From NCBI GenBank assembly GCA_005239175.1, contig SOPS01000004.1, forward strand, positions 186,001 through 250,000: 64,000 nucleotides of DNA, written 5' to 3'. Under the pieces are notes generated by a model. It ran no database searches. It saw only the letters and a program-made list of their open reading frames with translations, and was not told the origin of the DNA. Positions 1 to 64,000 of the stretch are shown here, piece after piece (within the stretch, counting starts at the first letter, position 1; each line of letters starts with the position of its first letter). Both the position numbers and the translations under genes were made by a program. This DNA comes from a halophilic archaeon SHRA6 (GTDB lineage Archaea > Halobacteriota > Halobacteria > Halobacteriales > Haloferacaceae).

Positions 1-486
1 GATCGAGGCAAACGCGGCTAACTGTTCGTTTTGTCGCTCGATCGCTTCGAGGTGTGCCCGTCGATCGGTGAGATCGGTGATGATTGCCACCACGCGATCG
101 ATGTTCTCATCCCCGGAGTTAAGCGGTGCAGCGTTAATAGAAAGCCACCGCTCGGAACGGTCTGGCCACCTAATCCCGTGTTCGTACTCAAAGATCGCCT
201 CGCCGGTCGCAGTAACGCGGGCGAATGGAAGCTCAGTCGCGGGAATTGGGTCGCCGTCGGCGTCGAGAATCTCCCAGGTGGGATCATCATACACCCGAGT
301 CGTAATTTCCGAGCGAGTCAGTCCGAGTACTGTTTCAGCACGGGGATTGGCGTCGACGATCGAACCGTCTGCGTCAAGAACTACAACTCCGATCGGTAGT
401 GTTTCCAGTAATGTTGTTACGTGCGGTTCGGACCACGAACCAGCTGGGTTGTCGCGTACGGTCGGATTCTCACGCACGATCTGCAT
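1..486 (-). CDS. PAS-domain sensor protein, N-terminal part (partial)
   Basis: The minus-strand frame is open from the left edge to an ATG at 484-486, giving 162 residues; the rest lies outside the window. Residues about 25-140 read as a PAS sensor domain (GVVVLDADGSIVDAN near its start, WPDRSERWLSINAAPL near its end), followed by the helical linker that usually leads to a kinase or second sensor module. A strong AAGGAGG lies at 507-513, about 20 nt before this ATG, and the frame stays open upstream to a stop at 583-585 without an ATG, GTG or TTG start, so the ATG is the best start. Haloarchaeal proteins beginning this way are usually histidine kinases, but the catalytic part is not visible here. 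Confidence 0.8.
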   Translation of the reverse strand, partial: MQIVRENPTVRDNPAGSWSEPHVTTLLETLPIGVVVLDADGSIVDANPRAETVLGLTRSEITTRVYDDPTWEILDADGDPIPATELPFARVTATGEAIFEYEHGIRWPDRSERWLSINAAPLNSGDENIDRVVAIITDLTDRRAHLEAIERQNEQLAAFASI

Positions 487-631
487 CGCTGTAACGAATT
501 GACCGACCTCCTTCCGGTAATCCGCTGGGAATAGTTGTACAGCACATACAATACGATATGCATCAATTAGATAAAAACGTCTCTAGGGATCCAGCCAGTG
601 ATCCAATCCAGATCTTACGATCGCAATGTTC

Positions 632-1879
632 TTATCGCGGCGTTTCAGTGCCCCACTTGTCGATCGCAATCGCCAGTTCTGGGTGGTCCTCCGCGTAGGT
701 CTCCAGATTGATACCCGCGACTGACGCATCGACGGCCTGTCTGAAGGCCTTTGCGCCGGCGTGGGTTCCATCTGGGTGACCGTGAATCCCGCCGCCGGCC
801 TGGATTCCAATGTTGGTGCCTACGCGATCGATTAGCTCTGGAACTAACCCCGGATGCAGGCCGCCGGAAGCCATCGGGAGTACGTTGTTGAGGCCGTAGA
901 GGTCCGAGTACAGCCACTCGTTGATGCCGATAGTGTCCTCGTTTGCGAGCTTGCCCAGATCGGCAGTGCCGGTGTGGAGCTGATCGACGCCACAAAGCCG
1001 GCTGATTTGTGCGAGGACGCGCATCGAGACGCCGTGGGTCGGGAGCCGATCGAACGCGGCGTGCATCGCGCGATGGGCGTGAATCGCCAGTCCGAGTTCC
1101 TGACAGCGATCGCTCACCGTCTGGACCGCTCCCCAACCGGTTGTGATCACGTCGATCATTACGTACTCGCCGCCCTGTTCGTCGATCGCGTCGACCCGTT
1201 CGAGCATCGTGTTCGTGTCTGCGGTGACGTTGATCAGATACGACTTTGTCTCGCCGGTCTCGTCCTCGGCGCGATCGCGAGCGGCAAAGCTCTCGGTCAA
1301 TCGATCCTCGAATGGATTGAACGCCTGGTCGGTGAGATTTTCGTCGTCTTTCAGTAGGTCGATCCCGCCGGTCCATGCCTCGTAGCCGACCTCAGCGTGT
1401 CGTTTTGTCGAGAGCCCGACCTTCGGCTTTGGGACGGTTGCCGTGATCGGTCGATCCCCGGCGTCGAATATCTCCTCGCGGACCGCGGTGCCGAACGTTG
1501 GGCCGTTGAACGTCGAGACGATCGCTTCGGGCCACTCACAGTCGAGGAGTCGAATTGTCTCGACGGCTTTCATCCCCATGATGTTGCCTGCGATACACGA
1601 GAGGATCTGGGGCATATTTCCCGGCTCGAAGAGCCCTGCGGGATAGGCAACGCCGATCTCGTTGTCGTCGATCGAGAAGGCCGTGGCCGCGAGGTCGGTG
1701 AAATCGTCGCCGACAGTCAACGCGGCCCACGTGCCGTTCGAACTCTCGGAGGCGACCCGACTCGCTGCAGACTCCATGTCCATGTCAGCAGCGGGTTCGA
1801 TCGCGAACCAACAGACGAGATCGGTTCCAGCGGGGTCGTAGGACAGGTCAAGAAAGTCCTCGTAGGTGATTCCCGTCAT
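632..1879 (-). CDS. rbcL: Form III ribulose-1,5-bisphosphate carboxylase (RuBisCO)
   Basis: This 415-residue protein is an archaeal form III RuBisCO, which in the AMP/nucleoside salvage pathway carboxylates ribulose bisphosphate to two 3-phosphoglycerates. All active-site elements are present: K151 and K153 in TVPKPKVGL, the carbamylated lysine K177 with metal ligands D179 and E180 in LLKDDE, HAHRAMH around residue 267, loop 6 lysine K310 in GTADLGKLA, and the phosphate-binding ASGGLHPG. A longer reading to 1981 exists, but the ATG at 1879 matches the family length and is preceded 28 nt upstream by a TATA box, so the message is probably leaderless. The gene stands alone; no AMP phosphorylase or R15P isomerase gene is adjacent. 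Confidence 0.96.
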   Translation of the reverse strand: MTGITYEDFLDLSYDPAGTDLVCWFAIEPAADMDMESAASRVASESSNGTWAALTVGDDFTDLAATAFSIDDNEIGVAYPAGLFEPGNMPQILSCIAGNIMGMKAVETIRLLDCEWPEAIVSTFNGPTFGTAVREEIFDAGDRPITATVPKPKVGLSTKRHAEVGYEAWTGGIDLLKDDENLTDQAFNPFEDRLTESFAARDRAEDETGETKSYLINVTADTNTMLERVDAIDEQGGEYVMIDVITTGWGAVQTVSDRCQELGLAIHAHRAMHAAFDRLPTHGVSMRVLAQISRLCGVDQLHTGTADLGKLANEDTIGINEWLYSDLYGLNNVLPMASGGLHPGLVPELIDRVGTNIGIQAGGGIHGHPDGTHAGAKAFRQAVDASVAGINLETYAEDHPELAIAIDKWGTETPR

Positions 1880-1902
1880 GCCGTTGTCCTTCGAAGCCCG
1901 GA

Positions 1903-1912
1903 TATATAAAAC
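1903..1912 (-). promoter_or_regulatory. TATA box of rbcL
   Basis: On the minus strand this reads GTTTTATATA, a near-ideal archaeal TATA box centred about 28 nt before the rbcL ATG at 1879. Transcription starting about 25 nt downstream would begin at or next to the start codon. This supports a leaderless mRNA and the shorter RuBisCO start. Confidence 0.7.
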
Positions 1913-2028
1913 GGTGACCCGGTTCGGGGAAATCCTCAGCGACTGATACACCCCAATTCGGCGACAATCAGTCGGGAACAAAACGAAATTCGAGAGAGGA
2001 GACGAGGTTCGGAAGCTGTATCCCGACT

Positions 2029-2418
2029 CTACTGTCTTGATCTATTGCTCGTGAGTTCTCCTTGGACGTGCTCACAGGATCGAAATTGCCCCCAAATTGC
2101 TCGGCGATCGGCGACGAATCGGTAGCCACGTTCACGAATCCACCCCCAGAACGGAAGTAGACGCAGTATGCGAACAATACGCCGGCCGACGGTCCCACAG
2201 CGGCCGACGCACTGTTCGAGAGCGCTGCCACAGGAGTATACGGCAGTATCCGTCAACAGGTGCATACAGGTATCGTACTCATCTGGGAGACGGGCCTCTT
2301 GATCTGGCGTGAGTTCGCTGAATCCGACGGGTTCAAACTCGCCAAATCGCAACAGCCACCGGATCATATACATACAGAACCCACACTCATCGTCGTAAAC
2401 AAGCCGTGGTGTGTTCAT
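2029..2418 (-). CDS. DCC-family thiol-disulfide oxidoreductase (DUF393)
   Basis: This 129-residue protein begins with the hallmark of the DCC (DUF393) family, LVYDDECGFC, a thioredoxin-like strand followed by the redox pair C12 and C15. The family is thought to carry out thiol-disulfide exchange, but physiological partners are mostly unknown. The ATG at 2418 is preferred over a GTG two codons upstream because it sits closest to the conserved strand. The C-terminal third is rich in aromatic and Arg residues and may lie against the membrane. It is transcribed in the same direction as rbcL but is separated from it by about 150 nt, so co-transcription is uncertain. Confidence 0.85.
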   Translation of the reverse strand: MNTPRLVYDDECGFCMYMIRWLLRFGEFEPVGFSELTPDQEARLPDEYDTCMHLLTDTAVYSCGSALEQCVGRCGTVGRRIVRILRLLPFWGWIRERGYRFVADRRAIWGQFRSCEHVQGELTSNRSRQ

Positions 2419-2693
2419 GTCCACGCTTCGGGGCGCTCACTCTTTTGTTTTCTCCTCGGTAGATGAAACGTTTCCATGATACTCTTTCAAATTTGTACGT
2501 TCAGGCTATCCTGAGCGCTAAATTGCGAATCCCACCCAGTAGGGTCACACCGACAGGTTTGTACAGCCAGCATGCTACGAAATTCAGTTCGGATACACGT
2601 GCCATTATTCGTGTAGAGAGTCGGCAACCGACAGATGTCCGGTCTGAAGTGGTATGTAAAATATGCCGTATCTACAGAGTACGAGTCAGTCGG

Positions 2694-3032
2694 TCATGGC
2701 CAGCCTGGAGGGAGCTCGTCGGCATGATTCTCTATCAGTTCAAGCAGTGGTTCGATCTCCTCGAAGTTTGGGCCTTTCGAGATTTCGTCAGTCTCTCGGT
2801 CCCATTGAATATATCCTGCGGCTTCTAATTTCGGTAAATGAGTGTGGACCAGCTGGATGTTGTCCGGTTCACTGTCTCCCCGGGCCATCACATCATTCGT
2901 CGTTTTGATGGAATCTTCTTTCAACAACAAGAGGATCAAGCGACGATGGCGCTTAGACAAGATATTGATCATTGGATCTAGCCGCGGATGTAGAAAGACG
3001 CACTCAAATCTCTCTGTGTTCGTGGACAACAT
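2694..3032 (-). CDS. DUF7344-type winged-helix regulator
   Basis: The 112-residue protein has the pattern of the haloarchaeal DUF7344 winged-helix regulators: a helix LSKRHRRLILLLL followed by the recognition region IQLVHTHLPKLEAAGYIQW, then a C-terminal acidic helix ending in PPGWP. Such proteins are predicted DNA-binding transcription regulators of ArsR-like fold; the target is unknown. The ATG at 3032 gives the longest form; an internal ATG at 2972 would still keep the whole HTH. The gene is more AT-rich than its neighbours and lies next to a very AT-rich spacer, which suggests recent acquisition. Confidence 0.75.
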   Translation of the reverse strand: MLSTNTERFECVFLHPRLDPMINILSKRHRRLILLLLKEDSIKTTNDVMARGDSEPDNIQLVHTHLPKLEAAGYIQWDRETDEISKGPNFEEIEPLLELIENHADELPPGWP

Positions 3033-3340
3033 ACTCTAATAATAGTGCAAGATAGGATAAAATTATCGTGAAATATAAATTATATGATATGAGTAGGAAT
3101 GAATTTTCCAAGGCACAGTATTCATCTAGACCATAAAAAATATTGTAAGTAATTATATTATGATATTCTCAGAAATAAGAATATAATCGTATTTCACTCT
3201 GTGGTTGTTCCGTCTTTCCAAGCCAAATGCTGCATTCGTCCTCCCTATTTTGCACACGCTACCCGGACTTATTCAATAGTTGCGAAAGCCCGACTGCAAG
3301 ACTCCAATAATGATTCAGCACGATCGCATCAGAGCTCGGC
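3033..3340. other. AT-rich spacer with a short inverted repeat
   Basis: About 300 nt without a convincing gene. Bases 3041-3200 are exceptionally AT-rich for this GC-rich genome and hold an inverted repeat, ATATTCT at 3163-3169 and AGAATAT at 3178-3184 with an 8-nt loop. It could carry the promoter of the DUF7344 gene, an operator or a transcription terminator for the flanking genes. I see no insertion-sequence ends. Confidence 0.5.
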
Positions 3341-3931
3341 TCACTGGGCTGCGTCGAAGTGAACGAGTGCAACACAAGCAATCCATTGGTCGCTAGCTTG
3401 GGGGGCAGGGACACCGAGCTCCAAGCCATAGAGACCTGGCTCAAGCGATGGCTCCATCTGAATAGATTCCAGTACTCCAGCAAGTGACCACAATTGCGTT
3501 TCTTCTGGCGATACAGTCAGTGAACCATCCCCAGACAGTTCTGATTGGACCCGCTCCCACTCAGTGTCCACGGTATGCCAGACGATCCAACTGTGCGGAT
3601 TGAATGTGAGTTCACTTGTGGACTGGTTGTGGAGGGCCAGTGAGATATCCTCAACCGGTTCACCATTGTTGAGTGTGCTGTGTTCTATACTAGGCTCAAG
3701 ATACACTGCTGCTGTGTCTGTGTCTACTGTGTGAGAACAGACGGCACTATCACGTGTCGTTTCGTATGGGGGGCACGGCTGCTCGTGAATTTCAGCGGGC
3801 GTGGCACCTACCGGTCCATCCGAGCTATTCACGCTCTCTGAAGCTGGAGATATCTCGATCTCTCGAAGGCAGCCCGCCAAACTACTCACTGATCCGGCTC
3901 CCATGGAGGCAAGGAGATCGCGTCGACGCAT
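3341..3931 (-). CDS. Tat-exported lipoprotein of unknown function
   Basis: The 196-residue protein starts with MRRRDLLASMGAGS and a lipobox LAGC with the lipidated cysteine at position 21, so it is probably exported by the Tat pathway and anchored to the outer face of the membrane. The mature part contains three further cysteines (CPPYE, VCSHT, IACVAL) and an Ig-like beta-rich region with the pattern ISLALHNQSTSELTFNPHSWIVW. No enzymatic motif is visible. It lies alone between an AT-rich spacer and a repeat-containing spacer, consistent with an accessory surface protein. Confidence 0.75.
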   Translation of the reverse strand: MRRRDLLASMGAGSVSSLAGCLREIEISPASESVNSSDGPVGATPAEIHEQPCPPYETTRDSAVCSHTVDTDTAAVYLEPSIEHSTLNNGEPVEDISLALHNQSTSELTFNPHSWIVWHTVDTEWERVQSELSGDGSLTVSPEETQLWSLAGVLESIQMEPSLEPGLYGLELGVPAPQASDQWIACVALVHFDAAQ

Positions 3932-4060
3932 ATCTCCTGTTTACTGGGTATGATATAAACAAGGTCTGGAGAGTAAAACATCTACTTGACCGAATTTGCA
4001 ATCGTAGATACTGCTGATTTTCTGCTGTCGAGGGTGAAACTGCGGCAACGCAACCCTGCC

Positions 4061-4143
4061 ACGATCGCAAGCAAAACGATCGCAAGCAAAATGATCGGAA
4101 GGCACACCCCACACCGATCGCAAGGCACACCCCACACCGATCG
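4061..4143. repeat. Short tandem repeats (15-nt and 23-nt units)
   Basis: Two perfect copies of ACGATCGCAAGCAAA (4061-4075, 4076-4090) and a degenerate third copy run directly into two near-identical 23-nt units of the form GATCGNAAGGCACACCCCAC plus ACC (4093-4115, 4116-4138) and the start of a third. The tract lies beyond the 3' end of the acylase operon. It is probably generated by strand slippage; the frames through it do not look coding. Confidence 0.8.
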
Positions 4144-4156
4144 CCAGGCTGATCGA

Positions 4157-4477
4157 TCACCGAAGCCCGCGCGTCAGCCCCCCGACAATCCCAAGTCCAA
4201 CCCCGATTGCGATCGGCAAGACGGCTAATTCACCCATTGCGATCGTCCGATCGAGCTGTCCGTACGCGACAATCTCTATGAAAAATACCCCAACCGTAAG
4301 CAGGCCAAACGCCGCACCATATGCGATTCCACCGCGGACACTTCGGGCCAACTGCGAAAGCAGCGCTGCACCGACGAGTACGCCGAGCCAGTGGGCTGCG
4401 GCCATACCCAATCCGGCGACAATGAGGAGTCCGGCAGCGATTGTTCGATCAAGCCCGTCCGATTTCCCCAGGCTCAT
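4157..4477 (-). CDS. Small multi-spanning membrane protein
   Basis: This 106-residue protein is almost entirely hydrophobic, with about three to four membrane segments rich in Gly and Ala (AAGLLIVAGLGMAAAHWLG, VGAALLSQLA, GIAYGAAFGLLTVGVFFIE, LPIAIGVGLGIVGGL). Its ATG overlaps the stop of the upstream acylase gene in an ATGA junction, so the two are translationally coupled and the protein may work with that exported hydrolase. I do not recognise the family. An inner glycine-rich pattern resembles small haloarchaeal membrane proteins of unknown function. Confidence 0.7.
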   Translation of the reverse strand: MSLGKSDGLDRTIAAGLLIVAGLGMAAAHWLGVLVGAALLSQLARSVRGGIAYGAAFGLLTVGVFFIEIVAYGQLDRTIAMGELAVLPIAIGVGLGIVGGLTRGLR

Positions 4478-6879
4478 TGGCTCCCTCCGAACTCGTAGCG
4501 AACCGTATCTGGATGCGCCAGTGACAGCGGCTTGTACTCGCCGTCAGCCCACAGACGGAGCTGATCGGCGTAGTGCGGCGAAAAGTACCGTCCGGAGTTT
4601 CCTCCGGGAAGAATTGCCTCACTCGTGCCATCAGGTGACCAGAGCATCCGCCAACTGCTTCCCGCAACGCCGTTGACCCGGTAGTTTCTGAGTGTCGTCG
4701 GGGATCCGTCGGTCGGATACGATGGGTAGTTCAGAAACTCGAGTCCGAACGGGTGCGTGATCGCGCCCGTAGTGTTCTCATCGCCGTACACGTTGATCCC
4801 TGCGTCGTCAATCTGTTCGAGCGCGCTCGTGAGCGCCTCCCGGAGCAGCGCATCTCGATCGCGATCGCCGAACCATCGACTCTCCGGGTCGAGATCCGCG
4901 AGGACCCAGTCGCTTGGATACTGGCCGGGGAAGCCAGCCTCGTCGAGGAGATCGTCGAACACCAGCTCGCGATACGCTTGAAGCGCATACACAAAGATGA
5001 GTGCCGCCTCGCTCTCTCGATCCATGCCGCCGTCCCACGATTCGAGCGTGGCGATCGCATCTGCAAGCGCACGATCGGACGACTCCTCACGAACCGCCGC
5101 GGCAAACAGCGGAACGAACTGTTCGGCCCGCCCGTCGAGGGTATCGCGCTGCATCTTACGGACGAACTCTGGCGTAACGGGTTCCGTGGATGCGAGGCGA
5201 TCGTCAAGGAGGTCGTACAGCCGTTGGCCACGATACGGCGCTCCGTACGACTCCGCAAAGTAGTACGGGTAGCGATCGTCGTCGATGATTCGCTGGTTCG
5301 CGGTTCCGAGGGCATCTGGGTCAATTGCGTGAGGCATTTCCTCGAACGGAATGAAGCCGTCGCCCTCCCACTCAGGTGCGCCGAACGGCTCGAAGCCGGC
5401 CCACTCGCCCTCGCCGGCGGAGCCGTCGAAGACCTGATTGCCCGGGACAGCCTGGCCGTCTGTTCGACGGATGGGGACTTGACCGGTGACGTAGTGTGCG
5501 GTCCGGCCGTCGTCGTCCGCGTAGACAAGACACTGCGTTGGGAGGTCGAACAGTTGCGTTGCCTCGAGAAATTCGTCAAAATCCGCCGTCCGTGGATACT
5601 GATAGATCGCTTCTGTCGTTCGGGTGCCGCCGTGTCCTGTCCATGCGACCGCCACTTCGCTGCCGTGTCGTTGGATTACAGGCCCATGGACCGTCCGCCG
5701 GCGGACGATCGATCGGTCTTCCCCGCCTGCGACCCGAATTCGTCGCTCCTCGGTTTCGTACTCGCGCCATTCGCCGTCGTAGCGGTAGCGGTTACCCGAT
5801 TCGTCAGTTTCGTAGGTATAGAAGTCGATTACGTCCGCACCGGCGTTTGTAAACCCCCACGAGGCGCGATCGCTTCTGCCAATAATCACGAACGGAACGC
5901 CTGGGAACGTCACCCCCCGCACGTCAGCAGCCGGTGTCTCGACGCGCTGTTCGTACCAGATCGCGGGTGCCTGCAACAGGAGGTGTGGATCGTTCGCAAG
6001 GATCGGCTCGCCGCTATCTGTGTGGTCCCCAGAGACGATCCAGCTATTCGAGCCGATTCCCGGGGGAGACTCGAACTGTGAAAGATGATCGACGAACGCC
6101 GGGTCGATCGATCGACTAACATCGCCTAAATGATCCTGCTCCGGGGGTTCTGCGATTGTCTCACGATCGCCCGCCGGCCCGTCAGTTCCCTCACGCAGGA
6201 TCGGGCTGTCATGATCGTAGCGATCTGGATAGAGTTCGTCGGCCGCGTCTGCGCCGAGTTCGTCGGCGATCGCAGCCTTCCGAAGTGTCCGAAACGAGCC
6301 CGTTAGCGCCCAGGAAATCTGTTTTTCGGTCAATAGCGTGTCAGCAGGCGTCCACGGATCCGGTTCAAATCCAAGGAGATCGAACTCCAGTGGGAGCGTT
6401 CGCTCCGCAATCCGGGCATTCACGCCGTCGACGTACGCCTCGATCCGATCGCCGGCTGGTGTTCCTTGTACCCGTGCCCACGTCGCGTCGGCCGCGTCGT
6501 CGAAGGCCATCCTGATATGGAACTCATCAGAGTCGAGCGTGGCCGGACCCACGACCGCTGAGAGCTCTCCGCGCATCTGTCGGCGCTGGAGATCGAGCTG
6601 AAAGAGCCGATCGGCTGCCTGTGAGTACCCGATCGCGTAGTACGCCGCGTCCTCAGTTTCAGCCTTGACGTGCGGGACGCCGTAGTCGTCGTGTCTCACA
6701 ATCGCGTCACCGTAAGGGCTCGAACGCGTCGTGCGGTCGGGGCGCGCGCCGTCCCACACTCCGCCTGATACCGGCGCGAATCCCTCGAGGTACGTCCGTA
6801 CCGGCGAGAGCACCCCGGCGGCGGCGACGCCACCGACGATCGACGCAAGCAGTGCCCGCCGTGTCGACTCACGATCCAT
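4474..6879 (-). CDS. Penicillin acylase (amidase) family protein
   Basis: An 801-residue Ntn-hydrolase of the penicillin amidase family, which cleave amide bonds of acylated compounds such as penicillins or acyl-homoserine lactones. The nucleophile is S277 in GIGSNSW; autoproteolysis before it would create alpha and beta chains of about 276 and 525 residues. The start YGVPHVKAETEDAAYYAIGY and the stretch LANDPHLLLQAPAIWYE are typical of the family. The ATG at 6879 yields an N-terminal signal (MDRESTRRALLASIVGG) of twin-arginine type, implying export as a folded precursor; a longer reading to 6951 lacks this logic. The natural substrate cannot be told from sequence. Confidence 0.93.
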   Translation of the reverse strand: MDRESTRRALLASIVGGVAAAGVLSPVRTYLEGFAPVSGGVWDGARPDRTTRSSPYGDAIVRHDDYGVPHVKAETEDAAYYAIGYSQAADRLFQLDLQRRQMRGELSAVVGPATLDSDEFHIRMAFDDAADATWARVQGTPAGDRIEAYVDGVNARIAERTLPLEFDLLGFEPDPWTPADTLLTEKQISWALTGSFRTLRKAAIADELGADAADELYPDRYDHDSPILREGTDGPAGDRETIAEPPEQDHLGDVSRSIDPAFVDHLSQFESPPGIGSNSWIVSGDHTDSGEPILANDPHLLLQAPAIWYEQRVETPAADVRGVTFPGVPFVIIGRSDRASWGFTNAGADVIDFYTYETDESGNRYRYDGEWREYETEERRIRVAGGEDRSIVRRRTVHGPVIQRHGSEVAVAWTGHGGTRTTEAIYQYPRTADFDEFLEATQLFDLPTQCLVYADDDGRTAHYVTGQVPIRRTDGQAVPGNQVFDGSAGEGEWAGFEPFGAPEWEGDGFIPFEEMPHAIDPDALGTANQRIIDDDRYPYYFAESYGAPYRGQRLYDLLDDRLASTEPVTPEFVRKMQRDTLDGRAEQFVPLFAAAVREESSDRALADAIATLESWDGGMDRESEAALIFVYALQAYRELVFDDLLDEAGFPGQYPSDWVLADLDPESRWFGDRDRDALLREALTSALEQIDDAGINVYGDENTTGAITHPFGLEFLNYPSYPTDGSPTTLRNYRVNGVAGSSWRMLWSPDGTSEAILPGGNSGRYFSPHYADQLRLWADGEYKPLSLAHPDTVRYEFGGSQ

Positions 6880-6982
6880 ACCCGTCGCTCGGTCGGGAGT
6901 ACAATAAATGCTGACAGAATACATGCGGGGAAACACCCCGCGAGTGGTCATCCGGGAATGGCCCGATCGCGATCGCGTCCGG

Positions 6983-7462
6983 TTAGTGGTCTTCTTCTTC
7001 GTAGATCCACGTCGCGGCCGTGTGATCGTAGTCGATGAGCTCCTCCTCGTCGAAGAAGAGCTCGATCTCGCGCTCGTTTGCGCCCTCGTCCTCGTGATCG
7101 GAGCCGTGGATGACGTTGTGACCCAGATCGAGGCCGAAGTCGCCGCGGATCGTCCCCGGCGCAGAGTCGGCGGGATCGGTTTCGCCCATCATCTTGCGGA
7201 CCTGTCGCGTCGCGTCCGCGCCCTCCCAGACCATCGCAAAGACTGGTCCGGAGGTGATGAACTCGACGAGGCCCTCGAAGAACGGCTTACCCTCGTGTTC
7301 GCCGTAGTGCTCGTGAGCGAGATTCTCGTCGATCTGCATGAACTTCGCACCGACGAGTTTCAGACCACGATCCTCTAAGCGCGAGACGATGTCACCGATG
7401 AGGCCGCGCTGAACGCCGTCGGGTTTGACCATCACGAAGGTTCGTTCGTCGTGGTGGCTCAT
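6983..7462 (-). CDS. ndk: Nucleoside diphosphate kinase
   Basis: The 159-residue protein transfers the gamma phosphate between nucleoside triphosphates and diphosphates. The family core is intact: [14 protein letters not shown], the phosphorylated histidine H119 in NVIHGSD, and RGDFG. An acidic tail (EEEDH) fits a halophilic protein. Its ATG overlaps the stop of rpl24e by four bases, so it is the last gene of the rpl7ae-rps28e-rpl24e-ndk operon, a conserved haloarchaeal arrangement linking translation and nucleotide supply. Confidence 0.98.
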
Positions 7463-7659
7463 GCGTCCTCACCTTTGCCGCGCTGGCGGCGGCCCGCTTC
7501 GGTCCATTCGAGATCCCGCGCCTCACGGCCGAGCAGATAGTTCTTTTCAGCCTTCGAGTCTTTGAAGTGCAGGATCGTACCGTCGGTCTTGACGTACATC
7601 GTGCCCGTGCCGGGCTCGATCTCTTCGCCTGTGTAATCGCAGGTTCGCGTGTTGACCAT
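7459..7659 (-). CDS. rpl24e: Large-subunit ribosomal protein L24e
   Basis: A 66-residue zinc-ribbon-like ribosomal protein. It begins [19 protein letters not shown] and contains [20 protein letters not shown], matching archaeal L24e. Only one cysteine of the usual zinc ribbon is present (C7), so the metal site appears to be lost, as seen in some haloarchaeal homologues. It sits 3 nt after rps28e and overlaps ndk, indicating one transcript. Confidence 0.96.
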
Positions 7660-7662
7660 GGG

Positions 7663-7887
7663 TTATCGGCCTCCGATCGAATCGGCGTCTCGTTGGGTCT
7701 CTCTGAGCTGGAGCACGTCTCCTTCTCGGACAGGCCCAAGCACGTTTCGTGTGATGATCCGGCCCTGATTTGAGCCCTCGCGGATGCGGCACTTGACCTG
7801 CATGGCCTCGCCGTGCATCCCGGTCTTGCCGACGATCTCGATGACCTCTGCGGCCGTCGAATCGCCGTTGTTGTCCTCGGCGCTCAT
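7663..7887 (-). CDS. rps28e: Small-subunit ribosomal protein S28e
   Basis: A 74-residue OB-fold ribosomal protein. The core [22 protein letters not shown] and the C-terminal [18 protein letters not shown] are diagnostic for archaeal S28e. The 6-nt gap to rpl7ae upstream and the 3-nt gap to rpl24e downstream place it inside the operon. The acidic, low-complexity first dozen residues are a halophilic extension. Confidence 0.97.
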
Positions 7888-7893
7888 GGGTGG

Positions 7894-8256
7894 TTACCGG
7901 AGTTCCTCGACCTTTGCGGCAATGTCCTCGACGTCTGAGGACGCCTCGCCGGCGTCGACGATCGCCGCAGCCGCACTGCCGACCTCGAGGCCGGCGGCGT
8001 GGCCGATGTCGTCTTGAGTCTCGACGAAGACGACCGGGATGCCCTTCTCTTCGGAGATTTCCGGAAGGTGCATGACGATCTCTTCGGGCGAGACGTCTTC
8101 GGCGACGAAGACGAGCTGCGCGTTGCCGCGCTCGACGGCTTTCGTCGTCTCGTTGGTTCCTTTCTTTACACTACCTGTGTCTCGGGCGACCTCGAGGGCC
8201 TCGAGGGCTCGCTCTGCGAGGTCGGCTGGGATGTCGTAATCTACGTAAACTGGCAT
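7894..8256 (-). CDS. rpl7ae: Ribosomal protein L7Ae
   Basis: A 120-residue kink-turn RNA-binding protein that serves in the large ribosomal subunit and in archaeal box C/D and H/ACA guide RNPs. The RNA-binding segment [20 protein letters not shown] and the loop following [17 protein letters not shown] are intact. It is the first gene of the operon with rps28e, rpl24e and ndk. The putative promoter lies about 120 nt upstream, leaving a roughly 90-nt leader with an AGGAG-type ribosome-binding site shortly before the ATG. Confidence 0.97.
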
Positions 8257-8373
8257 GGTTGTTCACCTACTCCTGTTCGTGGGCTCGCACGTTCGCGCCA
8301 ATGGTTCGGTCCCTTGTGACGCGAAGCATCATCAACCCCAAACAGGCTGTACACCGACGTTCGACGTGACCCC

Positions 8374-8383
8374 ATAAAAGCGC
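8374..8383 (-). promoter_or_regulatory. Probable TATA box of the rpl7ae operon
   Basis: The minus strand reads GCGCTTTTAT, an archaeal BRE/TATA-like element. Transcription would begin near 8350, so the operon would have a leader of about 90 nt before the L7Ae start. The leader could carry translational control; see the findings. Confidence 0.5.
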
Positions 8384-8453
8384 TTTCAAACAGACGGGGG
8401 TGTGTGAGCCGTCACCACGGCGCTATTGGGTGATTTCTCGCACAGAACCCGCG

Positions 8454-8924
8454 TTAGTCGGTGTGGTGTTTGGTCCCGTCTTCGTCGTCGGGTTTGCGTG
8501 CAACCATCATCAGATCGATCCGCGAGCAGACGACTTTGTCGTGTTGGTCAAGCGTCTCTACACGGGTTCGAACAAGCCCTCGCGTCGGCGTTTCGACCTC
8601 CTTATCGAGCACCTCGATCCGTATTGAGAGCGTATCTCCTGGACGGACTGGACGAACCCATCGCAGCTCGTCGATTCCCTTCGCACCCAAGGCGGCGTAT
8701 TCTGGGATAATTCCATCCACTAGGAGTCGCATCGTGATCGACCCCGTATGCCAGCCGCTTGCGATCAACTCACCGAACATCGATTCACCGGCCCGATCGG
8801 GATCGGTGTGAAACGGTTGTGGATCGTACTGCTCCCCGAAGGAGACGATCTCCGCTTCGGTGACCTCGTAACTGCCATACGATCGTGTCTCACCGACTTC
8901 AATATCTGAAAAATACTTCGTCAT
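8454..8924 (-). CDS. MaoC-like hotdog dehydratase
   Basis: A 156-residue protein of the MaoC (R)-specific enoyl-CoA hydratase family, which hydrates enoyl-CoA thioesters in fatty acid or polyhydroxyalkanoate metabolism. The hydratase motif is visible in FGEQYDPQPFHTDPDRA, containing the catalytic Asp and His, followed by the central hotdog helix SMFGELIASGWHTGS. The acidic tail DDEDG is a halophilic feature. It is monocistronic, between the ribosomal operon and gatE, so the exact CoA substrate cannot be deduced. Confidence 0.9.
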   Translation of the reverse strand: MTKYFSDIEVGETRSYGSYEVTEAEIVSFGEQYDPQPFHTDPDRAGESMFGELIASGWHTGSITMRLLVDGIIPEYAALGAKGIDELRWVRPVRPGDTLSIRIEVLDKEVETPTRGLVRTRVETLDQHDKVVCSRIDLMMVARKPDDEDGTKHHTD

Positions 8925-9021
8925 GGCTGAGCGTCGATCGGTCGAGAAAAAAGTATCCCGGTTCCCCGGTGACGATCGTCACTGTGATCGGGCCTATCTG
9001 ATTGCGATCGTCTCTGGCCCC

Positions 9022-10896
9022 CTATGATCGCTTGCCGATCTCCTCACGGAGGATCGAACTCACCGTCTCGCCATCGGCCTTCCCACGGAGTTCGGCCATA
9101 CACTCGCCCATGAGTCCCGAGAAGGCGGCCATTCCCTCCTCGGCGACCTGATCGGCATTGCGTTCGACGACACCCGCGATGACGTCTCGAACCTCGTTTT
9201 CGTCGACGCCACCCAGTCCTGCTGCCTCGATCGCCTCCTCAGCGCTCAACGACGGATTCTCGGCAAGTTCGGAAAGTACCTCGGTGAGTCCTTCCCGGGC
9301 GAGGTCGCCACCGTCGACGAGGAACAACACAGACAGCAACTGCTCGTCAGACAGGTTTCCAACAGGGACGTCATCGCGGCGTAGCTCTGTGAGCGTGCTT
9401 TCGAGCGTCGTTGCCGCCAGCGTCGGGTCGATCCCAGCGGCGATCGCCTCCTCAAACAGCGGCATCCGACGGCCGTAGGCGACCTGCTCGGCCAGCCCGG
9501 CGTCAAGGCCCAGCTCTGCCTCGTAGCGATCGACCTTCTCGGTCAGCAGCTCCGGCGTCTCGACCTCGCTTGGATCCGGCTCGACAGGCGGGACGTCGGT
9601 TTCGGGATACATTCGCGCTGCGCCCGGCAGCGGCCGGAGGTATCGCGTCGTCCCGTCCTCGTTCGCGCCGCGAGTTTCTTCGGGGACGCCCTCGATCGCC
9701 GTTTCGGCCCGGCCGGCGACCGCGTCGATCGCCAGTTTGGCCGTCTCGGGATCAGCGGCGACGATCGCAACCGCGTCGTTCTCGCCTGCATCAACCGCAT
9801 CGCGCAGTGCAACTACTTCCTCGTCGGTCACGCCGTAGGCCGGTAGCTCGTCGGTGTGGAAGATCCCACCCGCGCCGTGGCGCTTTGCGTGATCGGAGAG
9901 CTCGGTTCCGAGACGGCGATCGGGTTGGAGTTCCCGACCGACGAGGCCGTCGAAACCGTAGAGCGGAACTGCCGTCACCCGCCCACCCGAGGAGAGTGCA
10001 CCGCCGATCACGCCGGAGTCAGTTTCCTCGAACAAAGCGGTCACATCGGTCGTCTCGCCGACTGACGCGTCGCGATCGCGAAGTTCTTCGGCGATTTCGA
10101 CTAACTCTGCCTGCCGACCGACTTCGTATTCGACGAGTTCGTCGATCGTCGCGAGATCCTGCACGCCCTTGATTTCGACACGCGCGCCCTCCGCAATTGA
10201 GACGTTCACGTCCTGGCGGATCGTTCCGAGTCCACGCTTTACCTTCCCGGTCGATCGGAGCAACATCCCGATTCGCTGGGCAGCCTCCTTGGCCTGTTGT
10301 GGGCTTCGGATGTCCGGGCCGGTTCCGATCTCGACGAGTGGGATGCCGAGACGATCGAGGCTGTACAACACGCCGTCTTCGCGCTCTTCGACGCGCTGGG
10401 CGCTTTCTTCTTCGAGCATAAGGTCGACGATAGAGACGGGTCCGTCGCTCGTTTCGATCTCGCCCTCTTGGCCGAGCAGCATCGTCCGCTGGAATCCAGA
10501 GGTGTTCGAGCCGTCGATCACGAGCTTTCGCATGACGTGGACCTGATCAACGACGCGCATATCCAGCAGTGAGGCGATCTGCATTGCGACTGCAAGAGCT
10601 TCGCCGTCGACCTCAGTCGGTGGTTCGTCGTCTTCTTCGACGAGACAGGTTGTGTCGTACGCCAGGTACTCGAACTCGCGATCGACCCGGCTCTCTTCGA
10701 GCGCAGCCTCATCAAGCTCTCCAAGCTCACTCTTCGTTGGGTGAAGGAACCGCCGCAGCGTTCGCTCGGCTTCGTCTGGCTCACGGAGCGTTGTCGGCGA
10801 ATCGCAAAACAGCTTGGTCTCAGTGTCGAGTTGCTGGTGAATCTCGAGGCCTGCGACCAAACCGAGCGACTCGTAATCGTGCTCGGACGTACTCAT
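9022..10896 (-). CDS. gatE: Glu-tRNA(Gln) amidotransferase subunit E
   Basis: A 624-residue GatE, the archaea-only subunit that, with GatD, converts misacylated Glu-tRNA(Gln) to Gln-tRNA(Gln). The kinase-like cradle starts at LVAGLEIHQQLDTETKLFC and continues through RLGIPLVEIGTGPDIRSPQQA and KRGLGTIRQDVNVSI. The middle contains the AspRS-like insertion (residues about 270-420), and the C-terminal YqeY-like helical tail includes AAFSGLMGECMAELRGKADG. The whole length is conserved. GatD is not in the window. The gene is expected to be essential, because haloarchaea generally lack a glutaminyl-tRNA synthetase. Confidence 0.97.
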   Translation of the reverse strand: MSTSEHDYESLGLVAGLEIHQQLDTETKLFCDSPTTLREPDEAERTLRRFLHPTKSELGELDEAALEESRVDREFEYLAYDTTCLVEEDDEPPTEVDGEALAVAMQIASLLDMRVVDQVHVMRKLVIDGSNTSGFQRTMLLGQEGEIETSDGPVSIVDLMLEEESAQRVEEREDGVLYSLDRLGIPLVEIGTGPDIRSPQQAKEAAQRIGMLLRSTGKVKRGLGTIRQDVNVSIAEGARVEIKGVQDLATIDELVEYEVGRQAELVEIAEELRDRDASVGETTDVTALFEETDSGVIGGALSSGGRVTAVPLYGFDGLVGRELQPDRRLGTELSDHAKRHGAGGIFHTDELPAYGVTDEEVVALRDAVDAGENDAVAIVAADPETAKLAIDAVAGRAETAIEGVPEETRGANEDGTTRYLRPLPGAARMYPETDVPPVEPDPSEVETPELLTEKVDRYEAELGLDAGLAEQVAYGRRMPLFEEAIAAGIDPTLAATTLESTLTELRRDDVPVGNLSDEQLLSVLFLVDGGDLAREGLTEVLSELAENPSLSAEEAIEAAGLGGVDENEVRDVIAGVVERNADQVAEEGMAAFSGLMGECMAELRGKADGETVSSILREEIGKRS

Positions 10897-10976
10897 TGTT
10901 CAATCCTGCGGCGTGGGAGAGTAAAAAGGATGGAGATGTGTCGTTGTCGTCGACAACGTGCCAACAGTCGGCCGCG

Positions 10977-11138
10977 TTAATCGAGGCGTCGGAGTCCCTC
11001 GCCGATCCCGCTGGCAGTACAGCCATCTTCGGGACACTCGTAATGCCATCCGTCGCGGGTCGCCTGTCCTTCAGGGAACGTTGCGCCGCAATTTCGACAG
11101 GTGAGCAGATCCCGACCGCGGGCTTGAAGCTGGGGCAT
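10977..11138 (-). CDS. Small zinc-ribbon protein (53 aa)
   Basis: A short gene from an ATG at 11136-11138 to a TAA at 10977-10979. The protein begins MPQLQARGRDLLTCRNCG and later has YECPEDGC, giving two cysteine knuckles (CxxC and CxxxxC) that should bind one zinc ion. The G+C-rich third positions and conserved knuckle spacing support coding. Many such tiny zinc-finger proteins exist in haloarchaea; the function of this one is unknown. It lies between gatE and the SRAP gene on the same strand. Confidence 0.75.
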   Translation of the reverse strand: MPQLQARGRDLLTCRNCGATFPEGQATRDGWHYECPEDGCTASGIGEGLRRLD

Positions 11139-11214
11139 AGTTGGATATTTCATTCATACAGCTTCAAAATACCGCTTTTTACCCGCTAAGACCGATGAAT
11201 CGTGAGAGTCCTTC

Positions 11215-11901
11215 TCAGACGGGGTCGATCAGACCCGGTTCATCGTTGCCCGGACTGTTGACACGATTCGAGACCGGATACGCGCGGAGTTCGTCGTCGG
11301 GATATGGGTCAAGCAGTGACCCGGCCGTGTCGGGGTCGGCGTGGAGCCACTCGGCTTCCTCGCCCGGATCGAGGATAACCGCCATCCGGTGGTGGAGGTC
11401 CGCGATGAGGTCGTTCGGTTCGGTCGTCACGATCGCAAACGATTCGACCACGTCGTCGGTCTCTGCGCTTCCGTCAGTAAAATCGCCAAGCCCAGTCTGG
11501 GTGGTCGGTGGTCGCCACCGCTCGTAGATGCCGGCCATTGCGAAGGGCCGATCGTCCTCGAAAGCGACCCGGTAGGGCTGTTTGCTCCCGTCGCGATCGA
11601 CCCACTCGTAGAATCCGTCTGCGAGGACCAGACATCGCCGAGACTCGTAGGCATCAGAGAAGCTTCGCTTCTGGCGGATCGACTCTGCCCGGGCGTTGAT
11701 TAGATCGAAGGACTCGTCAGCCCAACTCGGTGTGAGCCCCCACGTGAGACGGTGCATCGTCTCGGGGTCCTCGTTTTTGATCACGGGCAGCGACTGGCCG
11801 GGGGCACAGTTGTAGCGCGCCGACAGCGGCGTTTCTGGAGTTGCGCCGAACCGATCGACGAGTGCGGATTCCGGTGTAAAAAGTGAGTAACGGCCACACA
11901 T
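11215..11901 (-). CDS. SRAP/HMCES-family DNA-protein crosslink protein
   Basis: A 228-residue SOS response-associated peptidase (YedK/HMCES) that covalently shields abasic sites in single-stranded DNA. The reactive cysteine must be the second residue, so the ATG of MCGRYSLF at 11901 is the true start, not the TTG two codons upstream. Other active-site residues are visible: Asn in INARAES, Glu in LADGFYEW and His in LHHRMAVIL. Acidic loops around residues 140-155 are a halophilic insertion. The gene is single, with no linked repair gene. Confidence 0.95.
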   Translation of the reverse strand: MCGRYSLFTPESALVDRFGATPETPLSARYNCAPGQSLPVIKNEDPETMHRLTWGLTPSWADESFDLINARAESIRQKRSFSDAYESRRCLVLADGFYEWVDRDGSKQPYRVAFEDDRPFAMAGIYERWRPPTTQTGLGDFTDGSAETDDVVESFAIVTTEPNDLIADLHHRMAVILDPGEEAEWLHADPDTAGSLLDPYPDDELRAYPVSNRVNSPGNDEPGLIDPV

Positions 11902-11978
11902 ACGCAAACAGAGGGTCTCGATCGGCTAATTGGTGACGCTTGGCGTCTCCGTTTGTCCCCGAAGCTGTCCCCTCACAA

Positions 11979-12104
11979 TCACATTCCCGTGCTCAGCATC
12001 CAGATAACCGCGATTCCAAGCAGGAAGATGACAATTGCAACCCCGAACAGCACGGCCATCAATGCCAATCCGGCCGACTGACTCGCGTCCACCTCGTCAG
12101 GCAT
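11979..12104 (-). CDS. Tiny single-span membrane protein (41 aa)
   Basis: A 41-residue open frame starting at ATG 12102-12104 and ending with TGA at 11979-11981. After an acidic start (MPDEVDASQSAG) it consists of one long hydrophobic helix (LMAVLFGVAIVIFLLGIAVI) and a short tail. Such small membrane proteins are frequent in haloarchaea and often unannotated. No partner is apparent. The call rests on composition and the strong membrane helix only. Confidence 0.55.
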   Translation of the reverse strand: MPDEVDASQSAGLALMAVLFGVAIVIFLLGIAVIWMLSTGM

Positions 12105-12281
12105 ATCACTGGTAAGTGATCGATCGACAAAGACCTCGCGGTGAACGCATACACTGATTGCCGCTCATATTGTCCAGTGGTTTATCCACCGAAAGATAAC
12201 TGAAACTAAAGGCGCAAATTGGTGTTTGAGTGTACGATTTATTTAATATGTGCGGGGAAAATGTCCAAATACGATCACGTT

Positions 12282-12779
12282 ATGAACCGACGAGGCATAC
12301 TGCTCTGCTCGAGTGCATTGTTGACAGCTCTCGGAGCGGGCTGTCTCGGTAGCAATCAAACTGCCGAGACATCGGAGAGCGCAACTGATGCTGTCAGAGA
12401 ATACTTTGCGGCTCTTGAGGACGGCGATCGACAACGAGCGAACCAGTATGCCCATCCAGAAGGCGATTACTATATCGAAGCCGACGATCACCCGTTTCTT
12501 ACCACACAGAACCTCTCAATAACTGAAACGGAGACTGTCGATATGGAAACCGCTGTTCGCAGCAAATTTGCAGATCCTGACGAGGAACAAATCAAGGGCG
12601 TTGTTGAAAAAGAAACAGCTGCGATTGAAAATTTACAAGAAACCCACGATTTTACAGGCTACCAGTATGTTCGTCACGATGCGACAAGTGACGGACTCAC
12701 GTTCAATTCGGTCTATCTTCTCTTCGAAGACGACAATTGGCTGATCTGGTTGATTCCGACATTCCATCTCGGTCGCTGA
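12282..12779 (+). CDS. Exported lipoprotein with NTF2-like pattern
   Basis: The 165-residue protein starts at ATG 12282, which gives a signal MNRRGILLCSSALLTALGAG followed by the lipobox cysteine; earlier ATGs would bury the signal. The mature part begins with TAETSESATDAVREYFAALEDGDRQRANQYAHP, a pattern found in SnoaL/DUF4878-like (NTF2-like) extracellular domains. It is therefore a predicted membrane-anchored surface protein without a known ligand. Its codon use is more AT-rich than that of neighbouring genes, and an AT-rich TTTATTTAAT precedes it at about 12237. Confidence 0.75.
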   Translation: MNRRGILLCSSALLTALGAGCLGSNQTAETSESATDAVREYFAALEDGDRQRANQYAHPEGDYYIEADDHPFLTTQNLSITETETVDMETAVRSKFADPDEEQIKGVVEKETAAIENLQETHDFTGYQYVRHDATSDGLTFNSVYLLFEDDNWLIWLIPTFHLGR

Positions 12780-12890
12780 ACAGGTCTGCTGTGAGCTGTA
12801 TGAATACACTCGCACGGAACTTCCGTGGGCTACGGAAGGATTCCTGCGAAAAATGACAGAAAAGTCCAGTAATTGATCGGGGCCGACCAC

Positions 12891-13631
12891 TCAGTGGACA
12901 GTCCGATCGTCACTCATGTCGATCGGCTCGATCGGGTCGGCGTTCCCAAACGTTGGCGTCGGGCCGTCGTCTGCTGCGGCCCATCGAACGCCGTTGACGA
13001 GCACCTGCTGAACCGCCTCGTCATGGTAGACGGGATACGTCTCGTGACCTGGTCGGAAGTAGAACACGCGCCCGTTGCCGCGGCGATAGCAACAGCCCGA
13101 TCGGAATACTTCCCCGCCCTCGAACCACGATGTGAAAACGAGCGTCTCCGGCGCGGGAATGTCGAAGCGCTCGCCGTACATTTCGGCTTCGTCGAGTTCG
13201 ATGTACTCGTCGACCCCATCGACGATCGGGTGACCAGGTTCGACCACCCACAGGCGTTCGGTTTCTGCGGCTTCGCGCCATTTCAACGAACACGTCGTTC
13301 CCATGAGTCGTTTGAAGATCTTCGAGTAATGCGCTGAGTGCAAGACCAACAGCCCCATGCCGTCGAGAACTCGCTCGTGGACGCGATCGACAATCCGATC
13401 ATCAACCTCGTCGTGGGCCGCGTGGCCCCACCATGTGAGGACGTCCGTGCGATCGAGCACCTCTTTGTTCAGCCCGTGTTCTGGCTCATCGAGTGTGGCA
13501 GTTTCCACCTCGAAGCCGGCTTCCTCGAAGACGTCTGCGAGGACCGCATGAATGCCATCGGGGTAGACGTCCGCGACCACGTCGCTCTCGCGTTCGTGTC
13601 GATACTCGTTCCAAACTGTTACTCGAGTCAT
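12891..13631 (-). CDS. ThuA-like (trehalose utilisation) protein
   Basis: A 246-residue protein of the ThuA family, which has a class I glutamine-amidotransferase-like fold and is tied to sugar metabolism in bacteria. Matching segments are [45 protein letters not shown] and [16 protein letters not shown]. The ATG at 13631 directly precedes the conserved first strand, so the upstream extension is discarded. No sugar transport or oxidoreductase genes lie nearby, so the substrate remains open. Confidence 0.9.
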
Positions 13632-13737
13632 AGTGACGATTGCCGGGGGTTCGTAAAGTACCCACCGAACACCTGTCTGGACGATCGCTGTTGTCTTCGT
13701 CAGCGAACTTTTCACCGCCCACACCGTAGCTTACGAC

Positions 13738-14100
13738 GTGTTCGATCGCGATCCAGTTCTCCATCCAGACGATCGATCCGAACCCGACGAGGATGGCCCG
13801 TGGCTCTCGATACTCGCGCTCGCGCTCTGTGGGTGGGTACTTCTCGTCGCACTCGACAGGACCTTACTCGTCGAAGGAACGTTCCTCTGGGCGACAGTTC
13901 GGATCGGCTACACCCTGATCTGTGCGCCGCTCATCGCCGCGGCGCTGTTGCAGGACAGCCGCGCACTGGCAACCGACGGAATCGAGATCGGCCGATCGAT
14001 CTGGCTCTACGCGATCGCTTCGCTCGTGTTTGCCCCGATCTCGATCGCATATCTGGGCCACCGCCACTACCTCGTCGTTCGATCGATCGCGACCACCTGA
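13738..14100 (+). CDS. Membrane protein, three predicted spans
   Basis: A 120-residue protein from a GTG at 13738. After an acidic N-terminus (DPVLHPDDRSEPDEDG) there are three hydrophobic segments: LSILALALCGWVLLVAL, TLICAPLIAAALL and LYAIASLVFAPISIAYL. I do not recognise the family. The gene is divergent from the ThuA-like gene and lies 59 nt before the MOSC gene in the same direction. Confidence 0.65.
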   Translation: MFDRDPVLHPDDRSEPDEDGPWLSILALALCGWVLLVALDRTLLVEGTFLWATVRIGYTLICAPLIAAALLQDSRALATDGIEIGRSIWLYAIASLVFAPISIAYLGHRHYLVVRSIATT

Positions 14101-14159
14101 GATCTTTAATCCTGTGCTCGTGACGCACGTTCATTCGTCTGTGGCGCATACGAAACTAC

Positions 14160-14687
14160 ATGACACACGTCGAGACGATATTCACCGCTGAGGCTGCGAG
14201 CGAACCGATGGATCGCCACGATTCGATCAACGCCGTCGAGGGCGGCCTGGCGGGCGATCGCTACCAGCGCGGCACCGGCCACTACAGCCCGTTCGATGTC
14301 TGTGCGGTGACGTTCATTTCACAGGGGGCGATTGAAACGGTCCGCACGCGGTATGATATCGACCTCTCGGACGGCCGCCACCGCCGGAACATTGTCGTCT
14401 CGGAAGTCGACCTCAAGGAGCTTTTAGAGACGACGTTCCGGATCGGCGACGCAGTCTTTCGTGGGACACGGCCACGTCCGCCGTGTGCACACGTCGAGGC
14501 GGTTGCAAACGAGGATGGCGTTGCGCGGGCGCTCAGTGAGGGGCGTGGCGGCATCTGTGCCGACGTGATTGAGCCCGGATCGATCGCAGTTGGCGACCAG
14601 GTGGAAATCGTTGAGGCCGATCCGCGGACAGTTGGCCAAGCGATCGCTGATCGGCTGGCCGAGAATGCTGGCGATCGAAACGCCTGA
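14160..14687 (+). CDS. MOSC-domain protein
   Basis: A 175-residue protein consisting of one MOSC domain, the sulphur-carrier module found at the C-terminus of molybdenum cofactor sulfurases and in the YiiM and mARC proteins. Recognisable parts are GGLAGDRYQRGTGHYSP, the strand GRHRRNIVVSEVDL, the conserved cysteine in RPRPPCAHVEA and the end GSIAVGDQVEIV. It probably moves sulphur or binds molybdopterin, but no molybdenum cofactor genes are adjacent. Confidence 0.9.
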   Translation: MTHVETIFTAEAASEPMDRHDSINAVEGGLAGDRYQRGTGHYSPFDVCAVTFISQGAIETVRTRYDIDLSDGRHRRNIVVSEVDLKELLETTFRIGDAVFRGTRPRPPCAHVEAVANEDGVARALSEGRGGICADVIEPGSIAVGDQVEIVEADPRTVGQAIADRLAENAGDRNA

Positions 14688-14763
14688 CCCCGCAAACCCG
14701 CTCGGCAAGCGGTTCGTGAGCGGGACATGTCATGTGCAATCGTCACGCACGACCGTGATACCG

Positions 14764-14769
14764 TTTATA
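14764..14769 (+). promoter_or_regulatory. TATA box of the DUF3179 lipoprotein gene
   Basis: TTTATA centred about 25 nt before the ATG at 14792 fits a leaderless haloarchaeal transcript starting at the start codon. It supports the chosen start and would drive the two overlapping genes downstream. Confidence 0.65.
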
Positions 14770-14791
14770 CCGTTGCGGATAATAATTAGGT

Positions 14792-15955
14792 ATGAACATT
14801 TCACAACCTATCGATCGCCGACGCGCGCTCGCGGCGATCGGGGCACTCTCGTTGGCTGGCTGTCTCGGACGCGCTGAGGAGGCCGTGCGGACAGACAACG
14901 CGTCTGGTGGCGACGATTCTGAGCAGACGGACGAGCCCGAGTCTGAGCCACCGTCGGATGCCACTGAGTTGGAGATTGATGGGATCACGAAGGATCCAGA
15001 TGGCGATGCACCTGTTGTGACCGGTGAGGCCCTCCACATGGCACACGCAGTCGACGATCTTAGAGAGGCCGCCCTGAGCGGCGGCCCGGGTGTCGACGGG
15101 ATACCAGCGATCGACAACCCCCAGTTTGAGCCGATCGCCGACAGCAACCTCGGGGCCGACAAACCAGTTTTCGGTGTCGTCCGAGACGGGGAAGCGAAGG
15201 CGTACTCCCAGCAGGTACTCGTCTGGCACGAGATCGTCAACGATGAGATCGCTGGTGATCCGATCACAGTGACGTACTGCCCGCTCACCGGGACCGCACA
15301 GGGGTTCGATCGGGGTGAGACCACCTTCGGTGTCTCCGGGCAACTCATCAACAGCAACCTCCTCATGTTCGATCGCGGCACCGGAACGCTGTGGCCGCAG
15401 ATGCTCGCGCAGGGAATCGAGGGACCCCTGCTCGGCGAACAGCTCTCGGAGTTTCGGCTCGTGTGGACGACAGTCGGCCGTTGGCGCGATCGCTACCCTG
15501 AAAGTGTAATAATCACCAACGACACGGGCTACCAGCGGCGGTACGGCGACGATCCCTACGGCGGATACGCCCCACGCTCTGGATACTATGACACAGACGG
15601 GATCATGTTTGATCCGCTCGTAGAGTCGGATGCTGCGCACCCGAAATCAGTCGTGATCGGGGCTCGGACACCCACAGGGGCGATCGCCTTCGACAAAGAA
15701 CGGCTGCTAGAGGAACGGATCCTCTCAGGAACGATCGGTGATGAGCGCTACGTCGCGGTCGCTGACCCCCGTTTGCAGACGGGCTACGTGTATCACGATC
15801 CAGACGGCACGACGATCGAACCCGACGGCGAGAACTACCTCGTTGACGGCGAAACGGTACAGCCAGAATCGCTTCCGCTCGATCGAACGATCGCCTACGA
15901 CGCGATGTTCTTCGCGTGGTACGGCTACTACCCAGACACCACATATGTCAACTGA
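14792..15955 (+). CDS. DUF3179-domain Tat lipoprotein
   Basis: A 387-residue lipoprotein: MNISQPIDRRRALAAIGALS leads to the lipobox LAGC, then an acidic linker (residues 35-60), then a DUF3179 domain. That domain is identified by IPAIDNPQFEPIADS, VFGVVRDGEAKAYSQQVLVWHEIVND and the TYCPLTGTAQGFDR segment with its conserved cysteine. DUF3179 proteins are exported and of unknown function. The stop overlaps the start of the next gene by 11 nt, so a lipoprotein and a membrane protein are made together. Confidence 0.92.
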   Translation: MNISQPIDRRRALAAIGALSLAGCLGRAEEAVRTDNASGGDDSEQTDEPESEPPSDATELEIDGITKDPDGDAPVVTGEALHMAHAVDDLREAALSGGPGVDGIPAIDNPQFEPIADSNLGADKPVFGVVRDGEAKAYSQQVLVWHEIVNDEIAGDPITVTYCPLTGTAQGFDRGETTFGVSGQLINSNLLMFDRGTGTLWPQMLAQGIEGPLLGEQLSEFRLVWTTVGRWRDRYPESVIITNDTGYQRRYGDDPYGGYAPRSGYYDTDGIMFDPLVESDAAHPKSVVIGARTPTGAIAFDKERLLEERILSGTIGDERYVAVADPRLQTGYVYHDPDGTTIEPDGENYLVDGETVQPESLPLDRTIAYDAMFFAWYGYYPDTTYVN

Positions 15956-16562
15956 AACAACTGAAGAGCCTGGCGTAGTCCGCACACACCTCTCGCGCCT
16001 CTCGATCGCCCTCCGCGGGACACTCAGACGTCGAGACGGCCGCATTGCCTTCGTTGTGGGGCTCATCGGCTACTTTCTCGTCTACGAGGTCGCAGTCCAG
16101 AACCTCGATCGATCGATCAATCCCGGCACATTGGGGGTTAGCGTCGCCGACAATCCGCTCGATCTGGTATTTCGGTCGACAGGGCCGTTCCAGTACGAGC
16201 CGATCGCGTTTGTCCAGCTCTACGTGGTTGACTACCTCTTTGCGCCAGTGACAGCGGCGATCGGACTCGGGTTGGCTGCCCTGGTCGCGACTAATCTCGC
16301 GATCGCGTACGTCTCCTGGCGGGCGCCGAAAGCGTGTGGGATTGATCGCGGGCGATCCTCGTCCGCCGGATTGTTAGCTAGCCTGCCTGCGCTCTTGTCC
16401 GGGACAGTCTGTTGTGGCCCCGTGTTGCTCTTGATCGTCGGTATCCAGGCGACTGCTGGGCTCATGGCGCTGTTTCAGTGGTTGCTGCCGATCGCCGTAT
16501 TGTTACTCGTTGGATCGCTGTTTTGGGTCAGCAAAGGTGTCTCGGTCGACGCCGCGGTGTGA
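15945..16562 (+). CDS. Polytopic membrane protein with an intramembrane Cys-Cys pair
   Basis: A 205-residue membrane protein beginning at ATG 15945, inside the last codons of the DUF3179 gene. Hydrophobic segments lie around IAFVVGLIGYFLVYEVAV, LFAPVTAAIGLGLAALVA, GLLASLPALLSGTVCCGPVL, and ALFQWLLPIAVLLLVGSLFW. The GTVCCGPVLL motif at the membrane edge resembles metal- or redox-active cysteine pairs in transporters such as MerT, but overall similarity is not evident. Coupling to the DUF3179 lipoprotein suggests a two-part membrane system. Confidence 0.75.
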   Translation: MSTETTEEPGVVRTHLSRLSIALRGTLRRRDGRIAFVVGLIGYFLVYEVAVQNLDRSINPGTLGVSVADNPLDLVFRSTGPFQYEPIAFVQLYVVDYLFAPVTAAIGLGLAALVATNLAIAYVSWRAPKACGIDRGRSSSAGLLASLPALLSGTVCCGPVLLLIVGIQATAGLMALFQWLLPIAVLLLVGSLFWVSKGVSVDAAV

Positions 16563-16592
16563 CGGTTGGCGTAGCGCTCAGCTCGGTCGTGG

Positions 16593-17567
16593 CTACTCTT
16601 TTTCGGGGAAAATGCTCTCAGGAAGATAGGCGGTGACGATCCAGTTCGGGGCGTCAACAACCTCGCTCACTTTGAGATCGACGATCGCCGAACAGAGGAT
16701 GTACGCCTCACCGCGGGTCAACCCCCGTTCGGCTTCCAGGTGATCGATCATGTGCCTGACCGCTTTCTTTGTCGCGTCCATGAGATTATCGGAGATTCCG
16801 GTGGTACCGTACATTGGCTCGTCATGGCCGGTTGGCGTGAACGGCCCCGTGGTTTCAAGCTGTGGCTGGTGGATGTCCATGTCTTTGCGGACGTCGATCC
16901 GAGCGGTGACAAACATTGGACACTCAATACCCGTCACGCAGACCTCGCCGTCGCCCTGTGCAGCGTGGCAGTCGCCCGTCGAAAACAGGCCGCCCTCGAC
17001 CTCGACTGGGAGGTAGACCGTCGATCCCTCGGTCATGTGTTTGACGTCCATGTTACCGCCAACATCCCGCGGCGGAAGGGTGTCGTGTGCGCCCTCAGCG
17101 GCGGGGGCGACGCCGATCGTCCCCGGGAACGGATCCAGCGGGATCTCGATCCCGTCGACGAACTGTCCGACATCGCCGTCGAGATCCCAGATGTGCAGGC
17201 CAGCCTCCTCGAAGTCTTCTGGGAGCAATCCCAGTCCCATCTCACCGGGCATGAAGCCAGTGAATCCCCATCCTTTGTGCTGAAAGTCGAGCAGTTCGAT
17301 TTCGAGTACGTCGCCGGGTTCGACTCCTTCGACGTAGACGGGGCCGGTCAGCGGATGGACCGGATCAAAGCTTGCGTTCGCGAGGTCTTCAGCGGTTGAG
17401 TCAATGTTGAGCTGGCCGTCGAGGGCGTCTCGACAGTCAAAACGGACGACATTTCCGGGTTCGATCGTGAGTGCGGGTTCGAGGCTGTTGTCCCACGCGC
17501 TGTGGATATTTTTGTCAGCTGCTGAAAGCCGGTGGTCAATGGTATACGACTTGTGATCGCTTGCCAT
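16593..17567 (-). CDS. Acetamidase/formamidase family hydrolase
   Basis: A 324-residue member of the FmdA/AmdA family, which hydrolyse short-chain amides to ammonia and the acid. Family features include SAWDNSLEPALTIEPGN, the segment GPVYVEGVEPGDVLEIELLD, the metal-binding region LFSTGDCHAAQGDGEVC and the C-terminal GEAYILCSAIVDLKVSEVV. Length is normal. The upstream TATA box suggests a leaderless monocistronic message. Formamide or acetamide is the usual substrate; the exact one is not visible. Confidence 0.94.
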   Translation of the reverse strand: MASDHKSYTIDHRLSAADKNIHSAWDNSLEPALTIEPGNVVRFDCRDALDGQLNIDSTAEDLANASFDPVHPLTGPVYVEGVEPGDVLEIELLDFQHKGWGFTGFMPGEMGLGLLPEDFEEAGLHIWDLDGDVGQFVDGIEIPLDPFPGTIGVAPAAEGAHDTLPPRDVGGNMDVKHMTEGSTVYLPVEVEGGLFSTGDCHAAQGDGEVCVTGIECPMFVTARIDVRKDMDIHQPQLETTGPFTPTGHDEPMYGTTGISDNLMDATKKAVRHMIDHLEAERGLTRGEAYILCSAIVDLKVSEVVDAPNWIVTAYLPESIFPEKE

Positions 17568-17587
17568 GCAACTGTTACACTGTCGTG

Positions 17588-17597
17588 AAAAATAAAA
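17588..17597 (-). promoter_or_regulatory. TATA box of the acetamidase gene
   Basis: The minus strand reads TTTTATTTTT centred about 25 nt before the ATG at 17567, the standard position for a leaderless transcript in haloarchaea. Confidence 0.65.
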
Positions 17598-17733
17598 TCA
17601 TCTCTATCACCAGCGATCAGCGCCGAAAGTGACTGGAACATTCTCTGGTGGACAACGAAATCAATATCATGCAGTGGGGTCACCGAAAGGCGAAGCTATA
17701 TGATCTTTGAACTACATGTGCCAGTAGATACCG

Positions 17734-18075
17734 ATGTTTGAGGACACGATATACCAACTCGAAGAACAAGAGATGCTGTTATGGGTTGGTGCCGTCCTCT
17801 TTTTTGGTGTCGGCGATATGATCACGACGATTGTCGGGCTCCAGTTCTTTCCCGTCGTCGAGTCCGGTCCGCTGGCAGCATACGTTCTGTCCGAGTACGG
17901 AATGGGTCTGTTGTTCCCGTTGAAATTCGGGACGTTCGTGCTTATTGGCGGGATGTGGGCTGTCGTTCCCCGACCACACCGTATCGGCGGACCGCTCGCA
18001 CTCGTGGTGCTTGGTATCCTGATCACGGCGTGGAATCTGGCAATTATCTCGATCGCTTACGTTGGCCTAGGTTAA
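17734..18075 (+). CDS. DUF5658-like membrane protein
   Basis: A 113-residue protein with about three membrane segments. The first carries GVGDMITTIVGL, the Gly-Asp...Thr-Thr pattern of the haloarchaeal DUF5658 family, followed by AYVLSEYGMGLLFPLKFG and VLGILITAWNLAII. The C-terminal half of the protein at 18261-18998 has the same layout (GDFVSTLVAL, VLQRYGIAGFVGIKV, TVWNTLLI), so the two are paralogues. Function unknown. Confidence 0.8.
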   Translation: MFEDTIYQLEEQEMLLWVGAVLFFGVGDMITTIVGLQFFPVVESGPLAAYVLSEYGMGLLFPLKFGTFVLIGGMWAVVPRPHRIGGPLALVVLGILITAWNLAIISIAYVGLG

Positions 18076-18100
18076 AGACACTCGTCCGTGATCGCTCGAT

Positions 18101-18259
18101 ATGGGGCGTTGGCAAGCACTCACTGAATTCGCTGTTGCTGGTGTGTTGGCTCTCGTCGGTATCTGGATTATCATCTACGGCAGTGAGTGGGAACGATACG
18201 TGGGAGTCGGCCTCCTTGCGATCGCAGTAGCGTTGGTTTCTTACGACACTCGCCACTGA
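18101..18259 (+). CDS. Small membrane protein (52 aa)
   Basis: An open frame of 52 codons from ATG 18101 to TGA 18257-18259. The product has two hydrophobic helices (FAVAGVLALVGIWIIIYG and YVGVGLLAIAVALVSY) joined by SEWER, a typical two-span small membrane protein. It lies 25 nt after the DUF5658-like gene and ends 2 nt before the convergent gene, so it is probably co-transcribed with the former. Confidence 0.65.
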   Translation: MGRWQALTEFAVAGVLALVGIWIIIYGSEWERYVGVGLLAIAVALVSYDTRH

Positions 18260-18260
18260 G

Positions 18261-18998
18261 CTAGCCGACCGTGCCGGTGATCAAAAGGGTGTTCCAGACA
18301 GTCAGTGCGGTGCCGACAATCCCGACCACGATCGGCGGCGCGTAGTACCCAAACCAATCGCTATCGCGTGCGCCACGAATCCCCATCCATAGCGCACCCG
18401 CAAACACCACGACTTTGATGCCGACAAACCCCGCAATTCCGTAGCGCTGCAACACCGCAAGGACGATCGGGTTGCCCTCAAAGAGCCCTGGGACAAAAAG
18501 AAGCGCAACAAGTGTCGAGACAAAATCACCGATTCCGTACGTCGCGATTGCGAAGGCCCAGAGTCCGTAAAACGTTATACCACCCGTTCGATACGTGTTG
18601 GCTGTCTTTTGTATCGACGACTTGATCGAGGCACCACCACCACCAGCGAATCGCTTACATCGAGAGGACAAAAGCGCGATCGGAACCCCATCCTTGGTTC
18701 GTGGAATGCGTTCTGCGTTTGGATCGTCCGATATCGCATCGAGTAGTGACCCCTCCTCAGTAGCGGTAACGAACACCAGCGGCTGTGTCGAGTGCATCGA
18801 TCGGACGCGATCGTACACATCTACGCCGTCAGTTGATTGCCCTGATACATCGAGAACAAGACAATCAGTGTCGCGAAGTTCGATCGGATTTGGGATCGAA
18901 CCGAACTGTGTGACCTCAATCCCGCGAGATGAGAGCCCCTCAGCGAGATCCGCTGATTGGCGTCCATACAGCCCAACAACCGGGGTCCGATACGTCAT
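18261..18998 (-). CDS. Receiver-like domain fused to a DUF5658-like membrane domain
   Basis: A 245-residue protein in two parts. Residues 1-115 look like a response-regulator receiver: first strand PVVGLYGRQSADL, the central DCLVLDVSGQSTDGVDVYDRV with the likely phospho-acceptor Asp after VL, and PLVFVTATEEG as the fourth strand. The acidic pair normally found at the first strand is missing, so it may not be phosphorylated. Residues 135-245 form four membrane segments with GDFVSTLVALLFVPGLFEGNP, paralogous to the protein encoded at 17734. A receiver attached to a membrane domain is unusual. Confidence 0.75.
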   Translation of the reverse strand: MTYRTPVVGLYGRQSADLAEGLSSRGIEVTQFGSIPNPIELRDTDCLVLDVSGQSTDGVDVYDRVRSMHSTQPLVFVTATEEGSLLDAISDDPNAERIPRTKDGVPIALLSSRCKRFAGGGGASIKSSIQKTANTYRTGGITFYGLWAFAIATYGIGDFVSTLVALLFVPGLFEGNPIVLAVLQRYGIAGFVGIKVVVFAGALWMGIRGARDSDWFGYYAPPIVVGIVGTALTVWNTLLITGTVG

Positions 18999-19133
18999 AC
19001 GTCTCTGTTGTCACCCATGGGAGTCGGGACCGCCGATCGAGGGACAGTCCGCACACATGGGTTCACCTCGGCGGACGAACAACGAGTACAGAGCCGGACA
19101 ACTAACGTTCGTCTCAACATCGGGTAGATCTAC

Positions 19134-20624
19134 TCAACACGCACTGTCCGGCGTTACCGTACCGGCAACCGACGAGCAGTTTGACACGTCAATATCCCCG
19201 TCCGTGTCGATCGACAGATCACCGTCGATTGTCGAGCTTCCATCCAACTCCACTTCCACGTCATCACCCGTCGTGATCGTCATATCGCCAGAAACGCTCG
19301 AACTGCCGTCAAGCGTAACTGACACTTCTCCCTCTGTCTCGATCGAGAGACTACCGGTGATCGACGCGTTTCCAAGCACCTCGACTGTGACATCTCCCGT
19401 GGTATCGAGACTCACGTTTCCGTCAATCTGCGTACTTCCGTCGAGGGTGAGTGTCACGTCGTCTTCGGCTGTGACCGACAGGTCGCCGTTTACTTGTTCG
19501 TTTCCGGTCAGTTCGATGTCGACCTCATCAGAGGCGGTAACTGTGGCCGCTCCGTCGATGACATTCCCCCCTTGGTCGAGGGTTAGATCCACCTCTGACT
19601 CGTTCTCGATATCGAGCGATCCGAGCGATGCACCACCAGATAGGTCGACAGTCACGTCTGCAGGAGTGTCGATCGACATCGAACCAGTATCCGAGCCATC
19701 AGTAACGGTAACGTCTACGTCATCCTCAGATGTCACCGAAACCGGACCGCTGACTGACGAGCCCCCGCTGACGATGAGTCCGATCTCACCTGCACCGTCA
19801 AAACAGAGCCCGTCCGGGAGGTCTTGATTGATTTCCGCGTCGATATCGCCCTCACCAACGAGTTGCAGAACGCCGCCAATAGCGGCATTTCCACCGATAT
19901 CGAAGGTAATATCATCGCTTGAGTCCATTCGAATGTGATTGCCGATCGACGCGCTTCCTCCAAGAACGAGGTCTGCCTCGTCGCTCGCGTTGATTACGAG
20001 TGCGCCGCCGATGTCCGTATTGCCTTTGAGTCCCTCGTCGAACTCACCGGTCGTAATTTCAACACTGCAGTTTGTTGAACCAGATGGCGGGAGTTCGTTT
20101 TCGACACAGCCGGGGATCGAGGGCACCGCACAGACGCCACGGCCTCCCGTCCGACAGGTGACGTTTGTCGTTGTGGTCGTTCGCACTTCCTCGGTTTCAC
20201 CGGTTGCGACAATCTCTAGCTCGACGCTTTCGGTCGTCGTCTCCGAGCACGAAATCGTCGCTGACACCTCAAGTGGGTCGGCCGTATCGAACTGCTCGCC
20301 AGCAGCGAGTGGCGCTTCCACATCGACACTGATCGACGAGGCTGAAACGACCTCTACAGAGATGCTCTCGATCGGCTCAGGAAAGCGGTTGTAGAGTGTA
20401 ACAAGCGTCACTGTGTCTCCATCGTTGCCGGTCGGATTCTGCGGATCGATCCCAATCAGTTCGTTCCCGCCCCCGACTGGCAGGTTGAACCGTCGGTCGG
20501 CACTAACCGAGTCAAATGCGCCCGAGGCCCCAACAGCCGTGAGCCCGCCAGCGCCGATCAACGCGAGTGCAGCGCGGCGGCTCAGACCACCTGAACCGCC
20601 TCTACTGCGGCGACGGCGGGGCAT
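19134..20624 (-). CDS. Exported beta-solenoid repeat protein
   Basis: A 496-residue protein with an N-terminal twin-arginine signal (LSRRAALALIGAGGL) ending in ASGAFDSVSADR, the same junction as in the neighbouring DUF1102 proteins. A short Ig-like and Cys-containing part (residues 45-185; CRTGGRGVCAVPSIPGC) precedes about 13 imperfect repeats of 22 residues of the type LDGSSSVSGDMTITTGDDVE, predicted to form a right-handed beta-solenoid resembling bactofilins or adhesins. It ends in a cysteine. It is the last gene of a four-gene operon (23797 to 19134), 2 nt after the InlB-repeat gene. Confidence 0.8.
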   Translation of the reverse strand: MPRRRRSRGGSGGLSRRAALALIGAGGLTAVGASGAFDSVSADRRFNLPVGGGNELIGIDPQNPTGNDGDTVTLVTLYNRFPEPIESISVEVVSASSISVDVEAPLAAGEQFDTADPLEVSATISCSETTTESVELEIVATGETEEVRTTTTTNVTCRTGGRGVCAVPSIPGCVENELPPSGSTNCSVEITTGEFDEGLKGNTDIGGALVINASDEADLVLGGSASIGNHIRMDSSDDITFDIGGNAAIGGVLQLVGEGDIDAEINQDLPDGLCFDGAGEIGLIVSGGSSVSGPVSVTSEDDVDVTVTDGSDTGSMSIDTPADVTVDLSGGASLGSLDIENESEVDLTLDQGGNVIDGAATVTASDEVDIELTGNEQVNGDLSVTAEDDVTLTLDGSTQIDGNVSLDTTGDVTVEVLGNASITGSLSIETEGEVSVTLDGSSSVSGDMTITTGDDVEVELDGSSTIDGDLSIDTDGDIDVSNCSSVAGTVTPDSAC

Positions 20625-20626
20625 AA

Positions 20627-22720
20627 TTAATTATTCACCCCCTGGGCGGAAAACTGTAGCGAACCGACACGTTCGATGTCTTCGGTTCCATCTGTCGAAT
20701 CGATCTCGATGACGACCTCGATTATTGAGCCGACAGATAACCGAACTGTCTCTCCGACGAGGTTCGTGCCGGTTTCGGTGGCCTGGCCGTCCTCGTTCAA
20801 AACGCGGTAGGGCAACCGTAGCTGGTCAGTTTGTACGTTGTCGCCGTCTGCGTCGACGAGACGGACACCAACGTCAACTGGCGGTCCAGACTGTCCTCGG
20901 TTTTCGGGATCGCCGATGTTTGCGACGAGGAAGGCAATTCGATCGGAGCTGGTCGGATAGCCGTTCGAGCCAACGGTTCCGATCCGCGAGACTGCGTTCC
21001 GATTTGCGTTCTCGACCGAGAAGCCGGCGAAGAAGCCGTTTGGGTCCGTCTCGATGATGTCCGAACGAGTCATCTGACCTGACCACTCGACGCCTCCGGA
21101 AACGTTGATCGGATTGTCGGAATTATCTGGATCGGAGACAACTTGTACCTGTGTCGTCCCTCTCTCAACGAATACCGCAGTTATCGATCGGTCTTGATCC
21201 ATACGGACTGTCTGGGTCGTATCCTCACCTGAGAGATCGCCGTTCCACTCGAGGAAACGGTAATTCTCGTCTGGATCTGCGGTGAGTTCTACGGTTTCCC
21301 CATCTTCGTACGCAAATTCTCCTGCGGACTCAACTGTCTCATTGGGCGAGGAAAGAGACACGCTCCCAGATCCCTCGATCGAGATCTCAAGACCGTACTC
21401 CGGGGTAGTCTCAATTTCGGCGAATACCGCTGTTACGGACCGATCTTGAGTCATGCTGATTGTCTTGGACGCCCCAGCACCTGAGAGGTCGCCTTCCCAT
21501 TCGAGGAACTCGTAGTTTTCGGCTGGATCGGCGATTAGTTCAACCGACTCACCGAACTCGTACGTTAGCGTTTCAGTCGACCCGATCGTCTCGCCCGGCG
21601 GAGAAACAGATACGCTTCCAGATCCCTCGACGGAAACGTCAAGATCGACTTCCTGGAGTTCGAAGTTTGCAGTGACGTTTGTATTTTCTTCGATCTCCGC
21701 AATCTCAATGGTCGAATCGTCACCGGACGCATCGCCGCTCCATCCAACGAACTCGTAGCCCTCCTGTTCCCTTGCGCTTGCTGAGAGGGCCACAGATGTT
21801 CCCTGATCGACGGCCACTGACTGGGAGCTGTCCGGACCGATGGTGCTTGATTCGCCGTCGATTGTAACGTCGACTTCTCCTTCGCCGTTTACGTTGACAA
21901 CGAGTGTGGGGCGCTCTCCGAGAAGCGCAACAACGTTTTTATTTTGCTCGTCCAACGCCACTTCGATTTGTTCACTCGTTCCGGACGCATCACCGCTCCA
22001 CTCGTTGAACACCGAACCCTCATCGGCCGTGATCGAAAGCGAAACGACAGACCCGGCGGTGTACTCGCCGGTCCAGGATTCATCCGTATCAATCGATCCC
22101 GACGGTCCATCGCCCTCTTGGAGAGCGATGTTGACTGTCCCGGACCCGTCGCCCCCGATCGTGACCCCGAGGGTGAAGCTCGATCGTTCGAAGTTCGCGG
22201 TGACAGATTTATCGCCATCCATCTCCACCGTTACCGTTGAGTTGTCACCGGAGGCGTCGCCGCTCCAGCCGACGAAATCGTATCCCGAATCGGGAGTTGC
22301 GCTTAATCTCACCGTCTGTCCAGCCTCGTACCCTCGCTCTTCGCCATCTGTACTTGCGACCGGGAGCGGCGAGACACTAATCGATCCGCTTCCTTCGCCG
22401 GAAATACTCGTACGGAGTGAATAGTACTCCGCTTCCTCTTCTTCCGCTCCCTCTTCTTCCGCTCCCTCTTCTTCCGCTCCCTCCTCTTCGTCTTCAGAAT
22501 CGTCCTCTTCGGATTCCTCGTCATCTCCGCCCGCACCGTTTCCGTCTTCGTTCACTGATTCGTCTTCTTCTTCTTCACCGACGGTCATCTCGTTTGGCGA
22601 CACCCGAACGAAGTCGCCGCGGCTTCCTTCTGATCCAAATTCGAACGCGCCGCTGGCGATGAAGCCACTGGCTCCGAAGACGATCGTTCCGAGCCCGATG
22701 AGTGTATTTCTGCGGCGCAT
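20627..22720 (-). CDS. Exported InlB-repeat surface protein
   Basis: A 697-residue secreted protein. MRRRNTLIGLGTIVFGASGF and IASGAFEF form the export signal. An acidic stretch (residues 48-100, EEEEGAEEEGAE type) leads to five divergent InlB-B/listeria-type repeats of about 75 residues, each with a YxFxxWSGDASGD-like core and ending TANFE or TAVF. The last 170 residues (ENANRNAVSRIG, IAFLVANIGDPENRG) look like a DUF1102-type beta domain. It could act as an adhesin or fibre tip. It lies 7 nt after a DUF1102 gene and 2 nt before the beta-solenoid gene. Confidence 0.85.
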   Translation of the reverse strand: MRRRNTLIGLGTIVFGASGFIASGAFEFGSEGSRGDFVRVSPNEMTVGEEEEDESVNEDGNGAGGDDEESEEDDSEDEEEGAEEEGAEEEGAEEEEAEYYSLRTSISGEGSGSISVSPLPVASTDGEERGYEAGQTVRLSATPDSGYDFVGWSGDASGDNSTVTVEMDGDKSVTANFERSSFTLGVTIGGDGSGTVNIALQEGDGPSGSIDTDESWTGEYTAGSVVSLSITADEGSVFNEWSGDASGTSEQIEVALDEQNKNVVALLGERPTLVVNVNGEGEVDVTIDGESSTIGPDSSQSVAVDQGTSVALSASAREQEGYEFVGWSGDASGDDSTIEIAEIEENTNVTANFELQEVDLDVSVEGSGSVSVSPPGETIGSTETLTYEFGESVELIADPAENYEFLEWEGDLSGAGASKTISMTQDRSVTAVFAEIETTPEYGLEISIEGSGSVSLSSPNETVESAGEFAYEDGETVELTADPDENYRFLEWNGDLSGEDTTQTVRMDQDRSITAVFVERGTTQVQVVSDPDNSDNPINVSGGVEWSGQMTRSDIIETDPNGFFAGFSVENANRNAVSRIGTVGSNGYPTSSDRIAFLVANIGDPENRGQSGPPVDVGVRLVDADGDNVQTDQLRLPYRVLNEDGQATETGTNLVGETVRLSVGSIIEVVIEIDSTDGTEDIERVGSLQFSAQGVNN
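22441..22485. repeat. Intragenic 15-nt tandem repeat (Glu-rich)
   Basis: Three adjacent copies of CTTCCGCTCCCTCTT (the third slightly altered) within the InlB-repeat gene encode the repeated pentapeptide EEGAE on the minus strand. The 15-nt length keeps the frame, so copy number could change by slippage and lengthen or shorten the acidic stalk without destroying the protein. Confidence 0.85.
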
Positions 22721-22727
22721 CAGTGGA

Positions 22728-23225
22728 TCAATCCTCCGTACTCTCTGCAGTGATGGTTATTGTTTCACTGATTTCGATGTCTCCAGTCTCGCCGAGAAGG
22801 TCGATCGTAAATCCGAGCCCAGTATCATCCTCTCCCGGTCCAAGCTGATTGATATCGTCGAGCTTGTCGTGTATCTCGATGAGCTCTGGATCCCCTACAA
22901 ATTCGGCGCTGAGTGATACCGTCTGTGATCCGTTGTTTTGGAATCGAACCAGATTGTCAATCTTCGTTTTGGCATTTCGATTCACATCTTCGATGATAAT
23001 CGAGATCGTTCCATCGTCCCCTTCGTCAATACTGACGTACGATCGACCCTCTCCCTCCTCATTGGGAGATGTCATCTCAAGAAGGGCTTCGGAGTCATCG
23101 GCGAACTCAACGGTTACCTCACGATCGGCCTCAACAGAGGTGAACGCACCTGTGCCACCGATCAGCCCAGCTCCGGCTCCGAGTGTTGCGATCCCGAGCA
23201 GTAGTCGGCGGCGTGTGTGGTTCAT
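22728..23225 (-). CDS. DUF1102-family exported protein (paralogue 1)
   Basis: A 165-residue protein with signal MNHTRRRLLLGIATLGAGAG and junction GGTGAFTSVEADR (GAF at 26-28). The mature beta-rich domain contains the family core EDVNRNAKTKIDNLVRF followed by QNNGSQTVSL (residues 80-105). DUF1102 proteins are secreted and related in layout to TasA/camelysin fibre subunits; this relation is my inference. Its ATG shares one base with the stop of the upstream paralogue (TAATG), and the InlB-repeat gene follows after 7 nt. Confidence 0.85.
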   Translation of the reverse strand: MNHTRRRLLLGIATLGAGAGLIGGTGAFTSVEADREVTVEFADDSEALLEMTSPNEEGEGRSYVSIDEGDDGTISIIIEDVNRNAKTKIDNLVRFQNNGSQTVSLSAEFVGDPELIEIHDKLDDINQLGPGEDDTGLGFTIDLLGETGDIEISETITITAESTED

Positions 23226-23797
23226 TAGTCCTGTGCGGCCCCTGATTGTGCGACGATCCGCATTTGGTACGGATCGTCTGCTGGAGGTTGTTCGTACCCG
23301 CCATCTGTGGTGTCGATGTAGATGTCTACCGAAACGGACTCGCTTGGTCCAAGCGCAACTCCCGCAGATTCGAGGTCGACATCTGAATCGACCACATCCT
23401 GGTTGTCGCCTCTGGTCTCTGTGACCTGAAAGGTAACGCCATCGGCGTCGCCCGTGTCGATCGTCACCTCGACAGTCTGTGAGCCGTTGTTTTGCATCTC
23501 GAATACTTCGAAAAACCGCGTCTCCGAGTCCTCGTTCAGCGCAGGCCCTTCGCCGTTGCCGTCGTCGTCGATTCGGAAGAAGATGATGTCGTTACCGCCG
23601 GCTCCGCCTTCTTCTTCGCCCGCAATGAACTCGTTCAGGACGGTCAATCCAAGTAAACCTGAGGCGTCACCCGCGACCTCGACCTCGAAGCTCCGATCGG
23701 CTTCCACCGCATCAAACGCCCCAGAGCCGCCGATAATCCCAGCTCCCGCTGCGAGTGCTCCAAGGCCAATGATGGTGTTCCGTCGGGAGAGGTTCAT
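23225..23797 (-). CDS. DUF1102-family exported protein (paralogue 2)
   Basis: A 190-residue paralogue and first gene of the operon that runs to 19134. MNLSRRNTIIGLGALAAGAG gives a Tat-like signal and GSGAFDAVEADR the likely processing site (GAF 26-28). The core shows NEDSETRFFEVFEMQNNGSQ, then a beta domain ending with YEQPPADDPYQMRIVAQSG. A very AT-rich sequence (TTTATATTTTATTT) just before the ATG may hold the promoter. It lacks the ATACAAAG element found before four other paralogues. Confidence 0.85.
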   Translation of the reverse strand: MNLSRRNTIIGLGALAAGAGIIGGSGAFDAVEADRSFEVEVAGDASGLLGLTVLNEFIAGEEEGGAGGNDIIFFRIDDDGNGEGPALNEDSETRFFEVFEMQNNGSQTVEVTIDTGDADGVTFQVTETRGDNQDVVDSDVDLESAGVALGPSESVSVDIYIDTTDGGYEQPPADDPYQMRIVAQSGAAQD

Positions 23798-23914
23798 TAG
23801 TTTATATTTTATTTCTGAGGTACTTTATTGTCTGGTGTTTGAGTCTTGCCGTTCTAGCCGATCGATTCTGATTATATAAGTCAAGTTAGATTGGAGGGAA
23901 GACATCTTATATGA

Positions 23915-24481
23915 TTACGCTGCTGCCGAATTAGCGATGATCGTTATATCATACGCCTCGTCTGGTTCCTCGTATCCTCCCTCGGTTGTAGTGTCTATTT
24001 GTATATCGACAAGCGCAGCTTCACCCGGTCCGAATTCTGCACTCCCATTCTCTGCAGCAAGATTCACATCGCTACTGAGTGAGCTTAGTTGATCAGATCC
24101 GACAACAAACGAGATTCCGCTTGCACCGTCTTCTAATTCCATGCTAATATCTACAGTCTCAGAGCCGTTATTTTGGATCTGGAATGCATCAAAGAATTGT
24201 GTAACTGCGCCATCATTTATTGCGCTTGCATTTGCCCCTGATTCTTCATTATCAAGCGTGAAGTAGATGAGCGAGCTATTGCCGGCTCCGCCTTCTTCGG
24301 TGCCTGCAATTTCGGGTTTCTCAACTGTAAGGGATAACAGTGCAGCACTATCACCCTCAACACTAACTTCGAAACTACGATCGGCTTCCACGCTGTCAAA
24401 TGCCCCCGTGGCGTTGATCACGCCTGCTCCACCTGCCAATGCTCCGAGTCCGATGATCGTGTTGCGTCGTGTGAGCTCCAT
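23915..24481 (-). CDS. DUF1102-family exported protein (paralogue 3)
   Basis: A 188-residue protein very like paralogue 2: MELTRRNTIIGLGALAGGAG, junction ATGAFDSVEADR (GAF 26-28), then GDSAALLSLTVEKPEIAG and a core ending AFQIQNNGSETVDI. The C-terminal YEEPDEAYDITIIANSAAA also matches paralogue 2, so these two are recent duplicates. It has its own upstream element with ATACAAAG and is probably transcribed alone. Predicted secreted beta-sandwich subunit. Confidence 0.85.
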   Translation of the reverse strand: MELTRRNTIIGLGALAGGAGVINATGAFDSVEADRSFEVSVEGDSAALLSLTVEKPEIAGTEEGGAGNSSLIYFTLDNEESGANASAINDGAVTQFFDAFQIQNNGSETVDISMELEDGASGISFVVGSDQLSSLSSDVNLAAENGSAEFGPGEAALVDIQIDTTTEGGYEEPDEAYDITIIANSAAA

Positions 24482-24504
24482 CTCTTATACTACTATATAT
24501 TCCC

Positions 24505-24527
24505 TACCCTCTTTGTATTAAACCGCC
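24505..24527 (-). promoter_or_regulatory. Shared element upstream of DUF1102 paralogue 3
   Basis: A 23-nt element with core ATACAAAG on the coding (minus) strand, starting 24 nt before the ATG. It matches the element before the paralogue at 26966 in 21 of 23 positions. It may act as a TATA box or activator site common to the set. Confidence 0.55.
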
Positions 24528-24602
24528 AGAACGTGATCAGGTACTCCCGATCGAACGGTATCGGTATGCCCGTGAGCCGATCAAAGGCTGCCTGAACCCG
24601 AA

Positions 24603-25112
24603 TCAGTTCCCGTAGGCATCGGTATCAGCGACGAACGTGACCCCGTTGATATCTTCGAGATCGCTGCCACTCACGCCGGATGGACGGAGATCGATGATAA
24701 TGTCCACGTCAACGGAACTGCCCAGGTCCACATCAATCGCGTTCGACTCGCCCACGATCGTACCGTGGCCGCTGACCTCGAAGCCGATCGGGGATGGGTC
24801 TCCGTCAACGTAGAATCCAACATTTTGCGTACCGCCGTTGGTTACGGTGATCGCGTTATCGAACCGCGTTCGCGCGCGCTCGTTGATGTCGTCGTTGTTG
24901 ATGACCAGCAGATCGACCCCACCGTCGTCTTCGGTGTCGGTGATCGAGCTGTTGCCTTCGAGCTGTAACAGTGCGCTTGCGTCGCCAGCAGTGGAGACAG
25001 AGACCGTCCGATCGGCCTCGACACTCGTGAATGCTCCAGTCGCGCCGATCACTCCCGCGCCGCCTGCAAGCGTTGCCAGTCCGATCAATGTATTTCGTCG
25101 TGTGAATCCCAT
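24603..25112 (-). CDS. DUF1102-family exported protein (paralogue 4)
   Basis: A 169-residue protein with signal MGFTRRNTLIGLATLAGGAG and junction ATGAFTSVEADR (GAF 26-28), followed by SVSTAGDASALLQLEGNSS. The core is NNDDINERARTRFDNAITV with NGGTQNVGFYV, and the end VTFVADTDAYGN. It is closest to the protein encoded at 26966. Monocistronic by position, with an upstream ATACAAAG element. Predicted surface-fibre type subunit by family and context. Confidence 0.85.
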   Translation of the reverse strand: MGFTRRNTLIGLATLAGGAGVIGATGAFTSVEADRTVSVSTAGDASALLQLEGNSSITDTEDDGGVDLLVINNDDINERARTRFDNAITVTNGGTQNVGFYVDGDPSPIGFEVSGHGTIVGESNAIDVDLGSSVDVDIIIDLRPSGVSGSDLEDINGVTFVADTDAYGN

Positions 25113-25142
25113 GTGTATGGATACTTGTACGCCTCAAGAGCG

Positions 25143-25159
25143 CTTTGTATCGAGCACCC
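25143..25159 (-). promoter_or_regulatory. Shared element upstream of DUF1102 paralogue 4
   Basis: Contains the same ATACAAAG core on the minus strand and matches the 27461-27477 copy in 14 of 17 positions, at a similar distance (about 31 nt) from the ATG at 25112. Confidence 0.45.
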
Positions 25160-25300
25160 TGCCCGCTGTCAAGAGATTTCTGCTGCGGCTTTCGGTGTGG
25201 ACGAACTGCGTGTGATACAACAGGTAAAATCGATCGCCACGGGCGGTATTTTGGTCCCATCCAGGTGTGTCAGGGACGATCAGTGCGATGATGACTGATA

Positions 25301-25876
25301 TCAGACTTCTGCAGAAACCGTTAGTCGGCCTTGTAGATCAATATTCTCCGTGTCGACGCCCGATAGATCGTACCCTTGGCTCTCTCTCGTTTCGATCGCC
25401 ATCGCAAGACCGGTGACAGACTGACCAACCTCGAGAACGTCCGGATCACCATCTATCTCTGCCTCTTCAAGGAGATTTGTCTCTTCGCTCGGTTCGATAA
25501 CCAGTTCTCCGTGGTCTTCGTTGCCCAAGTTCTCCATACTAAACGTCAGGCTTGTGATATTCTGTGAGCCGTTATTGGTGAACTTGATCAGATCGCTGAA
25601 CGTCACCCGTGCGTTTCTGTTCACGACGACAATGTCAATCTCGATTTCACCGTCGTCATTTTGATACACATCGATCGGGTTCTGTTGTCCTCCATCGCTT
25701 TGCTCAACCACACCGTCGGCTGGCTCCATAGTCAATGCGGCGCTCGTATCGTCTGCGAACTCAACGCTGACTTGCCGTTCAGCGTCCACCGAGTCGAACG
25801 CACCAGTTGCGGTGATCGCTCCTGCTCCGCCTACGAGAACCCCAAGTCCGAGTACTGTTTGTCGACGTGTTACCAT
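25301..25876 (-). CDS. DUF1102-family exported protein (paralogue 5)
   Basis: A 191-residue protein: MVTRRQTVLGLGVLVGGAGA, junction TATGAFDSVDAERQ (GAF 25-27), then VEFADDTSAALTMEPADG. The core VVNRNARVTFSDLIKF is followed by TNNGSQNITSLTFSM. It is most like paralogue 1 in the VEFADD segment. Monocistronic with its own ATACAAAG-type element. The six paralogues differ in loops but keep signal, core and ending, consistent with a diversified subunit set. Confidence 0.85.
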   Translation of the reverse strand: MVTRRQTVLGLGVLVGGAGAITATGAFDSVDAERQVSVEFADDTSAALTMEPADGVVEQSDGGQQNPIDVYQNDDGEIEIDIVVVNRNARVTFSDLIKFTNNGSQNITSLTFSMENLGNEDHGELVIEPSEETNLLEEAEIDGDPDVLEVGQSVTGLAMAIETRESQGYDLSGVDTENIDLQGRLTVSAEV

Positions 25877-25902
25877 CTTGAGAGAGCCTACTCATTCTCA
25901 CG

Positions 25903-25920
25903 TCTTTGTATTGATACGCC
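25903..25920 (-). promoter_or_regulatory. Shared element upstream of DUF1102 paralogue 5
   Basis: The 18-nt sequence matches the 24505-24527 element in 15 of 18 positions, including the AATACAAAGA core on the minus strand, starting about 27 nt before the ATG at 25876. Confidence 0.5.
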
Positions 25921-26076
25921 AGACCGGCGATCAGGGAGGTCCAGATTCGCGTTCTAGATCGTCAGAGACCGTTTGACGGGCCACCTTGACCGTCGATACG
26001 TTTATTCATGCCGTCGCTCATCCACAGTACAACGCCTGCCCGTGCAGCGGATGCAAAGCGAGATACCACCAACACA

Positions 26077-26850
26077 ATGAACAATCGTCGCCCATTAACG
26101 ACCACCCAATCCAAATCCGATCGCGGTCTGCTCCGATCGGTCCTCGCGCTCGTGTTGCTCGCTGCGATCGCCGGCGGCGCAGCGGTCGCGTTCACCGACC
26201 TCGGCGCGTCGATCGACACCAGCGACATCGAAGCGCTGTGGACCGAAACCGAACAAGAGCGCGTTATCGAGAACGACTCGGACGACTCAACGGCGGCCGC
26301 GACCGGCGGCTCGGACGGCCCGAGCTACGATCTGGCCGGAGACGAGGAGACGAACGACTCCGATCGCGGTGCGGACCTCAACGAAACCGTAGTTGAACGC
26401 GAGATTCACCGCCAGATCAACGCCGAGCGAACCGATCGCGACCTGGAGCCGCTGGCGTGGGACTCGGAGCTGGCAGCGATCGCACGGAATCACTCACAGA
26501 ACATGCTCGAAGAGGAGTTCTTCGACCACGTCGACCACGAGGGTCGCACCGTCGCAGATCGCTACGACGCGGCCGGCTACGAGTGTCGGATTGATCTTGA
26601 GGGCGATCGGTTTATTGAGGGTGGTGGAGAGAATATCGCACAGAACTGGTTCGATCGGCGGGTAACGTTGGAAAATGGGGAGACCGATCGGTATGAGAGT
26701 GAGGAGGAGTTAGCGAGGGCTGTCGTTGCGCAGTGGATGAACTCAGAAGGTCATCGGGAGAATATTTTGCGAGAAGGATGGGAGAATGAAGGGATTGGGG
26801 TTATAATATCTGAAGAGGACGAGACATATGTGACCGAAAATTTCTGCTGA
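26077..26850 (+). CDS. CAP-domain (SCP/PR-1-like) exported protein
   Basis: From ATG 26077 the protein has 257 residues: an N-terminal membrane anchor or signal (LLRSVLALVLLAAIAGGAAV), an acidic low-complexity linker, and a CAP domain from about residue 120. Landmarks are EIHRQINAERTDRDLEPLAWD, IARNHSQNMLEEEFFDHVDH, and AVVAQWMNSEGHRENILREGW with HVDH and EGHRENI as the usual metal-site and lipid-binding motifs. A TATA-like TTTATT at 26001 argues for this start over an ATG at 26008. The last 250 nt use different codons from the rest. It sits inside the DUF1102 cluster on the opposite strand. Confidence 0.88.
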   Translation: MNNRRPLTTTQSKSDRGLLRSVLALVLLAAIAGGAAVAFTDLGASIDTSDIEALWTETEQERVIENDSDDSTAAATGGSDGPSYDLAGDEETNDSDRGADLNETVVEREIHRQINAERTDRDLEPLAWDSELAAIARNHSQNMLEEEFFDHVDHEGRTVADRYDAAGYECRIDLEGDRFIEGGGENIAQNWFDRRVTLENGETDRYESEEELARAVVAQWMNSEGHRENILREGWENEGIGVIISEEDETYVTENFC

Positions 26851-26965
26851 TCTGTTTGGGTTATGTATATAATGCAATGATACGCCAGTCTCAATAAATT
26901 CCGGTTGGTTCGGTTGGATGACACTGAGCAGGTTAAAAAAATTATCTGGAGAATTTATTCTGATA

Positions 26966-27433
26966 CTAGGTGGATGCGTTGAACGTGACAGTACCGGAGG
27001 TGTCTACCTCCTGTGTAGTGTCTACAACAACATCAACTTGAACGGTGTCCCCAGAGCCGAGGTCTTGATTATCAACCTCAAACTCAACACCAGTCATACT
27101 GTTGTTGTCAACTGTTAGTGTCACATCTTGATTACCATTGTTGCTCACATCGATTGCACCATCGAACGTTGTAGTGGCGTTGTCATTGATATTTTCGAGG
27201 TCTACGGACATTATTGTTTCACTATTCGCCCCTTCTTCACCAGTATCATTGATACCATCAAATTTAGTATCATTTACAGCCAACCCAAGATTCGCGCTCC
27301 CGTCACCAGCTGTTGCAACAGTGACAGTACGATCGGCTTCTACACTTGTAAACGCGCCCGTGGCGCCGATTATCCCTGCTCCCGCTACCAGTACTGCTAA
27401 CAATACGATCGTGTTGCGACGTGTGAGTCCCAT
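26966..27433 (-). CDS. DUF1102-family exported protein (paralogue 6)
   Basis: A 155-residue protein starting at ATG 27433 with signal MGLTRRNTIVLLAVLVAGAG and junction ATGAFTSVEADR (GAF 26-28). The core SVDLENINDNATTTFDGAIDV with SNNGNQDVTLTV matches the family, and it ends with VDTSGTVTFNAST. It is one of the shortest members. An upstream frame extension to 27538 is not supported. Monocistronic, preceded by the ATACAAAG element. Confidence 0.85.
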   Translation of the reverse strand: MGLTRRNTIVLLAVLVAGAGIIGATGAFTSVEADRTVTVATAGDGSANLGLAVNDTKFDGINDTGEEGANSETIMSVDLENINDNATTTFDGAIDVSNNGNQDVTLTVDNNSMTGVEFEVDNQDLGSGDTVQVDVVVDTTQEVDTSGTVTFNAST

Positions 27434-27454
27434 TACGTCTATATCATATGCCCA

Positions 27455-27477
27455 TACCCTCTTTGTATCAAGCCGCC
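27455..27477 (-). promoter_or_regulatory. Shared element upstream of DUF1102 paralogue 6
   Basis: A 23-nt sequence nearly identical (21 of 23) to the copy at 24505-24527 and at the same distance (22 nt) from its ATG. The surrounding sequence is not conserved, which suggests selection on the element itself. Confidence 0.55.
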
Positions 27478-27596
27478 TGAATGATCGCCAGGCTCTCCCC
27501 CAAAACTGTATGGCACCCCACAAAACCGCTTCAAACACTGCCTGATCGCCCGAAATCGCCCGTCTCAGTCAAAAGACGTGCTACCGAAGCACAAGA

Positions 27597-28061
27597 TTAC
27601 TGATCGCTCCGGGACTCGTTGATCTTCTCGATGAACTCCGAATCGGAGAGTCGATCGTTTACGTACTTCTCTGCCCACTCGTGTTCGATCCGGAACGACT
27701 CCTCAAACATCCCCCGGTCCTCGACGCGGACCCGAAGATCACGATCGACCGACTCAACCACCGTCGCGTACACACTCGCGGCGGTCACCATGTCGTCGTC
27801 GATCGAGCCACTCGTCTGGATCGTCACCACGATCTCCTCGTCGTCTTCCTCCGCGGCTGTGATCTCAACGTCACGTGATTCGAACTGATCGACCACCGTC
27901 TCCGCCTCGGAACTCAACTCCGCGGCGTCATCGTCCTCGCTCTCGTCTTCGTCCTCATCACCCGAGGAGAAGCCACCGCTGACCTCTTCACCGAGACACC
28001 CAGCAAGCGAAAGAGAAACGATCGCTGCCGACGCGGACCGAAGCGCTGTGCGGCGATCCAT
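27597..28061 (-). CDS. Tat lipoprotein with acidic linker
   Basis: A 154-residue lipoprotein from ATG 28061: MDRRTALRSASAAIVSLSLA then the lipobox GC, followed by a strongly acidic linker (GDEDEDESEDDDAAE) and a small alpha/beta domain with EIVVTIQTSGSIDDDMVTAASVYATVVE. It should sit on the outer membrane face. The domain is not recognised. It lies between the DUF1102 paralogues and the winged-helix regulator, on the same strand, and may belong to the surface locus. Confidence 0.75.
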   Translation of the reverse strand: MDRRTALRSASAAIVSLSLAGCLGEEVSGGFSSGDEDEDESEDDDAAELSSEAETVVDQFESRDVEITAAEEDDEEIVVTIQTSGSIDDDMVTAASVYATVVESVDRDLRVRVEDRGMFEESFRIEHEWAEKYVNDRLSDSEFIEKINESRSDQ

Positions 28062-28119
28062 GTCGTATGAGGCGGATCTACAGATTGTAAACTCTTGGGG
28101 AATGCGTGTCACGATTCGA

Positions 28120-28671
28120 TCACTCCTCGAGTTCTGGCGGCATGTCTGCGGTATGAAACTTCATCTGCTGGGATTCAATGTAGTGTGCGACACCCGAGAT
28201 CCCGACGATCACAATAAACAACGCCGCGACGGTCGAGACGGATATCATAGGCGGGAGCAGCTCCAACACTGCAAGCGCGTACATGAACCCACCGACGACA
28301 GCGAGCCCGACGTAGTACAGTGCCCACGGAATGTTCTTTTCGGACACGACCTCGAGATAGACGTCGAGATTCTTCGCCTTCTCAGTCGTCGTGATCCGAT
28401 CGCCCTCGACCTCAATCAGCCCTGCATCCTCGAGCTTCGAGAGATGATGCTGTTGGATCGAGGTGTACACCCGCTTTCGCTCAGCTGAAGTGACCTCGTT
28501 GATCGGTTTATCATACTCCCACGCAGCAACCTGCTCTGCGACGTCTGAGAGCGTCGTCTCCCCATTTGCTTGGTTACACGCGTAGAGCACGTACCGGCGA
28601 CGGTGATTGCTCAACACCGTGAACATCGTGTTTTTGCTCTCTCGCGACTGCTCCTTCGCGAGCGAACTCAT
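28120..28671 (-). CDS. Winged-helix membrane regulator (DUF7344 type)
   Basis: A 183-residue protein. Residues 12-110 form a winged-helix domain of DUF7344 type: FTVLSNHRRRYVLYACN, TLSDVAEQVAAWEYDKP and YTSIQQHHLSKLEDAGLIEV. Residues 115-160 hold two membrane segments (ALYYVGLAVVGGFMYALAVL and VSTVAALFIVIVGISG), so the DNA-binding domain is membrane-tethered. It sits 69 nt downstream of the signal peptidase gene and probably controls this surface cluster in response to an envelope signal. Confidence 0.85.
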   Translation of the reverse strand: MSSLAKEQSRESKNTMFTVLSNHRRRYVLYACNQANGETTLSDVAEQVAAWEYDKPINEVTSAERKRVYTSIQQHHLSKLEDAGLIEVEGDRITTTEKAKNLDVYLEVVSEKNIPWALYYVGLAVVGGFMYALAVLELLPPMISVSTVAALFIVIVGISGVAHYIESQQMKFHTADMPPELEE

Positions 28672-28740
28672 CGTCCTCCCCCCATATTATCAGTGACAAA
28701 TATCCTATGTCAGTCACAGGAGTTAATAATTCTCCTTTAT

Positions 28741-30474
28741 TTACCGATCGATCCCCGATCGCTCCATCAGTCGCGCACACTCCTCTTGGGAGTACTCGAT
28801 CCCGTAGGAGTCCATCAGATGCGCTTGGACCGCTGCGGGCGTCCACCGATCGGCATCCCTCCCCACTGCGTTCGGTGGCTCCTGCAGCGTCGTATGCAGT
28901 TCGATCAGCTGGCGATCGCTCAGTTGATCGAACTCCTCGAATCCCCCCATCCCCGATGCTTCCGTCTCTTCTTGGAGTTGCCCGAATTCGAAGCCGCTAC
29001 TCGCCGCTTGATCGCTGCCGCCGGCCAGGCCCGAATCGATCGTTTCTTGACCCGAATCGATTGTCTCTTGACTCGAATCACTCGTTTCCCAGTTCGATCC
29101 AGCTGTTTCACCGCTCACGGCCGATCGAACCTCAGCGGGCGTCATGTCGTCGATGGGATCGAATTCCGAGCTAGTTCCATCCGGACCAGTCCATTGTTCG
29201 GCTGATGCGGTTCTGTTGGGACCCGGTTTGGCCTCTGTCGACTCCTCGTCATCGAACAGTCCGAACCAATTATAGCTTGGGTCTGACCCTGGCCGGACAC
29301 CTGTGTTGCGCCCACTTCCGCCGGGGACTGTCGGAAACGCCCGTTTGATCTCCTCGCCGATCGACAGCTCTCGGCGGCGCGAGCGGAGCCTGACCCGATC
29401 GGTTCCGATCGTCCCGACAGAGACGATTATGACGAACGCCGTGACCACGAGGTTGATCCCTGCGAAGGCGGCGACCGGGTGGATCTCGTGTAGCGCCGCA
29501 ATCAACGAGGGCGGAAGCACGACGAGATATCGATGCTCGCGGACAAACCGGAGATACGAGCCAGTTTCTTCGGGGGCTTGCATCGTTACAGATGTCTCTA
29601 CGGTGGACCGTCTCGGGACGTACGTCTGGGTATCCTGGACTTCAACGCCCTCACCAGCAGGCTCTAAGAAGACCAGCACTGGGAGATGCCCGCTGTTTCT
29701 CATCGCGTAGGTCACTTCGCTCGACCCGCCCGCCTCAATTATCTGTTCGTTGTCAGTCGGTGACGTCGAACTAATAATCTCGTACTGATACACCCCGGAC
29801 GGCAGCAACATCGAGAAGTTCAGCGGGATGATCACCACGAGTGTCAAGATCGCGATGATGACGACCGCGTTCTGGAGGATGCTCCCTTTCGATCGACTCC
29901 GGCTTCGTTTTCCAGTCGTTCCCGTCGCCACGCTGAAAATGTACAGTACCAACCCGCCAGCAAGGATGCCCGTTGAGATTGTTGTAATCTCTGGTGCATC
30001 CATACCGAATGCCGAAAAAACGGCCGTCGAAACCGACCTGATTCCGTCGTTTATACCCACGACAAACGCTCCCAGTCCCGGAATCCGAACTGGATCGCTC
30101 CCCATAGTGAGCGCGACCGATCGGATCTGGCCGTCAGACACGACTGGCTCGTCGCCGTCCTGATCGGTAAACGGGTTGGCATCTCCCTTTGTGATATATC
30201 CCTCGTCTGTAACTGCCTCTACCCGGTGGGTCGTGAGTTCACCCCCGCCGAGTTCCTGTGACATGAACAGAATGATATCACCCTCCTGTGGCTCTCCAGC
30301 GAACAACGCCGGCACCGCAATGTAGCCGTCGTTCGGCTCAAGGGTGGGCGCCATACTCCCCGTCTCAACGAAGACAATAAACGGTTGTCCGAGCAACTGG
30401 CTCAAAAGCAGCAGTCCAATGAGGCCGACGATGACGAGAACGACGGCGTACTGCAGCAGTTCGCTCGGTTTCAT
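28741..30474 (-). CDS. SipW-type (S26B) signal peptidase with long C-terminal extension
   Basis: A 577-residue membrane protein. Residues 1-125 are a signal peptidase I of the ER/SipW type: membrane helix, then ETGSMAPTL with nucleophile S40, TTHRVEAV with H83 in place of the bacterial Lys, and KGDANPFTDQD. Three more membrane segments follow (about 135-155, 160-180, 200-220), then an extracytoplasmic beta region (225-300), another span (335-360) and a cytoplasmic tail of about 200 residues with repeated SQETIDSGQETIDSG and a final helical domain. The usual archaeal enzyme is far shorter. Its neighbours are candidate substrates. Confidence 0.9.
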   Translation of the reverse strand: MKPSELLQYAVVLVIVGLIGLLLLSQLLGQPFIVFVETGSMAPTLEPNDGYIAVPALFAGEPQEGDIILFMSQELGGGELTTHRVEAVTDEGYITKGDANPFTDQDGDEPVVSDGQIRSVALTMGSDPVRIPGLGAFVVGINDGIRSVSTAVFSAFGMDAPEITTISTGILAGGLVLYIFSVATGTTGKRSRSRSKGSILQNAVVIIAILTLVVIIPLNFSMLLPSGVYQYEIISSTSPTDNEQIIEAGGSSEVTYAMRNSGHLPVLVFLEPAGEGVEVQDTQTYVPRRSTVETSVTMQAPEETGSYLRFVREHRYLVVLPPSLIAALHEIHPVAAFAGINLVVTAFVIIVSVGTIGTDRVRLRSRRRELSIGEEIKRAFPTVPGGSGRNTGVRPGSDPSYNWFGLFDDEESTEAKPGPNRTASAEQWTGPDGTSSEFDPIDDMTPAEVRSAVSGETAGSNWETSDSSQETIDSGQETIDSGLAGGSDQAASSGFEFGQLQEETEASGMGGFEEFDQLSDRQLIELHTTLQEPPNAVGRDADRWTPAAVQAHLMDSYGIEYSQEECARLMERSGIDR

Positions 30475-30574
30475 TTGTGTTTTCGGGCTACAGATACTAG
30501 TCGGCCGATCGATATGAACGTTGTCCCGAGTGTATGAAAGTCACCATATCCATGTGTATCGAGCGACACGAATC

Positions 30575-31711
30575 TCAGAAGTCGTATCGATCGACGTCGT
30601 CGAGGGTGGTGTCAGCGTAGTTGAGCAACCAATCGCGGGCCGGCGAATCAGGCCTGACATAGATGTAGATGTAATTGTCATCTAACACCGTGCTGACGCC
30701 CAGTTGCTCGTCTTCGATCACTCGTTTGTTCGTGTCAATCGCCACGTCCACAAGCCCCTCAAGATCGTCGACGAGGATCGTTTGCTCGTATTCCCGCTCA
30801 GAGGGGAATGTGCCGGTGGTGATCCACTCGGAGAACCGATCGCGTGCTTGCTCGAGCCGTAAGACCTCCTCTTCTTCCTCGGTGAGCCCCGTGTACCCAG
30901 CGTACCGACCGGCGATCAATACGACTAGGAGGGCGACTGCAAGGGCAGCGAGTGCGATCGATCCGTATGCCTCCAGTGGCGATGGGTCTACGATAACCTC
31001 GGTTTGCTGGAACGTTTGATGCTGCTCTTCGACGAGATTCGTATTTATGACACGAAACGTCGCCGGCTCAACGACCAACACCATCTCGCTCTCGTAGGTT
31101 TCCGACACCGACTCATCCTCGACTGTGCCCTCAATCTGCGACACAGTCACCACCCGCACGTCGACTAACCCCTCTGATGCACCCAGCTGTTCTTCCACGG
31201 TTGCGATCGTCTCAAGTACAAACTGGATGTCAACGGTAAATTGGGTGGTGTACGCGTCTCCTGGTGAAAGTCCCTCTCGCGTGTCGCTATCGAGGGGCTC
31301 GGTGAACTCCCAGTAGGTCTGGACGAACTCCTGATCTTCGAGTTCACCGCCACGGATGCGCAGGTACGTCTCAGTCTGGACACTGACGTCTCCACTGTCG
31401 GCGCTGTACCTGTACGTGTGATTGCCATCTAGTTCCTCCGAGAGCCGTGTGTAGTATAGTGGACGATTTGACACCGTCTCTCCGCGAGAGAACACCAGCG
31501 AATCGTTGGTTATCTCTGCACTGTGATTGTATGATGTTGATTCGGTCCATTCTTCGACGAGCCGCTCTTCCTGTTGGACCTCTGGAACCATGTTCACCTG
31601 GTAGGCCCAAAAGCCAAGTCCGGCGCTCGCAAGCAAAAGCCCGATAGCGAGGACAGTAAACCAGGTGTCGAGAAACGCACGGATCCGAACCGACCGATCG
31701 ATTTCCACCAT
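30575..31711 (-). CDS. DUF5305-domain membrane protein
   Basis: A 378-residue protein from ATG 31711. One membrane segment (about residues 13-37, FTVLAIGLLLASAGLGFWAY), an extracytoplasmic beta-rich part (38-250), a second span (255-280, SIALAALAVALLVVLIAG) and a cytoplasmic domain (285-378) with PSEREYEQTILVDDLEGLVDVAIDTNKRVI. This matches the haloarchaeal DUF5305 family, whose genes commonly stand beside SipW-type signal peptidases. It probably supports assembly or anchoring of exported subunits. It lies 100 nt upstream of the peptidase in the same direction. Confidence 0.85.
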   Translation of the reverse strand: MVEIDRSVRIRAFLDTWFTVLAIGLLLASAGLGFWAYQVNMVPEVQQEERLVEEWTESTSYNHSAEITNDSLVFSRGETVSNRPLYYTRLSEELDGNHTYRYSADSGDVSVQTETYLRIRGGELEDQEFVQTYWEFTEPLDSDTREGLSPGDAYTTQFTVDIQFVLETIATVEEQLGASEGLVDVRVVTVSQIEGTVEDESVSETYESEMVLVVEPATFRVINTNLVEEQHQTFQQTEVIVDPSPLEAYGSIALAALAVALLVVLIAGRYAGYTGLTEEEEEVLRLEQARDRFSEWITTGTFPSEREYEQTILVDDLEGLVDVAIDTNKRVIEDEQLGVSTVLDDNYIYIYVRPDSPARDWLLNYADTTLDDVDRYDF

Positions 31712-31909
31712 CAGCGAACCACACTCGCGCAAATGACAGCTAGCCGGCCCTCCCCACGTCCCCCTGCGACCATATCACAATTAACTAAGAGGATACATAT
31801 AATCGTATTGTTGTTCCAGCCCCGCAGTCGTGTTCGGCTTCGACAGCAGACGGTGATGTCTTCATACGATGGTGGTAAAGTTATGTGCGCGGGGGAATAA
31901 AAAACGTAT

Positions 31910-34708
31910 ATGGAGGAACGGATTCGTGTGCTCGCCGTCGATGCTGACGTAGCGGTGTTACGCCAGCGTGCACGAATCCTCGAAGATCGACATGGGTTCG
32001 ACGTCGATACAGCCCAGAGTATTCAGACAGCCAAAGAGCGACTGAACGACAGCGCCCAGTCTATCGATTGTATTCTGTATCACGCCGTCACCGATCGGAT
32101 TGATGACGCGCTTGAATTCATCAGTTGGGTCGCTGATCGGTTTCCATCGATTCCAACCGTGTTCTCGACGGACGTATCGATCGACTCGATGCCAGATGAA
32201 GCGTTCGAATGCGGCGCAACTGCCTTTGTCCCGGCCGGAAAGACAACAGCCCCACATAACCGGTTGGCCTCGCGAATCCGGAGTCTCGTGACTGCACAAC
32301 TGGAGTCAGCATCTCCAGAAGACAGCGGTTTTGTATGGCTTGGTGGCGATCAGCCAGACACACCGACCGCGAATGATGACAAAGCGGACGCCATACAGGA
32401 TGAGCCAACGGACGACAATCAACAGATCCCACCCGAGACGATCGCGTCGATCAGGAAAGCACTCAAAGCGGACGGCTATTCGACGCGATCGAATCGCCTT
32501 GTCGCATTTTTGTTACTCGAAGTCCTGCATCGAGTTCGGGGAAACTCCTCTGACGAGACCCACTCCGCCAGCGAGACACACTCCCTCGATGAACTCGAAG
32601 CGGGATATGAACGGGTTGTCGAGCGGATTACCACCCAGAGTCATCAGACCGACAATGCGGACACTGCGCCGGCTCCAATTGAGCCCAACAGAGTACTGCA
32701 GATCATCGATGAGGAATTCCCGTCTGTTACGGGCGATGCGTTTTCATCGTTACTTGGCCAGCTTTTAGATATACAACGGGGTGACGGATCCAGGGCCCGC
32801 GAGTTTGCGTCCCCAATAGACGACACACCGGTTGATGAGGAAGATGAGATGGATCCGCTATTAGCGCTCGTACAAACCTCACTGGGTGAGATGAGTGCTG
32901 ACGTACTTCCTGATGAACTATCGAACGAGCCTGAAGTAGCTGAAGAGATCGGTCCAGAAGACACAGCACCATCGATTGAGTCGCCTCCGACGCCGGAAGT
33001 CGCACAATCTGACGGTGGGCTTTTGGGCCTCGTTGAAGCCGCGTTCTCCGATCCCCGAGCGATCGATGGAGATGACAAACCCCCGACAGCGTTGCTTAAC
33101 GACGCGGACGACTCGGTTGTTTCGGAGTCACAATTCGATACTCCGACCTCCGGTGATGTCCCCACTGAAGCGGGTGGTTCTACATCCGAGGAGGAAGAGA
33201 CTTCTAACTCTGTGGCCAGTCTTGTGAGCGCTGCGCTCTCAGAGACAGATGGCAATACTGGCGTTGCCGATTCGTCGGCTGAACATAACACCGACAGGGA
33301 AGCGATCGGAGAATCCCCGATCGAAGCACGCGACACTGAAGCACTCAGTGAGTATCCGATCGGTGAACTCGACACTGAGGAGATTGATGTGTCTGCACTT
33401 GATGAACACGACGCCAAAGCAGCCCGTGAGTCTGCTCAAGAGGCACACAAATCCGATGCAGCCGATGAGTCCACTCATCACGAACACGACACTGAGGCGA
33501 TCGAAGAGTCAGTTATCGAGGAAACCAGGGCCGAGGAGATTGAAGAATCGGATATCGCGGAACTCGAAGAGCTAACCGAAACCGAACCCAACGCTATACT
33601 GAACGACATTACTGCGGAGGTTAGCGACGATCGTCTCAAGAACCTCTCACGGGACGAGTTGCTGGCGCTCGTGAAAGACTTAACCGACAGCGAAACACAA
33701 ACTGGCGCAGACCAGACAGCGTCTGAACGCACCCCAGAAGACGATACCACAGTCACAACGACGGCTGAGGAGACGACAGGGGATACGGCAGTAGCGGATG
33801 ATTCACCGGAATCCACCTCAGACGTCTCAACAGCCAAGGATCTGAGTCAGCCCACCGATGATTCGAGACAACAACCCGAGGATCTGGGTCAACCAACCGA
33901 CGAAACGAGACAACAACCCGAGGATCTGAGCCAGTCGACCGACAAATCGAGACAATCACGCGATGATCTGAGCCAGTCGACCGACGATCGGGCCCAAGCT
34001 ACCGGCACAACACAGACTCGGAATACGGCCGACGAGTCGGCGGCAATGAGCCAACCCGATAAGTCGGCTTCCCCAGACGTAGATACTCAATCGACTGATC
34101 CGTTCGATCAGTTCGGCTCGGGTCAGACCGAATACGATCGGCCGGGGGATCTGGAACTGACTCCGGGGGATGTCGTATTAGTTCAGTGTGGCTCACAAGA
34201 TGACAGAAAACAGCAGGCCTGCATCGATCTGCTCGGTGTCGATGACGTTGCCGATCGAAACGTGTTACTTGTTCGATACACGGAGATGAACGGACCACGT
34301 CTCGAGCGTATCGCCACACATGCAAACCGAGTAACGCTCGTTAGCGTCGGCTACAACCAGCGGGTTCCACAGTCGGTCCAACAAGCGGTACGGACAGTCA
34401 ACGTGACGAACCCGAACGATGTAACGCGCCTCGGAATTGTCATTACTGCGACCCTCGACAACTGGAGTGCTCGTGACGGCGAGACAGTCGTCTGCTTCGA
34501 TCCGCTCAACGTGTTGCTTCGATACAAGAACGTCGAAAACGTGTTCCGCTTCCTCCACATCCTTCTTGGAAAACTCAGAAGCGGGAACGCGATTTCGCAC
34601 TTCCACGTGGACCCGACTGCCGGAGATCCACAGGAAATTAACACGCTAAAACCACTTTTCGACTCAGTACTGACGATCGACTCCGTCGGCGTGTCAGTAG
34701 AACACTGA
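31910..34708 (+). CDS. Large regulator: degenerate receiver, acidic linker, DUF7504 domain
   Basis: A 932-residue protein. Residues 1-125 resemble a receiver domain (IRVLAVDADVAVLRQRARIL), but the phospho-acceptor strand reads CILYHAVTD, with His where Asp is expected, so it is probably not phosphorylated. Residues 140-740 are acidic and low complexity, with degenerate repeats such as EHDTEAIEESVIEE and DLSQPTDDSRQQPEDLG. Residues 745-932 match the haloarchaeal DUF7504 (RecA-like, without Walker motifs) domain: VLLVRYTEMNGPRLERIA and FRFLHILLGKLRSGNAISHF. It is divergent from the surface locus and could regulate it. Confidence 0.8.
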   Translation: MEERIRVLAVDADVAVLRQRARILEDRHGFDVDTAQSIQTAKERLNDSAQSIDCILYHAVTDRIDDALEFISWVADRFPSIPTVFSTDVSIDSMPDEAFECGATAFVPAGKTTAPHNRLASRIRSLVTAQLESASPEDSGFVWLGGDQPDTPTANDDKADAIQDEPTDDNQQIPPETIASIRKALKADGYSTRSNRLVAFLLLEVLHRVRGNSSDETHSASETHSLDELEAGYERVVERITTQSHQTDNADTAPAPIEPNRVLQIIDEEFPSVTGDAFSSLLGQLLDIQRGDGSRAREFASPIDDTPVDEEDEMDPLLALVQTSLGEMSADVLPDELSNEPEVAEEIGPEDTAPSIESPPTPEVAQSDGGLLGLVEAAFSDPRAIDGDDKPPTALLNDADDSVVSESQFDTPTSGDVPTEAGGSTSEEEETSNSVASLVSAALSETDGNTGVADSSAEHNTDREAIGESPIEARDTEALSEYPIGELDTEEIDVSALDEHDAKAARESAQEAHKSDAADESTHHEHDTEAIEESVIEETRAEEIEESDIAELEELTETEPNAILNDITAEVSDDRLKNLSRDELLALVKDLTDSETQTGADQTASERTPEDDTTVTTTAEETTGDTAVADDSPESTSDVSTAKDLSQPTDDSRQQPEDLGQPTDETRQQPEDLSQSTDKSRQSRDDLSQSTDDRAQATGTTQTRNTADESAAMSQPDKSASPDVDTQSTDPFDQFGSGQTEYDRPGDLELTPGDVVLVQCGSQDDRKQQACIDLLGVDDVADRNVLLVRYTEMNGPRLERIATHANRVTLVSVGYNQRVPQSVQQAVRTVNVTNPNDVTRLGIVITATLDNWSARDGETVVCFDPLNVLLRYKNVENVFRFLHILLGKLRSGNAISHFHVDPTAGDPQEINTLKPLFDSVLTIDSVGVSVEH

Positions 34709-34821
34709 CAGCATAGTCTTGATCGAGTCGGGTAGCTGTTTTGAAGCTGTTGGCTCTGTAGTGGTCTATGTCTTTCGGGGTTTGAATGCTACTGTGGCGG
34801 CTTTGTGGGGCCGGGACGTGA

Positions 34822-35472
34822 TTACTCTCTGAGCCAGCGCCACCAGCGTACAAAAAACGGCGCCTTTGATTGGTTTTGTTCCTCACGGACAACCATCGAG
34901 AGTTCTTCGACCTTCTCTTCGATCTGGGACCGCCTCGCAAGTTGGGCTTCAAGTTGGTCGATACGCTCTTCGCGGAGTTCCAGCCTGTTTTGAAGCCGTT
35001 CGATATCTTCGTTCAGCTGGTCTGTCTGTGTTTGGAGTTTATTGCGTTCGGTGGCGAGCGAATCGATTTCTGACTGCAGCCGGTCCCGTTCAGCCCTGAC
35101 GGATTCGATCTTCGTTTGGAGTTCCTCACGCTCGGCTTCGAGTGACCGTATTTTCGATCGGAGTTCTGCAGATGCCTCTGTTGCTCGGCTTGAGCTTTTC
35201 GAGGTATCCGTTTGCAGCGCAGAGATACGGTCTTCGGCGGCTTGCTTTGCGCGTTTGAGATCATCAACACGAGATTGCAGTTCGGCGATTCGATCGTCGC
35301 GCTCGGCGATCTGATCGCGGAGTTCCTTGAGTTCGTGCTCTAACTCGTCGGCCCGGTGTCTGTTTTCGATGATTTCGCGAACGTACGCCTCCACCGAAAT
35401 CCCTCTCTCTCGAGCTTCCGCCTCGAGTTTGGCAACCAGCTCCTCTGAATCTCCTGCTACAGATGGGTCCAT
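34822..35472 (-). CDS. Long coiled-coil protein
   Basis: A 216-residue protein. Residues 1-40 (AEARERGISVEAYVREIIEN) resemble a ribbon-helix-helix type helix pair, and residues 40-200 form a near-continuous coiled coil (LRDQIAERDDRIAELQSRVD, ERDRLQSEIDSLATERNKLQ). It ends in RWWRWLRE, perhaps a membrane-surface anchor. Function unknown; candidates are a structural or chromosome-associated scaffold. It faces the DUF7504 gene convergently and is divergent from the large regulator at 35689. Confidence 0.8.
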   Translation of the reverse strand: MDPSVAGDSEELVAKLEAEARERGISVEAYVREIIENRHRADELEHELKELRDQIAERDDRIAELQSRVDDLKRAKQAAEDRISALQTDTSKSSSRATEASAELRSKIRSLEAEREELQTKIESVRAERDRLQSEIDSLATERNKLQTQTDQLNEDIERLQNRLELREERIDQLEAQLARRSQIEEKVEELSMVVREEQNQSKAPFFVRWWRWLRE

Positions 35473-35688
35473 TTTTCACCGTTTGCTACTGTTTAGCGTA
35501 TCGTCTCCGCCCGATCGATCGGTGACAAGCCAATGTACTGCGATTAGTGCCCATTTGTGCTCATCGAACAAATAAGTGCACATTTTTTAATAGACTACTG
35601 CCTACATATGTTGGTATAATGCTCATCGGCACTTGTAAGAACAACCGATTTGAATCCGACCGTCGGTGCACGACGTCCGCAGTGTGAC

Positions 35689-37656
35689 ATGATTGACCCA
35701 CATGTCGATCAATCGACTGATGAACCAATACAGGCGTTGGTGATCGACGATCACGAAGATTGGGCACAACTGATCGCGACAGCGGTCGAGCGAAATTCCG
35801 ACCGAATCGAAGTCACTGTTGGGACTGATCCGACTGAAGCACTCGCTACGCTGGGTGGCGACCGAACGATCGACTGTCTCATCGCAGACTACCAGATGCC
35901 GCAAATGGACGGCATTGCGCTGCTTGAACACATTCGGAAAAACGGATACACACTACCATTCATTCTCGTGACGGCGGCAGGAAGTGAAGACATCGCAGCA
36001 AAGGCAATCGAAGCCGGAGTTACAGACTACATTGTCAAAAGCCCACGAGTGAGCCAGACGACGCAATTTATCAAGAAGATCGAATCTGCTGTGCAACAGC
36101 ATCGGCTCCAGAGAATAATCGCCGAGAGCGAACAGCGGTACCGGACGGTCACCGAACAAAGCCGCGACGCGATCGGCATTGTTCGCAATGGAGCACTTGT
36201 TTTCTGTAACCAGCGGCTGCTAGAGTTGACCGGCGAAGATAGAGCTGAGCTCCGCCAGGGCTCGTTTGTCGATCGTGTCGTGAGCCGCGATGATCGCGAC
36301 ATGATCCACAACGCACTCACACAGTGGGAAGCCGGCAGCAAAGACGAACAGCTGTATCCTGCAGTACTCGTCCGTCCTGACGGTACTGAACGACGCTGTG
36401 AAATTGTCGGCCAACCGATCACGTATGAGGGCTCCGACGCGGCGCTCGTCTCCATTCGAGATATTACGGTCCGCAAACGCCGAGAACGCGAACTCGAGTG
36501 GGAGCGCGATCTCAACCGTGGGATACAGGCGGCACTCGTCAGAGAGCGAACCCGAGAGAATTTCGAAAGCAGGGTGGTCGAACATCTCGAAAAACAGGGA
36601 TACGGGCTTGTTTGGATCGCCGAGATCAACGAGTCGATCGTCCCACGAATCACGATCGGAGCTGATGGATACATCGATCGAGTATGCAGCCGTGCAGGCG
36701 ATGGTAACCTAGCGGCTGAACCATGTGTGGCCGCCGCCCGCGATCGAGAACCACAGTTTGTCCAGGACTTTGTGTCGCTTCCTGCGGCAGATTGGGTTGC
36801 TGATATCACCCAGTTAGGCTACCGAAGCGGTGCTGGGATTCCACTACAGTATAACGGCGTATCGTATGGCATACTTGCGGTGTATCACCCCGAAGCAGGC
36901 CGGTTCGATCGAACCGAACGGCGGCTTCTCACCGAACTCGCAGATACGATTGCCTTCGCCGTCCACAGCCTCGAAGCCGAAAACACTCTGGCGATGGAAA
37001 AGCCGCTTAATGCGCGACTGACTATTGAAGACGAGAGATACTACCTTAACGCGATAGTTTCGAACCATTCCTTCGACGAGACGATCGAACTGGATGTCCG
37101 CGGCACCGTTCCAAACGACGACGATAGCGTTATTCAGTACGTGAGCGCTACAGGCGAATCTGCGTTTTCAGCCGATGGGATTGAGGCAGCGATCGCCGCA
37201 CACGCAGACGTCGACTCAGTTACCCGAATCGCCGATGACCCACCACGGTTTCAAGTCGTCGTCCTGGCGACGGTACCTGAGGCGATTCTCGCTGAGCGAG
37301 GTATCATTGTTCACGAAACGCGCGTATCGAACGCTGGGGCAACGCTCTCTGTTGACGTTCCGCGGGACCGAGAGCTTCGACCGCTTCTAGCTGCACTCAA
37401 AGACGCTTTCGGCGAGAAAACTCTCGATGCGATTTTCGAACACGATCAGCGTCCATCGTCCGAGCAGTCATCTGGCGCAGATCTGACAGACAAACAGTCG
37501 ATCGCGATCGAAGCGGCGTATCACGGCGGCTACTTCGAACGACCGCGAAAGCGATCGGCAACTGAGATCGCCGAATCGCTCGGAATCTCACACGCAACGT
37601 ACCTCCAACACCTCCGGGTCGCCCAACAAAAGATCTTCACACAGCGATTTCAGTGA
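35689..37656 (+). CDS. Response regulator: REC-PAS-GAF-BAT-HTH_10
   Basis: A 655-residue haloarchaeal regulator from ATG 35689. A canonical receiver (ALVIDDHEDW, phospho-acceptor in CLIADYQMPQMDG, switch Lys in YIVKSPR) is followed by a PAS domain (YRTVTEQSRDAIGIVRNGAL), a GAF domain (about 265-410) and a bacterio-opsin-activator type region ending in the HTH_10 helix-turn-helix (ATEIAESLGISHATYLQHLR). It should bind DNA directly after phosphorylation by an unlinked kinase. A TTG start 13 codons upstream is less likely. Confidence 0.93.
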   Translation: MIDPHVDQSTDEPIQALVIDDHEDWAQLIATAVERNSDRIEVTVGTDPTEALATLGGDRTIDCLIADYQMPQMDGIALLEHIRKNGYTLPFILVTAAGSEDIAAKAIEAGVTDYIVKSPRVSQTTQFIKKIESAVQQHRLQRIIAESEQRYRTVTEQSRDAIGIVRNGALVFCNQRLLELTGEDRAELRQGSFVDRVVSRDDRDMIHNALTQWEAGSKDEQLYPAVLVRPDGTERRCEIVGQPITYEGSDAALVSIRDITVRKRRERELEWERDLNRGIQAALVRERTRENFESRVVEHLEKQGYGLVWIAEINESIVPRITIGADGYIDRVCSRAGDGNLAAEPCVAAARDREPQFVQDFVSLPAADWVADITQLGYRSGAGIPLQYNGVSYGILAVYHPEAGRFDRTERRLLTELADTIAFAVHSLEAENTLAMEKPLNARLTIEDERYYLNAIVSNHSFDETIELDVRGTVPNDDDSVIQYVSATGESAFSADGIEAAIAAHADVDSVTRIADDPPRFQVVVLATVPEAILAERGIIVHETRVSNAGATLSVDVPRDRELRPLLAALKDAFGEKTLDAIFEHDQRPSSEQSSGADLTDKQSIAIEAAYHGGYFERPRKRSATEIAESLGISHATYLQHLRVAQQKIFTQRFQ

Positions 37657-38925
37657 TCAGACGTTGTTTGCTTTTCCCGACGGTGGCTCCTCGATCGCTC
37701 CCGCAAGCAAGTTCATGACGAACACTGTCCGGAGCATCGTCGCCGATCGCCCTTGATTGAACACGAGCCCATCAGTCTCTTTAACATGTGCCAGTACGCT
37801 TTCTGAGGCGTGCTCTGGGGCGGCAGCGATACCCCAGCCGCCATCTCGAGCGGCCCGCATGACCCGAAGATCCGATTTGCTGTCCCCGAACACAGCAACG
37901 AAGGGATCGTCAATCCCGAGTACTGACAGTGCAGTCTCAACGCCACCGGTTTTGTTGAGCTCAAGAGAACTAATTTCAGCGGCATCTGCGTGGTAGTACG
38001 CGACGTCGATCCGATCGAAGGTCGATCGAACCGCCTCGGGAATCGATTCAGAATCCACATCGCTCGTTGCGTTCTCTGCCTCGAGGACCGACCGAATCTC
38101 TGGATCTTTGTCCCCGTAGTACGCCCGCGCCCACGACGATGCTTGATCGTCATCCGAAACTGCGGACCCAAGGAGGTCAATGAGGTAGACGAGCGCGGTG
38201 TCGATGATCGCCTCGGCCCGATCGCTGCCCGTCTCGAAGTTGGGTTTGAGCGTCACGTTAAACTCGTTGCCCTGCAGGTGAGAGCAGCGGCGGACATCTT
38301 CGGGGGCCGCCGATAGCACGTTCGCCCGGAGATAATCGAACAGGTCCTGAATATCTGTATCGAGGTCTTCGTACAGGAGGCGTTTCGTCTCTGCACCGTG
38401 GCCAGGCGTGAATACACCGGATCCAGACTCGTAGACGATGCTGAGCGCTCCAGAGTGGACGATTTCGTTGCCAAGACCCTGAATGGTGAATCCCTTGACG
38501 TTCTCGAGTGTCTGGCCCGTACAGATCACGATCGGTATGCCCGCCTCGTGGAACTCCCCCAGCACGTGCAGTGTGTCCCGGGGAATCTCGTTGTCTGTCC
38601 TTCCCGCCGACCGCAGCGTCTCGTCGACATCCAACACCAGTGCGTTGACCCCTCGATCGTACTTCGCGTACAGGTCGATCGCCGTGAACGCGCTGTCACG
38701 GTCGACACGGGCGGCAATCTCGGCATAGATCTCCCCGTCCGTGATCGAGTCGGCGATCTCCGATTTCATTGCTGTCAGTTCCTCGTTGGCGTCCTGCCAG
38801 CGATCGAGCGCAACCGGCGAGTCGACAGCGGGAAACAGATCGACGATGGTCTGATACTCTCTGAGGGTGTCTGTGTCGAACTCGTCGTACACCCGATAGA
38901 GCAGATCGTACTGGGAGGAGGTCAT
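37657..38925 (-). CDS. HAD-superfamily phosphatase-like protein
   Basis: A 422-residue protein from ATG 38925 (MTSSQYDLLYRVYDEF); an upstream extension has no support. After an N-terminal helical part of about 90 residues, the HAD motifs appear: VLDVDETLR (motif I, Asp99 and Asp101), ICTGQTLENV (motif II), Lys in ISSLELNKTGG (motif III) and AVFGDSKSDL (motif IV). The cap (about 150-300) resembles type IIB sugar or phosphoglycolate phosphatases. The substrate is unknown. It overlaps nothing but ends directly at the 3' end of the BAT regulator gene (convergent). Confidence 0.85.
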   Translation of the reverse strand: MTSSQYDLLYRVYDEFDTDTLREYQTIVDLFPAVDSPVALDRWQDANEELTAMKSEIADSITDGEIYAEIAARVDRDSAFTAIDLYAKYDRGVNALVLDVDETLRSAGRTDNEIPRDTLHVLGEFHEAGIPIVICTGQTLENVKGFTIQGLGNEIVHSGALSIVYESGSGVFTPGHGAETKRLLYEDLDTDIQDLFDYLRANVLSAAPEDVRRCSHLQGNEFNVTLKPNFETGSDRAEAIIDTALVYLIDLLGSAVSDDDQASSWARAYYGDKDPEIRSVLEAENATSDVDSESIPEAVRSTFDRIDVAYYHADAAEISSLELNKTGGVETALSVLGIDDPFVAVFGDSKSDLRVMRAARDGGWGIAAAPEHASESVLAHVKETDGLVFNQGRSATMLRTVFVMNLLAGAIEEPPSGKANNV

Positions 38926-39013
38926 GCTCGGCGAATGACTGTCGTCGGTGATAAACGCCGTGGTCGCAATAATTCTCCTCGTCGCCGCTTGATCTACCAA
39001 ACCAAATGACAAC

Positions 39014-41128
39014 TTACCGCTCGGTGAGCCACGACAGCGCCTCCTCAAGGTCGTGTTTCGGCGGCGAGCAGGTGAACGATCGACACGCGTACACGGTCGG
39101 TTCATTGTCGCATGCGCCGCGGTCGGCCCAGGCTGGCGGTGCCTCACCGAGCCCGACCACCGCAAGCCACTCTTCGAGCGCCGCCTCATCGGCGGGCCGT
39201 TGTGCCAGCACCATTCCTGGAATGTACCGTCGCGCGAGCGTTTCACGCCACGACTCTGGCATCTCCTCGGCAGCGATCGTGAGTTCTGTCCCGCCACGAG
39301 CGCGTTCGATCGCCGCGAGGGTCAACGAGACGTGTTCGAGCGGTTGGGTATCGATTCGGTTGCTGTGGGTCGCTAACACGTCATCAGCGATCTCCGCAAA
39401 CCGGCGATCGGTCCGGAATCCGTCCAGCTGTACTAACAACCGCACGGCAACACCGAGGCTCGACGGCGTCGACTGATCGTAGAACTCCTGTGGCCGGCTG
39501 ACGAGCGCTTCGCCGCTCTCGGGCGTGAAATACAGCGTGCCGCGCTCTTCGTCGTAGAACTCATCCACAATCGTCTCCGCGAGGTCGATCGCAAACACCA
39601 GTGGCTCAACCTCGCCGGTCGCCTGATACAGATCGAACGCTGCTCGGCCAAGGAACGCATAATCCTCCAGATATCCCTCGCCCGCAACCTCGCCGTCAAT
39701 TACGCGGCGACGCAACCGGCCATCGGACTCGTCCCACAACGCACTTCGAACTGCCGACAACGCCTCAGTTGCCGTCCCGGCGAATGACGTGTCAAGCACT
39801 CGTCCAGCCCGTGCGAACGCAGAAATCATCAGCCCGTTCCAGCCGGCAAGCACCTTTTCGTCACGCCGTGGCCGCTCGCGATCGCTTCGGGCCTCGAACA
39901 ACGCGTTCTTCGCGGCGTCGAGTCGGGATCGTATCTCCTCGGGCTGGAGATCGTACTCAGCAGCGAGATCGTCGATCGAGGCAGTGATGTTGAGTACAGT
40001 CGTGGCTTTCTCGAAGTTTCCCTGTTTGGTGACGCCGAATCGGTCACAGAACAGTTCGGCCTCCGCATCGTCCAGTACCTCGTGGACCTGGCTGGGTGTC
40101 CAGACGTAGAAGGTCCCCTCCGCGCCACCGCTTTGGGCGTCAAGTGTGCTGTAGAAGCCGCCGTCGTCTCGGAGCTCTCGATCGACAAATTGCAACGTCT
40201 CCCGAACGGTATCGGCGTACCGCTCAGTGCCCGTGTACTGATACGCCGAAAGGTACACCCGCGGCAACTCGGCGTTGTCGTACAGCATCTTCTCGAAGTG
40301 TGGCACAGTCCACTTGCGATCGACGGTGTAGCGATGGAACCCACCACCGAGGTGGTCGTAGAGCCCGCCGCTGGCCATTGCATCGAGCGATCGGGTTGCG
40401 ATCGCCACCGCGTTGTCGTTGCCTGCGGTCGCCGCCGTGAGCAGGAGTTCGAGCCGTCTGGCCTGTGGAAACTTTGGTCCGTTGCCGCCGCCGAAGCCGC
40501 CGTACTCGTTGTCGGCGCTGCGCAACGCTGCTCGAACAGCGGTCTCTAGCAGCTCTTCACCTGGTGGGTCCTGGTCGACATCGTCGGGGACATCGGGTGT
40601 GGACTCAACCTCGGAGGTGATCGCATCGGTCCACTGATCGGCTCTTGATTCGATCTCGGCTCGCTGTTCGGGGTCGCTCCATGAGGCTGCGATGTCTTCG
40701 AGGAGTTGACGAAACCCTGGCCGCTGGCCGGTTGACTCCTTGGGGAAGTACGTCCCGACGTAGAACGGCTTTCCATCTGGGGTGAGCCACACCGACAGGG
40801 GCCACCCCCCACCACCGGAGACGAGTTGGCAGATCGTCTGATAGATCTGATCCAGATCAGGACGCTCCTCTCGATCCACCTTGATCGGGACGAACGAGCC
40901 GTTGAGGGCCTCGGCGATTTCGGGATCCTCAAAGCTCTCTTCTTCCATCACGTGACACCAGTGACACGCAGAGTAGCCGATCGACAGAAAGATCGGAACG
41001 TCCCGTTCGTTGGCCGCGGCGAGTGCCGCATCGTCCCACGGCTGCCAGTGAACGGGGTTATCTGCGTGCTGTCTGAGATACGGACTTCCCGCTGAGTCCA
41101 GCCGGTTCGTGTCTGTCGGAGCGCTCAT
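39014..41128 (-). CDS. YyaL/SSP411-like thioredoxin-domain protein
   Basis: A 704-residue protein of the DUF255/YyaL family. The N-terminal thioredoxin-like domain has the motif GYSACHWCHVM with C55 and C58, then SFEDPEIAEALNGSFVPIKV and GGGGWPLSVWLTPDGKPF. The rest is an alpha/alpha-toroid of six-hairpin glycosidase type (GGLYDHLGGGFHRYTVD, LYDNAELPRVYLSAYQYTG). Role unknown in archaea; relatives are linked to nucleoside sugar metabolism. It is divergent from purD. Confidence 0.95.
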   Translation of the reverse strand: MSAPTDTNRLDSAGSPYLRQHADNPVHWQPWDDAALAAANERDVPIFLSIGYSACHWCHVMEEESFEDPEIAEALNGSFVPIKVDREERPDLDQIYQTICQLVSGGGGWPLSVWLTPDGKPFYVGTYFPKESTGQRPGFRQLLEDIAASWSDPEQRAEIESRADQWTDAITSEVESTPDVPDDVDQDPPGEELLETAVRAALRSADNEYGGFGGGNGPKFPQARRLELLLTAATAGNDNAVAIATRSLDAMASGGLYDHLGGGFHRYTVDRKWTVPHFEKMLYDNAELPRVYLSAYQYTGTERYADTVRETLQFVDRELRDDGGFYSTLDAQSGGAEGTFYVWTPSQVHEVLDDAEAELFCDRFGVTKQGNFEKATTVLNITASIDDLAAEYDLQPEEIRSRLDAAKNALFEARSDRERPRRDEKVLAGWNGLMISAFARAGRVLDTSFAGTATEALSAVRSALWDESDGRLRRRVIDGEVAGEGYLEDYAFLGRAAFDLYQATGEVEPLVFAIDLAETIVDEFYDEERGTLYFTPESGEALVSRPQEFYDQSTPSSLGVAVRLLVQLDGFRTDRRFAEIADDVLATHSNRIDTQPLEHVSLTLAAIERARGGTELTIAAEEMPESWRETLARRYIPGMVLAQRPADEAALEEWLAVVGLGEAPPAWADRGACDNEPTVYACRSFTCSPPKHDLEEALSWLTER

Positions 41129-41285
41129 ACCCGCTCAATGGGATCTGGACGCAAGTGCGTTGCTTTCGGCAGAGAGTCCCACTCTTGATCCGGTTACTGG
41201 TCGCCGCTCGGAGTTTGCACAATCATGCATTATCTGGCGATTCTCAACAGTAACGCTTACACGTCTATGCACTCGCTGTGGAGAT

Positions 41286-42572
41286 ATGAGCGAGACAGTC
41301 CTACTCGTCGGTGGCGGCGGTCGCGAGCACGCGATCGCGCGAGCGCTGGCTCCCGATTGTACGCTGTATGCGTGTGCAAGCAACAGAAATCCCGGAATTG
41401 CCGCACTCACAACAGGCTTCGAGAATCGATCGGAGACTGATCCCGACGCGATCGTCGAGTACGCCGACTCGATCGGCGCGACGCTCGCGATTATCGGCCC
41501 CGAATCCGCGCTCGCCGCAGGCGTCGCTGACGCGCTTGACGAGGCTGGCGTGTACACCTTCGGACCACAGGCCACAGAGGCACAGATTGAGACGGACAAG
41601 GTCTACCAGCGATCGTTCATGCGCAGGCACGAGATCCCTGGCTGTCCGGACTTCGAGACGTTTGAGGACATCGAGGCAGCCTGTGCGTACATCGACGGAT
41701 ACAACGGTGATCTCGCAATCAAGCCTGCCGGCCTTACCGGCGGGAAAGGGGTGAAAATCATCGGCGATCAGGTGACGCCCGAGGAAGGCAAACAATACCT
41801 CCGGAAAGCAGACTACGATCGGGTGGTCTTAGAAGAACGACTTGTCGGCGAGGAATTTACCGTACAGGCGTTCGTCGCGAACGGTGAAGTGCGGACGACG
41901 CCGGCGGTCCAGGACCACAAACGCGCCTACGAGGGGGACGAGGGCCCAAACACCGGTGGGATGGGTTCCTACAGCGACACAACGACACACCTGCCGTTCA
42001 TGACGTCCGACGACTACGCGGACGCAGTCGAGATTATCGAAGCAACCGTCGACGCGCTTGACGGCTACAAGGGTGTTCTCTATGGCCAGTTCATGCTCAC
42101 TGCTGAGGGACCAAAGGTAATCGAATTCAACGCACGCTTTGGCGATCCCGAAGCCATGAATACCCTGCCCGTGCTCGACACCCCATTCCTTGACGTCCTC
42201 GTCGCTGCTCGCGAGGGCGATCGCCTCCCGGAACTGTCGTTCACATCAGAAGCGACCGTCTGTAAGTACGCGGTTCCGGAGGGATATCCAACAAATCCGA
42301 ACGCCGGCGCAAAGATCGAGGTCGACGAGGATGCCGCTGGTGATGCGCTGTTGTTCTATGCGAGCGTCGACGAACGCGAGGACGGGCTGTACACGACGAC
42401 GTCACGATCGTTCGCAGTCGTTGGGACCGGTGACGATATCGCGACTGCCGAGACGATCGCCGAGGACGCCCTGTCAGCTGCTGGCGACGGGTTCCACATC
42501 CGCCACGACATTGGCACTGCGTCGCTCGTGCAGTCGCGAATCGATCACATGTACGAACTCCGCGGGCAGTAG
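41286..42572 (+). CDS. purD: Phosphoribosylamine-glycine ligase
   Basis: A 428-residue GAR synthetase, the second step of purine synthesis, joining glycine to phosphoribosylamine with ATP. The start ATG 41286 gives the family N-terminus MSETVLLVGGGGREHAIA. ATP-grasp features include AIKPAGLTGGKGVKI, VVLEERLVGEEFTVQAF, GPNTGGMGSYSDT and IEFNARFGDPEAMNTL. Length is normal. No other purine gene is adjacent; it converges on a small membrane-protein gene. Confidence 0.97.
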   Translation: MSETVLLVGGGGREHAIARALAPDCTLYACASNRNPGIAALTTGFENRSETDPDAIVEYADSIGATLAIIGPESALAAGVADALDEAGVYTFGPQATEAQIETDKVYQRSFMRRHEIPGCPDFETFEDIEAACAYIDGYNGDLAIKPAGLTGGKGVKIIGDQVTPEEGKQYLRKADYDRVVLEERLVGEEFTVQAFVANGEVRTTPAVQDHKRAYEGDEGPNTGGMGSYSDTTTHLPFMTSDDYADAVEIIEATVDALDGYKGVLYGQFMLTAEGPKVIEFNARFGDPEAMNTLPVLDTPFLDVLVAAREGDRLPELSFTSEATVCKYAVPEGYPTNPNAGAKIEVDEDAAGDALLFYASVDEREDGLYTTTSRSFAVVGTGDDIATAETIAEDALSAAGDGFHIRHDIGTASLVQSRIDHMYELRGQ

Positions 42573-42573
42573 A

Positions 42574-42819
42574 TTAGCTATACTTCCACTCGTCGTCCGG
42601 ATCGCCCCGTGTGACGCCCTCGTCATCATCGTCTTCCATATCTTCGGGCCAAGTAATCCCATCGCCGCTGAGGCTCTTGTACGCGAACCCGGCCAGTGCG
42701 ACGATCATCAACACAAACATCAATGATGCGACGAGGACGATCGCGTCAGTAAAAGAGCCGAGCAGTCCCCCGCCGCCAACCTGGGCCACCGTGAGGAGCG
42801 CTGCGATCGTGGGTATCAT
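42574..42819 (-). CDS. Small membrane protein with acidic tail
   Basis: From ATG 42819 the protein has 81 residues: two hydrophobic segments (IPTIAALLTVAQVGGGGLLG and AIVLVASLMFVLMIVALAGF) and an acidic cytoplasmic tail (DMEDDDDEGVTRGD). Earlier GTG or ATG starts in the same frame are not favoured. It ends 1 nt after purD on the opposite strand. The family is not recognised; similar two-span proteins with acidic tails are common in haloarchaea. Confidence 0.65.
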   Translation of the reverse strand: MIPTIAALLTVAQVGGGGLLGSFTDAIVLVASLMFVLMIVALAGFAYKSLSGDGITWPEDMEDDDDEGVTRGDPDDEWKYS

Positions 42820-42917
42820 AGCTGTATATATGACACCGACACACATGAGTGTTAGCGGCGACGATGGCAAACTTCGTTGGTTGCTACCCAAGCACTGTCT
42901 ACTTGAGAGCCTGCCCC

Positions 42918-45035
42918 TCAGAGTTTGTCCGCCGCCTGTGCCTGCTCGGCGCGTCGCTTGGACTGCTCAAGCCGTCGGTCGGTCGCACGAGCAGTTTCGT
43001 CGGGAAGCGATTCCCGAGCCTCACTCAACCGTTCAGCAACTCGATTGAGTCGGGTTGAGACCGCTTCAAGCGCCGCATCCGCATTGCCCCGATCGCCAGC
43101 CTCGGCCCGTTCGCTGGCTCGCTTTGCGGATTCTGCAACGGCGGCCAACGCCTGCTGGAGTCCCTGCACCGCATTTTCTTTCCCGTTAGCATCGTCATCG
43201 TCGTCGGTATCGCCGCCGCGATCTTCCTGTTCGTCGTCGTCCTCGTCTGTTGTTGCAGCAGCGACGGATCCTTCTGTCTCCTCAGCGATCGTCGCGAGAA
43301 ACGTCGCGAGCGACGCTTTGCCAGTCCGTGGATTCTCGAGCCGAACGCTCGATTCGTCCGCAGGATTGACCCGGATTGCACCGATCTCTTCGTCGGTGTC
43401 CCTGACCTCAGTCGTATACGCACCGCCCTGATGGACGTAGACGGCATCTGGCTCTGAAAGCGGCGCATCGTAGATCCGTCCAGCGAAATCATCTTCGACG
43501 GCAAGTCCGGTGAGTTCGCTGTCTGCATCGGCCGGATCGACTTCGAGCTTGACCGCGGCTTCGTTGGCGACGAGCGGGATTTCTCCCTCGACGCCAGCCA
43601 CAGTTACGTCACGGTCTTGCTGTGTGGATATTTGTTGGCTGTGTGGCGCAACACCAGCGCCATTGATCGTGAGTTGATGATCGCCCTCCGGGATGTCTTG
43701 TAAGACCGTGACGCCGCCGCTGAAGGTCGGAACGACCTCTGGATCGCTTTCGAGTAACGCAACAGATTCAACTGTTGTGTCGGCTGTCGTCAGCCCCTCG
43801 TCTTCCGGCGCGTCGTCGTTTGTAATCGCCTCTGTGATAGATGTCACAACCGTATTAGCCGTCGACGGCGCTCCGATTACGTCGTATCGATCGGCCAGCG
43901 CTGCTCGGTGGTCTGGATCTGAAATATCTTCCGCGGGGTTGTTGTACCGTGAACTCTTCCACGGGACCTCGACGGTCGTGATGTGCCCTGAAACGGCGTC
44001 TTCAACGAACCCGGGTACCGCGAACTCGAAGCTCAACTGCGGGCCGGTGAACGACTCGATATGCTCGACCTCACTGGCGGGGACAAGCTCATAGCCAATA
44101 TCCGACTCTGTGTCTTCCCGATCGGCGTGATCGAACATCAGCCCATCCTCCCGTTCTGGGAGGTCCGACGGCGGCGACGACAGTTCCTCAAATGATCGAA
44201 CGACGAGGGATTCGTCGACGAGGGATGTCCGTTCGATCGACGGAAGCTTTTCGTGTTCGTAGATCGGCGCGCCGTCGAGTTCTGGGAGCGAAAATGGCAA
44301 CCGTCCCCCTTCGTCACGGGGAAGCCCGTAGGCGATCGGGAGCTCAGTGAGGGTGTCGAGCCCCTCGAACGTTCCGTTGGTGATATCCGCCAACATACTG
44401 TCGCTTGGGAGTCGCTGGAAGCGTTCGCGCTCTTCGTTGATCGAGATCGTGTTCGAGTGCGACCCTAACTCGACGAGTATCGCCGGGATCCGCTCTGGAT
44501 CGGGATCGAGAAATTCGTTGTTAGGTACTTTGCGGGAGTGTGAACTCGCGACGTAGAGTTGCGGTTCGTCAGTCTCTGTGTCGACAAAGACGTGGAGCAC
44601 TTCCCAGTCGTGCCAGTGGAAGTTGGTGCTAAACTGGTCGAACGCCGAATACTGCCAGAACTGGATGACCGCCAGTGGCGAGTCGGTGTATTCGACAGCG
44701 TGATAGAATAGTGTTGGATTGGGCGGCGCTTCCGCCTCATCGTACCGCTCGTGATAGCCATCGAAGGCGTCGAACCCGCTAACGACGGTCTCTCCGTCCG
44801 ATTCTGTCTCGTAGGGTCGCGGATCTGTCGGGAACCACTTTTCGTACGTATCGAAATAGAGTGACGGCGCGAACCGTTCTGCAAGGGCCCGGGCGCGGTC
44901 ATCTTCCAGTGTGTTCGTCTGGCTATCGTCTTCAGCTTCAAAAGCCGAACAGCCTGCGAGCGCCGCGGTCCCGACACCGGCGAGGGAGGCGAGGTACGTT
45001 CGGCGATCGACAGCGGTTGAATTATTCAATCTCAT
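42918..45035 (-). CDS. Tat lipoprotein with NPP1/VPS62-like domain and coiled-coil tail
   Basis: A 705-residue lipoprotein from ATG 45035: signal VDRRTYLASLAGVGTAALAG with lipobox Cys29. Residues 45-330 resemble the NPP1/VPS62-like secreted fold: ALAERFAPSLYFDTYEKWFP, a run of aromatic strands and FHWHDWEVLHVFVD, comparable to the GHRHDWE signature of necrosis-inducing proteins. Residues 430-590 are Ig-like and the last 110 residues form an acidic linker (DEDDDEQEDRGGD) and a helical tail. A role in binding or attack on membranes is possible but unproven. Confidence 0.8.
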   Translation of the reverse strand: MRLNNSTAVDRRTYLASLAGVGTAALAGCSAFEAEDDSQTNTLEDDRARALAERFAPSLYFDTYEKWFPTDPRPYETESDGETVVSGFDAFDGYHERYDEAEAPPNPTLFYHAVEYTDSPLAVIQFWQYSAFDQFSTNFHWHDWEVLHVFVDTETDEPQLYVASSHSRKVPNNEFLDPDPERIPAILVELGSHSNTISINEERERFQRLPSDSMLADITNGTFEGLDTLTELPIAYGLPRDEGGRLPFSLPELDGAPIYEHEKLPSIERTSLVDESLVVRSFEELSSPPSDLPEREDGLMFDHADREDTESDIGYELVPASEVEHIESFTGPQLSFEFAVPGFVEDAVSGHITTVEVPWKSSRYNNPAEDISDPDHRAALADRYDVIGAPSTANTVVTSITEAITNDDAPEDEGLTTADTTVESVALLESDPEVVPTFSGGVTVLQDIPEGDHQLTINGAGVAPHSQQISTQQDRDVTVAGVEGEIPLVANEAAVKLEVDPADADSELTGLAVEDDFAGRIYDAPLSEPDAVYVHQGGAYTTEVRDTDEEIGAIRVNPADESSVRLENPRTGKASLATFLATIAEETEGSVAAATTDEDDDEQEDRGGDTDDDDDANGKENAVQGLQQALAAVAESAKRASERAEAGDRGNADAALEAVSTRLNRVAERLSEARESLPDETARATDRRLEQSKRRAEQAQAADKL

Positions 45036-45275
45036 AATCGTATTCAAGATCAGTATTGGGTGGATTATCCTCACCCGTGGCTTCCAATAAGCTCAGCTTA
45101 CTAGCCGTCTCGACGCCTGGGGCGCTGACATACGCCTGTCTTTCGAGAGCGCTTGTACTTCGAGTTAGAGCCAATATACTGGTGGTTACTCAGCCCATAC
45201 GGGAAACACTTCTGTCCGAAACAGATTTGAAACAGTAAATAGACGCCTATGACGTCTGACTCTATTGGGCGGCCG

Positions 45276-46628
45276 TTACTCGCCGTCTGAGAGCGATCCC
45301 GGCGACCACACACCATCGAAGTCTTCGTGGCGATACGGCTTCGCGTCCTCGCCGGCGTAGGTACCGACCTGCTGGCCCGATCCTTCGAGATAGTACTGGT
45401 ACGTTGTCAGTCCTTCAAGCCCAACTGGGCCGCGTGCGTGGATCTTCCCCGTGGAGATGCCGACCTCTGCGCCAAGGCCGTAGCGGTAGCCGTCCGCAAA
45501 CCGCGTTGAGGCGTTGTGAAAGACGCTCGCCGAATCGAGACTCCGCATGAACCGCGCGGCCCGATCGCCGTCATCAGTCACGATCGAATCGGTGTGTTTC
45601 GACCCAAAGCGTGCCACATGGTCGATCGCGTCCTCTAGTGAATCAACAACCCGAATCGAGACAATCAAATCGCCGTACTCAGTCGACCAATCCGCCTCAG
45701 TTGCCGCTTCCACGTCGACGATCTCTCGGACGCGATCGTCGCCGCGGACCTCGACACCCGCTTCGGCGTACTCGCTGGCGATCTTCGGGAGGAACGACTC
45801 CGCGGCCGACTCGTGGACGAGGACGGTTTCAACCGCGTTACACACCGCCGGGTACTGCACCTTCGCGTCGTAGGCGATGTTCGTTGCCATCTCAATGTCC
45901 GCTTCCGAGTCAACGTACACGTGACAGACGCCCTCTGTGTGGCCCAACACTGGGATCGAAGTGTTGTCCTGAATGTACTGGACGAACTCGCTGCTCCCGC
46001 GAGGCATGAGCAGATCGATCGCGCCGTCCATCTCGAGGATCGCCGCGACGTCCGCCCGCGCTTCGATCTGTTCGGCCCACCCGGTTGGGAGATCTGGGAC
46101 AGCCTCGACGATCGTCTCATAGAGGATCCGGTTCGACTCGGCGGCCTCGCTGCCGCCTTTGAGGATGACCGCATTGCCAGATTTCAACGCCAGCGCCGCG
46201 ATCTGGACGAGCGCGTCTGGACGAGACTCGAAGATCGCCCCGACGACGCCGATCGGGACGCTCACCTTGTACAGTTCGAGACCGGTGTCGAGCCGGCGGG
46301 CCTCGATCGTCTCTCCGAGCGGGTCATCCTGGCCGGCAACAGAACGGACCATCTCAGTGATACTCGCGATCTTCGACTCCGAGAGTTTCAGGCGATCGAC
46401 GAGCGCTTGGGTGTACTCACCCGCTGCAAGCAGTTCCTCTGCGGCCTCGACGTCTCGTTCGTTGGCCGCGAGGATCGCCTCAGTGTTGTCGTCGATCGCG
46501 TCGGCGATCGCGTGGAGCGCGTCGGATCGCTCCTCGTCAGAAAGCTGTGCGAGCTCGCGAGCCGCTCTCTCAGCGTCTGTGACCTTCGATTCAGCCGATC
46601 GGTCTCTCTGTGTGGCGTGTTCACTCAT
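45276..46628 (-). CDS. proA: Glutamate-5-semialdehyde dehydrogenase
   Basis: A 450-residue enzyme that reduces glutamyl-5-phosphate to glutamate-5-semialdehyde in proline synthesis. The start ATG 46628 overlaps the proB stop. Motifs include [37 protein letters not shown], the catalytic cysteine in [15 protein letters not shown] and the C-terminal [14 protein letters not shown]. Last gene of proC-proB-proA. A frame extension to 46841 lies inside proB and is rejected. Confidence 0.96.
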
Positions 46629-47454
46629 CTGTGTCACCGTTTGTCGGAACAAAAACGGTCCCGACGCTTGATCCTTCCGCGATCTGTTCGAGGACGTTTG
46701 GTTCGGTCGACTCAGCGATGATCGAGACGATGCCGTGTTCGGCGACCCGGCGGGAGCCGCCAACCTTCGTCTGGATGCCGCCGAACTGCTCGGTCGCGCT
46801 TTCGTCGACCATCGCCTGCACGTCGCCGTAGTTCGTTCCAACGACGTCGATCAGCTCCGCATCGGGGTTGTGTTTCGGATTCGCCGTATACACGCCGCCG
46901 ACATCGGTGAGCAACACGAGCGCGTCTGCGCCTATCCCGATCGCAACCGACGAAGAGAGCATGTCGTTGTCGCCGATTCGGATCTCTTTTGTCGAGACTG
47001 CGTCGTTCTCGTTGATGATCGGGACAATTCCCCACCCGAGCAGCGTCTCGATCGTGTTCGTGAAGTTCGCAAAGCGATCTGGGTCGTTCAGGTCTGTCTG
47101 GGTGAGAAGAATCTGGGCGATCTTTCGGTCGTAGCGCTCGAAACTCTCCGTATAGCGCTGCATCAAAAGCGACTGACCGACCGTCGATAGCGCCTGGGAC
47201 TCTTCGATTTTTGCGTCGCCGTAGCCGACCCGCCCCTTGCCAGCACCGACAGCACCCGAGGAGACAAGCACGACCTCTTTGCCGGCCTCAATGAGGTCCA
47301 TCACGTCGTCGACAAGCTTGTTCAGCTTCTCGTCGTCGAGTTTTGAGTTCTCCGTTGTCAGCGAGTTGGTTCCCGCTTTGACGACGACGCGATCGGCCGA
47401 CGCAGCCTGCTGTCTGGCTCTTTCACCCGCGGTTTTGTCCAGTACCTCACTCAT
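46621..47454 (-). CDS. proB: Glutamate 5-kinase
   Basis: A 277-residue amino-acid kinase without a PUA domain, phosphorylating glutamate. The core begins [19 protein letters not shown] and contains [34 protein letters not shown] and [17 protein letters not shown]. It overlaps proC by 8 nt at the start and proA by 8 nt at the end, each through ATGAGTGA, indicating translational coupling. Confidence 0.96.
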
Positions 47455-48229
47455 TCGCAGCCTCCGCCTCCGAAGCGAGTTCGCGCGATCGGCGCTCGGC
47501 TGCCTGTACCGCCTCTGTCACCGCCGCGGCGGCGTCACTCTCTCGGAGTATTTTCATTCCCTCGATTGTCGTTCCGCCCGGCGTACAGACCGCGTCAATG
47601 AGCGAATCGAGCTCCTCATCCGAGTCGAGGACGATCTTCGCCGCTCCTTTGAACGTCTGGGCGGCGAGCACGCGCGCGTCTTCGGGGTCAAGCCCACTCT
47701 CGATGCCGGCTTCCTGCATGGCCTGAATAAGATAGAACACAAAGGCCGGCCCGCTGCCGTTGACGGCCGTCGTCACGTCCATTTTTGCCTCGTCGACTTC
47801 GACGACGACACCAACCTCCTCCAACAGCGCGATAACCTCCGCGGGAATATCATCGCCAGTCATCGCAGCGGCCATATTTCTGGACGCTGCGGCAACGTTC
47901 GGCATGATCCGCACGACATTCGCGTCGGTGTGTTTTTTCAATTCGTCGGTTGTCACGCCCGCCGCTGTCGAGACAAGCGTCTGGTCGGGTGAGAGATCGA
48001 GATCGGCGACCACCATCGAGATGATATCTGGTTTCAACGCGGCGAAGACGATCGGCGAATCGGTTGCCTCGGCGGCATCAGTCGTCGTTTCGGTCGCGTA
48101 CTCTGCGACGGCCGCGATCGCATCCGGATCGATGTCGCTTGCGATGATGTGATGTTCGCCCGACTTCGCTAAGCCCTTTATCAGGGCACTGCCCATGTGG
48201 CCGCACCCAATGACGCTAACGGTACTCAT
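47447..48229 (-). CDS. proC: Pyrroline-5-carboxylate reductase
   Basis: A 260-residue reductase, last step of proline synthesis. The N-terminal Rossmann motif [17 protein letters not shown] binds NAD(P)H, and the C-terminal dimerisation helix includes [20 protein letters not shown] and [12 protein letters not shown]-type residues. First gene of the operon. The GC-rich start at 48229 lies about 70 nt from the divergent acyltransferase gene, so the promoters may overlap. Confidence 0.95.
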
Positions 48230-48327
48230 AGTACTCCCTCTTCGTCATCCCGGGGACAAAGCGCCTGTGGTTTGTACCGTGCGGACGGAGGTTTACGCTT
48301 TTGTTCACCCGCGCCGATCGTACAGTC

Positions 48328-48867
48328 GTGACCGACGAGGACTCCACAGCCGACGGAGACGGCAGACGATCGACCGACCGTCGCCACGACCGTCTCGACC
48401 GCATCGACACCCCCGGTCAACACAACTCGCTTTGGTCGTGGCCACGTGCCAAATCACCGCTTCGGGTCGTGGTGAATTACATTGCGATCGTCCTCGCGCG
48501 GATTTCGCCAAGCCTCCGGCTTAAAAACTGGCTCCTGCGGTCGATCGGCGTGGATGTTGGTACCGGCGTCTCCTGGGGGCTCGAATCGACACCGGACGTG
48601 TTTTGGCCCGAACGAATCACCGTCGGCGATCACGCGATCATTGGCTACGACGTAACGATTCTGTGTCACGAGTTTCTCCAGGAAGAATACCGACTGGGTG
48701 ACGTCGAGATTGGCGATCGGGCGATGATTGGCGCGGGTGCGATCGTCCTCCCCGGGGTGCAGATCGGCGCAGGCGCACAGGTTGCCGCGAACTCGCTTGT
48801 CTCAGAGGATGTGCCACCGGGAAAGACTGTCGCGGGTGTGCCTGCGGAACCGATCGATCGTGAATAG
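48328..48867 (+). CDS. Left-handed beta-helix acyltransferase
   Basis: A 179-residue protein from a GTG at 48328. The catalytic hexapeptide region begins at about residue 85 (VGTGVSWGLESTPDVFWPE, VGDHAIIGYDVTILCHEFL) and continues to IGDRAMIGAGAIVLPGVQIG and AANSLVSEDVPPGKTVAGVP. This matches WcaF/MaA-like O-acetyltransferases that modify sugars or lipids. A longer start at TTG 48301 is possible. The acceptor is unknown. Confidence 0.85.
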   Translation: MTDEDSTADGDGRRSTDRRHDRLDRIDTPGQHNSLWSWPRAKSPLRVVVNYIAIVLARISPSLRLKNWLLRSIGVDVGTGVSWGLESTPDVFWPERITVGDHAIIGYDVTILCHEFLQEEYRLGDVEIGDRAMIGAGAIVLPGVQIGAGAQVAANSLVSEDVPPGKTVAGVPAEPIDRE

Positions 48868-48899
48868 CGACGCCAGTTAGCCGTGTCGGCACACGTGTG

Positions 48900-49694
48900 T
48901 CATTCGCGGATTCGGACGATCCCATTTTTGAATACGCTTCGATTTGGGATGATGTGTTCTTCGCCGTCAGTCTCGATTCGAGTGACGAACAGGTCCACTT
49001 CCTGAACGATTCCGCGTTGTCCGGCAACACGAACCTCATCGCCAATCCCGTAGGGCTGGTTCAAAAGCAGGTAGACGCCCGCAGCACACGAGGCAAAAAG
49101 ATCGTGCGTCGCGATCGCCGTGAAGACAACAAGTGCGACCAGGTATGCGCCCAACAGAACAATGAGTGCGAGTGTCGCAACACCGATCTGTCCGAGTGCG
49201 ATCAACGTTGCAACAAAGAGGATGCTGTACTTTACAAGCGCAGGGACGATCCCAATTTCGGGGAGTTTGATGCCGCGGAGTCGTTCAGCAACGAACAGTT
49301 CAGCTTTATCCGCAACAACCACGCCGATCAACATGATCGCCACCGCAACGAACAGCTGTGGCAAAAACACTGCAACCCCGCTCCAGAATAGATCTGCATA
49401 TCCGAGCTCTGCGACAGTTAGCGCAACGAGAAGTGAGAGAAGTAACACAAAATAGCCAGTGAGTTTCGCAATAATCCGAACTGTCGAGGTGCCGAACTCC
49501 CGAGCAGTCCGTTCGATCGCCGTGCCCTCGAGTGACTCTGCTACCCCAGCGCGTTCGAGAATCTGACGGTTGACTGCGGCGACGATATAGCTCAGCACGA
49601 ATCCGATAATGACGATCACCACCGAGAGCCACACCCGTGGTGGGATTCCGGTGAACACCCGTCGAATTGCATTCAGAACCGTCTCGACCGCCAT
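48900..49694 (-). CDS. mscS: MscS-family mechanosensitive channel
   Basis: A 264-residue small-conductance mechanosensitive channel. It has about five membrane segments, with the pore-lining helix around FASCAAGVYLLLNQPYGIGD and the beta domain following (VRVAGQRGIVQEVDLFVTRI, IIPNRSVFKNGIVRI). Channels of this class release solutes on hypo-osmotic shock. It follows the diadenylate cyclase gene with a 2-nt gap, so both are in one operon. The C-terminus is short, lacking the large vestibule domain. Confidence 0.92.
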   Translation of the reverse strand: MAVETVLNAIRRVFTGIPPRVWLSVVIVIIGFVLSYIVAAVNRQILERAGVAESLEGTAIERTAREFGTSTVRIIAKLTGYFVLLLSLLVALTVAELGYADLFWSGVAVFLPQLFVAVAIMLIGVVVADKAELFVAERLRGIKLPEIGIVPALVKYSILFVATLIALGQIGVATLALIVLLGAYLVALVVFTAIATHDLFASCAAGVYLLLNQPYGIGDEVRVAGQRGIVQEVDLFVTRIETDGEEHIIPNRSVFKNGIVRIRE

Positions 49695-49696
49695 CG

Positions 49697-50503
49697 TTAG
49701 TACTCCTCCGGATCGATTTCGAGGATGATCGTTCCGCCCTTGAACGCACGGATCAGCCCGTCGGACTCCGAGAGCACGATCGCGGTCGCGTTCGTGTCGC
49801 GGCTGATCGCGCCCCCTGCCATGTGCCGCGTGCCAAGTCCTTTGGGAATGTCCACGCCCTCTGCGCTCGGTTCAAGATAGCGATACGCCGAGACAATTTT
49901 CCCGGAATCGGAGATCACGAACGCTCCATCGAGCCGAGAGAATTCTTTCAACATCACGTTGACGATCGGATCGCCGACGTGCACGTGGCTCTTCTCAAAT
50001 GGATTGTAGCTCAGTGCACGAGACTTGTTCATCACCTTCCCCGCATCGCCGACGACGAACAACGCGCCGACGGGTTTCCCCTTCTGTCCTTTCTTGCCGA
50101 GTTCGATCGCCACATCGAAGACATCCCGAATTACGCTCGGATCTGCCCGCGAGTTCGTAAAGAGATCGTAAATTCCCGATCGCATCGACTCGTTCACTCT
50201 GACCCGACTCACCGAATCGTTTTCGTCGTCGAAGATCGACGTGACACAGACGGCCGTGTTGCCCTCTTCGAGGATTCCATCGTCCATCGCGCCCTCGATT
50301 CCGAACCGAACGCGATCGCGGACGTTCGCGAACGACAGCGGAAGTTCGACGAACTGCTCGGCATCAACAACGTTCTCTTCTGCGACCACGACAACGCTGT
50401 CTGCGTCTGCGAACCGATCGTAGAACCCCCGACTTGGCGAGAAGAGGACAATTGCGTCTGGGTCGGCGACGAACTCCGACAATACGTCCGAAAGCGACGA
50501 CAT
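49697..50503 (-). CDS. dacZ: Diadenylate cyclase (c-di-AMP synthase)
   Basis: A 268-residue protein with a DisA_N/DAC domain that condenses two ATP to cyclic di-AMP. The signatures are DGAFVIS (residues 192-198) and GLGTRHMAGGAIS (222-234), with GALFVVGD upstream. It resembles haloarchaeal DacZ rather than bacterial DisA, which carries DNA-binding domains. The start ATG 50503 is preferred over GTG at 50509. It is coupled to the MscS gene, linking the second messenger to osmotic release. Confidence 0.93.
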   Translation of the reverse strand: MSSLSDVLSEFVADPDAIVLFSPSRGFYDRFADADSVVVVAEENVVDAEQFVELPLSFANVRDRVRFGIEGAMDDGILEEGNTAVCVTSIFDDENDSVSRVRVNESMRSGIYDLFTNSRADPSVIRDVFDVAIELGKKGQKGKPVGALFVVGDAGKVMNKSRALSYNPFEKSHVHVGDPIVNVMLKEFSRLDGAFVISDSGKIVSAYRYLEPSAEGVDIPKGLGTRHMAGGAISRDTNATAIVLSESDGLIRAFKGGTIILEIDPEEY

Positions 50504-50584
50504 TGTCACTGTATTTTATCAGCGTCGCTAAAGGGTTTGTGGGCCAAACCGCTGCTGGCGGTAATCCCCGCCTACTGTCAGCAG

Positions 50585-51445
50585 TCACTCAGGAGTGTAC
50601 GTCTTGCCTTCCTGTTCGTCTGCCTGCTTTCGACGGATCGCTGCGGCCGCCTGACTCGCGTCGTAGCCGAAGAACACGTCCGAACAATACGCCTCAGCGA
50701 CCTCCGTGACGTGTACGAGGTTGTCGACATCAACGTCAACGGCGTATAGCTCGATGGAAAACGGCGTCTCTGGATCTGCTCCGGACAACGAGTAGTCGCC
50801 ACCAAGTGCCGATCGGAACCCACGGGCGATCGTCTCAAGCCAGTACGTGGTCCCATAATCGAGGTCGTACAGCGGGACGACAAACTCATCGACGTACTCC
50901 GAAAGCGCCGGCAGATTCAGCCCTGCCCGCTCGTAGAGATGCCCTGGGTAGGGGTCAGGATAGAGGGTAAGATACGTCTTGCCGGGAATCCGATCGGCTG
51001 CCGCGGCGACGAAGTCTGTGATTACCTCCGCGCGCCACGCTCCCCAAGTATCGTGTTCGCTGGCCTCAAAGCGCGATTGACACCGCTCACAGCGACAGTA
51101 TCCCTCCCGAGGGAAGCCCACGTCGTCGAGTCGGACATCCGGGTTCACTGCTGCGCAGTCGTCGATGATCTCCAATAGCCCCTCGCGGTATGCGTCGTGG
51201 GTTGGACAGATGTAGGCCCAATCGAAGTAGGTCTGATCGCGAGTTGCCGGGATGCCGTCCGCATCAACCGGGACAAGATCGGGGTTGTCGTTTGCTGCCG
51301 CGTTGTCCCCGAAACACGAGACCATGTTGACCGCGTTCTCGATCGGATCGGCTGGTCGGCCGGTGACGTCTTTGACCTCGTAGAAGCCCCGATCGAAATC
51401 AGGCCACTCGACCTCCGGGACGTTGCGCGTGACGATGCCGTACAT
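50585..51445 (-). CDS. Uncharacterised TIM-barrel-like protein
   Basis: A 286-residue protein with strands typical of glycosidase-like TIM barrels: TYFDWAYICPTHDAYREGLL, VRLDDVGFPREGYCRCERCQ, TYLTLYPDPYPGHLYERAG and DEFVVPLYDLDYGTTYWLE. The CRCERCQ motif resembles cysteine clusters of uncharacterised predicted glycosyl hydrolases. I see no assigned activity. It is on the same strand upstream of dacZ, with an 81-nt gap. Confidence 0.7.
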   Translation of the reverse strand: MYGIVTRNVPEVEWPDFDRGFYEVKDVTGRPADPIENAVNMVSCFGDNAAANDNPDLVPVDADGIPATRDQTYFDWAYICPTHDAYREGLLEIIDDCAAVNPDVRLDDVGFPREGYCRCERCQSRFEASEHDTWGAWRAEVITDFVAAAADRIPGKTYLTLYPDPYPGHLYERAGLNLPALSEYVDEFVVPLYDLDYGTTYWLETIARGFRSALGGDYSLSGADPETPFSIELYAVDVDVDNLVHVTEVAEAYCSDVFFGYDASQAAAAIRRKQADEQEGKTYTPE

Positions 51446-51654
51446 GCTGTGTTGTTACGCCCGACTCTGTGTAAGTGATTCGTTCGGGGCACTCATCGCG
51501 TTCCTGTCGCTACCGTTTGGATTCGCCTCGGTCGCGGTGAGCGACCGAAAAATTCGTTGTGGGTCACACGATCGCTGCTTTCGCGATTAGCCCGATCGGT
51601 GTGGTTTTCTGGACGTTACTGCGTACTGTGTACCGATGTACTCGTGTGCGGTTT

Positions 51655-51759
51655 TTACTCGTCGAGGTCGACTTCGACTGGCTCGGTGTCACCCGAGAAG
51701 ACGACGTACGCGAGTGCGATCACGGCGATGACGAGGACGAGTTTTAGTTTCGTAGACAT
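51655..51759 (-). CDS. Tiny single-span membrane protein (34 aa)
   Basis: A 34-residue frame from ATG 51757-51759 to TAA 51655-51657. It consists of MSTKLK, one membrane helix (LVLVIAVIALAYVVF) and an acidic tail SGDTEPVEVDLDE. An in-frame upstream extension to 51840 lacks sense. Codon choice looks coding (GTC, GCC, ATC). Such micro-proteins are usually unannotated. Confidence 0.6.
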   Translation of the reverse strand: MSTKLKLVLVIAVIALAYVVFSGDTEPVEVDLDE

Positions 51760-51829
51760 AATATATACTACACAGTCGGGGCTCAAAACTCTTCGGTGTC
51801 GGTGGATTCTTCGATCGCTCAGTTTCGCT

Positions 51830-51933
51830 GAATTCCTCATTCACTCAGTGCGCCTGAATTCGTCACTCACTCAGTACTGGTGAATTCGTCACTCACTCAG
51901 ATCCGGTCAATTCATCGCTCACTCAGTGTCGAT
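51830..51933. repeat. 26-nt tandem repeat, four imperfect copies
   Basis: Copies at 51830-51855, 51856-51881, 51882-51907 and 51908-51933 share the core GAATTCGTCACTCACTCAG (fourth copy CAATTCATCGC). The fourth copy includes the stop codon of pyrI, so the tract appears to be a duplication of the end of that gene. Lies between pyrI and the tiny membrane protein gene. Confidence 0.9.
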
Positions 51934-52380
51934 ATGATCTGCGATCGAATCGCGGATGATCGTTCCACAATATGCACAGCGAACGCCGTCTGGGACGATC
52001 GAGAACTTCGTCTCGACGGGCTCGCCGCCGTTCGTGATGCAGTTGTGATTTGGACACGACAGAATTCCAGTGACTGTTTCGGGCTGGTCAACCCGCGTCT
52101 TTTTTGTCACCTCGTAGTCGCGGATGATGTTGATCGTCGCCTCAGGGGCGATGAGCGAGAGGACATCGACCTCTGATTGGCTCAGTTCTCTGTCTTCGAC
52201 CTTTACTACGTCTTTTTTTCCGAGTTGGGCGCTCGGAACGTTCATCACGATCGACACGCCCAATCCTTCGGAGCCGTCGATCCCGAGAATCGAGAGGACG
52301 TTCAGCGCCTGTCCGCCGGAGACGTGGTCGATCACGGTACCGTTTCTGATCTTTGAGACGCGGAGTTCTCTGTCACTCAT
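51919..52380 (-). CDS. pyrI: Aspartate carbamoyltransferase regulatory chain
   Basis: A 153-residue regulatory subunit that binds nucleotides and joins catalytic PyrB trimers. The N-terminal domain ([26 protein letters not shown]) and the C-terminal zinc ribbon ([32 protein letters not shown]) are intact. It overlaps the pyrB stop by four bases (ATGA). The gene ends inside the first copy of a tandem repeat. Confidence 0.97.
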
Positions 52381-53312
52381 TGGGACACACCTCCGAGGAG
52401 TTCGTCGAGGAGAGCCATGCGAACCGGGATGCCGTTGTGGGCCTGTTCGAAGTACCGTGCTTGTTCGAGCGTATCGACATCGGCAGCGATCTCGTCAACG
52501 CGCGGCAGCGGGTGCATGACCGCGAGGTCCTGCTTTCCGTCTTCGAGGGTCTCGGCGTCGATTCGGTACTCGCCGGCGACCGCACGGTACTCGGATTCGT
52601 CGGGGAACCGTTCGCGTTGGATCCGCGTGACGTAGAGCACATCTAACTCTGGAAGTACCGAGTCCAACTCGGTGTGTTCTCTGAGCTGTGCGCCCGACTC
52701 GTGGAGATCGAACCGAACACTTCGCGGCAGCCGGAGGCTCTCTGGGCTGATAAAGTGCTGGCGAACGTCGAAGTTCGTCAGCGCGTTCGCCAGCGAGTGG
52801 ACCGTTCGACCGTACTTCAGATCGCCCATGATCCCGATCGAGAGGTCGTCCAATCCAGTATGCTCGCGGATGGTGTACAGATCCAAAAGCGTCTGGCTCG
52901 GGTGTTGGCCCGCGCCGTCGCCGGCGTTGATAACAGGCACGTCGACGAACTCGCTGGCCAGTTGTGCGGCTCCCTCGCTCGGGTGTCTGAGGACGATCGC
53001 GTCGGCGTATCCTTCGACCACGCGCATGGTGTCCGCAAGGCTCTCACCCTTTTTGACTGAAGAGGACTCGACGCCACCCATGTCCGTCGTTGTGCCGCCG
53101 AGGCGTTTCATCGCCGTGTCGAAGCTCATTTTTGTCCGTGTACTCGGCTCGAAAAAACACAGCGCGAGGACGGCGGTCTCGTATTTCTCAGCCCACGCGC
53201 TCGGGTCGGCGTCGATCTCGGCGGCTCGATCGAGCACCGCCTCGATGTCCGCCCGCGAAAGCTGAGTCGCCGTGATGAGGTGCTCTTTTCGCATCATCTC
53301 AACAGGGTTCAT
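52377..53312 (-). CDS. pyrB: Aspartate carbamoyltransferase catalytic chain
   Basis: A 311-residue catalytic subunit for the second step of pyrimidine synthesis. The carbamoyl-phosphate loop [20 protein letters not shown], the segment [20 protein letters not shown] and [18 protein letters not shown] are standard. pyrB and pyrI form an operon; allosteric control by CTP is expected from the family. The start could also be one of two Met codons six or seven residues downstream. Confidence 0.97.
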
Positions 53313-53481
53313 CAGCCGTATTCAATCTGCGGGTCTGGCTACGGAAATCGGCCACCACGGGCGTGGATATCCCGACTCTGGTAATTTCGAAATTCGTAAC
53401 AGCACCCGATCACATTCCAATTGATTGCCTTGTCGATCGATCCGGCGATCCATACTTGTACGTTCGAGGCGTACCGCCGGC

Positions 53482-53799
53482 ATGGCCGAGATAGATGCAG
53501 ACGAGCTCTTGCCAAACGATCGCGTCAAAGACGCCGTTGTGAACGGACAGATAACCCAGATGACCCGGGGGAACCCCTACGCTGCGGAGGGAGACACGTT
53601 TGCGATCGACGGCAACCTTTTCGAAGTCACAGATGTGACAGAGCTGACGCTCGGAGAGATGACAGATGCGGACGCGCAGGCGGAGGGGTCGCCGTCACTC
53701 GAGGCGTACAAAGAACGGATGGTTCGCGTCCACGGCGGCAACTTCGAGTGGGATGACGACGCAGAGGTTGTTCGACACCGCTTCGAGCCGTCTGAGTGA
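53482..53799 (+). CDS. ASCH-domain-like protein
   Basis: A 105-residue protein from ATG 53482 with the ASCH-type barrel pattern: DAVVNGQITQMTRGNPYAAE, GDTFAIDGNLFEVTDVTEL and VRVHGGNFEWDDDAEVVRH. ASCH/PUA-like domains bind RNA, but no specific target is known here. A TATA-like ATACTTGTAC about 28 nt before the ATG supports this start. Single gene, convergent with the ferredoxin gene. Confidence 0.8.
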   Translation: MAEIDADELLPNDRVKDAVVNGQITQMTRGNPYAAEGDTFAIDGNLFEVTDVTELTLGEMTDADAQAEGSPSLEAYKERMVRVHGGNFEWDDDAEVVRHRFEPSE

Positions 53800-53826
53800 G
53801 CACGCGATCCGGATCAGTTTCTCGTC

Positions 53827-54153
53827 TCAGTCGTCGGCCGCTGCCTGTGAACTGCTGGCGGTGTCGTCATCAATACTCGGCGGATAGACGCCGCGTTCGA
53901 TCGTTAGATCAGACTGTGGGCGCGCCATACACGTCAGCGCGTAGTGCTCTTTTTCCTCGTCAGTGAACCCACGTGCGGCGGGTTGGGTCACCGACCCTTC
54001 GATAATCTTCGCGCTGCAGGCCAGACACATGCCGACCCGACAGGAGTACTCCTGGGCGATCCCCGCTTCAATACAGGCGTTGAGGATCGTCTGTTTGTCG
54101 GACACCTCGATCGTCTCGCCGGTCCCGACGAACTCGACGGTATACTCGGCCAT
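53827..54153 (-). CDS. [2Fe-2S] ferredoxin
   Basis: A 108-residue plant-type ferredoxin. The four cluster ligands are C38, C43, C46 and C75 in SCRVGMCLACSAK and YALTCMARPQSDL. The first strand and helix match (YTVEFVGTGETIEVSDKQTI). Unlike the long haloarchaeal ferredoxin used by oxoacid oxidoreductases, it lacks the acidic N-terminal domain, so it may serve another electron-transfer route. Divergent from the phosphomevalonate decarboxylase gene. Confidence 0.94.
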   Translation of the reverse strand: MAEYTVEFVGTGETIEVSDKQTILNACIEAGIAQEYSCRVGMCLACSAKIIEGSVTQPAARGFTDEEKEHYALTCMARPQSDLTIERGVYPPSIDDDTASSSQAAADD

Positions 54154-54294
54154 ACCCGCCGTTCGCGTACCGCGGTCAAATGTCTTTATGTCGTGGGTCC
54201 CCAATCGTGGCGGCGTGTCAGACAGTCCCCCCGCAGCAGTCGCTCGGTTCGTCGATCCGGAACGACTAACCTCCGGGCCATCCCCAAACCCCGT

Positions 54295-55272
54295 ATGAGC
54301 ATGAAAGCGACCGCGCGGGCCCACCCGATCCAGGGGCTCGTCAAGTACCACGGGATGCGCGATCCCGAACTTCGGCTGCCGTACCACGATTCGATCAGCG
54401 TCTGCACCGCCCCGACGAACACGACCACAACGGTCGAGTGGCAACCTGACGCGAGTGAGGACCTGCTCAAAATCGACGGCGAAGTTGTCGATGGGCGCGC
54501 GGCCGAGCGGATCGAACTCGTTGTCGATTACGTCCGCGAACTCGCGGGGTTCGATCACGCAGTTCGCTTCGAGAGCGAGAACTCCTTCCCGTCGAACATT
54601 GGCTTTGGCTCCTCCTCGTCAGGCTTTGCGGCCGCTGCACTCGCACTCGTCCAGGCTGCCGGTCTTGAGATGACCCACCCCGCCATATCGACGGTCGCCC
54701 GGCGTGGCTCCTCGTCGGCCGCACGCGCCGTAACCGGCGGCTTCTCACATCTCTATGCGGGCATGAACGACGAAGACTGTCGATCATACAGGCTGGAATC
54801 CGATCTCGAAGACGAATTGCGGATCGTCGCCGCCCACGTCCCCGCCTACAAAGAAACCGAGGAGGCCCACAAAGAGGCCGCTGAAAGCCACATGTTTAGC
54901 GCACGGATGGCACACATCCCGACCCAGATCGCCGACATGCGCGACGCGCTCCGGCGTGCAGATTTCACCGATGCGTTCAAACTCGCCGAACACGACTCGC
55001 TGTCGCTGACCGCGGCCACGATGACCGGTCCGTCTGGGTGGGTCTACTGGCAGCCGGAGACCATCGCCGTGTTCAACGCAGTGCGGGAACTCCGCGAGGA
55101 AGGCGTCGAAGCATACTTTTCGACAGACACAGGCGCAAGTGTCTACGTCAACACGCGCGAGGAACACGTCGAGACTGTTCGATCGCGGATCGACGCGATC
55201 GGGATCGAAACCGACGTGTGGGAGGTCGGCGGGCCGGCCCATACGCTCGGGGCTGCCGATGCGTTGTTCTAA
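54295..55272 (+). CDS. Phosphomevalonate decarboxylase (diphosphomevalonate decarboxylase family)
   Basis: A 325-residue GHMP-kinase-fold enzyme from ATG 54295. Family marks are GLVKYHGMRDPELRLPYHDS, NIGFGSSSSGFAAAALAL (phosphate loop) and ARRGSSSAARAVTGGFSHLY. In Haloferax the homologue converts mevalonate 5-phosphate to isopentenyl phosphate in the alternative archaeal mevalonate pathway. I infer the same role; the classical enzyme would use the diphosphate. Product feeds archaeal isoprenoid lipids, and a lipid-headgroup transferase gene lies close by. Confidence 0.92.
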   Translation: MSMKATARAHPIQGLVKYHGMRDPELRLPYHDSISVCTAPTNTTTTVEWQPDASEDLLKIDGEVVDGRAAERIELVVDYVRELAGFDHAVRFESENSFPSNIGFGSSSSGFAAAALALVQAAGLEMTHPAISTVARRGSSSAARAVTGGFSHLYAGMNDEDCRSYRLESDLEDELRIVAAHVPAYKETEEAHKEAAESHMFSARMAHIPTQIADMRDALRRADFTDAFKLAEHDSLSLTAATMTGPSGWVYWQPETIAVFNAVRELREEGVEAYFSTDTGASVYVNTREEHVETVRSRIDAIGIETDVWEVGGPAHTLGAADALF

Positions 55273-55319
55273 GCGCCCTCACCGCATGATTTAACACGTT
55301 TGTGATCGGGGCTCTCTGC

Positions 55320-55427
55320 ATGGGTGATCCTGCCTGTCACCGTGCGATCTGTCCGAACTGCGACGCTCAGGCGACGATCGTCGACGAGCGCTGTCCCGAG
55401 TGTGACGAGCCGTTAGATGTCGAATGA
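55320..55427 (+). CDS. Small zinc-finger protein (35 aa)
   Basis: A 35-codon frame, ATG 55320 to TGA 55425-55427: MGDPACHRAICPNC followed by DERCPECDEPLDVE. Two CPxC knuckles (CPNC and CPEC) 14 residues apart form a rubredoxin- or zinc-ribbon-like site. It lies 48 nt after the decarboxylase gene in the same direction. Function unknown. Such tiny two-knuckle proteins have been found to be expressed in haloarchaea. Confidence 0.65.
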   Translation: MGDPACHRAICPNCDAQATIVDERCPECDEPLDVE

Positions 55428-55462
55428 TCGGCTTTTTTTGCACCCCGGATCGACTACGCGGC

Positions 55463-56560
55463 TCACGTCGACGAGTCGGTAATTTCGGCAAAGAAGCCGC
55501 GGAGTTGACCCATAGTCTCCTCGAATGACGGATGGGCATCGTACCGATCGATCGCCCGCGTTGCGTACGCCCGGAGTCGATCGCGATCTGACGCAAGCGA
55601 CGCGATCGCCTCGGCCAGCGCTGACGGGTCCTCACTCGGGACGATAATTCCACCATCGCCAATGACTGCGGCTGGCGCGCCCGCATCGGTCGCGATCGGG
55701 ACCGTCCCAAAGCCCATGGCTTCGAGGTAGACGATCCCGAACGATTCGTACCGAGACGGCACCGCGAGCACGTCGGCGTCGGCGAGCGCTGCGGCAACTG
55801 CGTCGTCCGACACCGCCCCAGTAACCGTTACGTTGTGATCAAGCCGGCGGGCGCGCTGGCGTATCTGTCGAGCAAACGCTGGTTCGGCGGTGTCCCGGCC
55901 AACGATCGACACTGACACTGTAGTTGGATCCAGCGTTGCGATCGCATCGAGCAATATGTCGTTCCCCTTTCGGTGGCAGACGGTCCCGAGCGCGAGGACT
56001 GATAGCGGCTCATTGGCCTCTTGTGTGCTGTCTCTATTCGAGATTGCGCGGTGACGACGTGGATGGTCGTCGAAGCGGTCGCCGGCTGGTGGCGCAACAA
56101 TCGACCGCTCAGTTCCGATGGCAGCCGCCTCGTGTTTTGTCGTCTCGCTGTTGTAGATCACCCCGTCAACATCTGCGAGAAACTGCGCTTCGATCGTCGG
56201 AGCGATCGCGCCCCGAACCACACCCGAGATGCCAGATCGACTTGCAGCGGGAACGGTTCGTTCGAGGAGGTGACAGAGCGCGACAGTTGGGGTTGAGAGG
56301 AGCCGAATCGACCCAAAGACTGAGGGATGGGCAATCCCATCCACGATGAGGACGTCAGCGTCACTTGCGATCGCGCGCAGCTTTCGGTGAAACTTCGGCC
56401 TGATCGCGTCCAGAAGGTGATCAACGTAGCCGCGGTGTGGAACGGTATACACGCGTACGCTGTCGCCGTGTGCGCGAAGCCACCCGACAAGTCGTCGATC
56501 GTAGAGATACCCGCCGGTCGGCGCGTCGAAGTCCCCGGCAACGAGCAGCGCGATCCGCAT
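55463..56560 (-). CDS. Glycosyltransferase family 4 protein
   Basis: A 365-residue GT-B transferase from ATG 56560 (MRIALLVAGDFDAPTGGY). The C-terminal nucleotide-sugar domain contains VSIVGRDTAEPAFARQIR, ADVLAVPSRYESFGIVYLE (the two Glu of the E-x7-E motif) and GTVPIATDAGAPAAVIGDGG. Acceptor and sugar are not visible; surface glycoprotein or lipid glycosylation is likely. Divergent from the CDP-alcohol transferase gene. Confidence 0.93.
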   Translation of the reverse strand: MRIALLVAGDFDAPTGGYLYDRRLVGWLRAHGDSVRVYTVPHRGYVDHLLDAIRPKFHRKLRAIASDADVLIVDGIAHPSVFGSIRLLSTPTVALCHLLERTVPAASRSGISGVVRGAIAPTIEAQFLADVDGVIYNSETTKHEAAAIGTERSIVAPPAGDRFDDHPRRHRAISNRDSTQEANEPLSVLALGTVCHRKGNDILLDAIATLDPTTVSVSIVGRDTAEPAFARQIRQRARRLDHNVTVTGAVSDDAVAAALADADVLAVPSRYESFGIVYLEAMGFGTVPIATDAGAPAAVIGDGGIIVPSEDPSALAEAIASLASDRDRLRAYATRAIDRYDAHPSFEETMGQLRGFFAEITDSST

Positions 56561-56670
56561 CGATCGCTGGTAGGGCGGCAGTCGGTTTGTACTCCGCGGT
56601 CGATCCCGGTGAGGCCACTTGACGTTCGACGCACCACTGCTTATGAGCGTCCAAACCCTCAACATATCCA

Positions 56671-57387
56671 ATGGATCGCCAGCCGTTCGGCGTGCTGTTC
56701 GGGACGCTCGTAGCGACGGGTGTAGGCGTTGGATCGGTCGGACTCGTCCGCGTTCCGCCGGCACTCGATCGATACGTCCTCGCCGTGACGATCGTCCTCG
56801 TCGGTCTCGGTGGGGTGTACTACCGGGCGGTTCGCAGCGTCCGCAAAGCTCATCCCAGTGAGCCGATCACGCTGGCGTCGTGGATCACCATCGGCCGTGG
56901 TGCAATGATTCCCGCCTTGGGCGGGTTCATTCTCGTCCCCGCCGCGGCGATCGGCTGGCTTCCAGGAATACTGTTCGCGCTCGCGGCTGGATTGGATGCC
57001 CTCGACGGGGTCGTTGCCCGACGAACAGGGACGGTCACCGAACTCGGCGGCGCGCTGGACGGTGCGACTGATGGGCTCGTTGTCCTTGTTGGGGCGGCAG
57101 TCGCGGTTGCGATTGACACTGCACCGCCCGCGTTCCTGCTCGCCGGGATGGCGCTGTATCTTTTCAACGCGGGACGGTGGTACCGTCGCCGCCGCGGACT
57201 GACAGTTTCCGAGCTACCGCCCAGCCAGCGGCGACGTGCCGTCGGTGCGGGCACAATGCTCGTGATCTTTCTCGCGCTGTCGCCGATCGTTTCCGATCCG
57301 ACCGGACGGACGATCGCGTGGATCGCCCTCGCCCCACTCAGCGGGAGCTTCCTGTGGGACTGGCTGGCCGTCGTCGGACGGCGGTGA
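56671..57387 (+). CDS. CDP-alcohol phosphatidyltransferase family protein
   Basis: A 238-residue membrane enzyme that joins a CDP-activated lipid to an alcohol head group or phosphate. The full signature D-x2-DG-x2-AR-x8-G-x3-D-x3-D is present in DALDGVVARRTGTVTELG followed by GALDGATD. About six membrane helices surround it. The head group (glycerol-phosphate or inositol) cannot be deduced. Neighbouring glycosyltransferase and isoprenoid genes suggest membrane-lipid work. Confidence 0.93.
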   Translation: MDRQPFGVLFGTLVATGVGVGSVGLVRVPPALDRYVLAVTIVLVGLGGVYYRAVRSVRKAHPSEPITLASWITIGRGAMIPALGGFILVPAAAIGWLPGILFALAAGLDALDGVVARRTGTVTELGGALDGATDGLVVLVGAAVAVAIDTAPPAFLLAGMALYLFNAGRWYRRRRGLTVSELPPSQRRRAVGAGTMLVIFLALSPIVSDPTGRTIAWIALAPLSGSFLWDWLAVVGRR

Positions 57388-57416
57388 GCAGTGACTGCTC
57401 GGTGCACTCGGTGCAC

Positions 57417-57788
57417 CTATTCAGACTGCAACAGTACCACGAGCACGGCGATGAGCGCAATCTGTACGAGCTTGTCGATCGCTTCGACGGGGCCGATCGT
57501 CGCGATTGCACCGGGATTCGAAACAAACTCCGGATGAGTCAGCGCGATCCATAAGACGATCTGTCCCAGGATGAACGGAATGCCAAGCAGGTACGTTTCA
57601 CCTCGGTACTGATTGGTTGCGATCGCGACGATTCCTGCGGCGAACCCACCAGTTGCGACCAGAAACGAGAACCCCATCCAGTGAGGTAAAAAGCTAATCC
57701 CGAGGACGAGGTGCACGATCCCACTTATCCCTGCGAGTGCCATTGCCGCATAGTGCATCCCAGTCAGCGCGTCAGTGTCGATATCCAT
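57417..57788 (-). CDS. Four-span membrane protein, unknown
   Basis: A 123-residue protein with about four hydrophobic helices (GMHYAAMALAGISGIVHLVL, FLVATGGFAAGIVAIAT, LLGIPFILGQIVLWIALTH, ALIAVLVVLLQ). It resembles the uncharacterised small haloarchaeal DUF proteins with a conserved GIVHL helix. Convergent with the CDP-alcohol transferase gene. No function proposed. Confidence 0.75.
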   Translation of the reverse strand: MDIDTDALTGMHYAAMALAGISGIVHLVLGISFLPHWMGFSFLVATGGFAAGIVAIATNQYRGETYLLGIPFILGQIVLWIALTHPEFVSNPGAIATIGPVEAIDKLVQIALIAVLVVLLQSE

Positions 57789-57866
57789 GGATACTGTGAC
57801 CTATGATACCACGGTACTTTATCTGTGGGTCGGAATATAGCTGGTCTTGGCTCTGGTCGTAGCCCG

Positions 57867-58622
57867 CTACGGCTCGCATATCCAGTACTCTCCGCGATCG
57901 ACAACGTCGTAGCTGTGTGATTCCAAAATTTCACGGCACTCGGCGGTTGTCGATGCGGCCAATCCGTCTTCGTGAATCTCTAAAAAGACGATCGGCCGAG
58001 CGCTTTCCAGCGTTCGGGGTGCGCCCCGAAGCACTGCCGCGCCAGCTCCTTCGACATCTATCTTGACGATATCTGGTGGGGTGGTCTCCTCGGCGATCGT
58101 GTCGAGTCGATCGATTCGAACCTCACAAATCTCGCGGACGTGGGCCTCCCAGCGTTCGGCGCTTTCGCGATCGAACGCAGACAGCTCGGTGTAGCTCGAA
58201 ACGTAAAACGGGACCACGTCTGCAGTGTCGCCCAGTCCGTGTGCGCGGACTTCGGTGCGATCCTCGAAGCCGTTGACCGCGACGTTTGCCTGCAGTTGCC
58301 TCGCCACCGGCGGCGCGGGCTCGAATGCGAGAATTCGGCGGTCAGTTCCGCCTGCAACCAGCGACAACGCGTAGGTCCCAACGTTCGCGCCGACGTCATA
58401 GACGACGCTGTCGGGGTCACATCGGGACTCGATCGCCGCGAGCATCTCGTCGGTCCCGTGGCGGTTGTATAGCTCGTAGCTCTTGATCGGCCCGCCCGGC
58501 GTCTGTTTGGTTGGTGCGAGCCACTGGTGAGTGTAGTTCGCGTGAACCAAGCGATAATATCCACCGAGTACGAGTCGTCGGCCGAGCCATCGAAGCCGGG
58601 CTGGGAGCGTCGGAGTATCCAC
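57867..58622 (-). CDS. FkbM-family methyltransferase
   Basis: A 251-residue protein from GTG 58622. SAM-binding motif I is VVYDVGANVGTYALSLV; further family marks are ILAFEPAPPVARQLQANV, and the FkbM end PPDIVKIDVEGAGAAVLRG. FkbM enzymes methylate hydroxyl groups of sugars or lipids. The start could be a GTG because no ATG is in frame. Upstream lie three 30-nt repeats shared with the divergent gene at 58851. Confidence 0.9.
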   Translation of the reverse strand: MDTPTLPARLRWLGRRLVLGGYYRLVHANYTHQWLAPTKQTPGGPIKSYELYNRHGTDEMLAAIESRCDPDSVVYDVGANVGTYALSLVAGGTDRRILAFEPAPPVARQLQANVAVNGFEDRTEVRAHGLGDTADVVPFYVSSYTELSAFDRESAERWEAHVREICEVRIDRLDTIAEETTPPDIVKIDVEGAGAAVLRGAPRTLESARPIVFLEIHEDGLAASTTAECREILESHSYDVVDRGEYWICEP

Positions 58623-58697
58623 GGTGTGTCGCGTATTCGTTCCAGATGCATTTGAACATGTCCGGAGACGATCGCTTGGTTCACCCCCTTCGCGTAT

Positions 58698-58787
58698 TAG
58701 GTAAACTGCTCACCTCTTCCGCTGTAATAGGTAAACTGCTCACCTCTTCCGCTGTAATAGGTAAACTGCTCACCTCTTCGGCTGTAT
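58698..58787. repeat. Three tandem 30-nt repeats in a divergent promoter region
   Basis: Copies at 58698-58727, 58728-58757 and 58758-58787; the first two are identical and the third differs in two positions. Each unit holds AGGT...ACCT half-sites in TAGGTAAACTGCTCACCTCT. The tract lies between the FkbM methyltransferase gene (minus) and an uncharacterised gene (plus). Confidence 0.9.
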
Positions 58788-58850
58788 CCAGTGTACTAGT
58801 CACCACCGCTATGAGAGCGAGTGTTAAATATGGCCAGACGTATCAATAGT

Positions 58851-59378
58851 ATGGGCACTCGTCGTTCGATCGTGACGCCGTTTTTGCTCGTCTTTTCGAT
58901 ACTCTGGATCGCGTCAACGACACGCCAACTGTGGCGGCTGCGGGCGATCGGCGGCAAAGCGGTAGCCCATCTTCCGCGGCAACTGACACCGCATCACCTT
59001 CGGATCTGTCCGCCGCCAGCAGACGAGTACGCTGGAGTCTGGGCAGAATCGCCTGCTGCGATCCGCAACCGTCTCATTGACGATTACGGCTTTGTGCAAA
59101 TCCTTCGGGCATACGTCCACGCCGTCAACACCGAGGAGGGTCGTTCCTATGAGGTCGCAAGCTGTGCATACCGCGCAGAAGGAATGACGAGTACGCATCA
59201 GTTGCACGTTCGGCTATTTCCGATCGGTGAGGGACGAACCGCCGTGTACGCCCACCGCGAGCGCAACCCAAACATTTCGCCGATCGCCCACCTCAAACGC
59301 GACGGCTACGACCCTGCGTCGGGAATCCAACACTTTCGATCGCTGTTCGACACGCCGCCAGTCGAAGGTGAGTGTTGA
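58851..59378 (+). CDS. Membrane-anchored protein of unknown function
   Basis: A 175-residue protein from ATG 58851: an N-terminal membrane helix (IVTPFLLVFSILWIAS) followed by a soluble domain of about 140 residues (HLRICPPPADEYAGVWAESP, STHQLHVRLFPIGEGRTAV). A TTAAATATG-type element about 25 nt upstream suggests a leaderless message and this start. Next gene, a methyltransferase, follows after 32 nt. I do not recognise the domain. Confidence 0.7.
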   Translation: MGTRRSIVTPFLLVFSILWIASTTRQLWRLRAIGGKAVAHLPRQLTPHHLRICPPPADEYAGVWAESPAAIRNRLIDDYGFVQILRAYVHAVNTEEGRSYEVASCAYRAEGMTSTHQLHVRLFPIGEGRTAVYAHRERNPNISPIAHLKRDGYDPASGIQHFRSLFDTPPVEGEC

Positions 59379-59410
59379 ACCGTTATTACGTTCGGCCGAG
59401 TAGCTTCCGT

Positions 59411-59968
59411 ATGGGATTTCACACCTTTGATGCTACCCAGGCCGATCGCCTCGAAGATCCTGGACGATACCGCTACTGCTCTCGTGACGAACTGATCGCG
59501 GCACTTGCTGTCTCGGAGGCCGACCACGTGCTCGACCTTGGGAGCGGGACTGGATTTTACACCGACGACGTCGCTGCGGTCGCGGGAACCGTCTCTGCGA
59601 TCGACATCCAGGCGGCGATGCACGCAGCATACGCCGAGAAAGGGGTCCCAGAAAACGTCGAACGCCTCGAAGCAGGAACCGACGATATCCCACTGGCCGA
59701 CAACAGCGCGGCGAAGGCGCTCTCGACAATGACCTTCCACGAACTCCCGCTCGAGGGGACCATAGCTGAGGTGACCCGGGTCTTGTCTCCGGGTGGGCGC
59801 TTCGTCGTTGTCGACTGGTCAAAAAACGGCGAGGGAGCCGCTGGACCGCCGCTCGAAGAGCGCTACGACGCTTCGGCAGCCGCAGACACGCTCTCGGCTG
59901 CGGGATTCCAGATTGAACGCGCGAGTGAGCGACCTGAAACGTATCTCATCGTTGGCGTGCTCGAGTGA
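59411..59968 (+). CDS. Class I SAM-dependent methyltransferase
   Basis: A 185-residue methyltransferase from ATG 59411 (MGFHTFDATQADRLED). Motif I is HVLDLGSGTGFYTDDVA, motif II SAIDIQAAMHAAYAEKG, with KALSTMTFHELPLEGTIAE and RVLSPGGRFVVVDWSKNG. It belongs to the UbiE/Methyltransf_11 type; the substrate is unknown. A TTATTACG element 27 nt upstream fits a leaderless transcript. Confidence 0.93.
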   Translation: MGFHTFDATQADRLEDPGRYRYCSRDELIAALAVSEADHVLDLGSGTGFYTDDVAAVAGTVSAIDIQAAMHAAYAEKGVPENVERLEAGTDDIPLADNSAAKALSTMTFHELPLEGTIAEVTRVLSPGGRFVVVDWSKNGEGAAGPPLEERYDASAAADTLSAAGFQIERASERPETYLIVGVLE

Positions 59969-60025
59969 ACCAACACAGCCCGATCGCCACTGCTTACCAC
60001 CTCTTGAAACGATCGTCACCAGCCG

Positions 60026-60454
60026 TTATCTGACCACGGTCACCGGCATACTTGCTCGTCTGACAACGGTTTCAGCGACGCTGCCGAGGAGGATCCGCGC
60101 CGCTCCGTCCCGTCCTCGACTACCCATCACCACGTGGTCAACGTCGTTTTCTTCGGCAAATCGAACGATCGTCGTCGCTGGCCGACCGATCTCTGTTATA
60201 GTCTCGACAGGGATAGTTGAGTCGATTGAGTCGATTACGGACTGTAGATCCTCGAATAATCCCTCTGCTCGTTCCTGCTGGCTTTCGAGGAGCTGTTCGG
60301 TGTAGACGCCGCTGTCTGGGGTATGACCGTAGATTGTCGACGGCGCGATGACGTGCAAGAGTACGATCTGATCTGGGCTGAATGACTCACAGGCGTATCT
60401 GAGCGCTTCCTTGGACTCCTCGGATCCGTCGACGGGTACAACAATGGTGTTCAT
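60026..60454 (-). CDS. Universal stress protein (UspA) family
   Basis: A 142-residue UspA protein. It begins MNTIVVPVDGSEESKEALRY and ends with the ATP-binding pattern MGSRGRDGAARILLGSVAET, i.e. G-2x-G-9x-G-S type. Single-domain form, probably a homodimer. Its role is stress-related binding of ATP. It is adjacent to a CBS-domain gene, a common association of adenosine-nucleotide sensors. Confidence 0.95.
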   Translation of the reverse strand: MNTIVVPVDGSEESKEALRYACESFSPDQIVLLHVIAPSTIYGHTPDSGVYTEQLLESQQERAEGLFEDLQSVIDSIDSTIPVETITEIGRPATTIVRFAEENDVDHVVMGSRGRDGAARILLGSVAETVVRRASMPVTVVR

Positions 60455-60536
60455 ACCTGATCGTACGACATGGTGAATGTAAGAGCTATCGGCCAGTCTT
60501 GCCGATCGAGAAACCCGGTGTCGTTCACGTGCGCTT

Positions 60537-60935
60537 TCAGGTGCTTGCGATCCGTGTATCCGAGAGGTACGCAGTTAGGTCGGTCGTGGTGATTATCCCG
60601 ATTAACCCCTCGGACTCGTTTGTCACCGGGATGTGGTGAATTCCGTGTTCGATCATCTGTTCGGCTACCTCGTCGATCGGGTCCTGTGCAGATGCGGTGA
60701 TCACGTCAGTCGACATGTACGCCGACACAGGCGTGCGGTCCTTCGGCTTTCGCTCCGCGACGATTTGCACAAAGTCTGTTGTCGTCAGAATCCCCTGAAG
60801 CTGATTCTGTTCGTCGACGACCACCACTGATCCGATATCCTGGTTAAGCATGAGTGCTGCGGCGTCCTCAACTAGCGTATCGGGAGTGACCGTTTTGACC
60901 GCCGTGGACATGATTCGGGCAACAAAGATATCCAT
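60537..60935 (-). CDS. CBS-domain pair protein
   Basis: A 132-residue protein made of two CBS motifs (IMSTAVKTVTPDTLVEDAAA, DIGSVVVVDEQNQLQGILTT, YMSTDVITASAQDPIDEVAE, HHIPVTNESEGLIGIITTTD) that bind adenine nucleotides as a Bateman module. It has no effector domain, so it probably acts by binding a partner. Sits upstream of uspA on the same strand. Confidence 0.94.
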   Translation of the reverse strand: MDIFVARIMSTAVKTVTPDTLVEDAAALMLNQDIGSVVVVDEQNQLQGILTTTDFVQIVAERKPKDRTPVSAYMSTDVITASAQDPIDEVAEQMIEHGIHHIPVTNESEGLIGIITTTDLTAYLSDTRIAST

Positions 60936-61027
60936 ATATCAGATGGTCGATCGCCGTCATGAAAAATTGGTATGGTTGCGGAAATTCGGCTCGATCGCGA
61001 TGTTGACACCCCCAGCCACCGAGCGCG

Positions 61028-61037
61028 ATACTTTTAC
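61028..61037 (+). promoter_or_regulatory. TATA-like element before the gene at 61061
   Basis: ATACTTTTAC centred about 28 nt before the ATG fits a leaderless transcript starting near 61061. Confidence 0.5.
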
Positions 61038-61060
61038 TCGTCTGTCCCGACTGTCAGGTT

Positions 61061-61474
61061 ATGCAACAGCGTGGTGGGGGGGCTGATCGCTCCACGGACA
61101 GAGCCACGCTTGACGTGATTAACTTCTGGTGTATCGTTTCACTCTTGATTGCGACGGTTGCAGTCGCTTCCGTCGTCGGCGGCGCGGTGTTCATCGGTGA
61201 GTTCGACGAGGAGTTCGACGAGACCGAGTACACCGACGAAACCGATGCTGGCGTGTCGATCGTCCCGGATTCAGCCGAGGAGGTGACGGTGACGTGGACA
61301 GATGCGGGAGACGCACGCCATCTCGAAATACAGACACCAGACGGTCGTAACCTGGGACGACTGAACTTCATGGGTGACGAAACAACGGTGGAAAACACCG
61401 AGTTCATTGTCACCGCCGTTTACGAAGACGAGGATCGACAGGACGCAATCGTCGAACGACACCAGCCGACGTAG
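61061..61474 (+). CDS. Single-span membrane protein with beta-rich domain
   Basis: A 137-residue protein: a cytoplasmic N-terminus (MQQRGGGADRSTDRATLD), one membrane helix (VSLLIATVAVASVVGGAVFI), an acidic linker (FDEEFDETEYTDETDA) and an exported beta-sandwich-like domain (EVTVTWTDAGDARHLEIQTP, NTEFIVTAVYEDE). The helix placement is reminiscent of archaeal type IV pilins, but no clear pilin cleavage motif is seen. Unknown function. Upstream of and in the same direction as the AIR-synthase-like gene. Confidence 0.7.
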   Translation: MQQRGGGADRSTDRATLDVINFWCIVSLLIATVAVASVVGGAVFIGEFDEEFDETEYTDETDAGVSIVPDSAEEVTVTWTDAGDARHLEIQTPDGRNLGRLNFMGDETTVENTEFIVTAVYEDEDRQDAIVERHQPT

Positions 61475-61505
61475 GTAACCGGAGGATACATCTCCGAGAC
61501 CGACA

Positions 61506-62534
61506 ATGCGTGAGGTAATGCCGCTTGGCAAGATCTCCGCGTCGGTTTTCGATCGCCAGATCGCTCCGAAGCTCGGTGCAGATCGCGCAGATGTGACGAT
61601 CGGTCCAAAATACGGCGTTGATTTCGGCGTTCTCGACGTGGACGGGACGGCACTCGTGGCTGCAACAGACCCAATTTCGATTCTCCCCGACCTCGGCTTC
61701 GAGCGCGCAGGTCGGTTCGCGCTGCACATTGTCCTTTCTGACGTCGCTGTCTCTGGACTTGCACCCTCTCATCTGACGATCGCGTTCTCGCTGCCAACTG
61801 CCATAACAGACGACGAGTTCGCCGCGGTCTGGGACGCGATCGACGCTGAGTGTCGTGATCTCGGGATCAGCGTCTGTACCGGTCACACCGCCCGGTACCC
61901 AGGTGCATCGTTCCCCTGGGTCGGTGCGGCCACGGCGCTGGCTGTCGGTGAACATGACGATATTATCCGTCCCGATGGAGCGAGAGTCGGCGATGATCTC
62001 ATCGTCACAAAAGGGCCAGCGATCGAGGCGACGGGACTCTTTGCAACGCTGTTTCCCGAGGCGCTCGACCTCTCGCGCTCGGCTCAACAGGCCGCCGAAG
62101 CGCGACTGTCGGATACCCAGACGGTTCGTGATTGTTCGGCGATCGCCGCAGGGCCAGGAGTCACTGCCATGCACGACGCCACTGAAGGTGGACTGCTCGG
62201 CGCGCTCCACGAGGTTGCCGAAAGCGCTGGCGTGGGGCTCTCAGTTGATCGCGACGCAGTCCCGATCGCTCCGGGCGTCGAAGCGACCTGTTCTGCCCTC
62301 GGGATTGATCCGTGGACCGCGACGAGTTCGGGCACGCTGATCGTCACCGCGTCTCCGGATGCAAGCGAAGCTATCGTCGATCGGCTCGCGGCCCGGGGAA
62401 CGAGTGCGGCGATCGTTGGTGAGGTGACGGCGGACTCGGGCGTTCAAATCGACGGAACCCAGACGGGACCGCCGGAGAGCGATTCTTCGTGGGCGGTGTA
62501 CGAGTCGCTCTCAGGATCTACGGCCTCTGAGTAG
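61506..62534 (+). CDS. AIR-synthase/HypE/ThiL-family ATP-binding protein
   Basis: A 342-residue protein of the PurM/HypE/SelD superfamily, which use ATP to activate an acceptor. ATP-binding strands include VDFGVLDVDGTALVAATDPI, GRFALHIVLSDVAVSGLAPS and GDDLIVTKGPAIEATGLFAT, and the C-terminal domain TAMHDATEGGLLGALHEVAE. It is closest in layout to HypE-like proteins lacking hydrogenase context, so its substrate is uncertain. A GGAGG at about 61482 precedes the ATG. Confidence 0.88.
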   Translation: MREVMPLGKISASVFDRQIAPKLGADRADVTIGPKYGVDFGVLDVDGTALVAATDPISILPDLGFERAGRFALHIVLSDVAVSGLAPSHLTIAFSLPTAITDDEFAAVWDAIDAECRDLGISVCTGHTARYPGASFPWVGAATALAVGEHDDIIRPDGARVGDDLIVTKGPAIEATGLFATLFPEALDLSRSAQQAAEARLSDTQTVRDCSAIAAGPGVTAMHDATEGGLLGALHEVAESAGVGLSVDRDAVPIAPGVEATCSALGIDPWTATSSGTLIVTASPDASEAIVDRLAARGTSAAIVGEVTADSGVQIDGTQTGPPESDSSWAVYESLSGSTASE

Positions 62535-62596
62535 GTTTTCGTTTTATTAGCCGAGGAAACCGTCCCACGACACGTCTTTTCGATGTACGTCGTGGG

Positions 62597-62605
62597 TTTT
62601 TATAA
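62597..62605 (+). promoter_or_regulatory. TATA box of the small gene at 62628
   Basis: TTTTTATAA centred 27 nt before the ATG, the classic spacing for a leaderless archaeal transcript. Confidence 0.7.
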
Positions 62606-62627
62606 TCACCCGTCGTAGCGATCAGAC

Positions 62628-62876
62628 ATGACTGATCTCTCCGAAGCGATTCGGACCGCCTTTGAACACACTGACTACGACGTTGCGGACGTGACCCAGA
62701 ATCGTCAGCGCGTTCGAATCACGATCAAACAGGACGGCCCCGAGCCGGCAGCGCTGCGGGCGATCGTCGAGGATGCGATCGGCGCAGACGGCTTCTTCGG
62801 TTTTAATGTCACCACCGAGCGTATTGACGGGCAAGACACTGTCGGGACCGTCATTACCTTCCAACAGCGCGGCTGA
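62628..62876 (+). CDS. Small uncharacterised soluble protein
   Basis: An 82-residue acidic alpha/beta protein (MTDLSEAIRTAFEHTDYDVA, RVRITIKQDGPEPAALRAIV, VGTVITFQQRG). The fold looks like a small ferredoxin-like domain. The strong TATA box shows it is a real gene. Family and role unknown; single gene between the AIR-synthase-like and the PAPS-reductase-like genes. Confidence 0.8.
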   Translation: MTDLSEAIRTAFEHTDYDVADVTQNRQRVRITIKQDGPEPAALRAIVEDAIGADGFFGFNVTTERIDGQDTVGTVITFQQRG

Positions 62877-63058
62877 GACGATCGACAGAGAGCGGGAGTG
62901 GCTGTTTCTTTTTCCGATGGCCAATAAGTGTAATTCCTCGTTTGTTGTGATCCCCATTCGCTGGCACTTTCTGTAACGGCTGCCGACAGCCGCAAGCATC
63001 GATAAGCATAGAACTCCTTGAAAGAGTCTTTACGTTATCACGTCGTATCGACGGTCGA

Positions 63059-64000
63059 ATGACATCACCGCTTGCATCCGCACCCGATGTGGATTACACC
63101 GACGGCGAGGGTGAATCGCCTGCCGACTATCCGTCTATCGAGCACAAAATCGAGAAGGCCCTCGAGGTCACAAAGAGAGGTCTCGAGGAGTACGACAACC
63201 CTGCGGTCATGTGGACCGGTGGGAAGGACTCGACGCTTACGCTGTATTTCATCAAAGAGGTCGCAGAACAGTACGATCTTGAGCTGCCTCCCGCGGTATT
63301 TATCGATCACTACCAGCACTTTGAGGAGATCAAAGACTTCGTTCGCCACTGGGCCGACGAATGGGACATCGAGGTCATCTGGGCACGAAACGAGGATATT
63401 GGTGCCTACGTCGATGAAAACGACCTCGAACCGGGCGACGACATCCCGATTTCGGCACTGTCCGAGCACAACCAACACCACGTCCGCAACATTCTCGAAT
63501 ACGAGGAGGACTCGTTCCCGTTCCTGTTGGACACGTACGTGGGCAACCACCTGTTGAAAACCGTCGCGCTCAATGACGCCCTCGAAACGTACGATATCGA
63601 TGGCGTCATTTCCGGTGTCCGCTGGGACGAACAGGAAGCTCGCGCCGACGAGACGTTCTTTTCGCCGCGACACGATCCAGAGATCTATCCACCACACGAT
63701 CGGATCCAACCCATTCTGCAGTTTGACGAGCGATCGGTCTGGGATACGTTCTGGAACTTCGTCGTTCCGGAAACAGTCCCCGGCTACCCCGAAGAGGGCT
63801 ATGTTCCCCAGTCGTTCGACGACATGCCGGAGGGAATCAAACAGTCTGATATCCCGGTTTCGCCGAAGTACTTCGAGGGATTCCGCTCGCTCGGCAGCGA
63901 GGTCTCGACAAAAAAGAGCGATCAAGAGCCTGCGTGGCTCCAGGATATGGAAAACACGACCGAGCGCGCTGGGCGCGCCCAGGACAAAGAGGACCTGATG
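63059..64000 (+). CDS. PAPS reductase (phosphoadenosine phosphosulfate reductase) family protein, partial
   Basis: The first 314 residues of a gene that runs off the right edge. The PP-loop MWTGGKDSTLTLYFIKEV (residues 51-68) marks the adenine-nucleotide-hydrolase fold of PAPS reductases. Later elements are PPAVFIDHYQHFEEIKDFV, DGVISGVRWDEQEARADETF and HDRIQPILQFDERSVWDTFW. Such proteins act on sulphate or in tRNA or cofactor sulphur transfer; the precise role is not clear. Start ATG 63059 with a TTTACG element about 27 nt upstream. Confidence 0.9.
   Translation, partial: MTSPLASAPDVDYTDGEGESPADYPSIEHKIEKALEVTKRGLEEYDNPAVMWTGGKDSTLTLYFIKEVAEQYDLELPPAVFIDHYQHFEEIKDFVRHWADEWDIEVIWARNEDIGAYVDENDLEPGDDIPISALSEHNQHHVRNILEYEEDSFPFLLDTYVGNHLLKTVALNDALETYDIDGVISGVRWDEQEARADETFFSPRHDPEIYPPHDRIQPILQFDERSVWDTFWNFVVPETVPGYPEEGYVPQSFDDMPEGIKQSDIPVSPKYFEGFRSLGSEVSTKKSDQEPAWLQDMENTTERAGRAQDKEDLM

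Follow-up and report, generated by a model that had tools for sequence, protein, structure and literature searches.

Among the closest described systems are the haloarchaeal Tat-fimbriae (tafi), with the proteins TafA, TafC, TafE and TafF (Galeva et al. 2025, iScience 28:111793, as cited in PMC12687288). The entry 9p0a (2025, "Structure of Natrinema sp. J7-2 Tafi pilus") holds one solved subunit type of such a pilus. Beta-sandwich fibre subunits are also found in a distant archaeal lineage, in the bundling pili of Pyrobaculum calidifontis (AbpA, 7ueg), and the Bacillus tapA-sipW-tasA system joins a dedicated signal peptidase to fibre subunits, in that case of another family and exported by the Sec route. 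Here we describe a locus in a window of 64,000 nt of the haloarchaeon SHRA6 (GCA_005239175.1, contig SOPS01000004.1, positions 186,001–250,000, forward strand) that is very probably a variant of the Tat-fimbriae, the assembly mechanism being carried over from its relatives by analogy. Like Tat-fimbriae loci, it has Tat signals with a G-A-F motif, TafE-like subunits and a TafC-like N-domain, with an S26B signal peptidase, a DUF5305 protein and a DUF7344 protein as neighbours. Unlike them, it has no TafA over the cut-off, no TafF was found, its six subunits are of about three types, a solenoid stands in for the TafC tail, one subunit is decorated with InlB repeats and the peptidase carries a winged-helix tail. 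A literature search on DUF1102, 9P0A and DUF5305/DUF7344 turned up nothing useful.

Results and Discussion

Gene Organization and Conservation

Every gene that the preliminary description had grouped at 19134–31711 of the window is present on the minus strand as an open frame, and the gene order is kept in other haloarchaea. Read along that strand, the genes encode the DUF5305 membrane protein (30575–31711; E 1e-50, as named before), the signal peptidase, the DUF7344 regulator, a putative Tat-type lipoprotein (RR...LAGC; 27597–28061), the fibre subunits tE6 to tE1, the InlB protein and the solenoid protein. The class proposed at that time was right: a haloarchaeal surface fibre built from several subunits, with a Ser/His signal peptidase of its own and accompanied by adhesive proteins. 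The limits were drawn too narrowly: a minus-strand gene at 18261–18998, for a membrane protein with a degenerate receiver-like (REC) N-terminus and a DUF5658-like part of four TM segments (weak Pfam hits), is conserved beside fibre genes in Halonotius L031, as is the lipoprotein gene (99.5 bits), and its relative there (L031:5269–6063, 162.6 bits) directly adjoins the solenoid gene. At the other end a receiver/DUF7504 gene (31910–34708, plus strand), divergent from the DUF5305 gene, is a neighbour kept in L034 (L034:1094–2308, 201.8 bits). Between tE6 and tE5, on the opposite strand, sits a gene for a membrane-anchored, SCP-like CAP-domain protein with one TM segment (26008–26850, plus strand; Pfam CAP E 1.7e-16); no match to it was found in L031 or L034, and its membership of the fibre cluster is uncertain. 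The G+C content is 0.53–0.58 at window positions 17001–38000 and about 0.60–0.62 in much of the remaining window, with a second low stretch (0.49) at 2001–4000.

Over 30 haloarchaeal loci contain much of this gene set (DUF7344, TafE-like, S26 peptidase, DUF5305), and its clustering is therefore not due to chance. In L034, from a Haloferacaceae MAG, the genes follow the order seen in the window, with three subunits, and three Halonotius loci (L033, L035 and L036) have the peptidase–regulator part with no fibre genes within the fetched flanks, the Halonotius fibre genes being on another contig (L031, G023). The same S26 peptidase, DUF5305 and DUF7344 neighbours occur in L017, a locus with TafC, TafA, TafE and TafF; in L014, TafC and TafA exceed their cut-offs and TafF is sub-threshold. 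A second locus of this kind, more distantly related, occurs on contig C2 of SHRA6 itself (L013, G000:C2:586000-605000, at about 7817–13861). It comprises a 155-aa TafC-like N-domain protein, a DUF7344 protein, one subunit, a short peptidase and a DUF5305 protein; the DNA element discussed below has no strong copy in L013.

Shared DNA Element, Regulator and Signal Peptidase

Versions of GTTCWGGC-N5-AATACAAAG-N-GGG lie 35–38 nt upstream of the start codons of tE6 (27457–27482), tE5 (25900–25925), tE4 (25139–25164) and tE3 (24507–24532), all on the minus strand. This shared promoter element is absent from the preliminary description, as are the winged-helix tail of the peptidase and the Tat signals of the InlB and solenoid proteins. 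The sequence ATACAAAG occurs four times in the 64 kb, all at these subunit genes, where 0.34 occurrences are expected, and all three sites with 0–1 mismatches to the element in the whole genome (3.36 Mb) are among these four copies, the remainder not rising above the reversed control. The element matrix has 26 columns and 25 bits. In a held-out test, with a matrix trained only on element sites of other genomes and 100 simulated windows as control, the four window elements rank first, at 27.9 bits (tE3), 24.8 bits (tE6), 19.6 bits (tE5) and 9.7 bits (tE4), with a simulated maximum of 17.0 bits; the tE4 copy, the weakest, with an exact ATACAAAG, is thus not significant alone. The element is also present upstream of subunit genes in the held-out loci L008, L052, L020 and L040.

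The gene at 28120–28671 (minus strand) indeed encodes a membrane-tethered winged-helix protein (DUF7344, E 5e-26), with two hydrophobic stretches as TM segments. In a regulator tree of 38 rows, an independent one that accords with the subunit tree described below, it falls in a clade (98/91) with those of two true tafi loci, and the presence of the element is clustered on this tree (6 changes versus 12.4 when shuffled). Loci L018, L037, L041, L043 and L044 combine the element with a short peptidase, so that the peptidase tail is not needed as its reader and the DUF7344 protein is the better candidate; we infer that this membrane regulator is the likeliest reader of the shared element. In the true tafi locus L017, the divergent TafA/TafE promoter (L017:7912-8085) contains several copies of CTCARGC and CAATAGTAA that resemble the window's element in a drifted form.

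The signal peptidase (28741–30474, minus strand; 4 TM segments) had been described as SipW/ER-type. The ER-type part of that label stands: with the archaeal-type model the protein scores 50.9 bits (cut-off 51.85), human Sec11 comes first in both the PDB sequence search and the fold search, and Ser40, His83 and Asp98 are invariant in 28 aligned relatives, which makes it a Ser/His and not a Ser/Lys peptidase of the S26B type. The SipW part falls, the SipW model giving 24.4 bits where 190 are required. All 28 aligned relatives share an outer beta domain in the second half (about 227–317) that resembles MSP/PapD-like Ig domains; this PapD-like likeness is suggestive and weak, because Ig-like folds are common. 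With 577 residues versus about 385 in the usual form, the window peptidase has an extra part, predicted as a disordered acidic linker followed by a high-confidence helical domain (518–577), and the hydropathy pattern and positive-inside rule place this tail in the cytoplasm. It scores 20–24.7 bits with HTH_33 (Pfam cut-off 25 bits); three Halonotius orthologues have two HTH_33 domains each, over the cut-off at 37–44 bits, and the L034 tail gave no HTH_33 hit. Extended tails were found only in the window, in one MAG (L034) and in Halonotius, and their occurrence at the same place in L034 and three Halonotius species rules out a sequencing or frame artefact. To our knowledge SipW has neither an outer Ig domain nor a winged-helix tail, and we know of no other case in which a signal peptidase extends into the cytoplasm with a winged-helix-like domain.

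It is quite possible, if the less probable case, that the element is a basal promoter (BRE/TATA-like) only and that the HTH_33-like tail binds protein and has no regulatory role. The TATA box of a leaderless haloarchaeal transcript is expected at about 35–38 nt from the start codon, the very position of the element, and the sole hit of the tail under E 0.1 among PDB sequences is a poor match to an acetyltransferase (E 0.018). The element is, however, long, specific within the genome to these genes and unlike TTTAWA boxes, and its clustering on the regulator tree also argues against this alternative. At the opposite extreme, the peptidase may be a transmembrane two-way device that outside cuts and chaperones subunits and inside, through its winged-helix tail, helps control the subunit promoters, via the shared element or via the DUF7344 regulator. 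We regard this as improbable; if true, processing load or fibre assembly would be reported straight to transcription.

Six Subunits of About Three Types

The six paralogues, all on the minus strand, are tE1 (22728–23225; TafE model E 7e-21), tE2 (23225–23797; E 8e-21), tE3 (23915–24481; E 7e-17), tE4 (24603–25112; 129.8 bits), tE5 (25301–25876; E 5e-15) and tE6 (26966–27433; E 5e-21, starting at an internal ATG before GLTRRNT). They vary in length and the others are 33–48% identical to tE4. In the subunit tree tE2 pairs with tE3 (100/93) and tE1 with tE5 (99/95), with L034:7209 as a further tree partner of tE1; tE2 has an orthologue in L034:6637 (204 bits), and the tree leaves tE4 and tE6 unplaced. 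The simplest reading is that of about three types, each doubled: type B (tE2 and tE3), type C (tE1 and tE5) and type A (tE4, nearest to TafE, and tentatively tE6). Up to six subunit-like genes are also found in L022, L024 and L028, several with long C-terminal parts (372–832 aa in total), so that subunit expansion and decoration appear widespread.

The genes for tE2, tE1, the InlB protein and the solenoid protein lie close together, separated by a few nt or overlapping, and no element precedes tE2, whereas tE3 to tE6 have a copy each. These four genes, presumably co-transcribed, might accordingly specify one fibre, with tE3 to tE6 as alternatives used under other conditions. We consider two fibres unlikely, though worth bearing in mind, as the members of the paralogous pairs tE3/tE2 and tE5/tE1 could be interchangeable parts of a single fibre.

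Family, Export Signal and Fold of the Subunits

The preliminary description had recognized six paralogues and labelled them DUF1102. The NCBIfam TafE model ("fimbrial adapter protein" of haloarchaeal Tat-fimbriae; the Taf models are NF052520-NF052523) matches all six at 55–130 bits (cut-off 155; best 129.8, for 24603–25112), and in fact all of 60 aligned subunits. The DUF1102 label itself calls for a caveat: one of the six reaches this Pfam model, at 18.5 bits and under its cut-off of 22.2, and the model attains E <= 0.01 in 23 of the 60 relatives aligned. A PF06510 profile search of the genome gave no match, so that DUF1102 is a poor marker, and the Taf models were used in its place. With TafA (curated cut-off 190 bits) the best window score is 36.3, and no protein of the genome exceeds the cut-off. 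The TafF model gave no match in the SHRA6 genome, in a search run without a positive control; the same model finds TafF in L017 and L014. Since no cut-off for TafA, TafC or TafE is passed and no TafF-like gene was found, we speak of a tafi variant.

The subunit tree joins the window's six to those of L034 and Halonotius (94/98), within a clade (95/97) that holds TafA (L001_1489) and TafE (L001_2327 and L002_725). Compared with PDB sequences, the subunit profile has one strong relative, 9p0a chain C, over the whole length (E 1.7e-39); tE4 alone matches this chain at E 1.4e-11, and the 9p0a N-terminus is nearly identical to L004/L037, members of the same clade as the window subunits. Comparison of predicted folds with TasA and AbpA had been proposed before, with archaeal bundling pili and TasA/SipW as the expected relatives. 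When the AlphaFold model of tE4 (pLDDT 77.6) is searched by fold against the PDB, 9p0a is the best hit and the sole one under 0.001, the match being modest (E 8.8e-4, TM 0.51, rmsd 16.6 Å over 192 columns, about 24% identity in the fold alignment). AbpA (7ueg) comes at rank 14 (E 0.043), a beta-sandwich likeness in fold with no sequence similarity found, and no TasA entry is among the 50 best hits. The bundling pili are thus borne out as relatives in fold and TasA/SipW is not, 9p0a being closest. Taken together, the six paralogues belong to the Taf clade and are beta proteins of the pilin type.

Across the 60 aligned subunits, the window's six included, R5 and R6 (the twin arginine), G26, A27 and F28, and R35 are invariant, and a twin-arginine signal followed by the G-A-F motif is common to eight window proteins, namely the six paralogues, the solenoid protein and the InlB protein. 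The subunits are therefore predicted from their signals to leave the cell by the twin-arginine (Tat) route. In 9p0a_C, 215 residues are present in the sequence and 188 in the model; the difference of 27 is the stretch through the A of G-A-F, which suggests cleavage of the subunits directly before the F. The mature chain of TasA starts at residue 28, and its donor strand likewise starts there (PMC9674648).

Separate Tat-exported Ig-like proteins of the surface or S-layer, with signal and peptidase in common and forming no fibre, would fit subunits that diverge this far from tE4, vary in length and all stay below the TafA cut-off. Such a set of proteins is improbable given their clade with TafA and TafE, their kinship to a solved pilus subunit and their conserved N-terminal strand motif. 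A TasA/SipW (camelysin) system proper, with Sec-exported subunits and SipW processing, is very improbable: a Ser/His peptidase adjoins beta-rich subunits, there is a weak SipW match (24.4 bits) and a distant fold likeness to AbpA, but the twin-arginine signals are invariant, the SipW cut-off of 190 bits is missed, the window subunits have no Pfam or NCBIfam hit to the TasA/camelysin family and TasA is missing from the 50 best fold hits.

Solenoid and InlB-Repeat Proteins

Both decorated proteins of the Tat-fimbria variant start with a Tat signal and S-G-A-F. The solenoid protein (19134–20624, minus strand) matches the NCBIfam TafC model with residues 15–158 (78.5 bits, E 5e-22); the match is confined to the N-terminal 140 positions and misses the full-length cut-off of 410 bits. 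Its pilin-like N-domain (about 35–158) aligns to the subunit profile (hhalign 98%), and its C-domain has a period of 22 residues (identity 0.25 at lag 22 versus about 0.09 background), in keeping with the beta-solenoid noted before. The TafC tail in tafi loci reads as LamG-like, and by its sequence the window protein is a TafC-like protein in which this tail is swapped for the 22-residue beta-solenoid. The TafC model also matches, below cut-off, in the control genome of Methanosarcina acetivorans, hinting that the pilin-type domain extends beyond haloarchaea.

The InlB-repeat protein (20627–22720, minus strand; predicted to be Tat-exported) is likewise as first described, with five copies of Pfam Flg_new_2 (E 3.8e-55), placed between the GAF motif with its linker and a pilin-like C-domain (about 520–697). 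The C-domain alone aligns to the subunit profile (90%, E 1.7e-6); with the whole protein the signal region alone is aligned. The orthologues in L034 and Halonotius L031 lack any repeats and keep both the signal and the C-terminal domain, so that the repeats are most simply seen as an insertion into a pilin-type protein. In L020, a fibre locus of the other genome of the same genus, there is a 2409-aa open frame (L020:9847-17076) starting MNRKQTLALLTAALLVTSAVAGTGAFSSISADRD, with the G-A-F strand motif and a Sec-like signal.

Conclusion

For this variant of the Tat-fimbriae we envisage subunits that fold in the cytoplasm and exit via Tat. The dedicated peptidase would cut them between the A and the F of G-A-F, and the N-terminal strand released in this way (F-x-S-V-E-A-D-R-x-V-x-V) would slot into the neighbouring subunit's groove. 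TasA assembles like this, and the same is expected of the Tafi pilus; fibres would in this way lengthen on the cell surface. Until its addition, a cut subunit may be held by the DUF5305 protein and by the peptidase's Ig/PapD-like outer domain. As a TafC-like adhesin the solenoid protein may sit at the tip or at a branch, and the InlB protein may be another decorated subunit. Control of the shared element probably lies with the membrane-bound DUF7344 protein, and the peptidase may use its winged-helix tail to couple processing to this control.

New in the window are the six subunits of about three types, the solenoid TafC-like protein, the InlB-inserted pilin-like protein, the Ser/His peptidase with a possibly PapD-like Ig outer domain and a winged-helix-like tail, and the shared DNA element. 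Few archaeal surface structures have been recognized as recently as the Tat-fimbriae, and the locus offers a testable promoter element, a candidate regulator and a tailed signal peptidase. With its relatives it shows a modular system, in which regulator, peptidase, DUF5305 protein and the pilin-type domain with its G-A-F strand form a fixed core that takes exchangeable adhesive modules (LamG-like, beta-solenoid, InlB repeats), and in which the number of subunits varies, from three genes in L034 to six in the window.
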